A stretch of DNA of 64,000 nt from Phormidium willei BDU 130791 (lineage in GTDB: Bacteria > Cyanobacteriota > Cyanobacteriia > Cyanobacteriales > Geitlerinemataceae), in the NCBI GenBank assembly GCA_001637315.1, contig LSZA01000002.1, forward strand, positions 1 through 64,000. Reading direction: 5' to 3'. A program made the position numbers and the translations under genes. The notes beneath the pieces were generated by a model. It had not been told where the DNA came from and made no database searches. It saw only the letters and a program-made list of their open reading frames with translations. How positions within the stretch are numbered: the stretch's first letter is position 1; each line of letters begins with the position of its first letter. Positions 1-64,000 of the stretch are shown here, piece after piece.

Positions 1-2
1 TT

Positions 3-1430
3 GGCGGTGGCCAGGGACTTCCTGGCACTCAAGGCGCGGGAACAATTAGTAATTTTCGCTTTGAGGCCGGCGAGGTGGCATTTACGGCCCAAGGCTGGGA
101 GGCGGAGGATGTTAGCATCACCAATGACCCGTTTTCACCGCCTGAGTTGGAGATTCGGGCTGATCGCGCCCGCTTAAGGAGTATTGATCCGCTACGGGAT
201 GAGTTGCGCCTGGAACGGCCGCGATTGGTGTTTGATGATAATTTTTCGATTGGGATTCCGCGACGACGGTTTATTTTCGATCGCCGGGAACAACAGGAGC
301 CGTTTTTGCAGATTGGCTATGATGGGCGCGATCGCGGTGGCTTGTTTGTGCAGCGACGGTTCAATCTGGTGGATACGCCAGTGTTTTCTCTGAGTGTCAC
401 ACCTCAGTATTTTGTGGAACAGGGGATTAATGATAACAATGTTGTCAAGTTAGATAACTTTGGTACGGTGGTGCAGGCTCGGGGCCGTTTTTCGCCGACA
501 ACGATTCTGACGGCGGATGTGGATGTGCTGAATCTGGATTTTGCTGAGTTTGATTCGGAGGAGGATTTACGGGCCAGTGCGCGGTTGTCGCAGTTGGTGG
601 GGGATCATACGCTAACGGGGGAATATGGGTTCCGCGATCGCCTCTTTAATGGGTCGTTGGGCTTTCAGACGGTATACAGTAGTTTTGGGGCAGTGCTGTC
701 ATCCCCTCAATATGTGTTGGGGTCGACGGGAATTTCTCTGAATTATCAGGTTGGGGTGAACCGAATTGAGTCGGATACCGATGATTTAAGTCTGTTGGAG
801 CCGATTCGGGAGAATAATCGGGCCTCTCTGACGCGCTATCAGGGGAGTGCGGTGTTGCGGCGCGGCTTTACTCTTTGGCAAGGGGAGGCGTTACCCCCAA
901 CGGCAGAAGAGGGGTTACGCTATACTCCTGTGCCGGTGGTTCCCTTTGTGCGGGCCTATGTGGCGGCTCGGGGCATTGCTGGGTTTTATAGTAATGGGGA
1001 TTCGGAAACGTCGTTACAGGGAATCGTGGGGATGCAGGCCCAGTTTGGTCATTTTTCCCGCAATGTCTTGGATTATACGTCGCTGAATATTGAGTATTCC
1101 GAAACCTTGGGTTCGGGAGAATCGCCGTTCCTGTTTGACCGCATTGCTGACCCGAGGGTGTTACGCTTGGGCCTGGTGCAACAAATTTATGGGCCGTTTC
1201 GGGCTGGGGTGCAAACGTCGATTAATTTGGATTCGGGGGAGAGTTTTAGTACCAACTTTACGCTTGAATATAGCCGCCGCACTTATGGGGTGACGATCTT
1301 TGTCAATCCGCAACAGGAGATTGGGGGGTTGAGTTTACGGATTAGTGATTTTGATTGGAATGGCAACACGCGATCGTTTAGTAATCCCGAACGCTGTGCG
1401 GTGCGGGGAGGGTTACGGTGTACTCGCTAG
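3..1430 (+). CDS. DUF3769 outer-membrane protein (3' part)
   Basis: The reading frame is open from the window's left edge, so the gene starts upstream and only about the last 475 residues are seen; a GTG at 75 is an internal codon, not a convincing start. The sequence has the alternating hydrophobic/polar pattern of an outer-membrane beta-barrel, with repeated strands ending in aromatic residues (for example LSVTPQYFVEQ, FTLEYSRRTYGVTIFV). It matches my memory of DUF3769, the cyanobacterial family distantly related to LptD, which inserts lipopolysaccharide in the outer membrane. The early segment about altered Asp/Arg-rich strands (ELEIRADRARL) resembles the OstA/LptA-like jellyroll that precedes the barrel. 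Function in LPS export is inference from the family. Confidence 0.75.
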   Translation, partial: GGGQGLPGTQGAGTISNFRFEAGEVAFTAQGWEAEDVSITNDPFSPPELEIRADRARLRSIDPLRDELRLERPRLVFDDNFSIGIPRRRFIFDRREQQEPFLQIGYDGRDRGGLFVQRRFNLVDTPVFSLSVTPQYFVEQGINDNNVVKLDNFGTVVQARGRFSPTTILTADVDVLNLDFAEFDSEEDLRASARLSQLVGDHTLTGEYGFRDRLFNGSLGFQTVYSSFGAVLSSPQYVLGSTGISLNYQVGVNRIESDTDDLSLLEPIRENNRASLTRYQGSAVLRRGFTLWQGEALPPTAEEGLRYTPVPVVPFVRAYVAARGIAGFYSNGDSETSLQGIVGMQAQFGHFSRNVLDYTSLNIEYSETLGSGESPFLFDRIADPRVLRLGLVQQIYGPFRAGVQTSINLDSGESFSTNFTLEYSRRTYGVTIFVNPQQEIGGLSLRISDFDWNGNTRSFSNPERCAVRGGLRCTR

Positions 1431-1467
1431 GGTTGAGATGGTTGTTTGAGTCGATTGTTCATAACCT

Positions 1468-1956
1468 TTGAGACAAGCATTGGTGCGGGATTCTACGGAC
1501 AAGGTAGCACGACGAGAGGCGATCGCTCTCCTGAGGTATTATGGCTTCGATTTAGGGGGGGAGACGGCGGAGGGGTTTGTGGAACGCTGGCGACAGGAGA
1601 TTCCCCTGGATTGGTTGCGTCTGGCGATTCTGGAGGCGTTATATCAGGGGCGTTATAAGGGGGTTTCGGTGAGTCAGTTGTTGGTGTTATGGCAACGGCG
1701 CGGGATGCCAGTGCAACATTTTAATGGTGAGTTTGAGCGGTTGATGTGTGGGAGTTTGCCGGGGGTGGTGCGGCTAGAGGAGGAGATTCCTGAGGCTGAA
1801 CCGATTGAGATGGAGGAGTCGTTACCCGAGGAGGGACGAGAGATGGGACTGCATGAGCCGATTAACCCGTTTCGGCCGTCTGAGGGGCGATCGCCGTTAT
1901 ATGAGAAGTTACAGCATTTGGCGCAACCGGAGCGGGATGAGGATACTTTAGAATAG
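1468..1956 (+). CDS. Conserved cyanobacterial hypothetical protein
   Basis: A 162-residue protein that I do not recognise by name. The first ~100 residues look like an alpha-helical globular domain (REAIALLRYYGF, LAILEALYQGRYKGVSVSQLL, FERLMC), reminiscent of small helical or winged-helix domains. The remainder is acidic and probably disordered, ending in a short conserved-looking tail (PLYEKLQHLAQ). No ATG is available: TTG at 1468 or GTG at 1480 are both possible starts, and no clear ribosome-binding site separates them. It lies 37 bases after the DUF3769 gene on the same strand, so co-transcription is plausible. Confidence 0.6.
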   Translation: MRQALVRDSTDKVARREAIALLRYYGFDLGGETAEGFVERWRQEIPLDWLRLAILEALYQGRYKGVSVSQLLVLWQRRGMPVQHFNGEFERLMCGSLPGVVRLEEEIPEAEPIEMEESLPEEGREMGLHEPINPFRPSEGRSPLYEKLQHLAQPERDEDTLE

Positions 1957-2005
1957 AAGTCTGTGAGGGTGAGAGCCAGTGTTGTGATGTTGAGAGGTTG
2001 AGACC

Positions 2006-2623
2006 ATGGTTGTAGCAACATCCCCCCCAGTGATTGAGGTGGATACGTCAGAGGTGCGTCGAGGCTACAGTCTGGAGGACTATCGACGCTTTGAGGCGGA
2101 GTCGCTGGAGCGTCATGAGTATCGAGATGGGGAGGTGGTGACGATGACGGGTGGTTCTGAGGCCCATAATACGATTACGGTGAATTTGGTGGTGTTGCTG
2201 GGCTTTTTGCTGCGAGATAGTCCGTTGCGGCTGTACAGCAGTGATTTGCGTTTGTGGTTGCCTCAGTACAACCGCGCCACCTATCCTGATGTGATGGTGG
2301 TGGAGGGAGAACCGGTGTTTCAGGAACAGCGAAGTGATGAGATTCTCAATCCGACGCTGATTGTGGAGGTGTTGTCTCCGTCAACGGCGGCTTATGATCG
2401 CGGGGATAAGTTCCGCCGCTATCGCTCGATTCCCAGTTTTGCCGAGTATCTGCTGGTGAGTCAGCAGGAGCCGTATGTTGAGCAGTTCTCTCGTCGGGAT
2501 GAGGGGGTGTGGGAGTTTCGGGCGTTGGAGGGGTTGGAGGGGGCGATTCGCCTGCCTCGCTTTGATGTGGAACTCCCGCTTGGGGAGATTTATCGGCGGG
2601 TACGGTTTGCGGAGATGGGGTGA
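2006..2623 (+). CDS. Uma2 family (DUF820) endonuclease-like protein
   Basis: The 205-residue product matches the Uma2/DUF820 family, which has a PD-(D/E)XK restriction-endonuclease fold and is strongly expanded in cyanobacteria. Visible hallmarks are the N-terminal YSLEDYRRFEAES and HEYRDGEVVTMTGGS segments, the central YPDVMVVEGEP (catalytic Asp region), and NPTLIVEVLSPSTAAYDRGDK (Glu and the downstream Lys). The C terminus (FDVELPLGEIYRRV) is the usual family ending. The biological role of Uma2 proteins is not settled; some may be domesticated nucleases. Start at ATG 2006. It stands alone, followed by a VapBC-type pair. Confidence 0.88.
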   Translation: MVVATSPPVIEVDTSEVRRGYSLEDYRRFEAESLERHEYRDGEVVTMTGGSEAHNTITVNLVVLLGFLLRDSPLRLYSSDLRLWLPQYNRATYPDVMVVEGEPVFQEQRSDEILNPTLIVEVLSPSTAAYDRGDKFRRYRSIPSFAEYLLVSQQEPYVEQFSRRDEGVWEFRALEGLEGAIRLPRFDVELPLGEIYRRVRFAEMG

Positions 2624-2721
2624 GTTGGGGGATTTCCTGAGTGGCAATCCATCGATTCAGGGGTCAAGACATCATGATACGGGACGTTTGCGGGTTTAGA
2701 TATATCTGAGGGAATCGAACG

Positions 2722-2937
2722 ATGAATAAAGACGAAATTCTCAGTCAATTACGAGGAACTGCGATCGAGGAACGCATCCTTATTATTGAAGCGATTTTAG
2801 AGACGGTTAAACATGATATGCGCGTCTCATCCTCTGCACCCTTGGACTCGGAACATAAGCCCCTCCGAGGTCGGGTGATTCGCTATGATGAGCCGTATGA
2901 GCCGGTGGCTGCCGAGGATTGGGAAGCTCTAGCGTGA
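2722..2937 (+). CDS. Antitoxin of a VapBC-type pair
   Basis: A 71-residue acidic protein (N-terminal MNKDEILSQLRG, then a helix EERILIIEAILETVK, C-terminal PVAAEDWEALA). The size, the short helical N terminus and the position immediately before a PIN-domain gene indicate the antitoxin of a type II toxin-antitoxin system. Its stop codon overlaps the GTG start of the toxin (gtga at 2934-2937), the usual translational coupling of such pairs. The N-terminal helix resembles the addiction-module component family often paired with PIN or RelE toxins; that family call is tentative. Confidence 0.7.
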   Translation: MNKDEILSQLRGTAIEERILIIEAILETVKHDMRVSSSAPLDSEHKPLRGRVIRYDEPYEPVAAEDWEALA

Positions 2938-3314
2938 TTATCCTAGACACACATATTTGGATTTGGTGGGTAGATGACAACCCTAAACTTTCGTCCCAAA
3001 ATCGAGAAATCATCCGAAGCCAGCAGGATAATGGGCTAGGAATCAGCATTATTTCTTGTTGGGAAATTGCAAAATTAGTTGAGAAAAATAGACTCAATTT
3101 AGAAATCTCCCTAGAAGAATGGCTGGATACCGCCATAAACTATCATCAAATTCAAGTACTACACTTAAACTTGCCCATCATCCTCGAATCGACTCGCCTA
3201 TCTGGATTTCATGCAGATCCAGCCGACCAGATCATTGTCGCAACTGCTAAAGTTCATGGGGTCACATTAGTGACTCAAGACCAAAAGATAAACCATTATT
3301 TTAGTCAAACTTGA
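2934..3314 (+). CDS. vapC: PIN-domain toxin (VapC family)
   Basis: PIN-domain ribonuclease of about 126 residues. The N-terminal strand with the first catalytic aspartate (IILDTHIWIWW) is followed by the conserved Ser/Glu segment (ISCWEIAKLVEKNRL), the central DPADQIIVATA with the acidic pair, and the last acidic site LVTQDQKI. VapC toxins cleave tRNA or rRNA and are held inactive by the partner antitoxin encoded just upstream. I chose GTG 2934, which overlaps the antitoxin stop, because the PIN fold begins right after it; an upstream TTG at 2919 would add five residues inside the antitoxin gene. Confidence 0.88.
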   Translation: MIILDTHIWIWWVDDNPKLSSQNREIIRSQQDNGLGISIISCWEIAKLVEKNRLNLEISLEEWLDTAINYHQIQVLHLNLPIILESTRLSGFHADPADQIIVATAKVHGVTLVTQDQKINHYFSQT

Positions 3315-3618
3315 GACAGATGCGGTAATGCCAACCCCTCATCCCGGTAGGCCACTGAGGCGCTTAGGTCGTTGAGAACTCGTCTTAGCCGTGGTAGAAT
3401 CCGTTCTTGATAGACTACCGCTGGATGTACCAGATAGCCCCTTAACTGCCTCTGAAGTTGAGACTTTCACCTCTTTTGGGTCAGTCAATCAGGTTTTGGG
3501 TCAGTCAATCAGGGTTTGCTGAGACGGGTGAGCTGGGGGCTATTGGGTAGGGGTGCAAGTTGTGCCAAACTCAAACTAGAGGCATAATGAGAAGCCTTGC
3601 CCTGATTTCCGAGATGCT
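3315..3618. other. Intergenic region before the defence island
   Basis: No credible gene is seen in these 304 bases. It contains a 20-base perfect tandem duplication at 3474-3513 (reported separately). This is the left boundary of the defence island and should hold the promoter of the DUF4007 gene at 3619, but I see no sigma-70-like pair that I would commit to. Confidence 0.6.
3474..3513. repeat. 20-bp perfect tandem duplication
   Basis: Two adjacent identical copies of a 20-base unit (ttttgggtcagtcaatcagg) at 3474-3493 and 3494-3513, followed by a degenerate partial continuation (gtttg). It lies 105 bases upstream of the DUF4007 gene and could be replication slippage or a repeated regulatory site. 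Confidence 0.85.
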
Positions 3619-4545
3619 ATGGTTGCCACGTCAACGGCCCTATTCCCCGATTTGCGAAAAGTTGCCTTTGCACGCCATGAGACGTTTCACCCCCGTTTTG
3701 GCTGGCTGAAAAAGGGGTTTGATGCAGCGCAACAAGAGGCTCAACAGGGTGAAGCGGTTGGAATCTTTACCGCTGATGATGCTGTGGTGCGTTTGGGGGT
3801 GGGGAAGAATATGGTGCGCTCTATCCGGTATTGGTGTAATGCGTTTCAGGTTTTAGAAGATGATCAGCCGACGGAGTTGGGTGAAAAATTGCTTGGCGAT
3901 GAGGGGTGGGATACGTTTTTAGAAAATCCGGCTTCGTTGTGGTTGTTGCATTGGCAGTTGCTACAAAATCCAGAAGAGGCTACGGCTTGGGCGATCGCAT
4001 TTTTTGGCTTTCATGCGGTTGAATTTTCTCCAGACGATTTGTTGGCTAGCTTGGAACAGTATAGTGAGGCAAGTCCGGGTAAGAAAACAGCGGTGTCTTC
4101 TCTAAAGAAGGACATGAACTGTATTCTTCGGATGTATTCAGAACCGGAACTTCAGCGGGGAGCAATTGAGGATTCTATCAATAGTCCGTTTTCTGGGTTG
4201 GGCTTGATTTCGAGATCGCGCAAGCAGTATAAGTTTTGTATTGGCGAAAAGGAAAACTTACCGCCAGAGATTATTGTTTATGCCTGTTTAAAGTTTGCTG
4301 AAACGAGCAGTGCTAAGACCATTTCTGTGTCACGATTAACCTATGACCCCCACAGTCCAGGGTTGACGTTTAAATTGCCGGAACGGGTGATTTGTGATGC
4401 GATCGCCGATGTGGAAAGCCGTGACCCTCGTGTGGCGGTGCGGGAGTCGGAGGGATTACTACAATTCTCCTTCACCGAAGATCCAAACTCCCTCGCAGAC
4501 GATATCCTAGAACAGTATTATACGGAGCCTGTCGCTGCCCTATGA
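3619..4545 (+). CDS. DUF4007 family protein, SspB-like (first copy)
   Basis: 308 residues. The N-terminal pattern FARHETFHPRFGWLKKGF, the segment VRLGVGKNMVRSIRYWC, and the following PTELGEKLL / WLLHWQLL motifs are what I know of DUF4007, the family to which the SspB nickase of the SspABCD phosphorothioation pathway belongs. The middle VGKNMV...W part looks like a winged-helix DNA-binding element. It overlaps the next gene by four bases (ATGA at 4542), so it is translationally coupled to the big ATPase, and the PAPS-reductase gene follows. Inferred role: DNA recognition or nicking for sulfur incorporation. A second, diverged DUF4007 gene lies at 11347. I cannot identify catalytic residues by eye, so enzymatic activity is open. 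Confidence 0.8.
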   Translation: MVATSTALFPDLRKVAFARHETFHPRFGWLKKGFDAAQQEAQQGEAVGIFTADDAVVRLGVGKNMVRSIRYWCNAFQVLEDDQPTELGEKLLGDEGWDTFLENPASLWLLHWQLLQNPEEATAWAIAFFGFHAVEFSPDDLLASLEQYSEASPGKKTAVSSLKKDMNCILRMYSEPELQRGAIEDSINSPFSGLGLISRSRKQYKFCIGEKENLPPEIIVYACLKFAETSSAKTISVSRLTYDPHSPGLTFKLPERVICDAIADVESRDPRVAVRESEGLLQFSFTEDPNSLADDILEQYYTEPVAAL

Positions 4546-7500
4546 GTCAGCCCCTTTCCCAAATGTTTCGCCTCAACCGCCGCTATTCTCGTTCGATTGA
4601 TGTAGAGCGCGATTTTGTCAATGCGGATGCGCTCAAGGGCTATATTCTCACCGATCGCGCGGTAGATACCCTAGAGCGCCTGCTGACGAGTTTAAACGAT
4701 CCTCAGGGCGATCGCGCCTGGACGCTCACCAGTGTTTATGGAACAGGAAAATCTTCATTTGCTCAGTTTTTCACGGCGCTATGCAGTGCTGAGACGGCGG
4801 AAACGGGACAATTGGCACGGCAGATCCTGGCGGCTGCGGATGTAGGGTTAGAGGACCAACTAGAGGCGATTCCCGCTCAGGGATTTGTCTGTGCGGTGGC
4901 GAAGGCGCAACGGGAACCGATTAGTCATACAATTGTTCGGGGTTTGTTACGGGGAGCCAAGGAATTTTGGCGCAGTAAACCCGGTAAAAAACCGAGTATT
5001 TTAGATGAGTTAAAATCTCGAGTTGATAACTTGGTGGCTGAGCCAAATTTATCGGGAAATTTAGTTATTGATTGGATAAAAAAAATATCGTTTGCGGCTA
5101 AGGCTCCGGTTTTATTGGTTATTGATGAACTGGGGAAAACCCTGGAATATGCGGTTTATGCAGAGGGGGCTGAAGATTTATATCTCTTACAGCAAATTGC
5201 TGAGTTGCCCAAAGATGACGAGTATTCTGTTGCCATTCTCGGACTGTTACATCAGGCATTTGATGAGTATGGTCGCAAACTCTCTCGCAACCAACGCAAT
5301 GAATGGACGAAAATCCAAGGCCGTTTTCAAGATATTCCCTTTGAAAGTTCACCGGGTCAAATGATTCGCCTGATGGGACAGGTGTTTGAACTTGATGAGG
5401 ACAAGGGGATAAAGATTGCAGCGGCGGTCAAGAGTTTTGGTGAGGATTGGGTTGATAGTCTAAAAGACCTATCGCGAACGGCAGAGTTAACGGCGGAGTC
5501 GATTGAGGCGATTTATCCCCTGCATCCCGTGGCGGCCTATAGTTTGCCTAGCTTATGTTCTAAGTATGCTCAAAATGACCGCTCCCTGTTTACCTTTTTA
5601 ACCAGTTCAGAACCTCTCTCATTGCGGCGCTATTTGGAGGAAACAGATGTTAATGGGACTCTCCCTGCAACCCTAAAGTTGGATCGAGTGTATGACTATT
5701 TTGTGGAAACCGTCGGGATGGGATTGTCCTATCGTCCCAATGCTCAGAAATGGGTGGAAATTCAGGGACTGATTCAGGATGCGAAACACCTGGAGGCGGA
5801 GAAGCGGCGGGTGTTGAAAGTGATTGGAATGCTGAATTTGCTCTCCGTGACGGGGGTGGCTCGCGCAAGTTGGGAGTTGGTGGTGTCGTCGTTGTGTGAT
5901 ACTCCTGATGCGATGGCGCAACGGGACGGCTGGAGTCAGGTGATTGAAACCCTACTTAAACAAAATTTACTGACCTATCACCGCACTCGCGATGAGTTGC
6001 GGATTTGGGAGGGGTCGGAGTTTAATGTGGATGCGGAAGTGGATGCGAGGATGCAAGACAACCGCAAGAATCTTAGGGAGATGTTGTCGCAGTGGTATCC
6101 TCTAACGCCGATGGTGGTGCAACGTCATAGTTACACCACGGGGACGTTACGCTATTTTGAACGGTTATATGTGGATGAGGAGACCTCTCTGGAGTCGTTG
6201 CGTTGCACCCAGGGAGGCGATGGGGTGATTGGCTACTGGGTAGGGGAACATCCTCCTGAGTCGGTGGCGAAGTGGACGGCGGATGGGAAACCGTTGTTGC
6301 TGTTGGCGGGGAAACGGTTGCTGACGTTGCGATCGCAGGCGTTGGAATATGCGGCGCTGCAAGAGATTCGTGATACGGCGGGACAGCTTCAGAGTGATGG
6401 GGTGGCGCGGCGTGAGGTGAATTATCGTCTGTTGCAAGGACAGGAAATGCTCGATCGCAGTTTTCAACAAACCTTTGACTGGCGCGGTGTTCAGGGTTGG
6501 TTAGAGGGGAAGACGGTGCAATGGCGGGATGCGAAGGCGTTTAGTGCGGGGTTATCTCAGTTGTGCAATCGCGTCTATCGCAAAGGACTGGTGTTGCGTA
6601 ATGAGATGCTCAATCGTCGGGAGTTGACGACACAGGGAGCGAAGGCGCGACGGGTTCTGATTGAACGGATGTTGGATTATGGAGATCAACCGCGATTAGG
6701 GTTGGAGGGATATGGCCCTGAGGTGGCTATGTATGAGTCGGTGTTGCAAGAGTCGGGGATGCACCAACAGGAGGGGGACAGTTGGGGATTTTTCCCACCG
6801 GATCAGGATTCAGGATTATGGACGGTTTGGGAGAAGATTGAGGAGTTTTGTGAGTCGGCGACGCAGGAGATGCGATCGCTGGCGGAGTTATATGACATCT
6901 TGGAAGCGCCACCGTATGGGATTAAGCCGGGAACGATTCCGGTGCTGTTGGCGGCGTTCCTCCTCTATCGGTTGGATGATGTGGGGATTTATCGGGATGG
7001 AAGTTTTATTCCGCTGTTCGGAAGTGAGCATTTTGAGCTACTGGTGAAGGACCCCAGCCGGTTTGCACTGAAGTATTTTCAGATTGCGGGGTTGCGGATG
7101 GAGGTGTTCCGGGAGTTGGAACAGGTGTTGCGGAATCCTCAGGCTAAGGTTCCTCAGAAGGTTCGCAATACGACATTATTGATGGTGGCGAAACCGCTAT
7201 TTCAGTTTGCGCAGAAGTTACCTCGTTATACCAAGCAGACGCAGCGGGTGAGTGAGGTGGCGCAACGGGTGTTACGGGAGTTGAGTCAGGCCAAGGAACC
7301 GGATGAGTTGTTGTTTGTGGCGCTTCCTCAGGCTTGTGGTTTTGAGCCGATTGATGTGGAGGCCGACGATACACCAGGAACGGCGAAGGCGTTACGAGAG
7401 CGTCTCGTGGCGGCGGTTCGGGAGATTCATGGTGCGTATGATGCGTTGTTGAGGGATTGTCAGCGGTTGTTATATCAGGCGTTTGGGGTGCGTCGGCCGG

Positions 7501-8027
7501 AAACGACGTTGCGGGAGGATTTGCGATCGCGTGCGCATCAGGTGTTGTCTCACTGTACGGAACCGGCGTTGCGGCGGTTTGTCAAGGTGGCGGTGGATGA
7601 GACGAAGGAGGAACGGGCCTGGTTGGAGGCGCTGGTGATGGTGATTGCGGATAAGCCGGCGGAGTCTTGGCGAGATGAGACGATGCAGGCGTTTGAGGTG
7701 CAGTTAGGAGATTTGGCGCGCCGGTTCCGCAATCTGGAGGCGGTACGTCAGGATCTGGCGCGGGAGGCGGAGACGATGGCGGCGCCTTCGGAGAATCTAC
7801 GTCCGCAACGGGTGACGTTGACGCAGTTGGATGGGGAGGAACAGCATCGTCTGGTGTGGCGAGATATGAAGCTGGAGCGGATGGAGCAGGTTGAGGCGAA
7901 GGTGGAACGGCTTTTGCAGGAGTTGCAGGGGTTGGAGCCGTCGGTTCGGGAGGCGATCGCGCTGCGGTTGATGGAGCGGGTGTTAGGGTCTCCGCAGCAA
8001 GCGGTATCTCAGGCTGAGGTGCGATGA
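4542..8027 (+). CDS. Large P-loop ATPase, SspC-like / BREX-type
   Basis: 1161 residues. An N-terminal AAA-type nucleotide site is clear: Walker A with GTGKS at residues 67-71 and a Walker B-like VIDELGK with Asp195-Glu196. The rest (about 300-1161) is helical without a domain that I recognise, with a likely coiled-coil C terminus (LERMEQVEAKVERLLQELQ). Arrangement with DUF4007 in front (4-base overlap) and a PAPS-reductase gene behind matches the sspB-sspC-sspD order; the general plan of a P-loop at the extreme N terminus of a >1100-residue protein is also that of BrxC/PglY. I infer an ATP-driven DNA-bound motor or scaffold that acts with the DUF4007 protein. The coding strand is unusually G-rich (many gtg, ttg, ggg codons) compared with the second ATPase of the island. 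Confidence 0.75.
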   Translation: MSQPLSQMFRLNRRYSRSIDVERDFVNADALKGYILTDRAVDTLERLLTSLNDPQGDRAWTLTSVYGTGKSSFAQFFTALCSAETAETGQLARQILAAADVGLEDQLEAIPAQGFVCAVAKAQREPISHTIVRGLLRGAKEFWRSKPGKKPSILDELKSRVDNLVAEPNLSGNLVIDWIKKISFAAKAPVLLVIDELGKTLEYAVYAEGAEDLYLLQQIAELPKDDEYSVAILGLLHQAFDEYGRKLSRNQRNEWTKIQGRFQDIPFESSPGQMIRLMGQVFELDEDKGIKIAAAVKSFGEDWVDSLKDLSRTAELTAESIEAIYPLHPVAAYSLPSLCSKYAQNDRSLFTFLTSSEPLSLRRYLEETDVNGTLPATLKLDRVYDYFVETVGMGLSYRPNAQKWVEIQGLIQDAKHLEAEKRRVLKVIGMLNLLSVTGVARASWELVVSSLCDTPDAMAQRDGWSQVIETLLKQNLLTYHRTRDELRIWEGSEFNVDAEVDARMQDNRKNLREMLSQWYPLTPMVVQRHSYTTGTLRYFERLYVDEETSLESLRCTQGGDGVIGYWVGEHPPESVAKWTADGKPLLLLAGKRLLTLRSQALEYAALQEIRDTAGQLQSDGVARREVNYRLLQGQEMLDRSFQQTFDWRGVQGWLEGKTVQWRDAKAFSAGLSQLCNRVYRKGLVLRNEMLNRRELTTQGAKARRVLIERMLDYGDQPRLGLEGYGPEVAMYESVLQESGMHQQEGDSWGFFPPDQDSGLWTVWEKIEEFCESATQEMRSLAELYDILEAPPYGIKPGTIPVLLAAFLLYRLDDVGIYRDGSFIPLFGSEHFELLVKDPSRFALKYFQIAGLRMEVFRELEQVLRNPQAKVPQKVRNTTLLMVAKPLFQFAQKLPRYTKQTQRVSEVAQRVLRELSQAKEPDELLFVALPQACGFEPIDVEADDTPGTAKALRERLVAAVREIHGAYDALLRDCQRLLYQAFGVRRPETTLREDLRSRAHQVLSHCTEPALRRFVKVAVDETKEERAWLEALVMVIADKPAESWRDETMQAFEVQLGDLARRFRNLEAVRQDLAREAETMAAPSENLRPQRVTLTQLDGEEQHRLVWRDMKLERMEQVEAKVERLLQELQGLEPSVREAIALRLMERVLGSPQQAVSQAEVR

Positions 8028-8039
8028 TGTTAGTCTGTG

Positions 8040-8070
8040 AGGGGAGTCACTGGTAGCAGGTGATTCCCCT
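8040..8070 (+). terminator. Hairpin between ATPase and sulfurtransferase genes
   Basis: Inverted repeat aggggagtcac (8040-8050) and gtgattcccct (8060-8070), 11 bp with one G-T type mismatch and a 9-base loop. No T-run follows, so it may be an attenuator, an RNA-stability element or a weak terminator inside the putative sspBCD operon. Confidence 0.45.
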
Positions 8071-8118
8071 CATTGCTAGAGCCTCGCAAATCCCGTTAGA
8101 TAACCTTACGACAAAACA

Positions 8119-8925
8119 ATGTCAATTATGTCTGGTCAGAAAACGCGACATATTTTAGGACTTTCTGGAGGTAAGGACAGTACGGCGTTAGCGGTGCTGT
8201 TGCACCAGGAGATTCCTGAAATGGAATACTTCTTTTGCGATACCCACAAGGAACTCCCGGAAACCTATGAGTATCTTGATCGCATTCAGGCCCGTTTAGG
8301 GATTGAGGTTAAGCGGCTGAGTGCGAATCAGGGGTTTGACCATTGGCTAGATGTGTATGGAGGTTATCTTCCTTCTCCCAATAATCGCTGGTGTACCCGT
8401 CAGATGAAGATTAAGCCTCTTGAGGAGTTCATTGGTGACGATGATACCGTCAGTTATATCGGTATCCGCGCTGATGAGAACCGGGATGGCTATATCTCTA
8501 GTAAACCCAACATCAAACCTGTGTTTCCGTTTAAGGAGCGGGGTTTGGTGAAGGACGATATTATCCACTTGTTGGAGGAAAGTGGGATTGGCTTACCGGA
8601 TTATTATCGTTGGCGCAGTCGTTCTGGCTGTTATTTTTGCTTCTTCCAACGCAAGTATGAGTGGGTAATGCTGGCTCAGGAGCATCCGGATTTGTTTGAG
8701 AAGGCGATCGAGTATGAGAAGAATCATAAGGATGGCCGAGATTATACTTGGACTCAGGGGGAAACTCTTGAGGAGTTGTTGGCGCGGAAGGATGAGATTA
8801 TTGAGAATCATCGAAAGGGGCGATCGCAGCCGAGTAAATCCTCTAATCAAACACTTGCAAAGACCTTGACTGATGCTCTTGAATTTGAAGATGAAGAAAT
8901 TCCCTGTTTAATTTGTCATTTCTAG
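8119..8925 (+). CDS. sspD: PAPS-reductase-like ATP pyrophosphatase (SspD/DndC/BrxP-like)
   Basis: 268 residues of the phosphoadenosine-phosphosulfate reductase/DndC superfamily. The PP-loop SGGKDS is at residues 16-21. Cysteines suited to an Fe-S cluster or sulfur relay are Cys92 (RWCTRQMKIKP, a hallmark of the superfamily), Cys171 and Cys174 (GCYFC), with an extra C-terminal CLIC pair at 263-266. In phosphorothioation pathways this enzyme activates the DNA backbone with ATP and accepts sulfur from a cysteine desulfurase; in BREX type 4 the homologue is called BrxP. It sits downstream of the DUF4007-ATPase pair and 22 bases before the DUF262 nuclease. It is the only such gene in the island, so it may serve both the Ssp-like and the BREX-like blocks. 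A plain assimilatory PAPS reductase is unlikely given the context. Confidence 0.82.
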   Translation: MSIMSGQKTRHILGLSGGKDSTALAVLLHQEIPEMEYFFCDTHKELPETYEYLDRIQARLGIEVKRLSANQGFDHWLDVYGGYLPSPNNRWCTRQMKIKPLEEFIGDDDTVSYIGIRADENRDGYISSKPNIKPVFPFKERGLVKDDIIHLLEESGIGLPDYYRWRSRSGCYFCFFQRKYEWVMLAQEHPDLFEKAIEYEKNHKDGRDYTWTQGETLEELLARKDEIIENHRKGRSQPSKSSNQTLAKTLTDALEFEDEEIPCLICHF

Positions 8926-8947
8926 ATCTATTTACTCTTACATTAAC

Positions 8948-11227
8948 ATGGAAATCTCTAGGATCTTTCAAACCTCAAGTGAGACCACACATTCTTTCTT
9001 TAGTAAACCAGGTGAAGGCTTTTATATTCCACTATACCAACGGGAGTATAGTTGGGATAAAGACAATATAGAACAGTTAATGGATGATGTGTGCCGTGGA
9101 GTAAAAGATCTTATCTTGTCAGAAGATACTATACATTTCATGGGGACTCTGATTTTAGTAGCAGAAAATAATCCTGAAAATAATATCACACCCCAAGATC
9201 CTAAAGCTCTACCCACTGCTATATTAAATGTAATTGATGGACAGCAGAGAATTTCAACATTTTCTCTCTTAGGTTGTAAGTTATATGAACTCCTATCTCA
9301 GTTGACCCAGGAGCTACCAGAGTCAAGCGATTATGACGATTTAAGAGAAATCACAAAATCCTATTTAACTAAATTGAAAGTACTCTTCTCCTTGTATTTA
9401 GGAAGGGGATATCCGGAGCAAAAGCCAGTTGTTATACGAGCTGGTATTGATACTTGGATACTAGAAGGAGATGACGATGAATATTATAAGTCAGATGTAT
9501 CTTTGGTTTTGGCTCAATTCATAAGAGCAATTTCTGATGAATCTGAATTTCCCAGATTAACCCGAAAATCCAAAACCAAAATTTATGATAACTTCAAGAT
9601 CATAGATGATTTCCTTCAGAATGTTTTAGAAGCCCATCGACATGATGGAGATGGAGAATATCCAAAGGCGTGGGATATTTTAGAAGGAAACATTAAACAA
9701 AAAACACTATGGGACTATAATCGTCCAGGCTTGAAAAAGCTAGTAGAGGAAAGGTCAGAAGAGGCTTGCGCCTTGGTTCAATTATACGCTTTTTGCTATT
9801 ATTTGCTGGAAAGATGCTGTTTTACAGTTATTAAGCCTGTATCAGAAGTCCGTGCATTTGACATGTTTCAATCGCTGAATGCGACAGGAACTCCACTAAC
9901 AGCTCTAGAGACATTTAAGCCCCTAGTTGTTAATACTGCCGACTCCCAGAAAAGCGGAAAATCAAAGAAATATAGTTACACAATATCTAAAATTAAAGAT
10001 TATTTTGATCGTGTTGATGAGTTAATGCATCGTTTAAGAAGTGCATCCGCCAAAAACAAGCGAACTAATGATTATTTAACTTTATTTGCTGCCGCGTACA
10101 GTGGTAATAAATTATCAAAGCAGTTTAGCCAGCAAAGAAAATGGCTTAATGACGAATATGCTGAGTGTGGAACCTTTGAAAAAAAGGAAAATTTTGTTCG
10201 CGCAATGGGAGATACTGCAAGTTACTGTAAGGAAGTTATTTACTCTGAAGCTAACCAGCGTAATGGATTTCCGGGACTAGGCAATATTGACGAGTCACTG
10301 AGGAAGGAAGCGGCTTTTTTAACGGTGTATCTTCAAGACGCAGGCCATAAGATGGCCCACACAATATTGAGTCGATTTTATTCTCTTGCCATTACCGATA
10401 GCTCTCAGCAAAAGGAATTTGCATTAGCCTGTAGGTCGATAGCAGCATTTTTTACAATTTGGAGGTCATCTATCCCGAACAAAGGTCTCGATGATGTCTA
10501 CAGAAAATTACTAACTGAGTATTTTTCATGGAAATGTGGTGATTCGTCACTAAACGTTCCATCTCTTCAGAAGTACCTATGGAAAAGTCTAAAAAGTAAG
10601 AAAATCGGGGATAAAGAGAGTTGGAAACTCGCTGCACTCCAGTATCTCCGATATGATAATGTCAAGAAAGTGTGTAGATTTTGCCTGTTTGTTACAGCCA
10701 GCAACACCATACCTGATTTGGATAGTCCTGGCTTAATGAAGATTACTAAAAAGAAACAAGACAGTAGTTACTTGGATCCAGAAAAGTGGAAGGACTCGGA
10801 TTTCAAATCAATAGAACATATTGCGCCACAGAAGCAAAATTCAGATCCATATTTTGACAGTTGGGATTCTCGAATTTACGATGACTTCAACCATGAGTCG
10901 ATTGGTAATTTAACTTTGTTGCCAACTGATATTAACAGCTCCGCAAGTAATAAAAGTTGGACAGAAAAGTGGTTCTATTATAGGTACTTGTCTGAAGATG
11001 ATTCAGACAACCTAGCAAACCTAAAAAAAGAAGCTGAGGAAAAGGGTATTTCTCTCAAAGACGACATATTAGAACGCTTGGAAAGCATCTCCTATAAATC
11101 TCATATTCTTCCTCTTACTAAAGTTGATCCATTCAACCTTGCCTGGAACCAAGAAATCATCAATAAGCGTGCAGACCGCATTTGTGATATTGTATGGGAA
11201 ACCATGAGTTCCTGGCTATCAGGATAA
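8948..11227 (+). CDS. sspE: DUF262-DUF1524 nuclease (SspE/GmrSD-like)
   Basis: 759 residues. The N-terminal DUF262 has FYIPLYQREYSW and the nucleotide-hydrolysis motif DGQQR at residues 97-101, plus the later LNATGTPLTALETFKP segment. The C-terminal DUF1524 HNH-type nuclease has EHIAPQ at 623-628 and IGNLTLLP from 652, followed by the conserved Asn-rich stretch. This is the architecture of SspE, which senses phosphorothioate DNA and attacks phage DNA, and of the GmrSD/BrxU type IV restriction enzymes that attack modified DNA. Position directly after the sulfurtransferase favours SspE. The gene is clearly AT-richer than its neighbours and I see no HIP1 octamer in it, which suggests separate acquisition. 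Confidence 0.85.
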   Translation: MEISRIFQTSSETTHSFFSKPGEGFYIPLYQREYSWDKDNIEQLMDDVCRGVKDLILSEDTIHFMGTLILVAENNPENNITPQDPKALPTAILNVIDGQQRISTFSLLGCKLYELLSQLTQELPESSDYDDLREITKSYLTKLKVLFSLYLGRGYPEQKPVVIRAGIDTWILEGDDDEYYKSDVSLVLAQFIRAISDESEFPRLTRKSKTKIYDNFKIIDDFLQNVLEAHRHDGDGEYPKAWDILEGNIKQKTLWDYNRPGLKKLVEERSEEACALVQLYAFCYYLLERCCFTVIKPVSEVRAFDMFQSLNATGTPLTALETFKPLVVNTADSQKSGKSKKYSYTISKIKDYFDRVDELMHRLRSASAKNKRTNDYLTLFAAAYSGNKLSKQFSQQRKWLNDEYAECGTFEKKENFVRAMGDTASYCKEVIYSEANQRNGFPGLGNIDESLRKEAAFLTVYLQDAGHKMAHTILSRFYSLAITDSSQQKEFALACRSIAAFFTIWRSSIPNKGLDDVYRKLLTEYFSWKCGDSSLNVPSLQKYLWKSLKSKKIGDKESWKLAALQYLRYDNVKKVCRFCLFVTASNTIPDLDSPGLMKITKKKQDSSYLDPEKWKDSDFKSIEHIAPQKQNSDPYFDSWDSRIYDDFNHESIGNLTLLPTDINSSASNKSWTEKWFYYRYLSEDDSDNLANLKKEAEEKGISLKDDILERLESISYKSHILPLTKVDPFNLAWNQEIINKRADRICDIVWETMSSWLSG

Positions 11228-11346
11228 GATTTGATTGAAAGTAGATTCAACAAAAAACTTTGATCTAATACAAAGTATGCAAAAAATTTCTATCATAATA
11301 TTCTGAAGAATAAAAAGTTCCACGATTTTGTTAACAAAATTACTGT

Positions 11347-12180
11347 ATGCCAAAACTACAACTCAGCTTCCACACGACTTTTGCACTGAAGAAAGAAGAA
11401 GTGCAAAAAATCCTCCACTGTGCTTCTGAAGATCTTGGACTCAATGACTCCCTCAAAAATCTGCAAGCTCGTACTGGACTTGGAAACAAAAAAGTTACCC
11501 CAATCAAAAGTTGGGCAACCCGAGCCGGATTAGTAGAAGAAAATAAACTCAGTCCAGAAGGAAACATTATCTGGGAGCGCGACCCTGAACTCGAACAACT
11601 CCCCACCGACTGGTTCATGCACTTTTATCTGAGCCTCGGCGATAAAAAACTCTCAGAGCCGCCAAAACTTCCCTCAGACTGGGGAGGTTGGACGTACTTC
11701 GTCTATGAATTTATCCCCCAATATCGGAGTTTCACGGAAGATGACCTCTTCCATCATGCAGCACTGGTCTTCGATAGCGAAAAACCGAAACCACTGAAAA
11801 AAAATCTTCGTATTTTGTTACGAGCCTACACAGACCCTTATGCACTAGCGGGCTGTAAATTTCTTATACTGGAAGACGGGCAGTATCACACCGATCAAGC
11901 CAGACGACCCAACCCTTATCTCGTCGGGTACTTCCTGGCTAAACTTTGGGAACGAGACTTCCCCCAAGAAGGTTCAGTGCTGACTGACTCCCTCTTAACG
12001 CATCCCATGGGTCTCGGTCCTGTTTTGGGACTTGATCAAACTGGGGTGCAAGAAGAACTCAACCGCCTAGAATCCCTGGGAATCATCGAACAACGTCGAG
12101 CCGTTCCCCCCTTCCAAGTGGTTCCTCGTTGGACAACTTCCCTCGATTTGCTCGAAAAGGCCTATGACTGCGATCGCTAA
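11347..12180 (+). CDS. DUF4007 family protein (second copy, BREX operon)
   Basis: 277 residues. It follows the same plan as the first DUF4007 protein: LSFHTTFALKKEEVQKIL corresponds to FARHETFHPRFGWLKKGF, KKVTPIKSWATRAGL to the GKNMVRSIRYW segment, and the LSPEG...DPELEQLPTDWFMHFYL stretch to LTxxG...LWLLHWQL. Overall identity looks low, so these are diverged paralogues rather than a recent duplication. The C-terminal GVQEELNRLESLGIIEQRR looks like a winged helix. It opens a tightly packed operon (17-base overlap with the next gene) leading to BrxC-, PglZ- and BrxL-like genes. Inferred role: DNA recognition or nicking module of the BREX-like block. Confidence 0.68.
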   Translation: MPKLQLSFHTTFALKKEEVQKILHCASEDLGLNDSLKNLQARTGLGNKKVTPIKSWATRAGLVEENKLSPEGNIIWERDPELEQLPTDWFMHFYLSLGDKKLSEPPKLPSDWGGWTYFVYEFIPQYRSFTEDDLFHHAALVFDSEKPKPLKKNLRILLRAYTDPYALAGCKFLILEDGQYHTDQARRPNPYLVGYFLAKLWERDFPQEGSVLTDSLLTHPMGLGPVLGLDQTGVQEELNRLESLGIIEQRRAVPPFQVVPRWTTSLDLLEKAYDCDR

Positions 12181-12604
12181 TCTTAGTCTTAATGAAGCCA
12201 GACCCGAAGATCGGGTTCATCTACTGATTTGGGACAGTCCCCAATCTAGCGAACTCCAGGACTTAGCCTTCCGCCATAATGCTGAGCGAGTCGACTACCG
12301 TCACCATCTTCTACAACGACATCCCCCCAACCAGCGTTTTTTAGTGCTGCACCATCACCTCGACCGAGAACTCGCCGCTCTCAAAACCCTTTGTCAGCAG
12401 GCCAGCAAACCTATCATCCTCCTCGAAGGATTTGACTGCTTCATCACCTATCTCCTCAGCCGTCCCAAAAGTCCGATTTCCCAACTCTGGACGCATCTCG
12501 ACCAAACTCGCAAACTCGAATCCCGCCTTTGGATTCTCCTGCCTCCCGCCTTAGTTCCCCCAACCTGGGATGACCAGCGTCAACGCCGCGTGACCGTCAG
12601 TTAA
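12164..12604 (+). CDS. Small unknown protein of the BREX-like operon
   Basis: 146 residues that I do not recognise. There is no Walker A motif, so it is not an ordinary BrxF ATPase, although the half KPIILLEGFDCFITYLL ... LWTHLDQTRKLESRLWILLPP resembles the Walker B and sensor half of a P-loop or PglZ-associated protein. It starts inside the DUF4007 gene (17-base overlap) and is followed after 32 bases by the 1555-aa ATPase. The strong coupling means that it is part of the system. BrxB-type function (partner of PglZ) or a degenerate P-loop adaptor are possibilities that I cannot decide between. Confidence 0.6.
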   Translation: MTAIANLSLNEARPEDRVHLLIWDSPQSSELQDLAFRHNAERVDYRHHLLQRHPPNQRFLVLHHHLDRELAALKTLCQQASKPIILLEGFDCFITYLLSRPKSPISQLWTHLDQTRKLESRLWILLPPALVPPTWDDQRQRRVTVS

Positions 12605-12636
12605 AGTTTCTCCGTTCCTCACCCACCCAGAAGCCG

Positions 12637-15600
12637 ATGTTACTCAATCAACTGGTCCGAGTTAACGAAAAAGCCAATATTTCCAACTCCGTTAACTTTG
12701 GCATGATGGATAATCCTGAACAGAATCATGCTCTCTGTGAAGGGTTTGTTTTTAACTATAATCCTGAAAAACCTAACACGTCAACGGTGGGGATCTTAGA
12801 CCGTCTGCGGCTGAGTTACCACAGTCAAAGCACCCCTAATATTCACTTAGTGGTACAGCAGTATGGTAAGGGAAAATCTCACTTTGCCGTTGCTTTAGCT
12901 AACTTTTTTAGTCAACCCGCCGAGAGTCCAGAAGTTAATGGCATCTTAGAACAAGTCCGCGTCGCTACCAGCGGACAAAATGACTCCTTAGTGGAGGGAT
13001 TACGGGCCTTTAAAGAAAATCGTCGCTATTTGACCGTTTGCTTAAGTGGCGACCACGGGGGAGATTTACGACAACATTTTCTCAAACAACTCCTAACCAA
13101 ACTCGATCGCGAAAGAATTACCGACTCCATCGCACATCATATTTGTCGGGAACCCCTAGACTATCTACAACAGTTGAGTGAGGAGAACCGCCGCCAAGCC
13201 GATGAATACCTCCATCAACAAGGCTATCCTGACGGTGACCTCAACACCATGATTCACCTGCTGCAAGATGGGAATACTTCGATTATTCCGGCAGTCAAAG
13301 CCTTATCTGGTCATTTGGTTGGCTATCCCATTGATTTTCAAACTCATATTGATATCGAGGTCATTCTTAAGGATTTGATTGAGGGACTTTGCAGTGGTGA
13401 GTCCCCTCAATTTCAAGGAATCTTGATTCTGTTTGATGAGCTAAACTATTATCTCAAGGCTTGGGCTAATAACTCAGCCATGGCGGGAGGAACGGCTATT
13501 CAGAACATCACGAATATCTGTGAAACCTATCGCCATAAACTTGCTCTCCTGAGTTTTGCTCAGGTTGGCTTAACCAAAGCGTCGGGAATTTCTGGTTCAG
13601 AACGAGAAAGCTATCTTAAAATCGCCTCAAGATTGGAACCGGCTGATAGCACCTACTATCCAGAATCCAGCTTAGAGCTAGTTATCAATAACTTACTAGA
13701 ACAGCAGGTTAATACAGAGGAATGGAAAGGCTTTTTTGAGCATTGGGGTGATACTCTACTCGGCGAAGCTCGACAAGCATTTAACACCTATATCCCCATT
13801 TATCGGGAACGAGGCTGGTCATTTGATGACTTTTTCAAACATCTGGGATTGGGTTCCTTTCCATTGCACCCATTGACAGGCTATCTCCTATCGAAATTAG
13901 ATTTTGCTCAGGTTCAAGACCGAACCGCAATCCAATTTGTGAAAGGCTATGTGCGCGAGTTTATCGAGGCCCATCCCGTTGAACAGGATGGTTTACTGAG
14001 TTATGTGTATCCTATTGACTTAGTGGACACATTCTTAGATAACCTAAGTGATGCTCAGTATTACAACCAATTTATAAAGGCAAGGAATTTAGTCATTCAC
14101 TCGGAGAATCCCGATGAATTGTCTGTTCTCAAAGCCTTATTTCTCTACTTCACCAGTGGGGACAAGCTCACCAAAAGCGATCGCCACCCCCATGAAGACC
14201 TCCTGAGTGAACTGTCGGGACTTCCCAAAAGCCGGGTTCGGGAGGCTTTGAAACAACTAGAAGCTCGCGACCAAATCTATTACCGCGCCGACAGTAAGCT
14301 CTATTCCTTCTTTTCAGGAAGTACCACCCCCGGAGAATTACGGAAGAAACTAGAGGAAGCCGTCCAGCGCCAACCCGATTCAATTAAAGATGTTCTCGTC
14401 CATTGTCGGCAAAACGTAAGCCGTTATCTAAAATCCTCATCGATGACGGCGACCCAGTTTGTCAGCGAGAATGGCTTGGTTGGTGATGACTGGACATTTG
14501 AGTATCAAATCTACGATAGTGATGAGTTTCATCGCATCTTAAGAAGTCAACGCTGGTCGCCGGGTGGTAGCGCCAAAGGAGTTGTTGGCTTTGTCTTGGC
14601 AGCTACCCTAGAGGATCTGCAAGAGATGCGACAACAAGCTACCCCTAAACTTCAAAACTCCAGATTAGAGAATCGCCTGGTAGTGGCTGTCCCCAAAACA
14701 ACGACAGAAGAACTGAACCACGCTTTAAAACTGCAAAAAGCCTTACGTCAACTCTCCGATGGAGAAAAAACCTTATATGGAAACACCTTTACTCAACTCG
14801 CGAAACAGTTGAATGACCAAATTGAAGGGGAAACTGAGCGGTTATTGACGGACTGTAGTTACCACAATCCCGTCGCAGACCAGTTGTCTCCTCAGGACCA
14901 AAACCGTCTCCAATCCCTGGTGAGTGCTTTGCTTAGCCAAACCTATCCCCAGGTGGCTTCTGTGGGGAATGTGGATAAACTGCGATCGCAGCACAGTACC
15001 GGACGCAAAATTGTTCGGGTCATTGCCGAACAGCTATTTCAAAATAAGTTTACTCCCTCAAACTTACCTCCTGATCGGTTCTACCAACCCACCATTGACA
15101 ATGTGTTTTGCAAAGTCTGGGGAATCTTCCGGATAGAACGACAAAAGTATCAGGTTTATAGTCCTCAAAATAAGCGAGTTAAGGCGGCTTGGGATGAGAT
15201 TAACAACGCTACGGATATTAGTCACTGTCCCTCCAAAACCGTTGCCCTAAAACAACTGTGGGAGACTCTGTCCGCTCCCCCCTATGGCTACAATGAACTG
15301 ACCTTTACGGTGTTACTCTGTAGTTGGCTGGCCTATCATCGGACCGAGGTAGTCCTGAAAGGAACTGCTGGCATTCCTAAACGTAAGTCGGAGAGCTTTC
15401 CTGTGGTGTCTCAACCCTTAACGGATTGGGGGTCAAGTAACCTATTTGAAAAAATTGACGACTTTATTAATGTCTGGATTGTCAAACAAACAGCGCAACT
15501 GATTCGTCGTCAACGTCTCGCGCCTCCTGAACTTCCGGACAGTTCCCCCATTCCCTATGATGAGGCTTGCGCCTATCTGAAACAAGTGGAGGAGTTTCTC

Positions 15601-17304
15601 GGGAGTTCCGATATTACCAAAACTGAAGCTGAGCAGGTGAAACGCGATCGCAAACCGGTTGCAGAGCAGGTTGAGGGAGTCAACGTCTGGTTTGCTCCCA
15701 TCGCGGAGGTGGACTCTTTCGGAGAGTCGATGTCCCTCGAACAGCTTATTAAATGTTATCCCCAGGTCAACGTATCTCCTCCCGCCATTCGTCTCGATCG
15801 CATTTCAGTCAGTCCCTCTCCCAAACAACGGGAGTTATATGAGCAGGTCAAACAGAGAGTTCAAAGCCAACTGGACGAGCAAATTCTCAGCTTTAGCGAG
15901 GAAGCCGATCGCCTCAACCGTGAGGAAGCCTGTGACGCCTATCAGACAAGACTCGCAAGTTTACAAGACCAACTGGCGACGATTCCCGATTTAGAACGAT
16001 TCGGCGAAACCCTGAACTATGCTAGTCAACGAGTTGAATCCCTGCGATCGCAACTCCAGACTCGCCAACAGGTGGCGGACATCCTCCAGCAAATCAACAA
16101 CCAGTTCGCCAAGTTGAGCGAAACCTCCAGTCAAGAGGATTACGATGAGGTTCAAAGCGCGATCACCTCTCTCCAGGAGCAGGCTCCCCCGAGTCAAGAG
16201 ATAAGCCAACGTGTGGCTGAGATAGATCAGACCCTTGAACAGTCTCGCTCCCAATTGCTGCAACAACTCCAGGACTGGGAACAATGGGAACAAGAGGACA
16301 CCCAACCCAAAACCCGTCAGCAAATCCTGGAGATGAGCAAGGCGATCGCACGGGAAGAAAGTCGGTTCACAGACCCCGACTCCAAAACTCGCTTGCAGCA
16401 ATTACAGCAAAAACTCGATCGCAAACTCCTAGACGCTGAAAGCCAAGAAACCTCCCAACAACAACAGGCTGACGTCGAAGCGGCTCGGCGACAACAGATT
16501 CAGCAATTGTCTCCCTCCCCCAATCTCCCCCTAGCCGAGTGTGAATCTCGACTCCAACAACTCCAAGAACTGCGATCGCAACTTCAGGACAACTCCCTAG
16601 AACCCGATTTCAACCGCGTTCAGGAGCAACTTGACAGCCAAATCCAAGACTATCGCCAACAACTGAACCAGATTAGTGATCGCCTCGATAGTCTCACCAC
16701 CCGCTCAGAGTTCAACCAAGTCAAATCCAACTACGACAAACTAGAAGTATTACTCCAACACTCCAGCCAGTGGGACCCCTACCAACAACAGCTCCCCCGG
16801 TTTGAGAGCCTACAACAAGACATTGAGACCATCGAAGCCTTTGAAGCCGACAAACGGCGATCGCGCTCCAGCCAAGACCTCAACCCCCTGAGCGATCGCC
16901 TCCAGCAGCTCCCCCAACAGCTACAAAACCCCCATCGCTTCCAACCCCAACTTCAGCAATGGACAGACGACCTCAACCAACAACGCCAAGCCTATCAACA
17001 GCAAGCTCAAGACTGGCTCAATGACCTACAACAGCAATTTCAGGAGGTTTACCAAACCCCCGACAACTCGGAAAAACTGGATATCGTCACCCAGGTTCGC
17101 GATCGCCTACAACAAGAACGCTCCCAGCATGACCCCAACCTAACCCCCAGCCATCACAGCACCCTCACCCAACTCGAACGGGAATGTCAGCGGGAACAAG
17201 AGAAAGACACCGCCAATCAAATCAAAGTCCTGTTCCAACAACTCCCCCGCGTCCAACGTCAAACCCTCTACGAAGAGCTAAACGCCTATCTCTCCCATGA
17301 CTGA
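12637..17304 (+). CDS. brxC: BrxC/PglY-like giant ATPase
   Basis: 1555 residues. The N-terminal P-loop is Y-GKGKS at residues 76-81 within VVQQYGKGKSHFAVALA, and the Walker B is LILFDELNYYL with Asp267-Glu268. This N-terminal ATPase in a very large protein, directly upstream of pglZ, is the BrxC/PglY arrangement of BREX systems. From about residue 1080 to the end the protein is Gln/Leu/Arg-rich coiled coil (repeated LQQL, QQLQ units), which suggests oligomerisation or a long scaffold. The first ATPase of the island (4542) has the same N-terminal P-loop plan but a different body. It overlaps pglZ by eight bases. The coding strand turns markedly C-rich toward the 3' end. Confidence 0.78.
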   Translation: MLLNQLVRVNEKANISNSVNFGMMDNPEQNHALCEGFVFNYNPEKPNTSTVGILDRLRLSYHSQSTPNIHLVVQQYGKGKSHFAVALANFFSQPAESPEVNGILEQVRVATSGQNDSLVEGLRAFKENRRYLTVCLSGDHGGDLRQHFLKQLLTKLDRERITDSIAHHICREPLDYLQQLSEENRRQADEYLHQQGYPDGDLNTMIHLLQDGNTSIIPAVKALSGHLVGYPIDFQTHIDIEVILKDLIEGLCSGESPQFQGILILFDELNYYLKAWANNSAMAGGTAIQNITNICETYRHKLALLSFAQVGLTKASGISGSERESYLKIASRLEPADSTYYPESSLELVINNLLEQQVNTEEWKGFFEHWGDTLLGEARQAFNTYIPIYRERGWSFDDFFKHLGLGSFPLHPLTGYLLSKLDFAQVQDRTAIQFVKGYVREFIEAHPVEQDGLLSYVYPIDLVDTFLDNLSDAQYYNQFIKARNLVIHSENPDELSVLKALFLYFTSGDKLTKSDRHPHEDLLSELSGLPKSRVREALKQLEARDQIYYRADSKLYSFFSGSTTPGELRKKLEEAVQRQPDSIKDVLVHCRQNVSRYLKSSSMTATQFVSENGLVGDDWTFEYQIYDSDEFHRILRSQRWSPGGSAKGVVGFVLAATLEDLQEMRQQATPKLQNSRLENRLVVAVPKTTTEELNHALKLQKALRQLSDGEKTLYGNTFTQLAKQLNDQIEGETERLLTDCSYHNPVADQLSPQDQNRLQSLVSALLSQTYPQVASVGNVDKLRSQHSTGRKIVRVIAEQLFQNKFTPSNLPPDRFYQPTIDNVFCKVWGIFRIERQKYQVYSPQNKRVKAAWDEINNATDISHCPSKTVALKQLWETLSAPPYGYNELTFTVLLCSWLAYHRTEVVLKGTAGIPKRKSESFPVVSQPLTDWGSSNLFEKIDDFINVWIVKQTAQLIRRQRLAPPELPDSSPIPYDEACAYLKQVEEFLGSSDITKTEAEQVKRDRKPVAEQVEGVNVWFAPIAEVDSFGESMSLEQLIKCYPQVNVSPPAIRLDRISVSPSPKQRELYEQVKQRVQSQLDEQILSFSEEADRLNREEACDAYQTRLASLQDQLATIPDLERFGETLNYASQRVESLRSQLQTRQQVADILQQINNQFAKLSETSSQEDYDEVQSAITSLQEQAPPSQEISQRVAEIDQTLEQSRSQLLQQLQDWEQWEQEDTQPKTRQQILEMSKAIAREESRFTDPDSKTRLQQLQQKLDRKLLDAESQETSQQQQADVEAARRQQIQQLSPSPNLPLAECESRLQQLQELRSQLQDNSLEPDFNRVQEQLDSQIQDYRQQLNQISDRLDSLTTRSEFNQVKSNYDKLEVLLQHSSQWDPYQQQLPRFESLQQDIETIEAFEADKRRSRSSQDLNPLSDRLQQLPQQLQNPHRFQPQLQQWTDDLNQQRQAYQQQAQDWLNDLQQQFQEVYQTPDNSEKLDIVTQVRDRLQQERSQHDPNLTPSHHSTLTQLERECQREQEKDTANQIKVLFQQLPRVQRQTLYEELNAYLSHD

Positions 17305-19489
17305 CGACCCTCGCCAACCCACCTATATCCTCGACCCCAGTGGACTCTATCCCGTTGGTGACGGCTACCACCTCGTCAGCACCGAAGTCGAATGGTTGCA
17401 ACAGGTGGGGATTAGCGGCGATCGCCTGTGGATTCGCGGAAAATTCCTCTGTGACTGGACCCAAACCTGGCTCAACGCCTGGAATCGCCAAGCCGAAAGT
17501 CAAGTCCTCCAATCTCCCCGCGATCGCCTCCAGACCCTCCTCACCCCCCTATCTATCCCCGAAGACTGGACCCAACAACACTGTCTGCACCTCGCCGCTC
17601 ATCTCAACCGCTATCCCAACAACCCCCTAGCCGCTGTTCTCGCAGAAGTTAGCCACAGTCACCCAGACTTCTGGTTAGCCAACCCCTCCCACGACCATCT
17701 CGCCACCTGGCTCAGCCTCAGCGTTCCCCCAGACTACGCCATCCTCGAAGAGGCTTGGCGATATCGTCACCGCTCCCATCCCCTGGGGGACTATTACCAA
17801 ACCCCCGACAAACTGCAACTACTGCGTCAGTGGCTGGGACTCCTCCCACCAGCCATTCCCGAACTGGGGTCTTATCCCGGAGACATTCCCCCAATCATCG
17901 CCGAAGAGTTCGATCGCCATTGGACCCAACAACTCCACCACAGCCAGGGAGCCATCCTCGACCAACTCTCCCCCTCCCAACAACCGGGATTCCCTCGCAT
18001 TGCAAAACTCTCCTATGGCCTAGCCGTCAAAGACCGTCATGGAGAATATCTCACAGCCGAACGCAACCAAAAACTCAAACCCCATCTCTCCCTAGACCAA
18101 TATCAGAAACTACAACGACCCACCCCCCCTCAACCCCTCCCCAAAAACGCCACCGCAGACCAAGCCTTAACCTGGGCCACTCAGCAGTATCTCCCCTTTC
18201 GCCGCTGGGAGACCACCGACAGTCAGACCATCCCCCAAGACCGCCTCAGCGATCGCCTAGCCATCAGCTTTGTCGATTGGATTCATCACCACTATCCCCA
18301 ACTCAAAACCATCCCCGCCAAAGACTCCCACCTCAACTACAAAGCCACCCAAGTCGTTCAAGACCTCTGCAAAACCCATCCCGTCTTATGGGTGGTCGTC
18401 GATGGACTGGGTTGGTTGGACCAACAAGCCTTAATCGAATATCTCCAAAACAAAGACCTAGCCGTCGAGGAACTTCAACCCCGATTCAGCCTCCTCCCCA
18501 CCACCACCGAATTCGCCAAATGGGGACTCTACGCACAACAAACCCCCCGGGCCGACGTTTGGGAGAATAATATGAACAAAGCGTTCGCCAAAGTCGGACT
18601 CGGGAAACGCTACACCGACTCCCAAGACTCCCAACTCAAACAAGACATCCAAGGCGATCGTCACCGCCTCTACTGCTGGGACACCACCCAACTCGACAAA
18701 CTCTATCACGAAAAAAAAGACTGGGAACTCCTCTATTACACCGACCGACCTCGGGTTCTACAAGGAATTTGCGATCGCATCGACTTCTATCTCAACAAAC
18801 ACCCCGATCGCGATCGGCTCAAAATCGTCATCTCCAGCGACCACGGCCAACTTCTCGGACAGTCCAGCCAAGGAGTCATCTGTCCCCCCAACCTCACTCC
18901 CCAGGGACGAACCGCCAAAGGAGTCACCGACAATCCTAACTTTGTCGTCTTACATCGCCATGACTTCGACCTCCCCGAAGACCTAAGCATCGTTAAAGAC
19001 GCTTCCACCCTCAGCAGCTTCAGCTACAGCCAAGACCAAACCGTCATCGGCTCCCACGGTGGACTCTTTCCCGAAGAAGTCGTCATTGGCTACGCTGTTC
19101 TCAGTCGCCAAGTTCAGCGTTCCCCCATCCGGCTCCACTGTAGCGGCTCAGGAGAAGCCAACAAAAGCGGACAACTGCAACTGAGCATCCACAATCCCAA
19201 CCCCGTTCCCCTCACAGACCTAATTCTCACCATCAGCCAACTCGGGGAGTTCCAAACCGGACAACCCCTGAAGCAAACCATTCCCCCCAACAGCCATCAA
19301 CAGCTATCCCTTCCTATCTCCACCTGTCCCCAGCTTCCCCCCAACTCCAGCCAATCCCTCCCCCTCTCGGGAACCCTAACCTTTCAGTATGCTGGAGTTG
19401 AACCCGGAACCGCCGACCTCAACCCAGAGGCGACCCTAGAGATTAAACAACTGTTTAGCAGTAACCTGAACCTGGATGAATTTTTCTAA
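17297..19489 (+). CDS. pglZ: PglZ-domain protein
   Basis: 730 residues. The PglZ (alkaline-phosphatase superfamily) core is visible: VVVDGLGWLD around residues 366-375 with the metal-binding Asp369, SSDHG with Asp515-His516, and a later SHGGLFPEEVVIG near 585, the usual last metal-site His. The N-terminal ~350 residues are helical and Trp-rich without an assigned domain; the last ~130 residues look like an immunoglobulin-like beta sandwich (NPNPVPLTDLILTI, LPLSGTLTFQY). PglZ is the one component shared by all BREX types and is probably a phosphohydrolase or nuclease. It overlaps both brxC (8 bases) and brxL (14 bases). Confidence 0.9.
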   Translation: MTDDPRQPTYILDPSGLYPVGDGYHLVSTEVEWLQQVGISGDRLWIRGKFLCDWTQTWLNAWNRQAESQVLQSPRDRLQTLLTPLSIPEDWTQQHCLHLAAHLNRYPNNPLAAVLAEVSHSHPDFWLANPSHDHLATWLSLSVPPDYAILEEAWRYRHRSHPLGDYYQTPDKLQLLRQWLGLLPPAIPELGSYPGDIPPIIAEEFDRHWTQQLHHSQGAILDQLSPSQQPGFPRIAKLSYGLAVKDRHGEYLTAERNQKLKPHLSLDQYQKLQRPTPPQPLPKNATADQALTWATQQYLPFRRWETTDSQTIPQDRLSDRLAISFVDWIHHHYPQLKTIPAKDSHLNYKATQVVQDLCKTHPVLWVVVDGLGWLDQQALIEYLQNKDLAVEELQPRFSLLPTTTEFAKWGLYAQQTPRADVWENNMNKAFAKVGLGKRYTDSQDSQLKQDIQGDRHRLYCWDTTQLDKLYHEKKDWELLYYTDRPRVLQGICDRIDFYLNKHPDRDRLKIVISSDHGQLLGQSSQGVICPPNLTPQGRTAKGVTDNPNFVVLHRHDFDLPEDLSIVKDASTLSSFSYSQDQTVIGSHGGLFPEEVVIGYAVLSRQVQRSPIRLHCSGSGEANKSGQLQLSIHNPNPVPLTDLILTISQLGEFQTGQPLKQTIPPNSHQQLSLPISTCPQLPPNSSQSLPLSGTLTFQYAGVEPGTADLNPEATLEIKQLFSSNLNLDEFF

Positions 19490-20924
19490 CCTGAACGACT
19501 ATCCCAATGCACAAATCCGCGACGTATTCGGACCCCTCTGTATCGACAAACAGCGGCTCCCCTCCAGTGGACTCACCGCTGCGGGAATCCCCAGCTTTGT
19601 CGCCGAATGGCTCCTAGACAAAATCGTACCTGGTTCCGGTCCCCTAACTCCCGAAGAACTGAGTCAACTGAATGGATTTGTCGCCAAAGCCTTTCCCCGC
19701 AAAGACGACAAAAACGAAATTATGTTCAACCTCAGTCAAGGGAGAAGCCACAAACTCATCGCCTTAATGCAAGTTCGGGTGAAACTGCAACGAGATGGAA
19801 GTCTCGACCCCGACCCCGTCGCCAGCATTCCGGTCCTCAACCTAGAAAACTGTCCCATTCCTCTCGACATCATCGAACGCAATAAAATGTTGCTGAGAAA
19901 CGGGGTTTGGGGAAAAATCACCCTGGCGGGTCAGCTAGATCACCCTGTAGAAGTTATTGATTTTGAACCCTTCCAATGTTCCAGCGTTGACCTAGACCTT
20001 TACGCCAACTGTCGCGCCAAGTTTACGATACTGCAATGGCGAGACTTAATGCTCTGTTCCATGGGGTCAAACCCCGAACATCCCGGCTACACCGATGAGG
20101 CAAAAACCTGGATGTTGGCTCGTTTACTGCCCTTAGTTGAACCCAACTATCATATTATGGAACTGGCTCCCAAGGGAACGGGAAAGAGTTTTATTTTTGA
20201 GAATATCAACAGTAAAGTCGCCTTAGTCAGTGGTGGAAAAGTCACCCCAGCACAACTGCTCATTAACGGACGAACCAAGGAAGTGGGACTGTTGGGACGA
20301 CATGAGGTGGTTGTTCTTGATGAAGTCCAAAGCCTAACCTTTGATAATCCCGCCGAGGTAATTGGTCCCCTCAAGAACTATCTCGCCAATGGTCGCTATA
20401 ATCGCTCAGGATTTGCCGAAATTGCCAGTGATTGTTCTTTGGTGATGTTAGCCAATATCCAACTCAATGAGTTCTTACGTCCCCGCAATGAGAATAACCT
20501 AATCGGTGACTTGCCTGAGTTTTTATCAGAAACAGCTTTCTTAGATCGCATTGCCGGAATTATCCCCGGTTGGGAAATTCCCAAGTTCAAACAAGATATG
20601 ATTGCCTCTCAGGTGGGATTAAAGATGGACTTTTTTGGCGAGGCACTTCTGTCATTACGCTATGACAATCGCTTTTATGCCTATGCCAAACACTACACCC
20701 AGTTCAACCAAACCACAAACATTCGCGACCAAAATGCCATCTGTAAATCAGCAGCGGGATTTCTCAAAATCCTCTATCCCCATCTATCTCTAACGGTCAT
20801 GGATTATGAACGGGATTGTTTGAAACCCGCTCTTAAACTACGTCAGTTTATTCGCAACTCACTCTATTATTTAGATGATGAGTTTCGGGGATTTGGCGAA
20901 GTGCTTGAAGCTGAGGTAAAATAG
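19476..20924 (+). CDS. brxL: BrxL-like AAA+ protein lacking the Lon protease domain
   Basis: 482 residues matching the COG4930/BrxL family over its N-terminal and ATPase parts: AEWLLDKIVPG near the start, DEAKTWMLARLLPLVEPNY, Walker A KGTGKS (Gly234-Ser238), Walker B VVVLDEVQSL (Asp282-Glu283), then PGWEIPKF and GFLKILYPH, all landmarks of BrxL. Type 1 BrxL proteins are roughly 650-700 residues and carry a C-terminal Lon-like domain with the Ser-Lys dyad; here the protein stops soon after the AAA+ region, with no room for it. BrxL is a ring ATPase that binds DNA and is needed for phage exclusion in several BREX types. Last large gene of the operon (14-base overlap with pglZ). Confidence 0.87.
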   Translation: MNFSNLNDYPNAQIRDVFGPLCIDKQRLPSSGLTAAGIPSFVAEWLLDKIVPGSGPLTPEELSQLNGFVAKAFPRKDDKNEIMFNLSQGRSHKLIALMQVRVKLQRDGSLDPDPVASIPVLNLENCPIPLDIIERNKMLLRNGVWGKITLAGQLDHPVEVIDFEPFQCSSVDLDLYANCRAKFTILQWRDLMLCSMGSNPEHPGYTDEAKTWMLARLLPLVEPNYHIMELAPKGTGKSFIFENINSKVALVSGGKVTPAQLLINGRTKEVGLLGRHEVVVLDEVQSLTFDNPAEVIGPLKNYLANGRYNRSGFAEIASDCSLVMLANIQLNEFLRPRNENNLIGDLPEFLSETAFLDRIAGIIPGWEIPKFKQDMIASQVGLKMDFFGEALLSLRYDNRFYAYAKHYTQFNQTTNIRDQNAICKSAAGFLKILYPHLSLTVMDYERDCLKPALKLRQFIRNSLYYLDDEFRGFGEVLEAEVK

Positions 20925-20970
20925 AAAAACATCCGTCTTTCACCTAATTCATCGCTTCAAACAATGCGCT

Positions 20971-21126
20971 ATGGTTAAAGAAATCAAAAACCCAATCGAT
21001 AAAGATAAATTCAAGATATCTCCAGACATCTCTTTACTATCTTTAATCAAAAGTTTTTCCAAGATTGAGGATGAGTTTCCCGATGTCGATGAGAATCTGC
21101 AACCTTTAGATGATGTTGAAATTTAG
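20971..21126 (+). CDS. 51-aa acidic hypothetical protein
   Basis: A short ORF with an ATG start 46 bases after brxL: basic N terminus (MVKEIKNPIDKDKFK), a hydrophobic patch (DISLLSLIKSF) and an acidic C terminus (DEFPDVDENLQPLDDVEI). The acidic, proline-containing tail resembles tails of small antitoxins. The position suggests an accessory of the defence operon or half of a decayed toxin-antitoxin pair; no toxin follows. It may not be translated. Confidence 0.4.
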   Translation: MVKEIKNPIDKDKFKISPDISLLSLIKSFSKIEDEFPDVDENLQPLDDVEI

Positions 21127-21135
21127 CAGAGGTAG

Positions 21136-21201
21136 GGTGTGTTCCGGCTGCGTTCAATTTTTGATATTGAGCAACAAGATTTAAGCTAGCCGGAACGCAC
21201 C
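21136..21201. repeat. Long-loop inverted repeat at the island's right side
   Basis: ggtgtgttccggct (21136-21149) and agccggaacgcacc (21188-21201) form a 14-bp inverted repeat with one mismatch, separated by 38 bases of AT-rich sequence. It follows the 51-aa ORF and precedes the convergent nucleotidyltransferase gene. It could act as a bidirectional terminator (without a T-run) or be a small miniature-element remnant. Confidence 0.6.
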
Positions 21202-21212
21202 GAATTCGGGGA

Positions 21213-21503
21213 TTAGATGGCACGAATCGCCTCCTTCAATACCGAATCACGAACATAAGTCCGCAGTGAATTAGGTGTTCCCACATCAACCGAACAGCCA
21301 AAAAGCTCCTCTAAAAACGACTCCAGGCGCAGCAAGGTAAATAACCCCACGGGATGATGAAACTCAACCAAAATATCGACATCACTCTCCGCCGTCGCCT
21401 CGTCTCGCGCCACAGAACCAAAGAGAAACAAGGCTTTCACACTAAACTCCTCCAGGCGATCGCGATGACACTGAACTAACGCCAGAACCTGTTGTTTATC
21501 CAT
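21213..21503 (-). CDS. MNT-type nucleotidyltransferase (MntA-like antitoxin)
   Basis: 96 residues with the minimal nucleotidyltransferase signature: FLFGSVARDEATAESDVDILVEF gives the GS motif and the D-x-D metal site. The C-terminal part (LLRLESFLEELFGCSVDVGT) fits the MntA fold. MntA proteins AMPylate the HEPN toxin HepT encoded next to them, but no HEPN gene lies on either side here, so this is an orphan. It is on the minus strand and diverges from the cysteine desulfurase (60 bases apart), interrupting the otherwise co-directional island. Confidence 0.85.
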   Translation of the reverse strand: MDKQQVLALVQCHRDRLEEFSVKALFLFGSVARDEATAESDVDILVEFHHPVGLFTLLRLESFLEELFGCSVDVGTPNSLRTYVRDSVLKEAIRAI

Positions 21504-21562
21504 GATCTGACCTGGCTTTCGAGAATGATTAATCCCTACCTAGTCTAGCCTACCCTCTGCCG

Positions 21563-22708
21563 ATGCTTCCCATCTACCTCGACTACCACGCTACCACCCC
21601 CGTCGATCCGCGCGTCATCGACGTGATGACCGACACCCTCACCCACAACTTCGGGAACGCCAGTAGCATCGACCACCCCTACGGCGATCGCGCGGCCGCA
21701 CAAGTCAAAACCGCCAAACAGCATCTAGCCACCCTCATCGGCGCATCTCCCCGGGATATCCTCTTCACCTCCGGCGCAACGGAAAGCATCAACCTCGCCA
21801 TTCAGGGATGTTTGCGGGACACCCCCCTCCAGATCCTCCTCAACCCCCTCGAACATAAAGCCGTTCTCGATACCTGCGAGGCGATCGCCCAACGGGGACA
21901 GGCCCAACTCCACTATCTCACCCCCAGCGCCACCGGACAACTCGACCTAGAGGAGATTGACCGCTACTGTCGCCAGGGAATCGACCTGCTGTGCGTCATG
22001 GCCGCCAACAACGAAATCGGCACCCTCTATCCCGTCGAGGCGATCGCCAAAATCGCCCAAACTCACCAAGTCCCCTATCTCTGCGACGGCTCCCAAGCCG
22101 TTGGAAAACTCCCCTTCCAATTTCGCGACTGGGGACTCACCTTTCTGGCTCTCTCCGGTCATAAATTCTACGCACCCCAAGGCTGTGGCGCGTTAGTCGT
22201 GCGTCCCCAAACCCCCCTGACTCCCCTCCTCTACGGCGGCGGCCAGCAACGGGGACAACGACCGGGAACCCTGAATCTACCGGGGATTGTCGCCTTAGGA
22301 GAAGCGGCCCGCCTACGGACCCTAGAAATGGAGACGGACGAATCGCGCATTGCACGTCAACGCGATCGCCTCCAGTCCATCCTCCAAGCCAACATCCCCC
22401 AACTTCAAATTAACGGCGACCTCGACCATCGCCTGGCCGGAAACCTGCATATCTCCATTCCTGGGATTCCCAACAGTGCCATTATCGCCCGAGTGCGCGA
22501 TCGCCTAGCCATCTCCACCGGGTCCGCCTGCACTTCCGGCGTAGAAACCCCCTCCCATGTGCTGCGAGCGATCGGTCTTTCTGACTCCGCCATTGAAGGT
22601 TCCCTACGCATCGGCTTAGGGAAATTCACCCGTGATGCAGAGTTAGACGAGGCGGTGACCCTTCTCAGCCAGACTGTGGGGGCGATCGCCTGCCTAATGT
22701 CATCATAG
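21563..22708 (+). CDS. sspA: Cysteine desulfurase (DndA/SspA/NifS-type)
   Basis: 381 residues of the class V aminotransferase fold. The PLP lysine is Lys201 in SGHKFYAPQG; the persulfide-forming cysteine is Cys323 in STGSACTSG; the start YLDYHATTPVD and the FTSGATESINLAI segment are typical. The enzyme moves sulfur from L-cysteine to an acceptor. A housekeeping Fe-S role is possible, but the location about 600 bases after a defence operon, with a DndC/SspD-like acceptor in the same island, makes a sulfur-donor role in DNA phosphorothioation the better reading. The symbol sspA is therefore contextual. The coding strand is C-rich, like that of the BREX-like block. Confidence 0.8.
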   Translation: MLPIYLDYHATTPVDPRVIDVMTDTLTHNFGNASSIDHPYGDRAAAQVKTAKQHLATLIGASPRDILFTSGATESINLAIQGCLRDTPLQILLNPLEHKAVLDTCEAIAQRGQAQLHYLTPSATGQLDLEEIDRYCRQGIDLLCVMAANNEIGTLYPVEAIAKIAQTHQVPYLCDGSQAVGKLPFQFRDWGLTFLALSGHKFYAPQGCGALVVRPQTPLTPLLYGGGQQRGQRPGTLNLPGIVALGEAARLRTLEMETDESRIARQRDRLQSILQANIPQLQINGDLDHRLAGNLHISIPGIPNSAIIARVRDRLAISTGSACTSGVETPSHVLRAIGLSDSAIEGSLRIGLGKFTRDAELDEAVTLLSQTVGAIACLMSS

Positions 22709-22830
22709 ACTCTACCGGGTTTCAGCGTTGTTCGCCGTTCCTTCGGTCTGCTCTAGTCTATCGTCCCTGATCCAGTTATAAGCCCACAGAGGACAACCAG
22801 ATACGATAAACTATAGGGTGTTGATTTTAA

Positions 22831-23256
22831 ATGGTTTCCGTGTCTGCAAAAGACCGTTTTCACGATGTTGTTAAAATAGCACTCATAAAAGAGCAGTGGG
22901 TCATTACCCAAGACCCTTTGGCTTTCAAATATGGAAAGGTTGACTTTCAAGTTGATTTGGGTGCAGAAAAATTACTAGCTGCCGAACGAGAAAATTAAAA
23001 AATAGCCGTTGAAATTAAGAGTTTCTTAAATCCTTCTGCAATCACTGATTTTTATGCAGCATTAGGTCAGTTTTTGAGCTATCGTTTAGCGCTAGAAAGC
23101 CTCGATCCAGAACGAACTCTCTATTTAGCAGTTCCCTTAGAAAGTTATCAAACTTTTTTTCAACTGGAGTTCACTAAAACCGCAATTCAAAAATACAAAG
23201 TTCTGTTAATCGTTTACGATCCAATGAACGAGGTCATCACAAAATGGATAAACTAA
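22831..23256 (+). pseudogene. xisH: xisH-like gene with in-frame stop
   Basis: The reading frame from ATG 22831 translates to an XisH-family protein (start VSAKDRFHDVVKIALIKEQW, then FKYGKVDFQVDLGAEKLLAA), but a TAA at 22996-22998 interrupts it where family members have one residue before KIAVEIKSF. After the stop the frame stays open with the rest of the family sequence (DFYAALGQFLSYRLALE, ERTLYLAVPLESY, to ITKWIN) and ends at 23256. XisH has a PD-(D/E)XK-like fold (the VEIKSF motif) and is the partner of XisI; the pair was named after control of fdxN element excision but is widespread. One nonsense change makes this a recent pseudogene, a sequencing error, or a site of readthrough. Confidence 0.85.
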
Positions 23257-23585
23257 ACCAATATCGAGAAGCCATCCAAAGCCTTCTCACCCATTACGCC
23301 AACCAAGACTATTATCCATCTAATCCTGACATCGAAACACAACTTCTATTTGATACCCAGCGCGATCATTATCAATGGATGGATGTAGGATGGCAAGAAC
23401 TCACTCGGATTTATCGAACCATTATTCATTTGGATATTAAAGATGGAAAGATTTGGCTACAACAAAACCTGACAGAGTTGAATCCCGCCGAAGACTTAGT
23501 TGCAATGGGAATTGCACGAGAGGATATCGTCTTGGGGTTGCATCCCCCCTACAAGCGGCCTTATACCGACTATGGTGTCGCTTAG
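23244..23585 (+). CDS. xisI: XisI-family protein
   Basis: 113 residues with the XisI landmarks: MDKLNQYREAIQ at the start, the LLFDTQRDHYQWMDVGW segment, HLDIKDGKIWLQQNLTE, and the C-terminal VLGLHPPYKRPYTDYGVA. It overlaps the end of the xisH frame by 13 bases, the usual arrangement. The partner xisH carries an in-frame stop, so this intact copy may be functionless, or may neutralise an XisH from elsewhere if the pair behaves as toxin and antitoxin. Confidence 0.92.
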   Translation: MDKLNQYREAIQSLLTHYANQDYYPSNPDIETQLLFDTQRDHYQWMDVGWQELTRIYRTIIHLDIKDGKIWLQQNLTELNPAEDLVAMGIAREDIVLGLHPPYKRPYTDYGVA

Positions 23586-23705
23586 AATCCCTCCCTGGGA
23601 CAGAGTTAACCCCATGACATCGCCAGGATTCGTCCCTAGACCCCCCAGGTACCCAGAAAATTATGTCAAGATAAGTAAAACAGCTCTGACGTAATAGACC
23701 TGACT

Positions 23706-25493
23706 GTGATACAAGCGACTGAAACCCGTTCCCAAACTCCCCAATCTCAAACCGAGGTAAGCTTCCACTACCATGTGGCTATGTCCCAGCCTCAATCCCA
23801 CCTCCTAGACATCACCCTGGAGGTTCGCAACTGGACCGCTAGCCATTTAGACTTAACCTTCCCCGTCTGGACTCCTGGCTCTTATTTAGTTCGGGAATAT
23901 GCGAAACAAATTCAAGAGTTGACCGCAAAAAACGATAGCGGAACCCCTCTAACCTGGCAAAAACAATCGAAGAATCAATGGCGAATTCAAACTAAAAATC
24001 AGCCGCATCTCTCTATCTCCTATCGCCTTTTTGCTAACGACCTTACTGTTCGCACCAATCACTTCGATGATACCCATGCCTATTTTAATGGTGCGGCGAC
24101 CTTTTTCTATAGTCCGGGACTCGAACATTACCCCATTGAAGTTACGATTCATCCTCACCATCCTGATTGGCAAATTGCGACGACTCTACCAGCGGTGGAC
24201 AACAAACCAAACTGCTTTTACGCCGCTGATTTTGACACCTTAGTGGATAATCCTTTTGAAGTTGGGATTCAAGAGCGTCGCAGTTTTGAGGTCTTAGGAA
24301 AACCTCATGAGTTTGTGGTTTGGGGACAGGGAAATCTCAATCTCGATCGCCTCGTCGAAGATACCAAACGCATCATTGAATTCGAAGCCAATCTCTTTGA
24401 CGGCTTACCCTACGATCGCTATCTCTTTCTCCTCCATCTGTCTGCTGGTGGCTTTGGTGGCTTGGAACATAAAACCTGTTGTTCCCTCAACTATCCCCGC
24501 CTCGCCTTCCAAAATCGCGATCGCTACCGTCGTTTCATGCAATTGGTGGCCCATGAATTTTTCCATCTCTGGAATGTCAAACGAATTCGACCGAAGGCGT
24601 TAGAACACTTTGACTATGAGGCGGAAAACTACACCCCCTCTCTCTGGTTCTGTGAAGGGGCCACCAGCTATTATGATATGCTGATTCCCCTTTGGTCGAA
24701 AATTTATGGCGGGAAAGCATTTTTGAAGATTTTTAGTAAAGATGTCACCCGCTTTTACAACACCCCTGGACGTTTGGTGCAACCGCTGAGTGAGTCCAGT
24801 TGGGATGCTTGGATTAAACTCTATCGCCGTGACGCCAACAGTGATAATTCGCAAATTTCCTATTATCTCAAAGGGGAAATGGTGGCGTTGATGTTGGATT
24901 TAACCATTCGCCGTAATAGCCAAAACGCGCGATCGCTGACCGATGTCTTGCGTCAACTTTGGGATGAGTTTGGGAAACCGGAAATTGGCTATACTCCCCA
25001 ACAACTTCAAGCGGCTTTTGAAACCGCAGCCGGTCAAGATTTAAGCGAGTTTTTCCAACGCTACATCCATGGAACGGAAGAGTTACCCTTAAGTGAGTAT
25101 CTCGAACCCTTTGGCTTACGGATTAAAAGCGATGAAGCCAAACAACCGCCATTTCTGGGAGTACGGGTGAGTGACGATCGCGGAATCACCCTTGTCGATT
25201 TCGTTGAAGCCGGTTCCCCAGCGGCTGAAGTGGGATTAGAACCGGGAGACGAACTGTTAGCGATAAATCGCTTGCGAGTCACCGCTGATGACTTTGGCGA
25301 TCGCCTGCAAGATTTTGACGCGGGGGATGAGATTGAACTGAGTTTCTTCCATCAAGATGAACTGAAAATGATGCGTCTCACCCTAACAGAACCCCGTCCC
25401 GCCAATTATACGGTGGTGACAGTCGATAACCCCACTCCTGAACAGGCTCAGAATTTCCAGGCTTGGTTAGGGGTGGAGATGACGAGTCTGTAA
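23706..25493 (+). CDS. M61-family metallopeptidase with PDZ domain
   Basis: 595 residues. The N-terminal beta-rich domain (SFHYHVAMSQP, LDLTFPVWTPGSYLVREYA) and the zinc motif HEFFH (residues 283-287) within LVAHEFFHLWNVKRIRP are typical of M61 (glycyl aminopeptidase family). EGATSYYDML provides the downstream Glu-containing helix. A PDZ domain follows at about 475-555 (FLGVRVSDDRGITLVDFVEAGSPAAEVGLEPGDELLAIN). No signal peptide is seen, so it is likely cytoplasmic. Start taken at GTG 23706; an internal ATG at 23781 would remove 25 poorly conserved residues. Single gene, housekeeping peptidase. Confidence 0.9.
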   Translation: MIQATETRSQTPQSQTEVSFHYHVAMSQPQSHLLDITLEVRNWTASHLDLTFPVWTPGSYLVREYAKQIQELTAKNDSGTPLTWQKQSKNQWRIQTKNQPHLSISYRLFANDLTVRTNHFDDTHAYFNGAATFFYSPGLEHYPIEVTIHPHHPDWQIATTLPAVDNKPNCFYAADFDTLVDNPFEVGIQERRSFEVLGKPHEFVVWGQGNLNLDRLVEDTKRIIEFEANLFDGLPYDRYLFLLHLSAGGFGGLEHKTCCSLNYPRLAFQNRDRYRRFMQLVAHEFFHLWNVKRIRPKALEHFDYEAENYTPSLWFCEGATSYYDMLIPLWSKIYGGKAFLKIFSKDVTRFYNTPGRLVQPLSESSWDAWIKLYRRDANSDNSQISYYLKGEMVALMLDLTIRRNSQNARSLTDVLRQLWDEFGKPEIGYTPQQLQAAFETAAGQDLSEFFQRYIHGTEELPLSEYLEPFGLRIKSDEAKQPPFLGVRVSDDRGITLVDFVEAGSPAAEVGLEPGDELLAINRLRVTADDFGDRLQDFDAGDEIELSFFHQDELKMMRLTLTEPRPANYTVVTVDNPTPEQAQNFQAWLGVEMTSL

Positions 25494-25509
25494 CGACTCC
25501 TAAATCTGG

Positions 25510-25529
25510 CGAGAGGTGGGGGCCTCTCG
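25510..25529 (+). terminator. Short GC-rich hairpin after the M61 gene
   Basis: cgagagg (25510-25516) and cctctcg (25523-25529) form a perfect 7-bp stem with a 6-base loop, 17 bases after the stop codon of the peptidase gene. No T-run follows, so termination strength is uncertain. Confidence 0.45.
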
Positions 25530-25578
25530 TCGGAGTTGGGACAATTAGAGGTTTCTAGATTGCAAATGATAAAATGAT

Positions 25579-25794
25579 ATGATGACACTACAAGACATTA
25601 TTCAATCCCTAGATCGTTTATCTGCTCGTGATCAAGAGGCGTTGTTTGAAATTCTCCAAAATAAACGGAATCAGGATAAAAAAATCCGCACTCTTGGCTC
25701 TCTCAGAGGTAAGTATGCTGATATTAAAACCAGCAGTGATGAGTTTGCACGCCGGAAACAAAATGAGATTGAATTAGAAAATAATCAAAAATGA
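25579..25794 (+). CDS. Antitoxin of second VapBC-type pair
   Basis: 71 residues: N-terminal helix LQDIIQSLDRLSARDQEALFEILQ, then a basic linker (RNQDKKIRTLGSLRGKY) and a charged C terminus. This layout is known from small antitoxins paired with PIN toxins in cyanobacteria. The stop overlaps the start of the PIN gene by four bases (ATGA at 25791). Two consecutive ATG codons (25579 and 25582) are available as starts. Confidence 0.75.
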   Translation: MMTLQDIIQSLDRLSARDQEALFEILQNKRNQDKKIRTLGSLRGKYADIKTSSDEFARRKQNEIELENNQK

Positions 25795-26192
25795 AGGTTA
25801 TTTTAGATGCTTGTGCCGTAATTGCCTTTTTTCGGAATGAACCCGGAGCTGAGGTTGTAGAAGAGTATTTATCTCATCCTCAATCAAATGGCTTAATTCA
25901 TGGCATCAATATGTGTGAGGTCTATTATGATTTTTTGCGTTTTGGTGGACAAGATATTGCCACACAAATTATTCAAGACTCACAAGCTATTATGGAAATT
26001 CGAGACGATTTTGGGGTTGACTTTTGGCAACAAGCAGGAGCTTATAAGGCAACTATCAAAAGAATTTCTCTAGCTGATTGTTTTGCCTTAACGTTGGCTA
26101 ATCGAGAACAGGGAATTCTATTAACTTCTGATCGCAAGGAGTTTGAACCGGTTGAGCCATTGAATATTTGTCAGATTCAGTTTATTCGCTAA
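25791..26192 (+). CDS. vapC: PIN-domain toxin (VapC family), second pair
   Basis: 133 residues. PIN-domain acidic residues are in VILDACAVIAFF (first Asp), INMCEVYYDFLR (Glu), ISLADCFALTLA (Asp) and LLTSDRKEFE (last Asp). A ribonuclease toxin regulated by the antitoxin encoded upstream, with a 4-base overlap. It belongs to a different PIN subgroup from the toxin at 2934. Confidence 0.9.
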   Translation: MKVILDACAVIAFFRNEPGAEVVEEYLSHPQSNGLIHGINMCEVYYDFLRFGGQDIATQIIQDSQAIMEIRDDFGVDFWQQAGAYKATIKRISLADCFALTLANREQGILLTSDRKEFEPVEPLNICQIQFIR

Positions 26193-26214
26193 GTTTTTAA
26201 CCTGGTTATAATTG

Positions 26215-26241
26215 ATTGATATCATTTTTTTTGATGTCAAT
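26215..26241. terminator. Bidirectional hairpin between convergent genes
   Basis: attgatatca (26215-26224) and tgatgtcaat (26232-26241) pair over 10 bases with one mismatch around a T7 loop. It lies midway between the convergent vapC and helicase-like genes, the expected place for a shared terminator, though the stem is AT-rich. Confidence 0.4.
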
Positions 26242-26250
26242 TATATTTAG

Positions 26251-29200
26251 TTAATCATTCCCCAAAATCAAATTCAAGAGATTCAGTTCATTAGAGGTAA
26301 TCAGATAGCGATCCGTAAATAACCTCGATCGCATCTGTTTCAGACTGTAACTGCGGAAAATCAGAAACGGGAACTCTCGATAGCGATCGCCAATCGGTAA
26401 CAGATTATCAGTGGGATACAATTGGCGTAAATACTCCCTCAGCAGCGAGCGAAACTCCTGTGTTTCAGGTTCAACGACTCCCGACTGGAAATACTCAGCC
26501 ATGATATCTCCCAAGAGAAACGCAAACAGGGGAATCGCATAATACTGATCCGACCAACTCTGACCCTGTTGAAGTCGCTGAGTATAATCATGAGGGGATT
26601 GTAACTCACGGATTAACTGAATTCCCCATTCCATTAACTGCTGAAGATTCGGAGAATACTCGGAACTCTTCTGAATCGCAATCATCTGCTTGAGTAACTC
26701 TGACGAGACGGAGGTTTGAATCGTCCTGAGTCCCATCGTATAGGTTTCATGTAATCGCTGTTCACTGAGCTTGTTACTCATGGGAACCAGCAGTAAACTC
26801 CCGCAAATATGACCTAATTCTAATTTGGGAAAGGTCAATAATCCAGCGAGAGGATTGCAACAGTTGGCGAACTCTTGATTGAGGTGCGATCGCATCCTTA
26901 AATAAGACACCCCCTCCTGCTCTTTCCGGTCTTCCTCTGTTACAATAAACTCACCCTGACTCAGCAGCGATCGCAACCGTTTCGCCAACTCTTTAACTGT
27001 TATATTACGGCGATCGCGGCGATATTCTTTCTCCAACTTATCAATCAACGCCGCCAATTGACCACTTAAGCTTTGACCCGACATCGAGACCGACTTTCCA
27101 CCAATGGGAATCACCATAAACTGCTCTCGTCCAATTTGGCCCGAGCCAGCAATTCGGGTCATAATCGCCGTCTTGAGAATCACCAGCAGCGTCAACAGAC
27201 TCAAGAGACTTTCTTGAATCGCCAAATCTCGATGCTCTTCATCATAATACACCGCGCGATCGCCCAAATAAAAGGTCACCGCCTTCTCACTCTCATCCAA
27301 ACTCCGCCACTCACCCTTCTCCCAAAACTGACCGCGACCCCGATACATCACCTGGATGATTTCCATTAAATTTTGTTCCACCTGAAAGCGGGGAACATCC
27401 AACAAAATATGTTGAGCTTTAGGAAACGACAATCCCCGACTCGCTGAGGAGGTCATAAACACCACCGAAACTCGATTCTGAAACTCCTGAATTGTCCCTC
27501 GCTCCTCATCACTTAAATCCGCATGAACCTCTAAATAATCTTTGTTCTTTTCAAACGTCTCCTCAGCCTTAATGGAGTCAATCAAATCTTGCAATCGTTG
27601 CTTATCTTGGATATAAACTAAAATCTGCATTTCAGGATAATCCTGACGCAGTTGATTGAGATCTGTTAATATCTGCGACTGAACCTGTTTCGAGAGTTTT
27701 CCCATTTTCTCAGAGGTCAACTCTGGCTTAAACCCAACCGACTCCACGAACACTTTATAGGTTAACTTAAGCCGATTAGCGGGATAGGAATTGGCCTTAA
27801 TTACCTGTCCTTGCAGATTTTTCAACGGACCTTTTTTAAACACCAGGGATTCCACTTGAATCTCCCCCGGCCGCTGCTCCCGCAGATGACGCACAAAAAT
27901 CTTATCCGGTTCCGGTTCGTTATCACTTAAATGCTGCTGAATCACTCCCCTCTCCACAATCGACGCATCAGCGACAATCAGCTTGAGATTAAACCCCGAG
28001 TGAGGATGGTTGAGTTGATACTTACGGATAATCTCCGTCATAGCGTGTAAAAACTCCACCCCACTGGGGTCACCCGTGACCTCATCAATCATAATAAATA
28101 GATGTTTGAGGCGACGGGACATCCCTTGCATTCGAGAAAAATCAACTTTTCGGCTATCTCGATAATAAAAATCCTCAAATATCTTCTCAAAATGTCTCAC
28201 CGTACGATTGTTATTTTCGGTCATCCGCAAGGCTTGAATGCAAGCCGTGGCGATAATTGCATTGGAAAGAGGTTCCTGAATCGCCGCATGAATCCCTCGA
28301 CAAAGGGTTGACAAAACCCCTGGTTTATGATTTTTTGAGGGACGTAGATGGCGGTCAGTCTCTCGATGCAGGAATCGCTGGGACGAGTTTCGAGGGGGAG
28401 GACTTTCATTAAAAGGAATAAAGCGGATTCCTCGACAAGAAAACTCACCCGAATGCTGTCCCGAGAGGCTGTTCACCACTTTCTCGTTAGGGTAGCGATC
28501 CAATAACGCCGAATTAGTGGTTAACGCCAACAGACGCGGATCACATAACTGCTGAGTTTGGGAATCTTTGAACTTCTCAATAATATCTAAGTTGACTTGT
28601 TTGCGAGGACTGACATAGAAAAAGAGAAACCCCTCATCAATATGAGACTTCAGAAACTCAACAATCGCCGTGGTTTTCCCAATTCCCGGATTTCCCGTGA
28701 GAAATAGCAACGGTTTATCTGAAGTTAAGCCAGCTTGAACCGCCTCCGCATGTGGCGATCGCAACGCCAAAGTTGACGCAAAACCCTCAATCACCTCCTG
28801 GTGAGGGGGAATTACGTTAATCTCATCCCCTTGAATCTCGGATAATCTCTTGACAAACTCCCGTCCCCCCTGAAAACTACGAGACGCATTGCGACGAATC
28901 ACCTGTAACAGCTCCCGTCTCGCATCAGTGATCTCAACATCCCGAGGTTCATTGTGATAGATATCCTGACAGGTAGTTAAAAATTTGAGATGTTGCGGAT
29001 GTTGCGGATTGAGGGACATAATACTGAGGGAGCGATCGCTATATCCCACCACATTGATCAAGAAATCCTGTTTCCCGACTTTCTCCCATAACCCCAGTTG
29101 CGGCTCTTGCAAAAATTGATAGAAGCTATAGCCATAACTTCCTGCTTGAATCAATTTGCTAACTTCCTTATCCTCTCGCTTAAACGCCGTAAAATATCGC

Positions 29201-29916
29201 CGCAGATCTTTCGAGAACTCCCAATCGAGATTCTCGGGTTCCCCATTATCCAAACGCAGACTCGCAAACACACTCTTAGATTTCAGGTAACTGATCTCCC
29301 GTCGCAACAAACGGCGATGATGATTCAGAGTGGAATCCTGCAAATTTAGCAAATTCGCCGCCTCGCGAACGGAAAACACCGACAAATCCACCACCAACAG
29401 CCTCAACGTTCGTCGACGTCGCAGCAAAATCAGCGTATCGGCTCTCAGAAATCCCCCTTTATCACGATATCGCCGCAGATGGTCATATGAACAATCTGTA
29501 AAACTAAGTCCCAGTTGAGACAGCCAAGCCTTAATTTCCCGAGGTTCATCCTGATTTAAAGTTCCTAAGCTATTATTTCCCGTAAAACAACATTGATAAT
29601 AGAGAATTTCTCGATCAGCCGTCGCCTTTCCCAAAAATTCTAAGTATTCTCGAAAGAAGTTTAACCCAGACAGCCAGCCTTTTTGCAGGAGAAACAGTCC
29701 CCAAGTTTCCAGTCTTTCAATTTCACGAGCATCAATCAGATTGGATCTTTTGCAGAGGCTATCTAATATCTCGGAAAAAGCTAACTCTTGCAAATCTTGT
29801 TGATACCGATCGCCAAAATGATGAGTGAGATTTTCCTGTGCGATCGCCGTCAAAATCCCGACATTAAACCCCACCTCAAACACTCGTCCCAAATCTTCCG
29901 CAACCGTTGCAACCAT
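26251..29916 (-). CDS. Helicase-like P-loop protein of an unrecognised two-gene cassette
   Basis: 1221 residues. Walker A is TGNPGIGKTT with Lys414; Walker B is FIMIDEVTGD with Asp611-Glu612. Further on, VVFMTSSASRGLSFPKAQHI and QVMYRGRGQF (first Arg near 859) look like motifs V and VI of a superfamily 2 helicase, and LLDVPRF lies between them. The N-terminal 400 residues contain a possible helix-turn-helix (VREAANLLNLQDSTLNHHRRLL). No nuclease motif was identified. It is co-transcribed with the ~1000-aa gene upstream (4-base gap), with a good Shine-Dalgarno (aggaga) before ATG. I do not recognise the pair as a named system; the defence-island position and helicase-plus-large-partner plan suggest antiviral or plasmid-control activity, as inference only. 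Confidence 0.75.
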   Translation of the reverse strand: MVATVAEDLGRVFEVGFNVGILTAIAQENLTHHFGDRYQQDLQELAFSEILDSLCKRSNLIDAREIERLETWGLFLLQKGWLSGLNFFREYLEFLGKATADREILYYQCCFTGNNSLGTLNQDEPREIKAWLSQLGLSFTDCSYDHLRRYRDKGGFLRADTLILLRRRRTLRLLVVDLSVFSVREAANLLNLQDSTLNHHRRLLRREISYLKSKSVFASLRLDNGEPENLDWEFSKDLRRYFTAFKREDKEVSKLIQAGSYGYSFYQFLQEPQLGLWEKVGKQDFLINVVGYSDRSLSIMSLNPQHPQHLKFLTTCQDIYHNEPRDVEITDARRELLQVIRRNASRSFQGGREFVKRLSEIQGDEINVIPPHQEVIEGFASTLALRSPHAEAVQAGLTSDKPLLFLTGNPGIGKTTAIVEFLKSHIDEGFLFFYVSPRKQVNLDIIEKFKDSQTQQLCDPRLLALTTNSALLDRYPNEKVVNSLSGQHSGEFSCRGIRFIPFNESPPPRNSSQRFLHRETDRHLRPSKNHKPGVLSTLCRGIHAAIQEPLSNAIIATACIQALRMTENNNRTVRHFEKIFEDFYYRDSRKVDFSRMQGMSRRLKHLFIMIDEVTGDPSGVEFLHAMTEIIRKYQLNHPHSGFNLKLIVADASIVERGVIQQHLSDNEPEPDKIFVRHLREQRPGEIQVESLVFKKGPLKNLQGQVIKANSYPANRLKLTYKVFVESVGFKPELTSEKMGKLSKQVQSQILTDLNQLRQDYPEMQILVYIQDKQRLQDLIDSIKAEETFEKNKDYLEVHADLSDEERGTIQEFQNRVSVVFMTSSASRGLSFPKAQHILLDVPRFQVEQNLMEIIQVMYRGRGQFWEKGEWRSLDESEKAVTFYLGDRAVYYDEEHRDLAIQESLLSLLTLLVILKTAIMTRIAGSGQIGREQFMVIPIGGKSVSMSGQSLSGQLAALIDKLEKEYRRDRRNITVKELAKRLRSLLSQGEFIVTEEDRKEQEGVSYLRMRSHLNQEFANCCNPLAGLLTFPKLELGHICGSLLLVPMSNKLSEQRLHETYTMGLRTIQTSVSSELLKQMIAIQKSSEYSPNLQQLMEWGIQLIRELQSPHDYTQRLQQGQSWSDQYYAIPLFAFLLGDIMAEYFQSGVVEPETQEFRSLLREYLRQLYPTDNLLPIGDRYREFPFLIFRSYSLKQMRSRLFTDRYLITSNELNLLNLILGND

Positions 29917-29920
29917 AAGT

Positions 29921-32900
29921 TTAGTTCTCCTGACGCTCGTTAGACTGTGGATATAAAATAGAGTTCACCGCCGTTAAAAATGCCAAGCTATTAAAATAAG
30001 TTTTCCCATCAATGTGATAAAACAAAGCATTTTTACGCAACGCCTCATCTCCCATGATTTGTTGATACGGATCTAGCTTTAATTGTGGTTTATCCTGGTG
30101 GCGTTCCACGCGGAAAAAGTGAAATAAGGTTAAATAACGTAAAATATCCCTTTTCACTGGCCCCTCATAAATTAATCCCTGGCGAATATCTTGGTCATCG
30201 AGAATTTCTGGATAGACATTAATCAAAGTTGAGTAAGACATCACCCCATTATAAAACCGTCCCTCTTTTCCTACAGTCATTCCATTAAAGAGATTAAAGA
30301 AAACGACAATATGCTGACTCGGATCATTGAGGATATTCAGCAATTGTTGAGTATTATTGAGACGGTAAGAGTCTTCGTTCAACCGGCTAGATTTGAGGAC
30401 TGAATACTGATTCACGAACACGGGATATAACTGTAAATCCTCTAGTCCCTCAACTAAAAACTTGATGAGATTGGGAGACATGAAATAGAGATTTTTGTCT
30501 TCCTCAACCTGGGTTAAGTTGAGTCGATTCGTATAGGGTGCTTGAGCCAAATAGATAATATGGCGATATCCCGCTTGATGGAGTTGATGAATCAGATCAC
30601 TGAGAATTGAGGGATTGTTGTACACCTGGCGATCGCCATAATTCTCCGAAAAGGTTTTGAAGGGTTGAATTGTGATTTGTCCCTGATTATTATCGATGGC
30701 GATCGCCTCCCCAAACAGCGTCGAAATTCCCGGATATTGATGACGATTCCGTCGTACCCCGTCACTCTCCAAACTCGACACCACCAACAACGCCAACTTA
30801 TCCACTCCCTGAGATCCATCTTGAGGTTGGGGGAGATTAAATTCATAGGTTTGAGGTAACACCGAATACAACGACGCAAACGCATTTCGTATCTTATGAC
30901 TACTCCTAGTCTTAATCCGAATCCCTTGAGAATTTGACCAATATCGCTCACCCAGCAAATGAACCACCACCTTCGAGAGATTCGCCATAAACTTCTCCGA
31001 AGGTGACGGATGTTTTTCAGTTCCCTCATGGAACCGTAATAGAGGAATAAACAATCGCCGATCTTCTAAATCCAACGCATCTAAAATCACCCGCAAGCTG
31101 ATATACATCAACAACGACATGGTGAAGCGATAGAAAAATCCTTGACTTGAGTTACTCTGGCTCGGATCTAAATAGCGATTATTATACGCGATAACAACGA
31201 GCGGCGTCTCCCTTAAATTTGTTTGAGACGTTTGGCTACTTGTGGAAGATCGAGGAGTGACTAAAACTGGAAGTTGATAAATTGTATCGGTTTCCGCATC
31301 ATAACAATCAAAACTCTCAGTTCCTGGCTTAGAATAATAGCGAATATCCTCAAACTCAAAACAAACCGGAAGTTGACAAAACGTTTCATCTGAGCTAAAG
31401 TCCTCCTTGATGGTGATATAGCGCAGACATTCCCTAGGATTACGACCCACCACATCATCAAAGACATCTCCGTTACCTAAGGAATTAGGCGATTGTCTTA
31501 AAATACCTCGAACTACCCCAATTTTTTTCTGAAAAACTTGAGGCTTAAAAACACCTCGACGTTTTAATGTCGTTTCTAGCAAATGCTTGAGTCTTTGTAT
31601 TTTTGTCTGGACATTAAATGTTTTAAATCCCTTGATAAGTCCTCGAAAAATACCATCTTTTTGCTCTTGAGTTCCTTCCTTAAAAATAGGGAGAATATGC
31701 TGCTCAAAACCAGAAATAACATTATAGTCGAGTTCTGACGAAATTTCATATCCCTCAGCCATCGGATTACACCGCGATGCAAAGATAAAATAGTAAAGAA
31801 ACAAAATCCGCAGCATCTTACGCGCCACAATTTCTGGATTACTCTCCTCAACCTGTTGATTCCAATTTTTCGGATTTAAGATATTACAGTAATAGTCAAA
31901 CACAGGCTCTCCACCTCGTGCTTGGACTTCATTTCCAAACTTTAGCTTGAGTCCAAAGGTGAAAATCCGCTCACCATTGCTCTCATTGGTGGTTTCGCCG
32001 ATAATATCCGAGAGAATCGGGATAATCGGCAACGCATCTAACGACTCTGAGCGTGAAAACCAATCTTTATAATTTAACTCAACTCCGCGATAATTGACCG
32101 TGTAATGACCATAAGGCTCCTTGCTAATATAAGTTTCAATATCCCGTAAACGGCGAATTAAATCATCTAAATACACCACATCAGGATGAGTATCCCGATT
32201 TATTTGTTGACGGAGATACTCTAAATAGCAAATTTTTGCCTCTTTTTTTAGCTTTCCTAACGACTCACGATCCACCACTCGCTGCAAACGATAGAAATCC
32301 GAATTTGGCGAGTCTATCAATCGTTCCTGAACCGCATCTTGGGCATCTTCTAACTCTTCTTCATCTGTTAAAATATCCTCCAGATGACGATTTAAGCCAG
32401 CTTTCATTCGTTCTGAAAATTGGTTGACTTCACCCACCGTAATCATCACCTTGTGGAACTTAAGCAAAGAATCCCCACCCCGTCCTTCCGTTCGGGTTTC
32501 TAAATCCGCAATGGGAACAGCCGTGGAATCAGAGGCTTCACGCGCAAAACTGATGCGACTCCATGATTCTTCCTCAAGAGTGGTCAGTAAATCGTTGAGA
32601 TCAAACCCGGTTGTGTCGAGTTGCTGCTGTAACTGGCTGGCCACTTCCTGACGCACATTTTGAATCACGCCATTGAACCGTGGCTCAAAATCAGCCGTTA
32701 AACTTAACGTCGCCGAACGAGCCGAATAATCCGCCAAAATAGGATTTTGAATTCGCTGTTGTGCCACAATTTGGGCGATCGCATCTACATTCACCATCAA
32801 GCGATCGCGACCATTTGAACTGACCCTAAAGAGTTGGTTTTCTTGCAATTGCTGCCGGATCTGTGCCAGTAACTCCCCATAATCCAGCGAAAACGGCAAC

Positions 32901-32926
32901 CCCTCTCCCAACTCAAACGTATTCAT
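29921..32926 (-). CDS. ~1000-aa partner protein of unknown function
   Basis: About 1001 residues from ATG 32926 (start MNTFELGEGLPFSLDYGE); a GTG at 32941 would add five residues. No motif that I can name. The N-terminal 200 residues are helical and acidic; a middle part is Arg/Tyr-rich; the C-terminal third alternates strands and helices (KLALLVVSSLES, GYRHIIYLAQAPYTN, HIVVFFNLFNG), like an alpha/beta domain with an RNase H-, Piwi- or Rossmann-type order, but I see no convincing catalytic set. First gene of the cassette with the helicase-like protein and probably its obligatory partner. Its promoter lies in the 289 bases divergent from icd. Confidence 0.7.
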   Translation of the reverse strand: MNTFELGEGLPFSLDYGELLAQIRQQLQENQLFRVSSNGRDRLMVNVDAIAQIVAQQRIQNPILADYSARSATLSLTADFEPRFNGVIQNVRQEVASQLQQQLDTTGFDLNDLLTTLEEESWSRISFAREASDSTAVPIADLETRTEGRGGDSLLKFHKVMITVGEVNQFSERMKAGLNRHLEDILTDEEELEDAQDAVQERLIDSPNSDFYRLQRVVDRESLGKLKKEAKICYLEYLRQQINRDTHPDVVYLDDLIRRLRDIETYISKEPYGHYTVNYRGVELNYKDWFSRSESLDALPIIPILSDIIGETTNESNGERIFTFGLKLKFGNEVQARGGEPVFDYYCNILNPKNWNQQVEESNPEIVARKMLRILFLYYFIFASRCNPMAEGYEISSELDYNVISGFEQHILPIFKEGTQEQKDGIFRGLIKGFKTFNVQTKIQRLKHLLETTLKRRGVFKPQVFQKKIGVVRGILRQSPNSLGNGDVFDDVVGRNPRECLRYITIKEDFSSDETFCQLPVCFEFEDIRYYSKPGTESFDCYDAETDTIYQLPVLVTPRSSTSSQTSQTNLRETPLVVIAYNNRYLDPSQSNSSQGFFYRFTMSLLMYISLRVILDALDLEDRRLFIPLLRFHEGTEKHPSPSEKFMANLSKVVVHLLGERYWSNSQGIRIKTRSSHKIRNAFASLYSVLPQTYEFNLPQPQDGSQGVDKLALLVVSSLESDGVRRNRHQYPGISTLFGEAIAIDNNQGQITIQPFKTFSENYGDRQVYNNPSILSDLIHQLHQAGYRHIIYLAQAPYTNRLNLTQVEEDKNLYFMSPNLIKFLVEGLEDLQLYPVFVNQYSVLKSSRLNEDSYRLNNTQQLLNILNDPSQHIVVFFNLFNGMTVGKEGRFYNGVMSYSTLINVYPEILDDQDIRQGLIYEGPVKRDILRYLTLFHFFRVERHQDKPQLKLDPYQQIMGDEALRKNALFYHIDGKTYFNSLAFLTAVNSILYPQSNERQEN

Positions 32927-33214
32927 CTTCCTTGCACCCACAATAGCAACATCTTCCTAGTAGCCTAGCAGACCGAAGTCCCCCAACTCAATAGACTTAA
33001 AACCCAAGACTTAAAACTCATCCATCCCACCCCTAAGACAATCTCCTGAATCGATAACATTATCCAACTTCCCTGAAACTAGCCAGTCCCCCCGACAAGC
33101 CAGCTATGGTAAGCTAAGACGATCTTTAACCCATAGCCCCTGACTCATCACCAGTCCCATCAGGGTCAGCTAGATAATCACCCCCAAGGGAACTGTATCA
33201 ACAAGGAGATAGAA

Positions 33215-34639
33215 ATGTACGAAAAAATTGCCCCTCCCACCAGCGGCGAGAAAGTCACCTTCAAAGACGGAGAACCCGTTGTTCCCGACAACCCGATTAT
33301 TCCCTTCATCCGGGGAGACGGGACCGGTGTCGATATCTGGCCCGCCACCGAGAAAGTCATCGACGCCGCCGTCGCCAAAGCCTACGGCGACCAACGTCAA
33401 ATTAGCTGGTTCAAAATCTACGCCGGAGACGAAGCCTGCGAACAATACGGGCAATTTCAGTATCTCCCCGAAGATACCCTGCAAGCCATCCGCGAGTATG
33501 GAATCGCCATCAAAGGGCCGCTGACGACCCCCATCGGCGGTGGGATTCGCTCCCTCAACGTCGCCTTGCGTCAAATTAACGACCTCTACGCCTGCGTTCG
33601 TCCCTGTAAATACTACGTGGGAACCCCCTCCCCCCACAAAAGTCCTGAAAAACTCGATGTCATTGTCTATCGGGAAAACACCGAAGACATTTATCTAGGG
33701 ATTGAATGGGCCCAAGGAAGCGACATCGCCAACCAACTCATCAAACAACTCAATGAAGAGTTAATTCCCGCCACCCCTGAACATGGGAAAAAGCAAATTC
33801 CCCTCGACTCCGGAATTGGCATCAAACCCATTAGTAAAATCGGATCTCAGCGGCTCGTGCGTCGGGCCATCAAACACGCCTTGCGACTTCCCAAAGACAA
33901 ACAAATGGTGACCTTAGTTCACAAAGGAAACATCATGAAATACACCGAAGGCGCATTCCGCGTCTGGGGATATGAACTGGCCACCACCGAGTTTCGTGAC
34001 GAGTGCGTCACCGAACGAGAATCCTGGATTCTTAGCAATAAAGAAGCTAATCCTGACATTAGCCTAGAAGAGAACGCCCGTAAACTCGAACCCGGGTATG
34101 ACTCCCTCACTCCCGAGAAAAAAGCCGAAGCCTGTGACGAGGTGAAAGCCGTTCTCGAGGCGATTTGGGAGACTCATGGAAACGGACAGTGGAAAGAGAA
34201 GATCATGGTGAACGATCGCATCGCCGATAGTATCTTCCAACAAATCCAAACCCGTCCCGCCGAATACTCCATCCTCGCCACCATGAACCTCAACGGCGAC
34301 TATCTCTCCGACGCCGCCGCCGCCATTGTCGGAGGCTTAGGAATGGCTCCGGGGGCCAACATTGGCGATACCTGTGCCATCTTTGAAGCCACCCACGGAA
34401 CCGCTCCCAAACACGCCGGACTCGATCGCATCAACCCCGGTTCCGTCATCCTCTCCAGCGTCATGATGTTGGAATATATGGGATGGAACGAAGCCGCCGA
34501 ACTGATCCAAAAAGGACTTGGAGCCGCCATTTCTAACGGCGAAGTGACCTATGACCTAGCACGTCTGTTGGAACCCGCCGTCGAACCCCTAAAATGTTCC
34601 CAGTTCGCCGATGCCATCATCGCTCATTTTGACGACTAA
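33215..34639 (+). CDS. icd: NADP-dependent isocitrate dehydrogenase
   Basis: 474 residues, the usual length of cyanobacterial Icd. Converts isocitrate to 2-oxoglutarate, the carbon skeleton for nitrogen assimilation and the nitrogen-status signal in cyanobacteria. Visible signatures: [16 protein letters not shown] at the start, the substrate loop with [30 protein letters not shown], and the nucleotide-site [24 protein letters not shown] good ribosome-binding site (aaggag at 33203-33208) precedes ATG. Transcribed alone and followed by a strong double-hairpin terminator. The family is often under NtcA control, but I found no clear GTA-N8-TAC box upstream. Confidence 0.97.
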
Positions 34640-34665
34640 TTCAGGGACTCATTAAGAGACTTCTT

Positions 34666-34732
34666 CAGACCTCATGATGTCATTTTAGTGAGGTCTGAAA
34701 ACAGGCAGGGGTCATCGAAATGATGACCCCTG
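34666..34732. terminator. Double hairpin terminator between convergent genes
   Basis: First stem cagacctca (34666-34674) with tgaggtctg (34689-34697), 9 bp perfect. Second stem caggggtcatc (34706-34716) with gatgacccctg (34722-34732), 11 bp perfect with a 5-base loop. The first stem has an A-run after it (T-run on the minus strand). Placed between icd (+) and the low-complexity protein gene (-), it can stop transcription from both sides. Confidence 0.8.
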
Positions 34733-34753
34733 TTGCCATAACCACCAGAATGA

Positions 34754-36106
34754 CTAAGGATTCGCAAATGTATTAATGCGTCCGCCACCAATGGCTCGGC
34801 CTGGCGGTGTCCGGGGTATCGAGAACGGCTCAGCCGGTTGAGTCTGGAAACTGTCCTGGCTCTCCGGCGTTGCATTCATCGAACCATTAGGATATCCCGT
34901 TCCCCCATCAGGAATTGGACCCCGAAAAACCGCACCATTGGGATTCAACACATCACCCGGCATCTGCTGATAGGGATTAACCGACGGATTAGCATTATAA
35001 CCGCCAATCGCCCCAGGATTTCCAACACTTCCATTTCCCATCCCCGTTTGTGGCGAAGTTGGGTTCCCATAGGTAGGACGGCGATAGCCATTACTCGGAT
35101 TCCCTGAAATCCCCGGATCAAAATCTCCCGCCGAGGACCCATAGGGGGTTCCGGTCTGAGTCTGAGGAGTCGCACCCGTTGCCGCGTTGGGATTATAAGG
35201 ATATCCCGTAAAGGTAGACCCTCCCGTCTCAGATGGAGAAAATTGTCCAGCGGCCGGAGGAACCGGTCTCGCAAAGGCAGGGAGCGTTTCGGCTGACGTG
35301 GCTCGGCCATCAGCCGCCTCAGTCTCACCAGGCTCAGAGGTGGCTCCAGAAGTCCCGTTAAAGTCTGGTTGCAGAGACTCAGATGCCTGTTGTGATGTCG
35401 TCTGTTGTGACGTGTCGGGGAGGGGTTGCATCAATCCCAAAGAGCCAGTTCGTGGATTTGCCAACTGTTGGAATCCCAGTTCTAGGGGAGTTAGCTCCGG
35501 AGATGACGGTGTAGACGACGCTGTAGCCATCGTTCCTTGAGTTGGGGTGAACCCCCCCCCAAAGAATCCATTTCCGGTTTCACGAGTGTTACGTGACGAG
35601 GAGGCGTTGTCGTCACGTCCATCTAACCCCAACCCTTGTAAAAACAGATTCGATGGAGCCGAAGCGTTCTCCTGAGACGAGTCGCTATTTCCATCATCGG
35701 ACTCTGAAGAAATCTCCGGTTCAGGATTGGCCAGGAGTTCGAGGATGCGATCGATGTTTTCCTGACGGTCTGCGTTGGGATTCTCTATCGGGACTGGAGT
35801 CGGAGTTCCTTGCTGGGAAATAATTTGTTGTAATACGTCCGAACTGTCGATATCTGCGGCTATCCGAGCTTCTTCACCCGAGACCTCTCCCTCCCAGTTC
35901 GACACCGCGTCATTGTCCTCATTCCCGAAACCATCAAGGGAAAATTCTTCTGCCAGTTTACGCACTCCATGACGGTCAACATATTCCCATGCCACCCCGA
36001 GAATCAAGACCACTCCTAAAATCGACAGCCAAATTGAGGGGTTTGTCAGAGTTCGCAGTTTCGCACGAACCCGATGGATGGAGTTGGGCAGATGTTCAAG
36101 AGGCAT
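34754..36106 (-). CDS. Membrane-anchored low-complexity protein, unknown
   Basis: 450 residues. One predicted membrane helix near the N terminus (about residues 25-43, IWLSILGVVLILGVAWEYV) followed by a long, Ser/Pro/Gly/Asn/Thr-rich and presumably disordered region with no recognisable domain (for example GGSTFTGYPYNPNAATG). The single N-terminal anchor and the extended tail suggest a periplasm-spanning protein. The neighbouring upstream gene (36295) encodes a similarly anchored TonB-like protein on the same strand, so the two may act together at the envelope. The C terminus has a short recurring IPRTPPGRAIGGGRINTF-type end that may be a binding motif. Confidence 0.65.
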   Translation of the reverse strand: MPLEHLPNSIHRVRAKLRTLTNPSIWLSILGVVLILGVAWEYVDRHGVRKLAEEFSLDGFGNEDNDAVSNWEGEVSGEEARIAADIDSSDVLQQIISQQGTPTPVPIENPNADRQENIDRILELLANPEPEISSESDDGNSDSSQENASAPSNLFLQGLGLDGRDDNASSSRNTRETGNGFFGGGFTPTQGTMATASSTPSSPELTPLELGFQQLANPRTGSLGLMQPLPDTSQQTTSQQASESLQPDFNGTSGATSEPGETEAADGRATSAETLPAFARPVPPAAGQFSPSETGGSTFTGYPYNPNAATGATPQTQTGTPYGSSAGDFDPGISGNPSNGYRRPTYGNPTSPQTGMGNGSVGNPGAIGGYNANPSVNPYQQMPGDVLNPNGAVFRGPIPDGGTGYPNGSMNATPESQDSFQTQPAEPFSIPRTPPGRAIGGGRINTFANP

Positions 36107-36294
36107 AAGGCGTCAACCCCGATGAGGCGTACAAGGACACTATCTCTAGTATATCAAATTTGAGAAGGCAAGAGGGGGGATAGGGAACAGGGAACAGGGG
36201 ATACAAATAGCGTGGAGGTATAGCTTTGTAATCCCCCCTCTTTGCGGGGTATTTTGTGGTCAATAAGGTTAGGGGACTAGAGATTTTGGCAAAA

Positions 36295-37947
36295 TCATCG
36301 TTTCTTGGATTGAGGTGGGGTTGAGGACGGTTCTGGGGCTTGATTCACGCCGGGCGGAGATTTTTGCACCGCATCCGTTGGCCCCTCTGTGGGAATTAAA
36401 TCTACAACCATGACATCGGCCAGCACTGGGTCTGAGGCGGACGACTCTAGGTTTCGTTCTGCTAAGGCTTCGATTAGGATCTGACGAGCATACTGATCTA
36501 AGGCTTCATCACCCGTGACTTGGAGGGGATAGGGACTGGCTCCGAGGAGGTTCCCCGCCTGATCCTGGGTAATGGCAAAAACGACTCGTTGCGGTTGAGC
36601 GAGTCGTGATGAGGGAAGTTCTCGTTTCAGGACGATCGACGGTTCTTGCGGCAGGCTTAGGGACAGATCGGAATCATCAAGCCAAGTATCGAGCCAGGTT
36701 AGCCAACGCTCTTGAGCGGTTTCACTTAAATTTAGGGGGCTGATATAGGCCAAGGCTTGCTCGGGACCGAGACGGATCGGTTCTGAGGGTTCGGGTTCTG
36801 AGGGTTCGGGTTCTGAGGGTTCGGGTTCTGAGGGTTCGGGGTCGATCGCCTGAGCTGAGGGGGTAAAGTTAACCTGGAACCAATAGGCTCGGTACTGGTC
36901 TTGTTCAGGGAATGGGGTGTTGTTAAAAATGTTTTCGAGGAGTGGCTGTAAGAGCAGATCCGGACTGGCGGGTAAGGGACTGAGCTGATCGACGCGTCCA
37001 TCGGGGGCTACCAAAACCCCGACGTAAAAGGACTGGCCCAGGAAACGTTCATAGGCGGGTTGTGGCGGCAACGTCCCTTCAATGACTTGCGGATCTCGTT
37101 GACTCCAAACACGGGTATTGTCTTCGAGGCTGGGGTTGGCTTCGTAAACCTGCCCCAGCCAAGCGTGGTAGTCACCCACGATCGCCATCCCGGGGCGATA
37201 ACCATCTCCACTGGGGGTGATGCCGGCCTGTTCGGTTCCCCCTTCAGACTCAGGCGGGGGAGAATCGGTCGAGGGCAGGTCTTTTTTCTCTTCTAGGAGG
37301 TCTTGTTGGCTCGACTCCGTGCTAAGGTCCGGCGAGGTCGGGTCTGATGGCCGACTGGGATAGCTGCGATCGCGTTGGATGTCCTCCCATTGCTGTTGAT
37401 ACTGTTGCCAGATATCTTCGTATTCCGACGATGAATAATCCTGAGAGGATGTCCCCGGATTACGGTAGGTATAACTCTCGTAACTCTGACTCATCGGCGG
37501 AGGGGTCGCTGAGGGCGTAAACTGCTCTTCCCAGCTAGTCCAGCGATCTTGAATTGAATCGCGGCTTGCTGGTGAATCATCCGCTGGCGGAGGAGGCGGA
37601 AAGCTCGAACGATTTGAGAGTGACGGCGGCACCGTTGAGCTGAAGTTCTGTTCAAAATCAAACCCCGAGGCCCCGGCCCCAAACTCCTGAGTTGCAGAGG
37701 GTGCGAATTGGGCCAGTTCTTGTGGGGTGAGTTCGACGACATGACTATCAAGGATGCGATCGCCCTGAGGGTCTTGGTTTAAGCCAATGAACGGGAGAGA
37801 GGCCGCCACGGCCCCATGAAGGCCAACGGAAATGGCGATCGCCAACAGGTTCGGCTCAAGCAGGCTGTGTCGTAGCCGTTGCCAGGGAGTCGATGGCCCC
37901 ATGGTAGGGTGAGCCGGGGTGGAGTGAAGTTGGGACGCCTCAGACAT
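36295..37947 (-). CDS. TonB-like energy-transducer family protein
   Basis: 550 residues. N-terminal anchor (LLAIAISVGLHGAVAASLPFIGL, about 33-55), as in TonB proteins, then a Pro/Ser/Gln-rich spacer. A first folded segment (FYVGVLVAPDGRVDQLSPLPASPDLLLQP) and a C-terminal TonB-like domain (RVVFAITQDQAGNL, ALDQYARQILIEALAERN) follow, with the typical pattern of a residual activation strand and a helix. The spacer contains four perfect EPEPS-type repeats encoded by a 15-base tandem repeat. TonB couples the inner-membrane proton gradient to outer-membrane receptors; here a cyanobacterial variant with duplicated domains is inferred. It precedes the low-complexity anchored protein gene on the same strand. 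Confidence 0.7.
   Translation of the reverse strand: MSEASQLHSTPAHPTMGPSTPWQRLRHSLLEPNLLAIAISVGLHGAVAASLPFIGLNQDPQGDRILDSHVVELTPQELAQFAPSATQEFGAGASGFDFEQNFSSTVPPSLSNRSSFPPPPPADDSPASRDSIQDRWTSWEEQFTPSATPPPMSQSYESYTYRNPGTSSQDYSSSEYEDIWQQYQQQWEDIQRDRSYPSRPSDPTSPDLSTESSQQDLLEEKKDLPSTDSPPPESEGGTEQAGITPSGDGYRPGMAIVGDYHAWLGQVYEANPSLEDNTRVWSQRDPQVIEGTLPPQPAYERFLGQSFYVGVLVAPDGRVDQLSPLPASPDLLLQPLLENIFNNTPFPEQDQYRAYWFQVNFTPSAQAIDPEPSEPEPSEPEPSEPEPSEPIRLGPEQALAYISPLNLSETAQERWLTWLDTWLDDSDLSLSLPQEPSIVLKRELPSSRLAQPQRVVFAITQDQAGNLLGASPYPLQVTGDEALDQYARQILIEALAERNLESSASDPVLADVMVVDLIPTEGPTDAVQKSPPGVNQAPEPSSTPPQSKKR
36781..36840. repeat. 15-bp x 4 perfect tandem repeat inside the TonB-like gene
   Basis: Four identical copies of ttctgagggttcggg fill 36781-36840 exactly. 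The unit is a multiple of three, so the repeat encodes Glu-Pro-Ser-Glu-Pro units in the spacer of the TonB-like protein and can change length without a frameshift. Confidence 0.95.
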
Positions 37948-38243
37948 ACAGGTAATCGTTCAGGTAATCGTTGAGGAAAAATTAACTCAAAATGCTCAGG
38001 CCGACGAGGCTCCTCTCAAGCAGGAGCCGTCACCTGGATCATGAATGTTGGTAGTCTAGCAATTTTACGGAGTTGCGATCGCGAAATCGGTACAGTCCCC
38101 TAGCTGAGACCTTCTAGCCGAGACCTTAGATGGGATATTGGATCAGATATCAGGCCACTCGCTCTTGTGAACTCTGTTGACGACAAAACAGGGAATGGCA
38201 GAACATCCCCTGTTCCTCGATCTCGTCTGGGATCTGGTCTGTG

Positions 38244-39713
38244 TCAGCGACTGGCTAAGATACAGCCCGAACGAGGCGGTAACTCAAACGAGATCACGGT
38301 TCCGTCACTACGAAGACTCTGAGCCGTTGACATGTCTCCGTACTTTAACTCTAAACCTTTAGCTGTTGGAGATAGGGTTTCTAGGTTCAGTTGCTCCGGC
38401 TCATCTCCCGCATTCACGGCGACGATCGCATCGTCAGCCCCGGGAAGAGTGCGTACAAACGCATAGAGACTATCCTGAGCCAATAAAATCTCATAATGGC
38501 CGGTTCGTAGGGCCGGATATTGATGGCGCAAAGCGATCAGTTGACGATACATTTGATAAACATCTTGATTCCACTGTTGGGAATCGGGAAAGGTTTTACG
38601 ACAATCGGGATCATGACCACCGTTTAGCCCCACTTCATCACCATAGTAGATACAGGGTGCGCCGGGAAAGGTCATCTTCAGCAGGGCCGCCAGCTTGAAA
38701 CTAGGAATATCTTCGCTGGCCAGGGTCACCATACGTGGGGTATCGTGGCTATCGAGAAGATTGAGTTGAGCCAGTTGAATCTCCCAGGGATAGAGATCTA
38801 AGAGATCCTGAATTTTTTGTCCATACTCCTGGGCGTTGAGGGCGGGATAGGGGTCATAATCATGAAATTCGACGAATTCTCGGACGACGCGATCGCCGGC
38901 CACATAGGCGATCGTCGGTCCGGTAAACTCGTAGTTCATCACCGCATCAAACTGGGTTCCATCGAGCCATCGGACAGCATCTTTCCAGACTTCTCCAACG
39001 ATATAAGCCTCAGGGTTCAGGGCCTTGATGCGATCGCGAAACTCGACCCAGAAACCGGGTGTTTTCACTTCAAACGGAACATCTAAGCGCCAACCGTCAA
39101 TGCCCTGGCGAATCCAATGTTCGCCCACCTGCATGATATATTCGCGTACATCGGGGTTATCGTGGTTAAATTGGGGCAAAGCGCGATTGCCCACCCAACT
39201 GACGTAATTGGCTGGCAGCTCGCCGTCATAGGCGCTCAGGGGCCATTTTTCAATGCGAAACCAATCGAGCCAGGGAGAATGGGGGCCATTTTCGAGAATA
39301 TCGTTAAAGAAGTAAAAGCCGCGACTGGCATGGTTAAATACACCATCAATGACGATCTTCATCTCTCGTTCATGGGCGCGATCGAGAAGGGCGGCAAAGG
39401 CATCATTTCCCCCTAAAATGGGGTCAATTTGATAGTAATCGTGGGTGTGATAGCGATGGTTACAGGCTGATTGAAAAATCGGGGTGAGATAAATGGCGGT
39501 AATCCCCAAATCTTGGAGATAGTCTAACTGATCAATGACCCCCCAGAGATTGCCTCCTTTATAGCCTTGGGGAGTGGGAGGATCACTCCAGGGTTCAAAC
39601 TGGTTGGGATTTGTCGAGAGTTGTCCCGGATAATCGTCGCGTTTGGCGAAGCGATCGGGGAAGATTTGGTAGAATACGGCGTGCTTAACCCAATCTGGGG
39701 TTTGTACTTGCAT
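38244..39713 (-). CDS. GH13 alpha-amylase-family glycosidase
   Basis: 489 residues, a complete (beta/alpha)8 amylase. Catalytic residues in the GH13 conserved regions: nucleophile Asp211 in GWRLDV, acid/base Glu241 in VGEVW, and Asp324 in LLDSHDTPR; region I is IDGVFNHASRG. The PIFQSACNHRYHTHDYYQIDP loop and the lack of an N-terminal beta-sandwich suggest a cyclomaltodextrinase/neopullulanase-like activity on glycogen-derived oligosaccharides, without an N-domain for dimerisation. No signal peptide, so intracellular. Its start codon overlaps the divergent ORF start at 39712, so the promoter region of the two genes must be shared or internal. Confidence 0.93.
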   Translation of the reverse strand: MQVQTPDWVKHAVFYQIFPDRFAKRDDYPGQLSTNPNQFEPWSDPPTPQGYKGGNLWGVIDQLDYLQDLGITAIYLTPIFQSACNHRYHTHDYYQIDPILGGNDAFAALLDRAHEREMKIVIDGVFNHASRGFYFFNDILENGPHSPWLDWFRIEKWPLSAYDGELPANYVSWVGNRALPQFNHDNPDVREYIMQVGEHWIRQGIDGWRLDVPFEVKTPGFWVEFRDRIKALNPEAYIVGEVWKDAVRWLDGTQFDAVMNYEFTGPTIAYVAGDRVVREFVEFHDYDPYPALNAQEYGQKIQDLLDLYPWEIQLAQLNLLDSHDTPRMVTLASEDIPSFKLAALLKMTFPGAPCIYYGDEVGLNGGHDPDCRKTFPDSQQWNQDVYQMYRQLIALRHQYPALRTGHYEILLAQDSLYAFVRTLPGADDAIVAVNAGDEPEQLNLETLSPTAKGLELKYGDMSTAQSLRSDGTVISFELPPRSGCILASR

Positions 39714-41973
39714 GAGTTTTTTGTACGATCTGCTAGGGCTATCTTACCGGCATACTTTCTATCGTCCCATTTTGACACGCTCATTGAGGCGATCGCGGAC
39801 CTCGATGACTATCCTCATCGGGCTAGTTTGTCTGGGATTGATGCTTTTCTCTGGCCCCGTTCTGGCTGAGGGGATAGACCCCCCATTGCTCACTGAGGCG
39901 GTCTTACAAGAACGTCTCAACGCTGTTTCTGTGGATGCAACTGTGGATGAAGAAGACGCCATCGTTGATTTAAGCCACTTCACCATTGATTTACGCCCCA
40001 GTCATCAACGAGACAACGGCGAACCCTTTGCCAACTACTTTTATCAGCAACTACAACCGCATTTAAGTCGAACGTATCCGGTTCCAGAACTCGACTTAAG
40101 TGAGTCTCACATTCAAGGGATTTTTAGGATTCAACCGTTGAGTTTAAATGTCCCGTTGTATGGACAACAGCTTTCACTTTTATTGTCAGAAGATGAGCGA
40201 ACACAGCTCGAGCGCGATCGCCGCCGTCGCTCTCAGTTACAACAACTGGCAACCACCGTCTTATCAAATTCCCAAAACTCCAATCATCATGATTTCCAAG
40301 TTCGTATTTTTCGGGGTCAACTCAACCTGAAAAATACCCGTTTTTTGGGAAACGTCGATTGGAGCAACACCTTCTTTTTGAGTGGACTCAATGCCCAGGG
40401 AGCCATCTTTGAGAAATCCCTACAAAGTCCTGAATCTCGATTTAGTCAAACCTTTAATGTCAATCAAGCTCAATTTCTGGGCTCGGTTTCATTTCATAAA
40501 AGCATCTTTTTTACGGATTCCACTTGGACTAACGTGCAATTTCTAGGAGAACCCAACTTTACCGGAGCGACATTTGAGGGATCGGTCAATTTTCGCGCTA
40601 GTCGATTTAAGGCTCTCACTAAATTTGAAGGCAGCAAATTTAGTAAAACTGCGGATTTTTCGGGAACCACATGGCATAGTCGTGCCGATTTTGCGACAGC
40701 CAAGTTTGGGCAAGCACTTTATCTTACAAACGCCCTCATTCTTGACCGTTTCAGCTTTCGAGAAGCCCAATTTCTCGAAGCCGTGAATCTCCGAGAAGCG
40801 AGCTTTCAAAAAATACTGGATTTTAGTGACGCTCAGTTTAGCCAAAATGCCTATCTCAACATTTCCAACTTAACCTTTGACGCCAGTGACGCTCAACTGA
40901 TGGGCAATCCTGGTAAAATTGGCAAGGTTTTATCGATTCCTACTTTACAGGGTAATGAAAACCTCTTGATTAATCTTGTCCGAAACTTTCGGGAATTAGA
41001 GCAAATTGAGGATGCCAATCAAGTTAACTATACGCGAGTTCTCTTGGTTCAGCGAGATTTATTTAAACGCGTGTTTGCTAGTAATCTTAACACGGCATCT
41101 CGCGAAACCTTACGACAAATCGGCTTTTCTCAAAGACAAATCGCCGAAATTGTACAGCATCGCCAAGACCAGTTATTTTCAAGCTTAAGTGAGCTATTAA
41201 CCCTAGAAACCGTGTCTTTGGCGACCTACACCAACGTTCGCGATCGCCTGATTGCCGCGCCGGCCACAACATGGAAAGCGCGACTTTATCTTTGTGGTAA
41301 ACTCCTTTTTGTGACTCTATTGTTGGCCTTAAGTCGCTATGGAACCAGCTTTGCCCTAATGATGGGAGTCGGTGCGATCGCCATCGCCTATTTTGGCTGC
41401 CTATTTTGGCTCATTGACCGCTATCGTCGCCACCGTCCTCAATCCCTTGTGCCGACGTGGTTTGAAATCACCTGTATGGGACTCACAACAGCCGTTATTT
41501 GTCTCATCGGAATACTAACTATCATCCAAAACTCCCCACAACCTTGGCTAACCTTCACCTGTTTAGGTGTCGTCATGTTTCCCATCCCCGGTCTATTGAC
41601 AGTTCGCATATATCAGCAAGGACGCTACCATGACCTCATGGAGATCTCTTATTTCGTCGAAGATGGAGCCTTTCGGGAATTGCGCTTAATGGTCAGTCGT
41701 TTGCCGATTATGCCTCGCTTTCCCTTCTTCCGCGATCGCTTTGAACCCATTTTGAGCGATCGCCGTTGGGGATGGCTCAATTACTATGATTTCAGCCTCA
41801 ACAATCTACTCAAATTTGGCTTTAACGATATCCGGCTGCGCGATCGACATATCCCCGGCTTAATTACCGCCTTAGCCTGGTATCAATGGGGACTCGGAAT
41901 TTTATACATTAGTCTATTATTTTGGACATTATCCCGAACCATCCCCGGCTTAAACCTCTTTCTCTATCTCTAA
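39712..41973 (+). CDS. Pentapeptide-repeat, HhH and multi-TM protein
   Basis: 753 residues. Signal-like start (MTILIGLVCLGLMLFSGPVLAEG if ATG 39805 is used; ATG 39712 would overlap the amylase start, so 39805 is at least as likely). Then pentapeptide-repeat sequence (about 195-395, units such as TRFLGNVDWSNTFF and ANFTGATFEGSVNF). Next is a helix-hairpin-helix element near 459-500 (LNTASRETLRQIGFSQRQIAEIV) like that of ComEA. The rest (about 525-740) has several membrane helices. An extracytoplasmic repeat solenoid followed by a DNA-binding-type HhH and a membrane domain is an unusual combination. Function unknown; membrane localisation is well supported. Confidence 0.75.
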   Translation: MSFLYDLLGLSYRHTFYRPILTRSLRRSRTSMTILIGLVCLGLMLFSGPVLAEGIDPPLLTEAVLQERLNAVSVDATVDEEDAIVDLSHFTIDLRPSHQRDNGEPFANYFYQQLQPHLSRTYPVPELDLSESHIQGIFRIQPLSLNVPLYGQQLSLLLSEDERTQLERDRRRRSQLQQLATTVLSNSQNSNHHDFQVRIFRGQLNLKNTRFLGNVDWSNTFFLSGLNAQGAIFEKSLQSPESRFSQTFNVNQAQFLGSVSFHKSIFFTDSTWTNVQFLGEPNFTGATFEGSVNFRASRFKALTKFEGSKFSKTADFSGTTWHSRADFATAKFGQALYLTNALILDRFSFREAQFLEAVNLREASFQKILDFSDAQFSQNAYLNISNLTFDASDAQLMGNPGKIGKVLSIPTLQGNENLLINLVRNFRELEQIEDANQVNYTRVLLVQRDLFKRVFASNLNTASRETLRQIGFSQRQIAEIVQHRQDQLFSSLSELLTLETVSLATYTNVRDRLIAAPATTWKARLYLCGKLLFVTLLLALSRYGTSFALMMGVGAIAIAYFGCLFWLIDRYRRHRPQSLVPTWFEITCMGLTTAVICLIGILTIIQNSPQPWLTFTCLGVVMFPIPGLLTVRIYQQGRYHDLMEISYFVEDGAFRELRLMVSRLPIMPRFPFFRDRFEPILSDRRWGWLNYYDFSLNNLLKFGFNDIRLRDRHIPGLITALAWYQWGLGILYISLLFWTLSRTIPGLNLFLYL

Positions 41974-42061
41974 CCCAGAGCGAGACCGCAGATCACTCAG
42001 CCAAACTCAGCCAAACCCAATTCACCCAACATCAAGGCTAAATCATAACGAACACCACACC

Positions 42062-43522
42062 ATGCTGCGAACCCTAATTTGGCATCGCCATAACCTACGA
42101 CTGTGCGATCGCCGTGACCTTCAACAGCTTCAAACATCCCACGGCCAACTGATTCTCCTATACTGTTTTGACCCCCGCGAGTTTTCCACAACCGCCTTCG
42201 GCTTCCCCAAAACCGGAGCCTATCGTAGCCAATTTCTCCGGGAATCCGTCGCCAACTTACGGGAAAATCTACGTCAGCGAGGAAGTGACTTACTCATCCG
42301 CCAGGGGAAACCCGAACAGATTATTCCCGAACTCGTCAAAACCCTCAACATTGACCAAGTTTGCTTTGAAGCCGAAGTCACTCGGGAAGAACAACAGGTT
42401 GAACACGCACTGCGTCAGGCCTTACAACCCCTAGGAACTCACATCCAAACCCATTGGGGAGCCAGCCTATACCACCCGAGTCAGCTTCCCTTTGAGATTG
42501 AGCAACTTCCCGATGTCTTTACCCAATTCCGCAAGGCCGTCGAAAACTCGACCCCCATTTCCCCTCCCGCACCTGCCTTAGAGCGGTTCCCACCCCTTCC
42601 CGAGATAGACGTGGGAGAACTTCCTAGTTTAGCCAGCTTAGGTGTTGACTCACCCCAAACCGACTCACGGTCTGTTTTGGCGTTCCAAGGTGGCGAGTCC
42701 GCTGGGATGCAGCGATTACAAGACTATATCTGGAGAGGGGACTGTCTGCGCAACTATAAACTCACCCGTAACGGGATGTTGGGAGCTGACTATTCCTCCA
42801 AGTTCTCGCCGTGGTTAGCCTTGGGATGTCTCTCACCCCGCTCGATTGTGGCCGAAGTGCGGCGGTATGAACAGGAACGAGTGGCGAATCAGTCTACCTA
42901 TTGGTTGGTGTTTGAACTGCTTTGGCGAGATTATTTTCGCTTTATGGCGGCCAAATATGGCGATCGCCTTTTCTATCGCTCTGGGTTACAAGGACGTCTG
43001 ATTGACTGGCAACAGGATTGGCCCTTGTTTGACTCTTGGCGTTCAGGAATGACCGGATATCCCCTCGTCGATGCCAATATGCGAGAGTTAGCCGCCACCG
43101 GGTTTATGTCTAATCGCGGCCGACAAAATGTGGCGAGTTTCTTGACCAAAAATTTAGGGATTGATTGGCGGATGGGAGCCGAATGGTTTGAGTCTCTGTT
43201 AATTGATTATGATGTGTGCAGCAATTGGGGAAATTGGACCTATACCGCTGGTGTCGGCAATGATGCGCGAGGGTTCCGTTATTTTAATATCCCCAAACAG
43301 TCTCAGGATTATGACCCCAAAGGCGAGTATGTCAAACACTGGCTGCCGGAGTTGGCCGCTGTTCCCGGCGATCGCATTCATCAGATCTATCGTCTCAAGG
43401 CGGGAGAGTTAGGCAAATATGGGGTCAATCTTGGCGTCGATTATCCCCCACCCGTGGTGGATTTGGCGGACTCTTTAGCGGTGAATCAGCAGCGGTACGA
43501 GAGTGCGATCGCCTTGCACTAG
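42062..43522 (+). CDS. Cryptochrome DASH (photolyase family)
   Basis: 486 residues. The N-terminal antenna domain (LIWHRHNLRLCD) carries the DASH-type FGFPKTGAYRSQFLRESV segment. The FAD domain has NYKLTRNGMLGADYSSKFSPWLALGCLSPR, WRDYFRFMAAKYG, and GFMSNRGRQNVASFL followed by DWRMGAEWFE and NWGNWTYTAGVGND, all typical of DASH proteins. DASH cryptochromes repair cyclobutane dimers in single-stranded DNA and may signal blue light. It is transcribed alone, with a hairpin after its stop. Confidence 0.95.
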   Translation: MLRTLIWHRHNLRLCDRRDLQQLQTSHGQLILLYCFDPREFSTTAFGFPKTGAYRSQFLRESVANLRENLRQRGSDLLIRQGKPEQIIPELVKTLNIDQVCFEAEVTREEQQVEHALRQALQPLGTHIQTHWGASLYHPSQLPFEIEQLPDVFTQFRKAVENSTPISPPAPALERFPPLPEIDVGELPSLASLGVDSPQTDSRSVLAFQGGESAGMQRLQDYIWRGDCLRNYKLTRNGMLGADYSSKFSPWLALGCLSPRSIVAEVRRYEQERVANQSTYWLVFELLWRDYFRFMAAKYGDRLFYRSGLQGRLIDWQQDWPLFDSWRSGMTGYPLVDANMRELAATGFMSNRGRQNVASFLTKNLGIDWRMGAEWFESLLIDYDVCSNWGNWTYTAGVGNDARGFRYFNIPKQSQDYDPKGEYVKHWLPELAAVPGDRIHQIYRLKAGELGKYGVNLGVDYPPPVVDLADSLAVNQQRYESAIALH

Positions 43523-43536
43523 CGCTCGACTCCTAT

Positions 43537-43576
43537 GGCTTGCAAGCCAATTAGCCGCAAGGTATCTCCCTTGCGG
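43537..43576. terminator. Palindrome and hairpin after the cryptochrome gene
   Basis: A 12-bp palindrome ggcttgcaagcc (43537-43548) is followed by a perfect 8-bp stem ccgcaagg (43555-43562) and ccttgcgg (43569-43576) with a 6-base loop. They lie between convergent genes. No T-run is present, so a rho-independent function is only probable. Confidence 0.45.
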
Positions 43577-43707
43577 CCGACGGCTGTATTAAACGTAAGA
43601 ATTATAGAGATGTCTTCGAGAGCGAATAAGATGCACGCAGAGGTTAAAAACTTTCAAAAATTAAATCGAATGCACTAGCATTTCCATGGAGCCTTCGCTG
43701 AGGAGAT

Positions 43708-44058
43708 TTAGGCAATGGCTTCGACCGCAGCCGGACTTTCGAACATTTTGAAGACGCGATCGAGTTGAGTTAACTCAAAAATAATGCGAATCGCGGGTGA
43801 GACGGCACAGAGGCCAAACTCGATGTTGATGTTTTGCGCCAGTTTCAAGGCTGAGACGAGTGCCATCAGTCCAGCACTATCGAGAGATTCAGTCTCTTTC
43901 ATATCAACGAGAACCACAGGAGTCGTTCTAGCGGCCACCGCAGAGGTCAGTTGTTGACGGACTTGTTCCGCATTTGCGGCGTTGAGATGTCCGCTGAGGC
44001 GGACGACGGTTACGTTGGAGGCTTGGGTTGCGGTGTGCATGGCTATATCTGAATCCAA
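43708..44058 (-). CDS. STAS-domain anti-sigma factor antagonist
   Basis: 116 residues of the STAS fold: VTVVRLSGHLNAANAEQVRQQL, then PVVLVDMKETESLDSAGLMALVSALK, where the Ser of the DSAG motif is the residue phosphorylated in SpoIIAA-like proteins. Such proteins take part in partner switching with RsbW-type kinases and SpoIIE phosphatases. No kinase gene is adjacent, although a SpoIIE-like phosphatase fragment lies at the far right of this window. Two ATG codons (residues 1 and 7) are possible starts. Confidence 0.88.
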   Translation of the reverse strand: MDSDIAMHTATQASNVTVVRLSGHLNAANAEQVRQQLTSAVAARTTPVVLVDMKETESLDSAGLMALVSALKLAQNINIEFGLCAVSPAIRIIFELTQLDRVFKMFESPAAVEAIA

Positions 44059-44398
44059 AAACTAATTTCGCTTGTATAGTCTCAAGGTAGAGCATCCGTT
44101 GGGCAAGGCGCTAGTGAAATGGGCCAAGTTTGCGGAATCTTTGTTTTTCTCCCCCCTTATGTAAAGATTTGGGAAAGTTGCCGGATTAAACCGTATCCAT
44201 AACTACCAATTGAAACGGAGGTATGCCATACTGGGGGGCGATGACAGAATTTTAGACCTACCCACTTCTCAGGTTAATTTTTCAGTCTTAAGATGTCTGA
44301 ATATGCAGTGACGCAGATCACTTACAAGCCGGGGTTGCGATCGCATAACGGCGTCAACTTTAGATGGATGATAAGAGTATAGAATTATCCGGATTATC
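44059..44398. other. Intergenic region with an operator-like palindrome
   Basis: 340 bases between the divergent STAS gene and the small ORF at 44399. It must contain both promoters. A perfect 11-bp palindrome gtatgccatac (44221-44231) sits 168 bases before the small gene. One HIP1 octamer (44337-44344) is present. No other element could be identified. Confidence 0.4.
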
Positions 44399-44593
44399 AT
44401 GAAAGCGTCAGCGGCAATCCGTCATCTTGTTGAAAAAGTCCTTTATATTAAACGGTTAACCCCCGATCTCGAAAATCAGATCAACGCCGAGTTAACACGA
44501 ATGGGATATGTCTCAGATGTAGACTATGAGGCTCTCGAACTTCTGATGGAGCAAATGGACCGGGGAGTCATTCAACTGGTCTCGAACCCCTAA
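44399..44593 (+). CDS. Small conserved cyanobacterial protein
   Basis: 64 residues, helical throughout (SAAIRHLVEKVLYIKRL, DLENQINAELTRMGYVSD, DYEALELLMEQMDRGVIQL). I recall similar short proteins of unknown function in many cyanobacteria but cannot name a family. ATG start, with 391 bases of non-coding sequence behind it. Confidence 0.6.
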   Translation: MKASAAIRHLVEKVLYIKRLTPDLENQINAELTRMGYVSDVDYEALELLMEQMDRGVIQLVSNP

Positions 44594-44984
44594 CCCCCCG
44601 GCTATCCCGGTTTCTGTTACCGTTTCTGTTGGCGTCTGCGCGATCGCGGTGCGACCTACGCCGAAGACCTAAACGGCTTCAACAACGGCTTCAACGGTCA
44701 TATGTTCAAGTTTTTAGAGATCTGATCCGAGTTTAACCCCGAGCATCAACCCTTCCCAAACGTTGAGACGTGCGAGAGTCGTTTCAGGGTGTTTCTACAA
44801 CGCTCAACGTTAAGTTCTCAGAGTTTTCAGTCTGCTACACCCCCCAACCCCAGAGCCGATCGCATCGGTTCATGGGGGTTTTTGGCGGCCTTGAGGTTGA
44901 CTTTGCGGCGATTGGGGGTCATCGAAGCCTTAAAATCGAGTCAGACCGCCGCCACCATCGTTGATGGTCATCTTACATTGCTCT
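44594..44984. other. Intergenic region with terminator-like hairpin
   Basis: 391 bases without a credible gene between the 64-aa protein and the coiled-coil protein. It has a short repeated phrase (ggcttcaac twice near 44670-44690) and the terminator described separately at 44846-44883. Overlapping short frames are not gene-like. Confidence 0.5.
44846..44883 (+). terminator. Candidate rho-independent terminator
   Basis: aacccc (44846-44851) pairs with ggggtt (44875-44880) and the inner ccgat (44856-44860) pairs with atcgg (44864-44868); five T follow from 44879. It is about 250 bases after the 64-aa gene, so the transcript would have a long 3' untranslated region. Confidence 0.5.
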
Positions 44985-45494
44985 ATGACCCAAGATCTAC
45001 AAGACCAAATCCTCTCCCTGCAACAGACCATCCAAACCCTCGAACAAGAACGTCGCGATTTAGCCGTTCATCCCGTACTTCCCCCCGAGGATGCACCTCC
45101 AGCGGCGATTGTCGAGGCTTACCGCGCTCAGGCCCGCGCCAGTGCTGAACAAGCGGCCGAGATTAAGGGGATTGACGATGCGATCGCCGCCTTGCAACTA
45201 CAACTACGACAGAAACGGGCCTTGGTGGGCCATTACCGTGAGCATCAACGAGATCCCTTGCGCGAGGAAATCGAGCAAGCCAAAGCTAAAGCCGAACATT
45301 ACGCCGAACGCATCAACGAACTCAGTGGGGAACTGATCGTGGAAGTGCGATCGCTCAAAGCGATCGCCGATCAACTCAGTCCCCTCTACTGGCAATATGA
45401 AGGGAAACCCTTTATCACCGGCTTTAAGCGGGTGACAGTTCCCCATGTTCGCTCCGATAGCACCGTCTGGAACGTGGTCAACCGGGTAGTTTAA
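44985..45494 (+). CDS. Coiled-coil hypothetical protein
   Basis: 169 residues from ATG 44985; the eight extra residues from 44961 belong to non-conserved upstream sequence. Almost entirely charged helix with heptad character (DQILSLQQTIQTLEQERRDL, EEIEQAKAKAEHYAERI), interrupted by a Pro-rich stretch (VLPPEDAPPAAIVEAY). The C terminus (FITGFKRVTVPHVR) may be a short beta-hairpin. Unknown function; probably a structural or scaffold protein. 152 bases before an ABC-transporter cassette on the same strand. Confidence 0.6.
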   Translation: MTQDLQDQILSLQQTIQTLEQERRDLAVHPVLPPEDAPPAAIVEAYRAQARASAEQAAEIKGIDDAIAALQLQLRQKRALVGHYREHQRDPLREEIEQAKAKAEHYAERINELSGELIVEVRSLKAIADQLSPLYWQYEGKPFITGFKRVTVPHVRSDSTVWNVVNRVV

Positions 45495-45646
45495 CACTCG
45501 AGTCAGACGGTTCACGTCAGGTCTATCCTGAAGATTGTCGGCAAATTTTCGACATTCGCGGCTCAAATGCGATACAACAAGATCCCGAGTTCCCGAGTCC
45601 GATCCCTCTTTGTCTATTCCATTTTGTCTATTCTCTGGGTCCAACC

Positions 45647-46756
45647 ATGATCGAAGTCGAACAACTCCACAAACGCTATGGAACCACTCAAGCGATCCAA
45701 GATGTGAGTTTTTCCGTAGAGAAGGGGGAAATTCTCGGTTTTCTCGGTCCGAATGGGGCCGGAAAGACCACCACCATGCGAATCTTAACCGGATATCTCC
45801 CGGCCAGTTCCGGAACCGCTCGGATTGCGGGGTTTGATGTTCATGATCAGTCCCTCGATGTACGACGACGCATTGGTTATTTGCCCGAAAGCCCGCCGTT
45901 ATACACGGAAATGACCGTTGAGGGGTTTTTGCACTTTGTGGCGCGGATTAAGGGCGTTTCAGCGGGCGATCGCCCCCAACGAGTGAACCAGTCTATCGAG
46001 CAATGTGGGTTGAGCGATCGCCGCAAAAGCCTGATCCGCAAACTCTCCAAAGGCTATCGTCAACGGGTGGGGATTGCTCAGGCGATCGTCCATGATCCAC
46101 CGGTGATTATCCTCGATGAACCCACCGTTGGCCTCGATCCACGCCAAATTATCGAAGTGCGCAACCTGATCAAATCCCTAGCCGGAAATCACACCATCAT
46201 CCTCTCGACTCATATTCTCCCGGAAGTGAGTATGACCTGTAGCCAGGTGGCGATCATCAATCGCGGCCAAATCGTCGCCACCGATCGCCTCGACAACCTC
46301 ATGGAACATCTGACGGGGGGAACCTACTATGATGTCGAAGTCGGTGGCGGTGTTGATGGCGTCGAAACGGCGATTGGGTCCTATCTGGGTTATCTCCCTA
46401 ACCTGCGATCGGTCGACCCGCTTCCCCGTCAGGATCTCCCCGAAGGACGGTATCGCTTCCGCATTACCGTCGCACCCGGTTCCGAACCCGGGTCCGATAT
46501 TGCAGCGGCCATCCTGGAGGGAAAACTACAACTTCATGAAATGCGTCGCAGTCGCGCCAGTCTCGAAGATGTATTCTTGCAACTGACCACGGAAGAGAAC
46601 ATGGCCGAGGCGGCGATCGAGAACGAAACGCAACCTGACGCGAGTGATTCTGAGGCGAGTGACCCTGAAGCGAGTGACCCTGACGAGAGACCAGCCGAAG
46701 AAGTAGATTCCAACCCCGATGACTCCCCCGAGTCGAAACCCTCCTCCGAGAACTAA
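45647..46756 (+). CDS. ABC-2 transporter ATP-binding protein
   Basis: 369 residues. Walker A GPNGAGKTT at 34-42, signature-like LSKGYRQRVGIAQA near 138, Walker B VIILDEPTVGLDP near 161. The C-terminal extension after 230 (LEDVFLQLTTEE) is typical of ABC-2 type/GldA-like ATPases, followed by an acidic repeated tail (ASDSEASDPEASDP) of about 50 residues. First gene of a cassette with a permease (46802) and a GldG-like protein (47645). In Bacteroidetes the GldAFG genes serve gliding; in cyanobacteria the cassette is of unknown substrate. Confidence 0.9.
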   Translation: MIEVEQLHKRYGTTQAIQDVSFSVEKGEILGFLGPNGAGKTTTMRILTGYLPASSGTARIAGFDVHDQSLDVRRRIGYLPESPPLYTEMTVEGFLHFVARIKGVSAGDRPQRVNQSIEQCGLSDRRKSLIRKLSKGYRQRVGIAQAIVHDPPVIILDEPTVGLDPRQIIEVRNLIKSLAGNHTIILSTHILPEVSMTCSQVAIINRGQIVATDRLDNLMEHLTGGTYYDVEVGGGVDGVETAIGSYLGYLPNLRSVDPLPRQDLPEGRYRFRITVAPGSEPGSDIAAAILEGKLQLHEMRRSRASLEDVFLQLTTEENMAEAAIENETQPDASDSEASDPEASDPDERPAEEVDSNPDDSPESKPSSEN

Positions 46757-46801
46757 CCTCGTTCTCCTCAACCTTGTCCCTCCTCTAATCTCCTATCTCG
46801 A

Positions 46802-47617
46802 ATGCGCCTAATTTTTGCGAATATCATTGCCATTTATCGTAAAGAACTTCAGAGTTACTTTGCTTCGCCTCTCGCCATGGCGATCGCCGGCATTTTCTGG
46901 TTAATTTCCGGCTTTTTTTATGTCACCATTCTCCTCGATCCACAACGGGGAATCCTCGCCCAAGTTGCCGCTCAAGCTGCCGTCCAGCAAGAGTTAGGAA
47001 CGCCCCGTCCTCCCCTAGATGTCCCCTATGAATTTCTACAGTTTTTCTTAGGAACGGTAGCCTCCTTATCTTTATTTATTCTCCCCATGTTATCCATGGG
47101 ACTTTATGCCGAAGAACGAAAACAGGGAACCTTAGAACTATTAGCCACCTCGCCCGTGTACAACTGGACAGTTGCCACCGGAAAACTGTTGGGGGTTGTG
47201 ACGTTTTATATCACCATGATTGCCCCCTTACTTCTCTACGAAGCCATCACCTTTAGCGTCGCAGAACCCGCCTTTCCCGCCACAATTCCCCTACTCGGAC
47301 ATTTAGGCTTAATCCTGCTTGCCGCCAGTGTTTTATCTTTGGGAATGTTTATCTCGTCCTTAACTGATAGCACGATTCTTTCGGCAATTCTGACCTTTGC
47401 TTTGGTCTTATTTTTATGGATTGTCAACCTCATTGCTGCTAATATCTCAGGTCCCGTCGGCGAGGCTCTGGCTCATTTGTCAATTTTGGAGAACTATAGC
47501 AACTTAATTCAAGGAGTGGTTGATATCAGTAGTTTAGTGCTGTTTGCCAGTTATATCTTTTTGGGAATTTTCCTAACAGCCCAATCGATTGAAACCTTAC
47601 GTTTCCAACAAAACTAA
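46802..47617 (+). CDS. ABC-2 type permease (GldF-like)
   Basis: 271 residues with six likely membrane helices (for example AMAIAGIFWLISGFFYVTILL, LSLFILPMLSMGLYAEER, ILSAILTFALVLFLWIVNLI). The YAEERKQGTLELLATSPV loop is the hallmark of GldF-type ABC-2 permeases. It lies between the ATPase and the GldG-like gene and forms the transmembrane channel of the exporter. Confidence 0.9.
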   Translation: MRLIFANIIAIYRKELQSYFASPLAMAIAGIFWLISGFFYVTILLDPQRGILAQVAAQAAVQQELGTPRPPLDVPYEFLQFFLGTVASLSLFILPMLSMGLYAEERKQGTLELLATSPVYNWTVATGKLLGVVTFYITMIAPLLLYEAITFSVAEPAFPATIPLLGHLGLILLAASVLSLGMFISSLTDSTILSAILTFALVLFLWIVNLIAANISGPVGEALAHLSILENYSNLIQGVVDISSLVLFASYIFLGIFLTAQSIETLRFQQN

Positions 47618-47644
47618 CACTCTGATCTTGCTTTTTTAGCCATT

Positions 47645-49516
47645 ATGGTCAACATTCTTAAAAAATACTGGAATATTTTGTTATGGCTCGGCTTATTTCT
47701 AAGCGTAGCCGGACTCACCAGCGGTGCAGTCACTGGAATTTGGAGTCCAATGGCGGCTTCACTGATCGTCGCAGGAGTCATCCTTTTAGGAATTTGGCTC
47801 ATCTACCTGGGTGTATTTCAGAGAGGGTTTTGGGCGCGGCGATCGACTGAGGCGGGAACCAACGCTCTTTTGGCAACAGCGGCGGTTCTTTTAATTCTCG
47901 TTTTGATGAATTTCTTGGCCCTTCGCGCTGGGGTTCGTTTTGACATCACGGAAACTCAACGGTTTACTCTAGCACCGCAAACCCAAACCTTAATTCGCAC
48001 TTTAGAGGATCCCGTGAAGGTGTGGGTGTTTTCCTCGCAACCCAATGAGAGAACGGTGGATTTGTTGGAGAACTATCGCCGTCTTGCCCCCGATCGCTTC
48101 GAGTATGAATGGGTTAACCCTCAAGCCAATCCCGGATTGGTTCAGACCTTTGAGGTCACGTCCGTGGGAGATGTCTTTCTCGAAGTGGGTGACCAGCGTC
48201 AATATGTGACCACCCTGGACTTAGAACCTCTGACTGAAGCCCAATTGACTCGTAGTGTAGCCCAATTACAAGGGGGCGATCGCCTGACGGTGTATATGCT
48301 ACAAGGCCATGGAGAACCGGCGGTTTTGGCCGATGGAGAAGAGTCCATTTCCCGAGCGGTGCGAGCCTTGGAAGAAAATGCAGCGGTGGTGAACGGACTC
48401 AATCTCATCGAACGAGGACGAGTTCCCGAAGATGCGGATGTTGTGACCATGATTGGCCCCACCAGTGGCCTATTCGAGCCGGAACTTGAGGCGTTGAATG
48501 ACTATTTCGATGAGGGTGGCTCGGTGTTGGTGTTAGTGGACCCCAATACTAACCCAGGTTTGGAAGACTGGTTGGCCGCTTGGGGGATTCGGCTCGATGA
48601 ACGGATTGCGATCGATCCCGATCGCTGGGTTCAAGGGTTTGGCCCAGCGGCTCCCCTCGTCCTCGACTATGGAACTCATCCCATTACAGAGGACTTTGAC
48701 CGCAATTACACCATTTTTCCAGTGGCTCGTCCCCTGGAGTATGACCCGATAGACGGGGTAGAGATGACTCCTTTGTTGTTCACCAGTGACGCCAGTTGGG
48801 CCGAAGCCACTCTCGAAGAAGGACCGGATTGGCAATTTAATGCTGAAAGCGATCGCCCTGGACCCCTCGTTTTGGGGGTGGCGGCTCGTCGAGAGATGTC
48901 TCAATCGGATGAGTCAGCCGAGGTAACGGAACCCACTGACTCTCAAGAGGAACCGGAGGAGACGGAGGAATCGCAAGATAATGCAGAAACTCCCGCAGAA
49001 ACTCCCGTAGAGACTCCTGAAGATGCAGAAACGGCTGGAGAGACGGCTGAGAATGCAGAAACGACTGAGGAGACTCCCGAGGATGTAGAAACTCCTGAGA
49101 ATGTAGAAACGACTGAGGAGACTCCCGAAAATGCAGAAACCCCCGAAAATGCAGAAACGACTGAGGAGACTCCCGAAGATGCAGAACCCCCCGTAGAAAC
49201 GACTGAAGAGGTCGAAACCACTGAGGAAACATCTCAAGAAACTCGTGAAGCGCGTTTAGTGGTTGTCGGGGATTCTGATTTTATGACCAATGCCTTTTTT
49301 GACGGACAATTAAACAGTGACTTCTTCCTCAATAGTATCTCTTGGCTCAGTGATGCAGACAGCGGCGACAGCCTAACCATTCGCCCTCGGGAGGTGGTCG
49401 ATCGCAATATCATCATGACCCCACGAATTGCCCGATTATTGAGTTGGACTGCCTTAGTCACCTTCCCGGTGATTGGCTTTGCAACCAGTGCGGTGTTGTG
49501 GTGGACTCGCCGTTAA
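47645..49516 (+). CDS. GldG-family ABC transporter auxiliary protein
   Basis: 623 residues. N-terminal helices (NILLWLGLFLSVAGLTSGAVTGIW, ASLIVAGVILLGIWLIYLGV, ALLATAAVLLILVLMNFLAL) are followed by a large extracytoplasmic domain (FDITETQRFTLAPQTQTLIRTLEDPVKVWVF, YMLQGHGEPAVL, the GldG/DUF4350-like fold) and a final C-terminal membrane helix. Residues about 433-532 are an acidic low-complexity insert with repeated ETPE-[DN]-AETTEE units. Fits the GldG partner of GldA/GldF-type exporters; overall family match is good, substrate unknown. Confidence 0.85.
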   Translation: MVNILKKYWNILLWLGLFLSVAGLTSGAVTGIWSPMAASLIVAGVILLGIWLIYLGVFQRGFWARRSTEAGTNALLATAAVLLILVLMNFLALRAGVRFDITETQRFTLAPQTQTLIRTLEDPVKVWVFSSQPNERTVDLLENYRRLAPDRFEYEWVNPQANPGLVQTFEVTSVGDVFLEVGDQRQYVTTLDLEPLTEAQLTRSVAQLQGGDRLTVYMLQGHGEPAVLADGEESISRAVRALEENAAVVNGLNLIERGRVPEDADVVTMIGPTSGLFEPELEALNDYFDEGGSVLVLVDPNTNPGLEDWLAAWGIRLDERIAIDPDRWVQGFGPAAPLVLDYGTHPITEDFDRNYTIFPVARPLEYDPIDGVEMTPLLFTSDASWAEATLEEGPDWQFNAESDRPGPLVLGVAARREMSQSDESAEVTEPTDSQEEPEETEESQDNAETPAETPVETPEDAETAGETAENAETTEETPEDVETPENVETTEETPENAETPENAETTEETPEDAEPPVETTEEVETTEETSQETREARLVVVGDSDFMTNAFFDGQLNSDFFLNSISWLSDADSGDSLTIRPREVVDRNIIMTPRIARLLSWTALVTFPVIGFATSAVLWWTRR

Positions 49517-49522
49517 CAAGGA

Positions 49523-49552
49523 GTCGGGTGGGCAATATCTTGCTCATCCGAC
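49523..49552. terminator. Bidirectional hairpin after the GldG-like gene
   Basis: gtcgggtgggcaa (49523-49535) and ttgctcatccgac (49540-49552) pair over 13 bases with two mismatches and a 4-base loop, between the convergent GldG-like and response-regulator genes. Confidence 0.65.
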
Positions 49553-49566
49553 GATAAATCTAAGAG

Positions 49567-49944
49567 TTATAACTCCAACACAGAACGAGCTTTAGCGACA
49601 ATTTCTTTGGGACGAAATGGCTTGGTCATATAAAAATCAGCCCCCATCGCCAAGCCTTCTTCTTTCTCAACCTCTTGTCCTTTAGCGGTTAACATAACGA
49701 TATAAATATCAGTCTGATTCCAGTCTTGCTTAATCGTCTTACAGACTTCCAAACCGTTCTTTTTGGGCATCATCACATCTAAAAAAATCAGATTGGGATG
49801 TTCCTTTTGTACGACCTCTAAGGCTTCAAGTCCATGACTCGCGATGAGTAGCTCAACGCCGTCATCTTCTAAATCTTCCAGAGCTTGTTCTAATAAAATC
49901 CTAATATTGGGTTCGTCGTCCACAATCAAAATTTTCAAACACAT
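49567..49944 (-). CDS. Single-domain response regulator
   Basis: 125 residues, a complete receiver domain without output. Acidic pocket ILIVDDEPN, phosphoacceptor Asp in LIFLDVMMPKKNG, conserved Thr/Ala in MLTAKGQ and Lys in YMTKPFRP. A CheY/PatA-type phosphorelay protein, probably phosphorylated by the neighbouring hybrid kinase at 50087 (same strand, 142 bases apart) or the GAF kinase beyond it. Confidence 0.95.
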   Translation of the reverse strand: MCLKILIVDDEPNIRILLEQALEDLEDDGVELLIASHGLEALEVVQKEHPNLIFLDVMMPKKNGLEVCKTIKQDWNQTDIYIVMLTAKGQEVEKEEGLAMGADFYMTKPFRPKEIVAKARSVLEL

Positions 49945-50086
49945 AGTATATAATCAATCGTCGCTCTAAGGGTGTCTGCTGTTGAGAGTTTTTATGAGTT
50001 GTGTGGGTGGCGGTTTTGCGAGATAGCTAAGATTAGAGGCGTCCACCACCATAACACCCAAGACGAGGATTTGTCAGCGATCGCCA

Positions 50087-53000
50087 CTACCGTTCCAAGT
50101 CTCCAAGTAGTACAAAAACCAGATGTTCGAGGCCTTTTTCAAACCGCAATGCTTGAACCACCTCATGTTCTTGCAAAAATTCAGAATCAATCGCGATAAT
50201 ATCCGGTCGTAAGTTCATGGCTTGATCAACACATTCCTGTTCATTTGAAGCCGCTGAAACCGTATATCCTTGAGAGGTTAGGATTTCAGAAATGATTTTA
50301 AGGCTTGATGCGTCATGATCAACTACTAAAACCTTTTTGTGAGATGAGTCTTGGCAGAGTAGTGAGCCAACTTCCTTGAGAAACCCTTGACGATCAATGG
50401 GTTTTTTCAGATAGCGATCAACCCCAGATCGATAGCCTCGTTCGCGATCTTCAACGATAGAGAGAACCAAAATAGGAATCTCCATGGTTTGGGGTTCATT
50501 TTTCAACACGGCGGCTACATCAAAGCCATCAATATAGGGCATCATGACATCGAGGACAATTAAATCAGGCCGCGATCGCTTCACCTCCATAATTGCCTCT
50601 ACTCCATCTTTAGCCAGGCGAACCTGATACCCTTGAGCCTCCAGAGACTGGCGTAATAACTCTCGTACATGTTCATCATCATCAACCACTAAAATCGTCT
50701 TCCCGAGGGTATCTGTCAACGGGGATAGGGTTGTTTGCTCATGAACAGCCACATGATCTTCGAGTTGCTGCATCAGGGGAACTAACCCCAGTTGTCGTGC
50801 AACTTCAGGGGTTTGACTTAACTTGGATGGCGCTCTTCCTTCCTTGAAGCCTTCAACAGGTAACGTAAAGGTAAAACAACTCCCTTTCCCTAACTCACTC
50901 TCAACCCCAATCTGCCCTCCATGATGTTCTAAAATTTGCTTGCAAATCGGCAACCCCAACCCTGTTCCTTTGGGTTTATCCGTGAGGGTTTCTCCGACTT
51001 GTTTAAACTTCTCGAACACTTTCGGTAAGTCTTCTGACGCAATGCCGATGCCGGTATCTTGAACTTGAACCTGAATTTGGGCGTTTTCATAGGAGGCGCG
51101 ACAGATAATGTCTCCGGCTTCGGTAAATTTAACGGCATTGGAGAGCAAGTTGATGACCACTTGAATTAAGCGATCGCGATCGCCGACAATGGGAGGTAAC
51201 TGGTCAGGAAACTCCGTGATGAGTCGCAGATTGTCTCGCTCAAAGAGGGAGGAACTCGCCGCGATCGCCTGTTCTAACACCTCCAACACGGATAGGGGAT
51301 CTTGATCCCATTCGACTTTCCCCGCCTCCATTTTGGCGATATCCAAAACATCATTAATCAGAGTCGTGAGCCGTTCAGCTTCCGAGACAATAATATTAAG
51401 GTTTTGCCGTACCCGTTCTTGATGACGCTGAGCCTTGCGATCGCCTTGAGGTAATAGAGGAAACACTTTGTCTTCTAATTTCTCTAAAACAATAGAAGCA
51501 AAACCTAACACCGAGGTTAAAGGAGTCCGCAGTTCATGAGACACCGTAGCGATGAAATCGGTTTTCATGCGATCGACTTCTTTCTCTAGGGTCACATCAC
51601 GAATCAGAACTACTGAACCAATATAAACTTTCTCCAACTCTCCTGGAATAGTTTCCCAAACCCTTGTGGCCAGAGCCTGACCGATGCGTTTTCCCCGTAA
51701 CGGAACCTCAGCGGTAGCAGCTTGGTGATTGGAGCGATCCTGTAAGTTTTGCAGTAAGTCATCGATCTCCATTAACCCCAACTCCTCACAGGTACAGCCA
51801 ATGACTTCACCAGTTTTGAGGTTAAACATTCGCCGTAAAACAGGGTTAAAGCGAGTAATGCGGCCAGCGGTATCAGTGACCAAAAGGCCATCCGCCAGGT
51901 TATCTAAGATGGCGTTGAGATCCCCGAGGGCCTGTTTGAGAGCTTCTTCAGCGCGTTTACGTTCGCTGATGTTCATCCCGGCCCCCCGATAGCCGATGAG
52001 TTGACCCTGGTCATCAAAACGGGGGATTCCCGTTGCTGCAATCCAGGCGACCTCTCCTTGTTCGGTGACACTACGATATTCAACGTGAAAGGATTCTTGA
52101 CGTTCGACCGTCGCTGTGAAGTTCTCACGTAACCCATCGAGGTCTTTCTCATAAATGAAATCAAAGGCATTACGGCCGAGGAGATGCTCATGGTGATACC
52201 CTAAGACCGCGAGCGATCGCTCACTGACATGGGTATAGTGTCCCTGCACATCGGTTTCCCAGAGATATTCTCCCACCGCTTCGGAGACATCGCGAAATCG
52301 CTGTTCGCTCGCTTTTAAGCTAAGTTCCGAGGCCCGGCGATCGCGGACATCCCGAGCGATGGCGGCTAACCCGATGGGTTCTTGAGTCTCGGGAGCGTAG
52401 GTCACGAAGATGGTGTAATCCAAGGGGATCGCCTCATGGGTGAGCATATGGCGAAAGTTCACTTCCCCCCGCCAAGAGCCACTTTCTTCGATCGCCCGAA
52501 AGATTGTCTCTTGTACCCATGGATAATCGTCAGGGAAGAAAAAGTCGGCGATGGTGTAGTCTCGTAATTTAGGTTTGGCTCGATCCTGTTCAGAGTCATC
52601 GTCGTCGGCCAGGCCCACCAGGCGGCGTCCTGCTAAATTGACGTATTGAGGAACCCCCTCAAAGGTAGCAATACCAATAAAGTCCTGACTATTCTCAATA
52701 ATTGAGACTAAGGACTGTAGTTCTCGTTCAGATTCTTTGCGTTGGGTGATTTCGTTAATCCAGCCAAACCAAATAATCGAGCCATCGGCTTGATATTCTG
52801 GTTGCGATCGCCCTTCAATCCATTTCAAGCGTCCCGACGGGGTAATCATACGTCCTTCCCAAACCCAAGGGTCACCGGTGTCAACGGAGGCTTGGATTGA
52901 GGTTTCAAGGGTTGAACGATCTTCGGGATGAGTTAATTCAAAAACAATGGAGATATCCTCTTCAATGAGATCACTAGAAACCTCAAAAAACGCTTCTGCA

Positions 53001-53707
53001 CTCGGAGACATATAGGGAAAACTCAACTGTCCTTGGGCATCTCGCTTAAACTGATACAGTGCACCTGGGGCGTTTTCGGCAATTTTTTGCAGTTGCTGTC
53101 GATTTTCTTCTTGCAAGGTCTGAAATAGCTCGATATGCTGAATCGCCATATCCAAATGGGAGGCTACTTCTCGGACAAATTCAATATCTTGTCGCGTCCA
53201 GTTTCGTGGTCCACGACAGTGATGAATACAGAGTAGTCCCCAGAGTTGCTGCTGTTTAATTAACGGAACAACCAGGTTCGCGCGAACTTGGAAACGCCGT
53301 AAAATGTCTCGGTGACATTCACTAATTTCGGCGACGTCAATATCGGCAACTGCATAGACTTTTCCTTGTTGATAAAGGCTTGTATAATTTTCACCAAAGC
53401 AGCGATCGCGTACTTTTTGAACCATGACTGAGGGATATCCCTCTTTCACATTTTCCGCAATAAACGTTCCTATTTCGTGATTTGAGTTTGCTGCAAACTC
53501 AAAAACGCCTACACGATCCGCATCAAGAAGATTACAAATTTCTTGAACCGTGGTTTGAAAGATTGTATCGAGGTTGAGGGTAGCACGGATATGACGAATA
53601 ACATTCGAAAGTGCTGTTTGGCGAGCCAAGTAAGTCTCTTCTAAGTCAGTGATTTTCTGACGAAGCTGTGCGATTTCTGGATTAGGATCATGGCGTAACT
53701 GGGACAT
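50087..53707 (-). CDS. Hybrid histidine kinase with cyanobacteriochrome-type GAF
   Basis: 1206 residues from ATG 53707; a TTG start at 53779 would add 24. N-terminal GAF domain (about 50-195) holds both cyanobacteriochrome cysteines: Cys103 in DRCF and Cys131 in ECHRD, followed by [11 protein letters not shown], so a covalently bound bilin is expected. Four PAS domains follow (for example [29 protein letters not shown]), then a HisKA with VSHELRTPL, an ATPase with [12 protein letters not shown] and [12 protein letters not shown], and two receivers: the first complete ([35 protein letters not shown]), the second degenerate at its C terminus. Light-driven phosphorelay is inferred; the adjacent response regulator (49567) is a probable partner. 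Confidence 0.9.
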
Positions 53708-53806
53708 CTCAGGTTTGAGTAAATAGGGGTTAGTGTTTGTTTTACAAAAAATGCAACCTGATGCAAGACTCGAAATCAAAGGGTATGAAACTGAGCCAAT
53801 AAAGCC

Positions 53807-55792
53807 TTAATTCGGAGGTGGATGCTTGAGCAATGGAGAATCGATTAAAACTCGATATAATTTGAGTAGAATTGGAATTGAGGTAAACATATCATGAATA
53901 TCATTGGCAGTCATGGCCTGTACATTTGGATTTTCGAGGCTTAATTGTTCAATCAAGGTTTGATAGTCATCAAATAAATGAATTGGGGATGAATCTAACG
54001 CATACTTTGAACGTAGTTGAGGTTGAAAATTGTATTCCTCGGCTGAGGTTGGGGAAGAATCCCCGAGATCCGGCCGAAGAGGAATCCAGATACTAAATCG
54101 AGTTCCACCGCCGGGACGAGAGTCACAGAGGAGTCGCCCATGATGTTTATCAACAACCACCTGACGGCTGATAGCTAGTCCTAATCCTGTTCCTTTTCCT
54201 AAGGCTTTGGTGGTAAAAAAGGGATCATAGATTTGCGATCGCACTTCGTCACGAATTCCTGGTCCATTATCAGCAATTTCTACGACAGCCCAACGATTTT
54301 CTTGCAGTTGGGTGCGAATCCATAGGGTAGGCTGCTCGATTTGAGTCTCTTCCATAGCGTCAATGGCGTTGGCTACGGTATTAATAAAGACTTGGTTGAG
54401 TTGTCCGGCGTAGCACTCGATATCGGGTAAGTCTTGATAGTCGCGGTGAATCGTGACTTCTGGGCGATCGCCTTTGGCTTTGATACGATGGTTAAGGATG
54501 AGCAGGGTACTATTTAAACCCACGTGGATATTCGCAAGTTGGGGGCGATCGCGGTCAATTCTAGAAAAGTTTTTCAAGGACAAAACAATTTCCTGAATTC
54601 GCTCAATTCCCATTTTCATCGAGGCAATGAGTTGAGGTAAATCTTTTTCTAAGAATTCTAAATCGATGTCTTCAATCAACTCATCAATCTCAGAGTTAGC
54701 CTGAGGATACTGTTGACGATACCGCTCAATCAACTCTAATAAATCTTCTGTATAAGTTTGAGCATGAGTGAGGTTGCCATTAATGAAATTAACAGGATTG
54801 TTAATTTCGTGGGCAATTCCAGCTACCATTTGACCGAGACTGGACATCTTTTCACTCTGAACCAGTTGAGCTTGAGCCTGTTGTAACTCTTCGAGAGTAT
54901 CTTGTAACTGTTGTGCCTGTTTTTGGGCACTCAGGGCCGTGTGGCGACTTTCTTGGTAGAGTAAGGCTTTATCGATAGCGATGGCCGTTTGTACGGCAAA
55001 CAGCGTTAATAACTTTAGGTGTTCGGCAGTATAGGCAATGCCTTGTTCATGAACAACCACCATCAGGCCGATGCTGCGGGATTGAACGCTGAGGGGAACG
55101 CATAGGAGAGAGGCGATAGACTCGTCGCAGCAGGTGGCGCGGCGATCGCTGGGGAGATTATTAATAATCTCTCCCTGATCTTGCTCTAAGATACTCCCTA
55201 AAATACTCTGATTTAAAGGGAGTGGATCGGGCCAAGGTAAGGGACAGCCGTCTTGAGATAATCGGTGTAAGACGTCCGGCGAGTCATCTAATAGCCAAAT
55301 TGCCGAACTGGTGCAGGGTAACGTATTGGAAACTTCTCGCAAAACCAGTTGTGAGAGTTGACTTAAGTCTAGGCTGGTGGTGACTTGCGTGGAAATCTCA
55401 TAAAAGAGGTCAATTTCCTGATAGCGTTCTAGCAATTCTCGGGCCAGAGAGGTTTTTTCACTCTGTTGACGTGCCAGGCAAGTTATGACTTGATGAATCA
55501 GAGTCATCTCTCCATGGCTGTATATCCACCCTAAAGTCTGACCGTTTACGTCAATTGCCTTAGAGATCAAGGATGAATCTAATTCAGAATCAGATATTTC
55601 ATTGGGATATTTATTGACATTAAAGCCGAAATGTGATACCGAGCCAGATTGATCTAAGGCTTGAGTCGTAAAGACCGTTTTTTGTCGGGCATCTTGAATG
55701 AAAAACTCGACATTAAGCTGACAACTGAGCTGGTGCAGGGTTGCCTGAATATCAGTTTGACTGAAAAGTTTTTGCAGCAGCGATCGGCTCAT
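53807..55792 (-). CDS. GAF-domain sensor histidine kinase
   Basis: 661 residues. After an unassigned N-terminal domain, a GAF domain lies at about 140-290 (LVLREVSNTLPCTSSAIWLL, SLLCVPLSVQSRSIGLMVVV). A coiled coil follows (LQDTLEELQQAQAQLVQSEKM), then the HisKA box with GIAHEINNPVNFI, and an ATPase with ADNGPGI, DPFFTTKALGKGTGLGL. The GAF domain lacks the bilin cysteines of the neighbouring kinase, so the signal is unknown. Same strand and next to the hybrid kinase (99 bases from its ATG); part of one signalling cluster. Confidence 0.93.
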   Translation of the reverse strand: MSRSLLQKLFSQTDIQATLHQLSCQLNVEFFIQDARQKTVFTTQALDQSGSVSHFGFNVNKYPNEISDSELDSSLISKAIDVNGQTLGWIYSHGEMTLIHQVITCLARQQSEKTSLARELLERYQEIDLFYEISTQVTTSLDLSQLSQLVLREVSNTLPCTSSAIWLLDDSPDVLHRLSQDGCPLPWPDPLPLNQSILGSILEQDQGEIINNLPSDRRATCCDESIASLLCVPLSVQSRSIGLMVVVHEQGIAYTAEHLKLLTLFAVQTAIAIDKALLYQESRHTALSAQKQAQQLQDTLEELQQAQAQLVQSEKMSSLGQMVAGIAHEINNPVNFINGNLTHAQTYTEDLLELIERYRQQYPQANSEIDELIEDIDLEFLEKDLPQLIASMKMGIERIQEIVLSLKNFSRIDRDRPQLANIHVGLNSTLLILNHRIKAKGDRPEVTIHRDYQDLPDIECYAGQLNQVFINTVANAIDAMEETQIEQPTLWIRTQLQENRWAVVEIADNGPGIRDEVRSQIYDPFFTTKALGKGTGLGLAISRQVVVDKHHGRLLCDSRPGGGTRFSIWIPLRPDLGDSSPTSAEEYNFQPQLRSKYALDSSPIHLFDDYQTLIEQLSLENPNVQAMTANDIHDMFTSIPILLKLYRVLIDSPLLKHPPPN

Positions 55793-55981
55793 AGAACAGG
55801 CTTGGCAATGGCGTTAGAACAAGAAGATTAAACTTGATAACAGGTTAAACTATCTGTAACGAAACCTGCTGTCATTATGATAAACCGGTTTTCGGTTCCT
55901 GGGTAGGGATTTAACTGAACTCGATCAAACCTGTAACAAAGTGTGATAGAACTTGACAGGGGTACTACAAGAGTTGTAACC

Positions 55982-56716
55982 ATGACGCGCGCCGTTGCCC
56001 AAAAACACGACATCAATCAAGAGTTTGGACTCATTGCGGATTTTGATGGACCGATCGCCGATGTCTCGGAACGCTATTATCGGGTCTATCACGAATGTTT
56101 GGATCGGATGCAGGGGGATGAGACTTCTGTTGAACGCTTCTCAAAGTCAGAATTTTGGGCTCTCAAACGCGCTCGGGTTCCTGAACGCACGATTGGGGAA
56201 CGTTCTGGTTTAACGCCGGAACAGGCCCGCGAGTTTGCGGCCTTGCGCCGTCAGTTGGTGCATAGTCAGCCCTATTTGAAGTATGACCAACTCATCCCTG
56301 GGGCGATCGCGGCGTTAGAACGCGCCCAGGAGGCGGGAATTGAGCTCACCCTGATGACGATGCGACGGGAACGAGAATTGGCCGAGGCCTTGTCTCGCTT
56401 TGATGTGGGGCGATTTTTCCCCAAGGAACGTCGCTATTGTATGGGCGATGATGCGGTCAAAACGGCGGATACGAAGGATAAACCCCGGTTGATGGCCCGG
56501 GCCATGAAGGAACTTCCCTCCTATCAAACCCTGTGGATGGTGGGTGATACCGAAGCCGATGCGATCTCGGCGGCCAGCCAGGGAATTGGCTTTATTGGGG
56601 TTCTCTCGGGAATCCGCGATCGCCCCTCCCTGGCCGCTCACAATCCCCAGAAGATTGTCAAAACTCTCAGTGATGCGGTAGATTTCCTCCTCACATCCTC
56701 CATGGCCCATCGCTAA
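55982..56716 (+). CDS. HAD-family phosphatase
   Basis: 244 residues from ATG 55982; upstream codons to 55943 are less likely because the spacing region has promoter-like sequence. HAD motif I is IADFDGPIADVSERYY (nucleophile Asp in DFDG), motif II LTLMTMRRERE, and motif III/IV KTADTKDKP ... MVGDTEADAISAASQG. The cap region lies between. Phosphoglycolate phosphatase-like in general shape, but the substrate cannot be read from the sequence. Transcribed alone, with a strong terminator right after the stop. Confidence 0.85.
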   Translation: MTRAVAQKHDINQEFGLIADFDGPIADVSERYYRVYHECLDRMQGDETSVERFSKSEFWALKRARVPERTIGERSGLTPEQAREFAALRRQLVHSQPYLKYDQLIPGAIAALERAQEAGIELTLMTMRRERELAEALSRFDVGRFFPKERRYCMGDDAVKTADTKDKPRLMARAMKELPSYQTLWMVGDTEADAISAASQGIGFIGVLSGIRDRPSLAAHNPQKIVKTLSDAVDFLLTSSMAHR

Positions 56717-56717
56717 C

Positions 56718-56755
56718 AAAAAGACAAGAGGGGTCGAGGCCCCTCTTGTCTTTTT
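56718..56755. terminator. Strong hairpin terminator after the HAD gene
   Basis: aaaaagacaagagggg (56718-56733) and cccctcttgtcttttt (56740-56755) form a perfect 16-bp stem with a 6-base loop; it ends in a T-run on both strands, a textbook bidirectional rho-independent terminator that begins directly after the TAA. Confidence 0.93.
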
Positions 56756-56869
56756 GGTCATACCAACTAGGACGAACTGAAACCCTTAAAACTTTCTTGT
56801 TCGGGGATTTGTTTTTAGATCCTTGTCCATTTTTAAGTGTCTTATTTCCGGGTCCGTCAGGCCGGTCAC

Positions 56870-57469
56870 TTAACGTAAATAGCTCGATGTGAGCCAAAGG
56901 ACAAAGAACGTCAGCCAAGCGGCGATGATTTCTGAGTCAAGTTGGGAACCGAGGACCGTCGCTAACTGGCCACCGAGGAGAATACCGACGACAATCGCCA
57001 CGAGGGTAAACACCACCGCCCGTCCAAACCGCTTTTCCTTGCGATTGAGGAAATATAAACTAGCCCCAGCACCGAGTGCCAACGTCACCGGGACATAACT
57101 AGCACTAATCGCACTGGCCACACTCAAGGCGGCAAAGATACCCGCCGGAAGCAGAACATCTCCTTGGCTGGGGGTGTCAATGGCCCCTTGTAGCCAATCT
57201 GGCATTCGCGTCGAGGGTGGATCGGGGAGGGTTTTCGGTGCTTGAGACACCATGCGTTCAGGAAAGCGGATGCCTTCGGGAACTTTAATTTTACCCTCCT
57301 GACGTAATCGCAACCGATCCATAAGGACGGCATCGTAAGCCATTTCGATGCGCTCGACCGCCTGGCGATCGCCACCCTGATCGATCAACCGGCTACGGGC
57401 CGCTTGAATTTCGTCGAACGAAGCGTCTTCAGTGACTCCGAGCTGCTCATAAGGACTCTGGTCGCTCAT
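56870..57469 (-). CDS. CPP1-like membrane protein
   Basis: 199 residues from ATG 57469 (start MSDQSPYEQLGVTEDASFDE); upstream codons to 57544 are not conserved. The N-terminal 60 residues are J-domain-like but lack the HPD motif (IQAARSRLIDQG, VERIEMAYDAVLMDRLRLRQ). Three to four membrane helices follow (AALSVASAISASYV, AVVFTLVAIVVGILLGG, AAWLTFFVLWLTS). This matches the CPP1 family (chaperone-like protein of protochlorophyllide oxidoreductase) of cyanobacteria and plastids, linked to holding POR at the membrane. Confidence 0.88.
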   Translation of the reverse strand: MSDQSPYEQLGVTEDASFDEIQAARSRLIDQGGDRQAVERIEMAYDAVLMDRLRLRQEGKIKVPEGIRFPERMVSQAPKTLPDPPSTRMPDWLQGAIDTPSQGDVLLPAGIFAALSVASAISASYVPVTLALGAGASLYFLNRKEKRFGRAVVFTLVAIVVGILLGGQLATVLGSQLDSEIIAAWLTFFVLWLTSSYLR

Positions 57470-57808
57470 TGCCCAAATTATTAAAACGTGTCTATCCACT
57501 CTATAGCTTAGCTTGAGTCTTGCGGTTTCGACAGACTTCGGCATAAGTTTCTTTGCGCCTTGAGCGGCGACTGAGGAATTTGAGGCGAGATGGATTCCCT
57601 TAAGTCCCCCATCTGCACTCTCTTGAGCGATTGGCTTCGGGGTGCACGCGATGGCGATCGCCCCAAAATTACTCCAGCGTATTGTTGCCCGGGTCAGGGT
57701 TTAGTACAATGTACTGAAACTTCCTTTAACCCCTCTTAACCGTCTGTATCAGGATACGGTGTCAGGGGATAGGTCTTGATTGTTCATCCCAAAGTACGTT
57801 CCTCAGTC
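57470..57808. other. Intergenic region with promoter of the RHH gene
   Basis: 339 bases between divergent genes, with no credible ORF. A sigma-70-like promoter pair at 57682-57710 and a palindrome at 57703-57715 are listed separately. One HIP1 octamer lies at 57654-57661. Confidence 0.5.
57682..57715 (+). promoter_or_regulatory. Candidate promoter with overlapping palindrome
   Basis: ttgttg (57682-57687) and tacaat (57705-57710) are spaced by 17 bases, a near-consensus -35/-10 pair. The -10 element lies inside the 13-bp palindrome agtacaatgtact (57703-57715). The gene for a ribbon-helix-helix protein starts 93 bases downstream, so autorepression through this site is possible. The palindrome has only three bases between its GTAC cores, so it does not fit the cyanobacterial LexA box spacing as I know it. 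Confidence 0.55.
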
Positions 57809-57955
57809 ATGGCTCGAACTAAACCTCCCTCTAATAAAGTCTTAACCATCCGTCTGCCGGTGGGAGAACTCGAACGACTCGAGGAGTATTGCTTAAAACG
57901 GGGGAAAACGAAAACTGATGTCTTGCGCGAGATGATTCGTAAATTGCGGGTCTAG
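57809..57955 (+). CDS. Ribbon-helix-helix (CopG-type) protein
   Basis: A 48-residue protein too short for usual ORF cut-offs. It has the RHH pattern: a basic N terminus, strand NKVLTIRLPVGEL, helix ELERLEEYCLKRG, turn and helix KTKTDVLREMIRKL. Such proteins bind DNA as dimers and are often autoregulated or antitoxins. Start ATG 57809. No toxin gene follows; the next gene is on the opposite strand and ends at 58000. Confidence 0.8.
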   Translation: MARTKPPSNKVLTIRLPVGELERLEEYCLKRGKTKTDVLREMIRKLRV

Positions 57956-57999
57956 GGGCTTGACAAAATGCACAAAATATGCAAAAAGATATAGGCGAG

Positions 58000-59226
58000 T
58001 TAATCATCCGGGGGGTCAAGAGCGGCGAGAACCGCTTTCGGATGTAACTTGTCCTTAAACCAGACGATGGGAACCGAGACATCCTGAAGATTCACCCCAG
58101 CCTTAACCAAGTTTAGCCGTTCGGAGACAGCTAACAGAAGCGGGCGATCGCTCCCCTGGCGGACTTGAGAAAACTTCTTACGGAGATACTCGGGTCGCCA
58201 ATAGCCGACAATTTCGAGCAGGATTTCCCGGCCATCGGGATGAATCAGTCGGAAATCGGGAACCATGACACTTCCAGGAATGGGGATTAAATCCACCTCC
58301 CTCTCCAACAGCCAAGGCGTATCGAGTTTGTCCCAGCGTTCAGCAAAAGATTGCTCCAACATCGAATCATAGGCTTTCCCGGCCGGGTAATGACTCACCA
58401 GTCCGCAATCAGAATCGAGGCTGAACTGACCTTGAACCGTTCGGCCCGCGCGAGGGTCTCGTTGTTGTAGAGTGGCCTTGAGACTCCAGCGACTGACATG
58501 AAGCAAGGCCGGCAGAAGTTTGGCGATGGCCAAGCCGTAGCGGGTACTGGGTTTAAATAAGCTAGTGGGGCCGTCAATGGTAATCGTAAAGCCACAATCG
58601 GCATCCCCTTCAATGTAAAACATCAAACTAAAGAGTTTGAGATAACGAAACAGGAGTTTATATTGGCCGGGGACATTGCGATGGGCCTGAATCGTGATAT
58701 CACTGGCTCGGTAGAAGATGCCCTGAACTTGCGATAAATTATAGTGATGTAATAGGGCCTGAGGATCTGGGGCGTTAAATTCCGTCAGACGGCGGTTTTC
58801 CTGTAAATCAGCATAAAGTCCCTCGACTATGGCGGTGATAGACACCTCTCGTTCGAGTTCCTGCGTGAGTTCCCGGGCCACGATGTCCAGCGTTTTGAGG
58901 GTATGGTCCGGTTTAGGGACCCGTTGCGCGGCGGCGGTAAAGACTCGCGATCGCAACTCCATCGGATCTAAGGGACTGACAATCTCAAACGTACAATAGC
59001 GCCCTTTGAGCAGATGAGCCAACCCCCGCCGCAACCGATAATCAGGTCGATCGCCTTCAAACTCCTTCAAGCGGCGATCGAGATCTCCCTGAGTCTGATC
59101 ACGAGACGCTTCAAATAGAGTAATCGCCGCCTCAGCTAACCTAACATGAGGTGGATCAAGGGGGAGTCGTTTGGGAATGATCGTTTCACCCCGGCGGCGA
59201 TGGCTGAGTAAATCAGTCGGTAACAT
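58000..59226 (-). CDS. DUF790 family nuclease (Bax1-like)
   Basis: 408 residues from ATG 59226 (a TTG one codon earlier is also possible). Start LPTDLLSHRRRGETIIPKRL, then a long helical part, then a PD-(D/E)XK-type core: MVPDFRLIHPDGREILLEIVGYWRPEY, with Asp of PDF and Glu of LEIVGYW. This fits DUF790/COG3372, whose archaeal member Bax1 is the nuclease partner of the XPB helicase. In many cyanobacteria it is next to an XPB-like helicase gene; here no such helicase is next to it. Confidence 0.85.
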   Translation of the reverse strand: MLPTDLLSHRRRGETIIPKRLPLDPPHVRLAEAAITLFEASRDQTQGDLDRRLKEFEGDRPDYRLRRGLAHLLKGRYCTFEIVSPLDPMELRSRVFTAAAQRVPKPDHTLKTLDIVARELTQELEREVSITAIVEGLYADLQENRRLTEFNAPDPQALLHHYNLSQVQGIFYRASDITIQAHRNVPGQYKLLFRYLKLFSLMFYIEGDADCGFTITIDGPTSLFKPSTRYGLAIAKLLPALLHVSRWSLKATLQQRDPRAGRTVQGQFSLDSDCGLVSHYPAGKAYDSMLEQSFAERWDKLDTPWLLEREVDLIPIPGSVMVPDFRLIHPDGREILLEIVGYWRPEYLRKKFSQVRQGSDRPLLLAVSERLNLVKAGVNLQDVSVPIVWFKDKLHPKAVLAALDPPDD

Positions 59227-59332
59227 CAAGACCCATCCCCAACCAACCAGAACCGACCCGTTTTGGGGTTGGCCGAGGCTTGAATCTCTTGTCTATGATC
59301 AAAGTTGATGCCATCATCGTCTCTTGCATAAT

Positions 59333-59374
59333 CTGTCAACACTCAGTTGTCAACACTCAGTTGTCAACACTCGG
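59333..59374. repeat. 14-bp x 3 tandem repeat before the TPR gene
   Basis: Three copies of the 14-base unit ttgtcaacactcag (first copy starts c, third ends gg) at 59333-59346, 59347-59360 and 59361-59374. They end 17 bases before the ATG of the TPR gene, so the repeat occupies its 5' untranslated region or promoter; the tgtcaac core resembles a binding site in triplicate. Confidence 0.9.
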
Positions 59375-59391
59375 TTTTGGAGTCTTTGTCG

Positions 59392-60021
59392 ATGTCTAAT
59401 CTGCGATCGCGTGTCTACTCAAACCTTATTCTCTCACCGCTCGTGCTGTTGGCCAACGGATTGTGGCTATCCCCACCCCCCACCTTGGCCCAAGACATCC
59501 CCCTCGCACAACGGCAACCCCACGAACAGCGACAACAGCAGCGACGCCAACGATTACGAGAGGGAAACGAACGCCTGGCGAATCAAGACTACGAAGCCGC
59601 CGAAGCCATTTTTCGGGAACTCTTGCAAGACTATCCCCAAGATTCTCTACTGCGTTATAAACTCGGAGATGTCCTCTCGGCCCAATATCGCTACGAAGAA
59701 GCCAGTCAGGCCTATGAAGCGGCCATTCAACTCAATGAAGATCATGCCTTAGCCTATAACGCCTTGGGTAATTTGCGGGCCAATCAAGGACGACTCAACG
59801 AAGCCGTCTCTCTCTATGAACAGGCCTTAGAAATTAACAATACCTATGTCGAGGCGATGCAGAATTTAGGTCGCGTCTTGGCCCAACTCGAACGATTTGC
59901 AGCCGCGTCACAGGTGTTGTCGGACGCCTTAGCGATATGGCTTGAACGGGATGAAATCTGGAAAGCCCTAGAAGTTGCTAAACTTTTGGAACAGGTCAAC
60001 GCGCGTCGTGGACTGGTTTAA
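59392..60021 (+). CDS. TPR protein with signal peptide
   Basis: 209 residues from ATG 59392; the frame continues upstream to 59347, but that part is the tandem repeat. A signal peptide (LRSRVYSNLILSPLVLLANGLWLSPPPTLAQ) precedes a Gln/Arg-rich linker and four or more TPR units (YEAAEAIFRELLQDYPQDSL, YEEASQAYEAAIQLNEDHA, LNEAVSLYEQALEINNTY). Periplasmic protein-interaction scaffold. The LCP-family gene follows after 17 bases, suggesting an envelope-related operon. Confidence 0.88.
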   Translation: MSNLRSRVYSNLILSPLVLLANGLWLSPPPTLAQDIPLAQRQPHEQRQQQRRQRLREGNERLANQDYEAAEAIFRELLQDYPQDSLLRYKLGDVLSAQYRYEEASQAYEAAIQLNEDHALAYNALGNLRANQGRLNEAVSLYEQALEINNTYVEAMQNLGRVLAQLERFAAASQVLSDALAIWLERDEIWKALEVAKLLEQVNARRGLV

Positions 60022-60038
60022 CTGAGATTGAGTCAACC

Positions 60039-61382
60039 GTGAGAATTCCTCTTGAGCAACCCAGGAATGGGTCTGGCCTTCTCGGCTGGGGCCTACTAAC
60101 CGCTGTGGTGATTATGGCCTCGGCCTTGATGGGGGCCATCGCCGCGTTAGTGGTTCCCGCCTCTCCGCTGGTGCAATCGAGTGGCCGAGACAATCAGCAA
60201 CAGGGACAGTTTGGCTATGAATTAACACGTCCGGTGAACCTGTTGCTGTTGGGAGTCGATCGCGATCCTCAATTAGCCGATGACTCCCCTGATTTGTTGG
60301 ACGGCCGTAGTGATACGATTTTGGCGGTACGGGTCGATACGGCGGGCCAGCGAGTCAATGTTCTCTCAATTCCTCGGGATACGGAGGTGGATTTAGGAGA
60401 GTTCGGTTGGGGGAAACTCAATGAAGCCAATTATCTCGGTGGGGTGGCGTTGATGCAGGCCACGGTTGAGACGTTGCTGAATGAGGTTGAGTTTGATCGC
60501 TATCTGCGGCTGAATACCCAGGGATTAGTGGAGTTGGTGGATTTAGTGGGGGGAGTCGAGGTGTGGGTTCCCTATCCCATGGTCTATCGCGATCGCACTC
60601 AAGAGTTGACCATTGAACTCGATGCAGGTTGGCAACGGTTGACGGGAGAGATGGCCCAGCAGTTTAGTCGCTATCGTCAAGGTCCTTATGGGGATATTGG
60701 TCGAGTGCAACGACAGCAGATGCTTTTACAGGCGTTGCGCGATCGCCTCACAAGTCCAACGGTCTTTCCTCGCATTCCGGCGATACTGCGAATTCTGCAA
60801 AACCATATTGATACGAATCTCAGTCTTCCCGAAATGTTGGCGTTAGGGAGTTTTGTACTCGAGATTGATCGCGAGGCGTTGCGTATGGCCTTGCTTCCTG
60901 GAGAGTTTCGGGATGGCCAGGATAGCGGGACGAGTTATTGGAGAGTCGATGAGGCGGCTGGCGATCGCGTTGTCGAGCAATTTTTCCAATCGTCAGACTC
61001 GGATGAGTTTATTGATGATGTTCGCCGGCAAACGGCCTTTGGTCGCCGCAACTCTCCCGATGGCGATGACCCCGATGCGAACCATCCCCTTCCTGTCCAA
61101 CCTCGCATTGCCCTACAAAACGCCACCACTGATCCTGAAGCCGTCCAATGGATGATGGCCTATCTGGAGGAGTTGGGCTATGACGAGATTTACGTCAGCG
61201 ACGACTGGGGGACGGTTCATCGCCAAACCCGCATTATTGTCCAGTCGGGTGATTATACAGCGGCGGAACGGTTGCGATCGCAGTTGGGGTTCGCTGACCT
61301 TGAACCCCTCTCAACAGGGGATATTGCTTCGGATTTGACGATTCGTATTGGTTTGGATGTGGAACGGTTGTTGCGAGAGTGA
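60039..61382 (+). CDS. LytR/CpsA/Psr (LCP) family protein
   Basis: 447 residues from GTG 60039. One N-terminal membrane helix (LLGWGLLTAVVIMASALMGAI), then the LCP catalytic domain: VNLLLLGVDRD, SDTILAVRVD, VLSIPRDTEV, GKLNEANYLGG, and the later YRQGPYGDIGRVQRQQ with conserved Arg residues. A C-terminal LytR_C domain follows (IALQNATTDPEAVQWMMAYLEELGYDEIYV). LCP enzymes transfer polyprenyl-linked glycopolymers to peptidoglycan or other acceptors in the periplasm. Co-directional with the TPR gene. Confidence 0.95.
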   Translation: MRIPLEQPRNGSGLLGWGLLTAVVIMASALMGAIAALVVPASPLVQSSGRDNQQQGQFGYELTRPVNLLLLGVDRDPQLADDSPDLLDGRSDTILAVRVDTAGQRVNVLSIPRDTEVDLGEFGWGKLNEANYLGGVALMQATVETLLNEVEFDRYLRLNTQGLVELVDLVGGVEVWVPYPMVYRDRTQELTIELDAGWQRLTGEMAQQFSRYRQGPYGDIGRVQRQQMLLQALRDRLTSPTVFPRIPAILRILQNHIDTNLSLPEMLALGSFVLEIDREALRMALLPGEFRDGQDSGTSYWRVDEAAGDRVVEQFFQSSDSDEFIDDVRRQTAFGRRNSPDGDDPDANHPLPVQPRIALQNATTDPEAVQWMMAYLEELGYDEIYVSDDWGTVHRQTRIIVQSGDYTAAERLRSQLGFADLEPLSTGDIASDLTIRIGLDVERLLRE

Positions 61383-61491
61383 ACCGGGAATCGGCAGGAT
61401 GTTTGGCATTTGGCCCGGGGCGATCGCGAATCCGGATTAAATCTGGGGTTCCTAGAAAAGATAACTAGGTTAATTATGGCCCCCTATCGCT

Positions 61492-62367
61492 ATGGATCGT
61501 TCTCAAGACCCTTATCCATCCCAGTCTACCCACAGTGGTTCCTCGGGGAATCCGGGAAACCCTGGCGATCGCCGCCGGGGAGAGATTGAACAGCAACTGT
61601 TGCAATCGAGGACCTATCAAATCGCCTTAAATGGCTTAAAAGAGATGTTTGGCGATGCGGGGTATGCGGCCCAGATGCTGATGCACGAGGTGACTCGCGA
61701 GGCCATTGACCTGGCGCTACAACATCCAGTTCAGATGGGGGATGGATCGATGGCCCCGCCCATTTCTCAACCGATTTCTCGGCAGACCTCTCCATCGCCT
61801 CGCGATCGCTATCTCTATCGACTCGGCCAATATCTACGGGCGCAACGATGCCGACAACAGATCTCGTTGGTGCAACTCCATCATCAGACGCGGATTCCCA
61901 TCAGTCACCTGCACGCCTTGGAATCGGGTCATATTTCCCAGTATCCTCAAAGTCCAACCTATCTCAGAGGAACGCTGCATCTGTGGGCGACGGCGTTGGG
62001 ACTCAAGGCCGATGCGATCGTGGCCAAGATACCATCACCACCGCGACCAACGCCCACGCCACCGCCTCTCCCACCTCGTCCGCCGGTTTTGACGGCACCT
62101 CACCCCTCACCGGCAACCTCACCGACGACATTTGTGTATCCCAGGTGGTGGCGATCGCTGGCCTGCGGAATGCCTCTACTCGCCACGATCGCCCTGGCTT
62201 TAGGGGTAGCCAACCGTCCGACGACGTCACCGCCTACCGATGATGTCCCGGAACCCGATTGGCCCAATCCTGGAGTTCGAACGCCCCAACGAGCTGATGA
62301 AAAGTCACTTGGGAGCGATCGCCCGGAGATCATGGCCCCGGAACCTCTCCTGCAACGGCGTAATTAA
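61492..62367 (+). CDS. RodZ-like HTH membrane protein
   Basis: 291 residues. A helical N-terminal region (EQQLLQSRTYQIALNGLKEMFGD) is followed by a RodZ-type HTH_25 domain at about 110-180 (LYRLGQYLRAQRCRQQISLVQLHHQTRIPISHLHALESG). A Pro-rich linker and a membrane helix (LACGMPLLATIALALGVA, about 225-243) follow, with a short C-terminal tail. RodZ links MreB to the cell wall; here the periplasmic domain is missing or very short. Ends in a 4-base overlap with the convergent DUF3611 gene. Confidence 0.8.
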   Translation: MDRSQDPYPSQSTHSGSSGNPGNPGDRRRGEIEQQLLQSRTYQIALNGLKEMFGDAGYAAQMLMHEVTREAIDLALQHPVQMGDGSMAPPISQPISRQTSPSPRDRYLYRLGQYLRAQRCRQQISLVQLHHQTRIPISHLHALESGHISQYPQSPTYLRGTLHLWATALGLKADAIVAKIPSPPRPTPTPPPLPPRPPVLTAPHPSPATSPTTFVYPRWWRSLACGMPLLATIALALGVANRPTTSPPTDDVPEPDWPNPGVRTPQRADEKSLGSDRPEIMAPEPLLQRRN

Positions 62368-62981
62368 CTTGATTTGAGAGTATGCACCAGTCGTAACAGC
62401 CACAGGGAGCAACTTAGGGCAACGAAATGGGCAAACAGGCTATTGGTATTCGCCAAAACCACAAAGATATCAATCGGTTGCACCAAACGACTTAACGCCG
62501 CCGGCGAAAACTGCACCCCCTCGGAACTCAAGACTTTCACCATCAACAGGCCCGTGATGATTTGGGCGGCGATGAGGTTGAACAACATCCCCACTAGGTT
62601 GATCATCACTCCAGTTTGGAGAGATCCGACGGTCTGCGATCGCGTCGGCCGCAACGAAGCATCGGGAATCGCCAAACGCTTCGCAATCTGGGTATAGCGC
62701 AAGGCCCAATACATCCCAATGGCCAAAGCCACTAAGCCGGTGATGGCAAAGAACAACCCCGGCCCTTCCTCGGGACTGAGGGTATTCGCCTCCCCAGTAT
62801 TCGACCCGACAAAGCCAGCAAAGAAGAAAATTAAGCCCGCAATCACCCCCAACACCAGTTGAAACCAGAAACTAATTTGCCCAAAACGGCGCATCGCGGG
62901 AATGACACGCTCTAAGGATGGGGGAATTTGCCCCTCATAGGTCGCTGTATCACGAGTTGGAAGTTGGTTATCGTCAGTCAT
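62364..62981 (-). CDS. DUF3611 family membrane protein
   Basis: 205 residues with four likely membrane helices (ISFWFQLVLGVIAGLIFFFAGF, PGLFFAITGLVALAIGMYWAL, VMINLVGMLFNLIAAQIITGLLM, FAHFVALSCSLWLLRLV). The start PPSLERVIPAMRRFGQISFWFQL and the motif FVVLANTNSLFAHFV are typical of DUF3611, found in cyanobacteria and plastids. Function unknown; thylakoid or plasma-membrane location is likely. Convergent and overlapping with the RodZ-like gene by four bases. Confidence 0.9.
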   Translation of the reverse strand: MTDDNQLPTRDTATYEGQIPPSLERVIPAMRRFGQISFWFQLVLGVIAGLIFFFAGFVGSNTGEANTLSPEEGPGLFFAITGLVALAIGMYWALRYTQIAKRLAIPDASLRPTRSQTVGSLQTGVMINLVGMLFNLIAAQIITGLLMVKVLSSEGVQFSPAALSRLVQPIDIFVVLANTNSLFAHFVALSCSLWLLRLVHTLKSS

Positions 62982-63562
62982 GTAACGTCTTCTCGGTGCA
63001 GAGGTACAGCAGCAGCTATCGTTCCAGGATATCGTGTTTCTTCCCGAGCTGTTGCAGGGCCGCTAGCTTCCCTCAAGTCTAGGACTCAATCATAATAAAT
63101 AGTTATTATTTCAGCGTAATGGTTTGGTAATCCAAAATATCAAGATATGATGACAATTGCCGAAATCACTCATTTATCGAAAATATTTAGCAATAAAGAA
63201 CGAGGTTGACAAGGGTTCAGGGATTTGTTAAAAAATTAGTAGTTGTAGTAGGGTGGCTAGTTATTACAAAAATCGCTGACACAACATCCATCGGGTCGTC
63301 AGCCAGTTTCAGCACTCATCCTACGCTAAACCCTAAAAGCCTCTCCCTACAAGCCCTCGAACTCTTGGCAATCCATTCAATTGGCGACAATCATCAACCG
63401 GCTCGGGTAAAATCCGCTTTCCCTACCCTCGCAGATTCTTCTCAAATCTACCGTCACGATGGACTTTTTTTTTGCCCCATCTTCAAAAAAATCGCCATGT
63501 GGGTTGACAGTTCTCATTTTTTGTGATAAGGAAACACAACCTCGATCCTAACTGTCATTGAA
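62982..63562. other. AT-rich intergenic stretch without a credible gene
   Basis: 581 bases between divergent DUF3611 and convergent SpoIIE-like genes. The only longer frame (63206-63526, 106 aa from TTG) has no ribosome-binding site and no family character. The part 63090-63250 is AT-rich, with a small stem aataa/ttatt near 63093-63106 and a TTGACA (63206-63211) followed after 17 bases by taaaaa, a weak promoter candidate. Confidence 0.45.
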
Positions 63563-64000
63563 CTAACAATACTCCAAATCCACCTCCTTCTGATTCTCCC
63601 GCAGCAGTTGTACCAACTCCTCAACCAAATTTCGACGAATCGATATATTTTTAGGGAGTAAGGGATTTTGGTAAAACTCGTTAATCTGTTGTCCCACCAA
63701 GAAAAAGATAGAATCAGCTTCGAGAATCTCCCGGGCCAGTAAAACGGCCCCATTGCGATCGAACGGGAGACGATCTAAATCACAGCGACATTTTTTGAGA
63801 AGTTCCGTAGCCTTAGAAATCGTCAAAATCCCCTCAGTGACTAAATCCACTTCCTCAAGAATACCAATGGGGGGAAGTTCTTTTCGCATCGTCGAAATAT
63901 CCATCTCCACCGTTTCCCCCATATAGTTCGCGACGATATTTCCAGTGGTTCCCCCACAGAGGGCCTTACGTCCTGGAAAACTCAAAAACCGTTCCGCAAA
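63563..64000 (-). CDS. SpoIIE-family protein phosphatase (C-terminal part)
   Basis: The frame is open through the right edge of the window, so this is only the last ~146 residues. The visible part (PGRKALCGGTTGNIVANYMGE, PPIGILEEVDLVTEGILTISKATELL) matches the C-terminal region that I recall from SpoIIE-type PP2C phosphatases of Firmicutes and cyanobacteria. The last part (NLVEELVQLLRENQKEVDLEYC) is helical and is expected to follow the catalytic domain. The N-terminal catalytic domain lies outside the window. A partner-switching role together with STAS proteins is possible but not shown here. Confidence 0.65.
   Translation of the reverse strand, partial: FAERFLSFPGRKALCGGTTGNIVANYMGETVEMDISTMRKELPPIGILEEVDLVTEGILTISKATELLKKCRCDLDRLPFDRNGAVLLAREILEADSIFFLVGQQINEFYQNPLLPKNISIRRNLVEELVQLLRENQKEVDLEYC

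What the first reader, a model, noticed from the sequence alone, without database searches (positions are those of the whole stretch)
26251..32926. Unrecognised two-gene helicase cassette next to the defence island
A 1221-aa P-loop/SF2-helicase-like protein (GKTT with Lys414, Asp611-Glu612, a YRGRG motif near 859) is co-transcribed, 4 bases apart, with a ~1000-aa protein without recognisable domains. Two very large genes of this kind beside VapBC, XisHI and a BREX/Ssp island are typical of undescribed antiviral systems. The pair does not match DptFGH, DISARM, Zorya or Druantia as I know them.
Basis: partly seen in the sequence, partly recalled or inferred. Interest (0 to 1): 0.78.

Follow-up and report, generated by a model that had tools for sequence, protein, structure and literature searches.

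The report
Conserved nuclease-helicase gene pair
Two large neighbouring genes in a cyanobacterium, which nearly always occur together in distant bacteria, probably form an undescribed DNA-processing machine (a helicase with a nuclease-like front end plus a partner whose tail looks like a worn-out Argonaute/RNase H domain), most likely used against invading DNA, although no experiment has tested it here.

Summary
A 1221-aa SF2 helicase (26251-29916, -) lies 4 bases downstream of a ~1000-aa partner that matches no Pfam, PADLOC or NCBIfam model. They are a near-obligate pair: partner directly before helicase in 35 of 40 partner places read in cyanobacteria, 9 of 9 second-clade loci and 7 of 7 plasmid loci opened, some proteobacterial. 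Their divergences track each other (Mantel r 0.99, 43 loci). The helicase's first ~390 residues carry an invariant E-D-(D/E)xS-K-K-QxxxY pattern (44 of 44), like a RecB/Cas4-type PD-(D/E)xK nuclease with its lysine moved; no profile confirms it. The partner's last third probably has a catalytically dead RNase H-like fold, possibly MID-PIWI, but the models are poor (pLDDT 29-33) and profile comparison with Argonautes fails. Defence is plausible, not shown: at least 4 of 15 second-clade or plasmid loci lie beside known defence genes, but 22 of the 40 places are fixed housekeeping sites (purSQ, pheT, icd), and the Ssp/BREX-like island next door turns over independently. I read it as an unrecognised two-gene nuclease-helicase system, a new variant of a known kind.

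The parts
26251..29916 (-). SF2 helicase with N-terminal nuclease-like domain, 1221 aa, downstream gene of the pair
   Evidence: (Helicase_C E 3.3e-7)
28747..29916 (-). N-terminal domain (residues 1-390) with RecB/Cas4-like PD-(D/E)xK signature: E14, D160, (D/E)177-x-S179, K250, K254, Q257xxxY261
   Evidence: invariant in 44 of 44 relatives; not recognised by Pfam in 23 N-termini; family likeness is recalled knowledge
28669..28695 (-). Walker A / motif I GNPGIGKTT (K414)
28081..28086 (-). motif II D611-E612
   Evidence: invariant 44 of 44
27331..27354 (-). motif VI QVMYRGRG (residues 855-862)
   Evidence: Q855, Y858, R859, R861, G862 in 44 of 44, G860 in 40; Helicase_C match 758-859
29921..32926 (-). 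partner protein, 1001 aa from the conserved ATG (1006 aa from GTG 32941)
   Evidence: (no family)
30842..31219 (-). partner residues 575-700: possible MID-like region, Q672 (90% or more) and invariant G673
   Evidence: by-eye comparison with pAgo; inference
30467..30805 (-). partner residues 713-825: RNase H-like core, beta-beta-beta-alpha-beta, without the catalytic acids
   Evidence: low-confidence model; 22 displayed rows
30068..30121 (-). partner residues 941-958: invariant H941 ... L956-x-P958, at the place of the conserved H and P in PIWI C-termini
   Evidence: invariant columns, 46 sequences; likeness to PIWI by eye only

Best explanation
The two genes encode one machine. The partner (about 1000 aa) is the recognition and scaffold subunit, and its C-terminal third is probably a catalytically dead RNase H-like, possibly MID-PIWI, nucleic-acid-binding module. 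The helicase is the motor and effector: an SF2 translocase whose N-terminal PD-(D/E)xK-like domain cuts DNA once the partner has marked or opened a foreign or aberrant nucleic acid (for example an RNA-DNA hybrid or a replication intermediate of a plasmid or phage). Shown here: near-obligate pairing, tight co-divergence, helicase motifs, an invariant nuclease-like pattern, purifying selection with faster protein evolution than icd and the 595-aa neighbour, patchy distribution with decayed copies. Inferred: physical complex, nuclease activity, nucleic-acid binding by the partner, and a role against mobile DNA.
For: Pairing: partner in 43 of 386 and helicase in 53 of 373 cyanobacterial genomes, fragments included; adjacent in the same order in 35 of 40 partner places read, 9 of 9 second-clade loci and 7 of 7 plasmid records opened out of 11. 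Mantel r 0.992 over 43 loci and 0.967 over 30, 0 of 1000 permutations. E14, D160, (D/E)177, S179, K250, K254, Q257, Y261 in 44 of 44. C-terminal model: 8 of the top 50 Foldseek rows are Argonaute entries and nearly all others RNase H-like proteins by my recall; VIA-align best Z 6.7 to a chain of a SPARTA entry over 99 residues, RsAgo Z 6.3 over 101; for the separately folded full-length model the first row is an Argonaute MID-PIWI. Conjugative plasmids. Neighbouring DrmD, SngC, HmaC, HsdR in four loci and, on Acinetobacter plasmids, HNH and WYL genes or HipA, Fic, HigB and DUF4011 genes. dN/dS 0.20-0.27 for the pair against 0.05-0.07 for icd and the 595-aa neighbour.
Against: No Pfam nuclease family matches the N-terminal domain convincingly in 23 members, and the canonical K of (D/E)xK is an invariant S. 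The AlphaFold models are poor (mean pLDDT 28.6 and 33.3), no Foldseek hit reaches E 0.001, and VIA-align Z under 8 may only show a common arrangement. Profile comparison of the partner with pAgo and pPIWI-RE is no better than decoys, and one decoy scored higher, although the positive control was weak too. 22 of 40 partner places read are fixed housekeeping sites. In one genome (G131) partner and helicase lie on different contigs with other genes beside each. The cysteine desulfurase next door has a dN/dS as high as the pair's in one of two comparisons. No match in 50,697 phage records with one second-clade helicase as query.
Confidence: 0.5

Rival explanations
1. A chromosomal DNA-repair or genome-maintenance helicase pair, kept at fixed housekeeping sites and only occasionally mobilised onto plasmids.
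For: 13 loci downstream of purS-purQ-like genes, 7 near a pheT-like gene, own genus beside icd; purifying selection.
Against: Patchy: 43 of 386 genomes, with broken or fused copies (e.g. G051, G127, G199, G262, G308); carried on conjugative plasmids; several second-clade and plasmid copies lie among restriction and toxin genes; missing at the icd site in a same-genus genome.
Confidence: 0.22
2. An abortive-infection or genome-integrity sensor like Hachiman: the helicase senses aberrant DNA and the nuclease domain then degrades all DNA, with the partner holding it in check.
For: Nuclease-like and helicase modules in one polypeptide with a near-obligate second subunit; HamAB precedent (PMC12278908, abstract and outline seen).
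Against: No match to HamA or HamB models. In Hachiman the nuclease is the separate subunit; here the nuclease-like domain is fused to the helicase.
Confidence: 0.18
3. A selfish maintenance or anti-competitor function of conjugative plasmids that was captured by chromosomes.
For: All six cyanobacterial plasmids with both genes are typed conjugative.
Against: The copies with a shared place are chromosomal, beside housekeeping-like genes; no transfer genes are annotated near the pair in the three of these six plasmids opened.
Confidence: 0.1

Closest known systems
pPIWI-RE system (REase + DinG helicase + pPIWI-RE; PMC3702460, outline and section 6 read)
   Same: Combines a restriction-type nuclease, an SF2 helicase and a large protein that may end in a PIWI-like module; patchy distribution.
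   Different: Two genes, not three; nuclease-like domain fused to the helicase; helicase matches Helicase_C and no DinG-type Pfam family (PADLOC typeIV_DinG only at E 0.016 around the P-loop); partner has no RNaseH_pPIWI_RE match and no profile similarity; order is partner then helicase.
Catalytically inactive long-B and short pAgo systems (BPAN, SPARTA; PMC10620215, passages read)
   Same: A dead PIWI-like subunit paired with a separate effector gene would be the same logic; the best Argonaute rows are SPARTA and RsAgo entries.
   Different: No Pfam Piwi match in the window's genome; the effector here would be a helicase, a word that does not occur in that paper's main text.
Hachiman HamAB (PMC12278908, abstract and outline seen)
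   Same: Two-component nuclease plus SF2 helicase.
   Different: No HamA/HamB match; subunit layout differs.
RecB/AddB/Cas4 nucleases (PD-(D/E)xK with QxxxY; recalled)
   Same: Order E-D-(D/E)-QxxxY.
   Different: Canonical lysine replaced by invariant serine; no profile match.

Membership tests
SF2 helicase | Walker A, DE motif II, RGRG-type motif VI and a Helicase_C domain | tested here: met
pPIWI-RE system | RNaseH_pPIWI_RE (PF13032) domain | tested here: not met
   no Pfam match in the partner; none in the window's genome, while 21 of 100 genomes of the order match
pPIWI-RE system | DinG-type helicase | tested here: not met
   Helicase_C match, no DinG-type Pfam family; weak PADLOC typeIV_DinG row E 0.016 at residues 389-416 only; no invariant cysteine
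prokaryotic Argonaute | Piwi domain (PF02171) by sequence | tested here: not met
   partner has no Pfam match; no match in G000
prokaryotic Argonaute | MID-PIWI / RNase H-like fold | tested here: inconclusive
   low-confidence models, RNase H-like rows dominate; no profile support
prokaryotic Argonaute | binding of a small guide | not testable with these tools
   needs co-purified nucleic acid
PD-(D/E)xK nuclease | E, D, (D/E)xK, QxxxY in order | tested here: inconclusive
   all but the lysine invariant in 44 of 44; K is S, with invariant K250 and K254 further on; no convincing Pfam match in 23
Hachiman | match to HamA and HamB models | tested here: not met
DISARM, Druantia, Dpd, Zorya, BREX | a PADLOC model match of either protein | tested here: not met
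   no row for the partner; four for the helicase at E 0.0026-0.022 (PDC-S73, MkoA, typeIV_DinG, mad8), best stretches of 28-66 residues around the P-loop
anti-phage defence system | protection against phage or plasmid | not testable with these tools
   no experiment
anti-phage defence system | neighbourhood enriched in defence genes | tested here: inconclusive
   at least 4 of 15 second-clade/plasmid loci have strong hits; 18 first-clade loci: kinase models lead; control: cysteine desulfurase, RT and kinase models; only 25 of 90, 104 and 66 families were shown

The most novel reading that the evidence does not exclude
The partner is a new, catalytically dead PIWI-like family, unrecognisable by sequence from pAgo and pPIWI-RE, and with the nuclease-helicase it forms a two-gene guide- or hybrid-directed DNA restriction system that cyanobacteria also keep at fixed chromosomal sites outside defence islands.
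Probability: 0.35. Interest if true: 0.85.

Novelty: new variant of a known kind. Interest (0 to 1): 0.6.

Why it matters
A conserved pair of very large proteins with strictly invariant catalytic-looking residues, found from cyanobacteria to Acinetobacter plasmids, has no family in the Pfam, NCBIfam and PADLOC copies searched here (only its helicase core is recognised). If the partner is PIWI-like it would add a further PIWI branch with a nuclease-helicase as its direct partner. If it is not, it still gives a clean two-gene machine whose activity can be tested at once, and an example of a possible defence system that defence-island searches would miss in many of its hosts.

Tried and rejected
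Profile-profile tests of the partner against cyanobacterial pAgo (13 sequences, 26) and pPIWI-RE (20) alignments: probabilities 0.0-0.5%, within the range of decoys (reversed profile, windows of the helicase and of the partner itself); one decoy, the partner's first window, reached 2.3%. Positive control pPIWI-RE against pAgo: 31% full-length, 3% cropped. So no homology claim is made on sequence. My alignment of partner motifs with pAgo motifs is by eye.

AlphaFold of the whole partner failed (pLDDT 28.6); I put this down to depth, since only the window sequence and three close relatives were eligible. Its last 432 residues gave pLDDT 33.3. A family not listed by VIA-align is not excluded.

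PDB sequence profiles: nothing for the partner (one row, E 0.49); for the helicase Smubp-2, MSS116 and others at E 0.00087 or worse. Pfam on 23 helicase N-termini: scattered rows only, best E 2e-4 in one member to an unrelated thiol-protein family, TnsA C-terminal domain in 2 at E 0.1. Rfam around the pair: none at gathering score. Repeats: the GCGATCGC motif recurs (by recall the cyanobacterial HIP1 repeat); I saw no array in the 20 of 29 families shown. Viral contigs: one fragment (L136) from five answered scans. Phage records: none for one second-clade helicase query.

DISARM, Druantia, Zorya, Hachiman, BREX membership rejected on PADLOC. Third conserved gene: the 224- and 92-aa genes upstream in one family look like PurQ and PurS (recognised from sequence by me, no profile call), not system parts; HNH and WYL genes follow the pair on one Acinetobacter plasmid and are not listed after it on the other.

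Places left out of the count of 40: the window itself, G207 (pair split over two contigs), G305 (contig end) and G051 (decayed). Of the 92 neighbours in the second-clade/plasmid set I looked at 20 singly plus the first member.

Literature: search listings (12 of 43 shown; 11; 10 of 79; 2; 1; 6 of 14; 0) show no description of this pair in titles or abstract starts; two were too broad to inform. Read: PMC3702460 outline and section 6; PMC10620215 nine passages; PMC12278908 outline and abstract; PMC13092281 one passage. 'Not in print' is limited to these searches of an open-licence library.
Full report
What is there. The window holds two genes on the minus strand: a partner of 1001-1006 aa (29921-32926/32941) and, 4 bases further, a 1221-aa helicase (26251-29916). 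Pfam recognises Helicase_C (E 3.3e-7) and, below cut-off, P-loop families in the helicase and nothing in the partner; PADLOC and NCBIfam have no row for the partner and only weak ones for the helicase (best E 0.0026 and 0.009), mostly around the P-loop. The host is a cyanobacterium: its nearest named relatives are Phormidium and Geitlerinema contigs. The window's genome has one copy of the helicase.

The pair is real and nearly obligate. The partner was found in 43 of 386 cyanobacterial genomes and the helicase in 53 of 373, fragments included. I read the neighbourhoods of 40 partner places, leaving out the window, G207, G305 and G051, and 12 further regions. In 35 of the 40 the partner or its remains directly precede the helicase on the same strand (three of these copies are broken: L066, L077, L078). 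In two the order holds but about 2 and 7 kb of other sequence lie between (L052, L074), in one the two are fused in one frame by deletion (L079), one partner runs into its contig's end (L075), and in one genome (G131) partner and helicase lie on different contigs with other genes next to each (L065, L095). A second clade (helicase 26-29% identical) has the same layout in 9 of 9 loci; a first-clade profile recognises five of its nine partners, and the other four are L092, which is 79% identical to a recognised one (L088), and three that are 54-99% identical to L092. Of 11 plasmid records with a helicase match I opened seven; all have the pair, the partners of the proteobacterial ones being linked by tblastn. 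Outside cyanobacteria these are Cupriavidus, Acetobacter and two Acinetobacter plasmids. Distances of partner and helicase between loci correlate at r = 0.992 (43 loci) and 0.967 (30 loci of the first clade), never reached in 1000 permutations. Subunits of one complex would show this, though shared descent of neighbours alone also gives such a correlation.

Helicase anatomy. Motifs I, II, V and VI are invariant or nearly so in 44 aligned relatives. The N-terminal 390 residues have no convincing Pfam family (23 members scanned). Yet E14, D160, an acidic residue at 177 (32 D, 12 E), S179, K250, K254, Q257 and Y261 are present in 44 of 44. E ... D ... (D/E)x? ... QxxxY is the order of the RecB/AddB/Cas4 branch of PD-(D/E)xK nucleases (family knowledge, recalled); the lysine of (D/E)xK is a serine here, and I infer that K250 or K254 replaces it. 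This is an inference from a pattern, not a profile match.

Partner anatomy. No sequence method names it. Two AlphaFold runs with only four eligible sequences gave poor models (mean pLDDT 28.6 and 33.3), but the stretch 715-800 came out as beta-beta-beta-alpha-beta in the second and in part in the first. Foldseek with the C-terminal model gives no row at E 0.001 or better. Of its top 50 rows, 8 are Argonaute entries, 21 retroviral or foamy integrases, 7 Hermes transposase, and the rest include spliceosomal Prp8, RNase H, eRF1 and mitoribosomal chains; by my recall nearly all contain an RNase H-like fold. VIA-align gives best Z 6.7 (99 residues, 3.8 A) for a chain of a SPARTA entry (I did not verify which subunit) and 6.3 (101 residues, 2.9 A) for RsAgo; 10 of its 50 rows come from Argonaute entries, none reaches Z 8, integrases and kinases score close behind, and the tool warns that such Z can reflect a common arrangement. 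The full-length model, folded separately but from nearly the same sequences, has an Argonaute MID-PIWI as first row at a non-significant E 0.078, with 7 rows of 50 from Argonaute or PIWI entries. By eye the order of partner motifs follows pAgo: Q672-G673, the strand at 715, the strand at 792, H941, LDP at 956-958. Against this, profile-profile comparison with pAgo and pPIWI-RE is at decoy level. In the 22 rows displayed there is no acidic residue at the end of the first or fourth strand, although D727, a few residues after the first, is conserved in 90% or more; I therefore do not expect RNase H-type catalysis. I conclude RNase H-like fold probable, PIWI possible.

Context. SspB-E, a second SspB-like gene, a BrxC-like 1555-aa protein, PglZ, BrxL and a cysteine desulfurase lie at 3619-22708. 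In two genomes of the same genus the pair keeps its place beside icd and near the 595-aa gene; of the six island proteins I queried, one (G066) shows only SspB and SspC and the other (G002) only PglZ and BrxL in the 20 kb read; a third same-genus genome (G298) has icd without the pair. So the island and the pair are separate units. In 13 loci of one family the pair lies downstream of purS-purQ-like genes (12 immediately) and in 7 loci of another within four genes of a pheT-like gene (names by my reading of the sequences). With the two icd loci that makes 22 of the 40 places. In ten regions of related genomes without a pair at that site the slot after purQ holds other genes.

Defence neighbours. 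I scanned 92 neighbours of 15 second-clade and plasmid loci, 123 neighbours of 18 first-clade loci and 99 control genes from 20 arbitrary regions with PADLOC (25 of 90, 104 and 66 families shown, so these are not complete counts). The first set holds strong matches to DrmD (L038), SngC/BrxHI (L090), HmaC (L080) and a type I restriction subunit (L084). The second is led by kinase models, the control by cysteine desulfurase, reverse transcriptase and kinase models. On Acinetobacter plasmids the pair is followed by HNH and WYL genes in one case and lies among HipA, Fic, HigB and a DUF4011 gene in the other. The enrichment is suggestive for part of the family and not established for the rest.

Evolution. 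Against two same-genus copies dN/dS is 0.22-0.27 for the partner and 0.20-0.22 for the helicase, 0.05-0.06 for icd, 0.06-0.07 for the 595-aa gene, but 0.16-0.23 for the cysteine desulfurase. Several copies are broken. Both fit an accessory, fast-changing function such as defence; neither proves it.

Mechanism. My best model: the partner recognises or holds a nucleic-acid feature of incoming DNA, and the helicase translocates and cuts with its N-terminal domain. The pPIWI-RE proposal (PMC3702460, outline and section 6 read) has the same three ingredients in three genes; long-B pAgos (PMC10620215, passages read) show that a dead PIWI with a separate effector can defend. Membership in either is not met on sequence. 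Hachiman (PMC12278908, abstract and outline seen) is the closest working two-component nuclease-helicase.

Verdict. Observation confirmed; interpretation partly supported; a conserved, unannotated nuclease-helicase pair, probably defensive, with an open and testable question about a new PIWI-like family.

Noticed in passing
window 3619-22708: SspB-C-D-E followed head to tail by a second SspB-like gene, a 1555-aa BrxC/SspC-like protein, PglZ and BrxL, then a SspA/DndA-like cysteine desulfurase (a label that control genes also get): a merged Ssp and BREX-like island whose halves vary between same-genus genomes.
   Followed up: partly
window 22831-23585: XisI is intact (23244-23585) but the gene before it, XisH by position, is split into two short frames, 22831-22998 and 23074-23256.
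   Followed up: partly
window 50087-53779: 1230-aa protein with a C-terminal match to DUF4263/SduA-type nuclease models.
   Followed up: no
L079 4787-8137 (G262): One open frame joins the partner's first half to the helicase's second half, a natural in-frame deletion.
   Followed up: no
L060 6722-10606 (G121): Helicase copy of 1294 aa with an insertion of about 50 residues between query residues 677 and 684.
   Followed up: no
L037 7600-11711 (Acetobacter persici plasmid): Helicase split into two overlapping genes, the second (348 aa) matching the helicase.
   Followed up: no
L065 and L095 (G131): The one genome read where partner and helicase sit on different contigs, each with other genes beside it.
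   Followed up: no
L136 3-737: Fragment of a second-clade partner at the edge of a viral contig that carries terminase- and portal-like frames by my reading.
   Followed up: no
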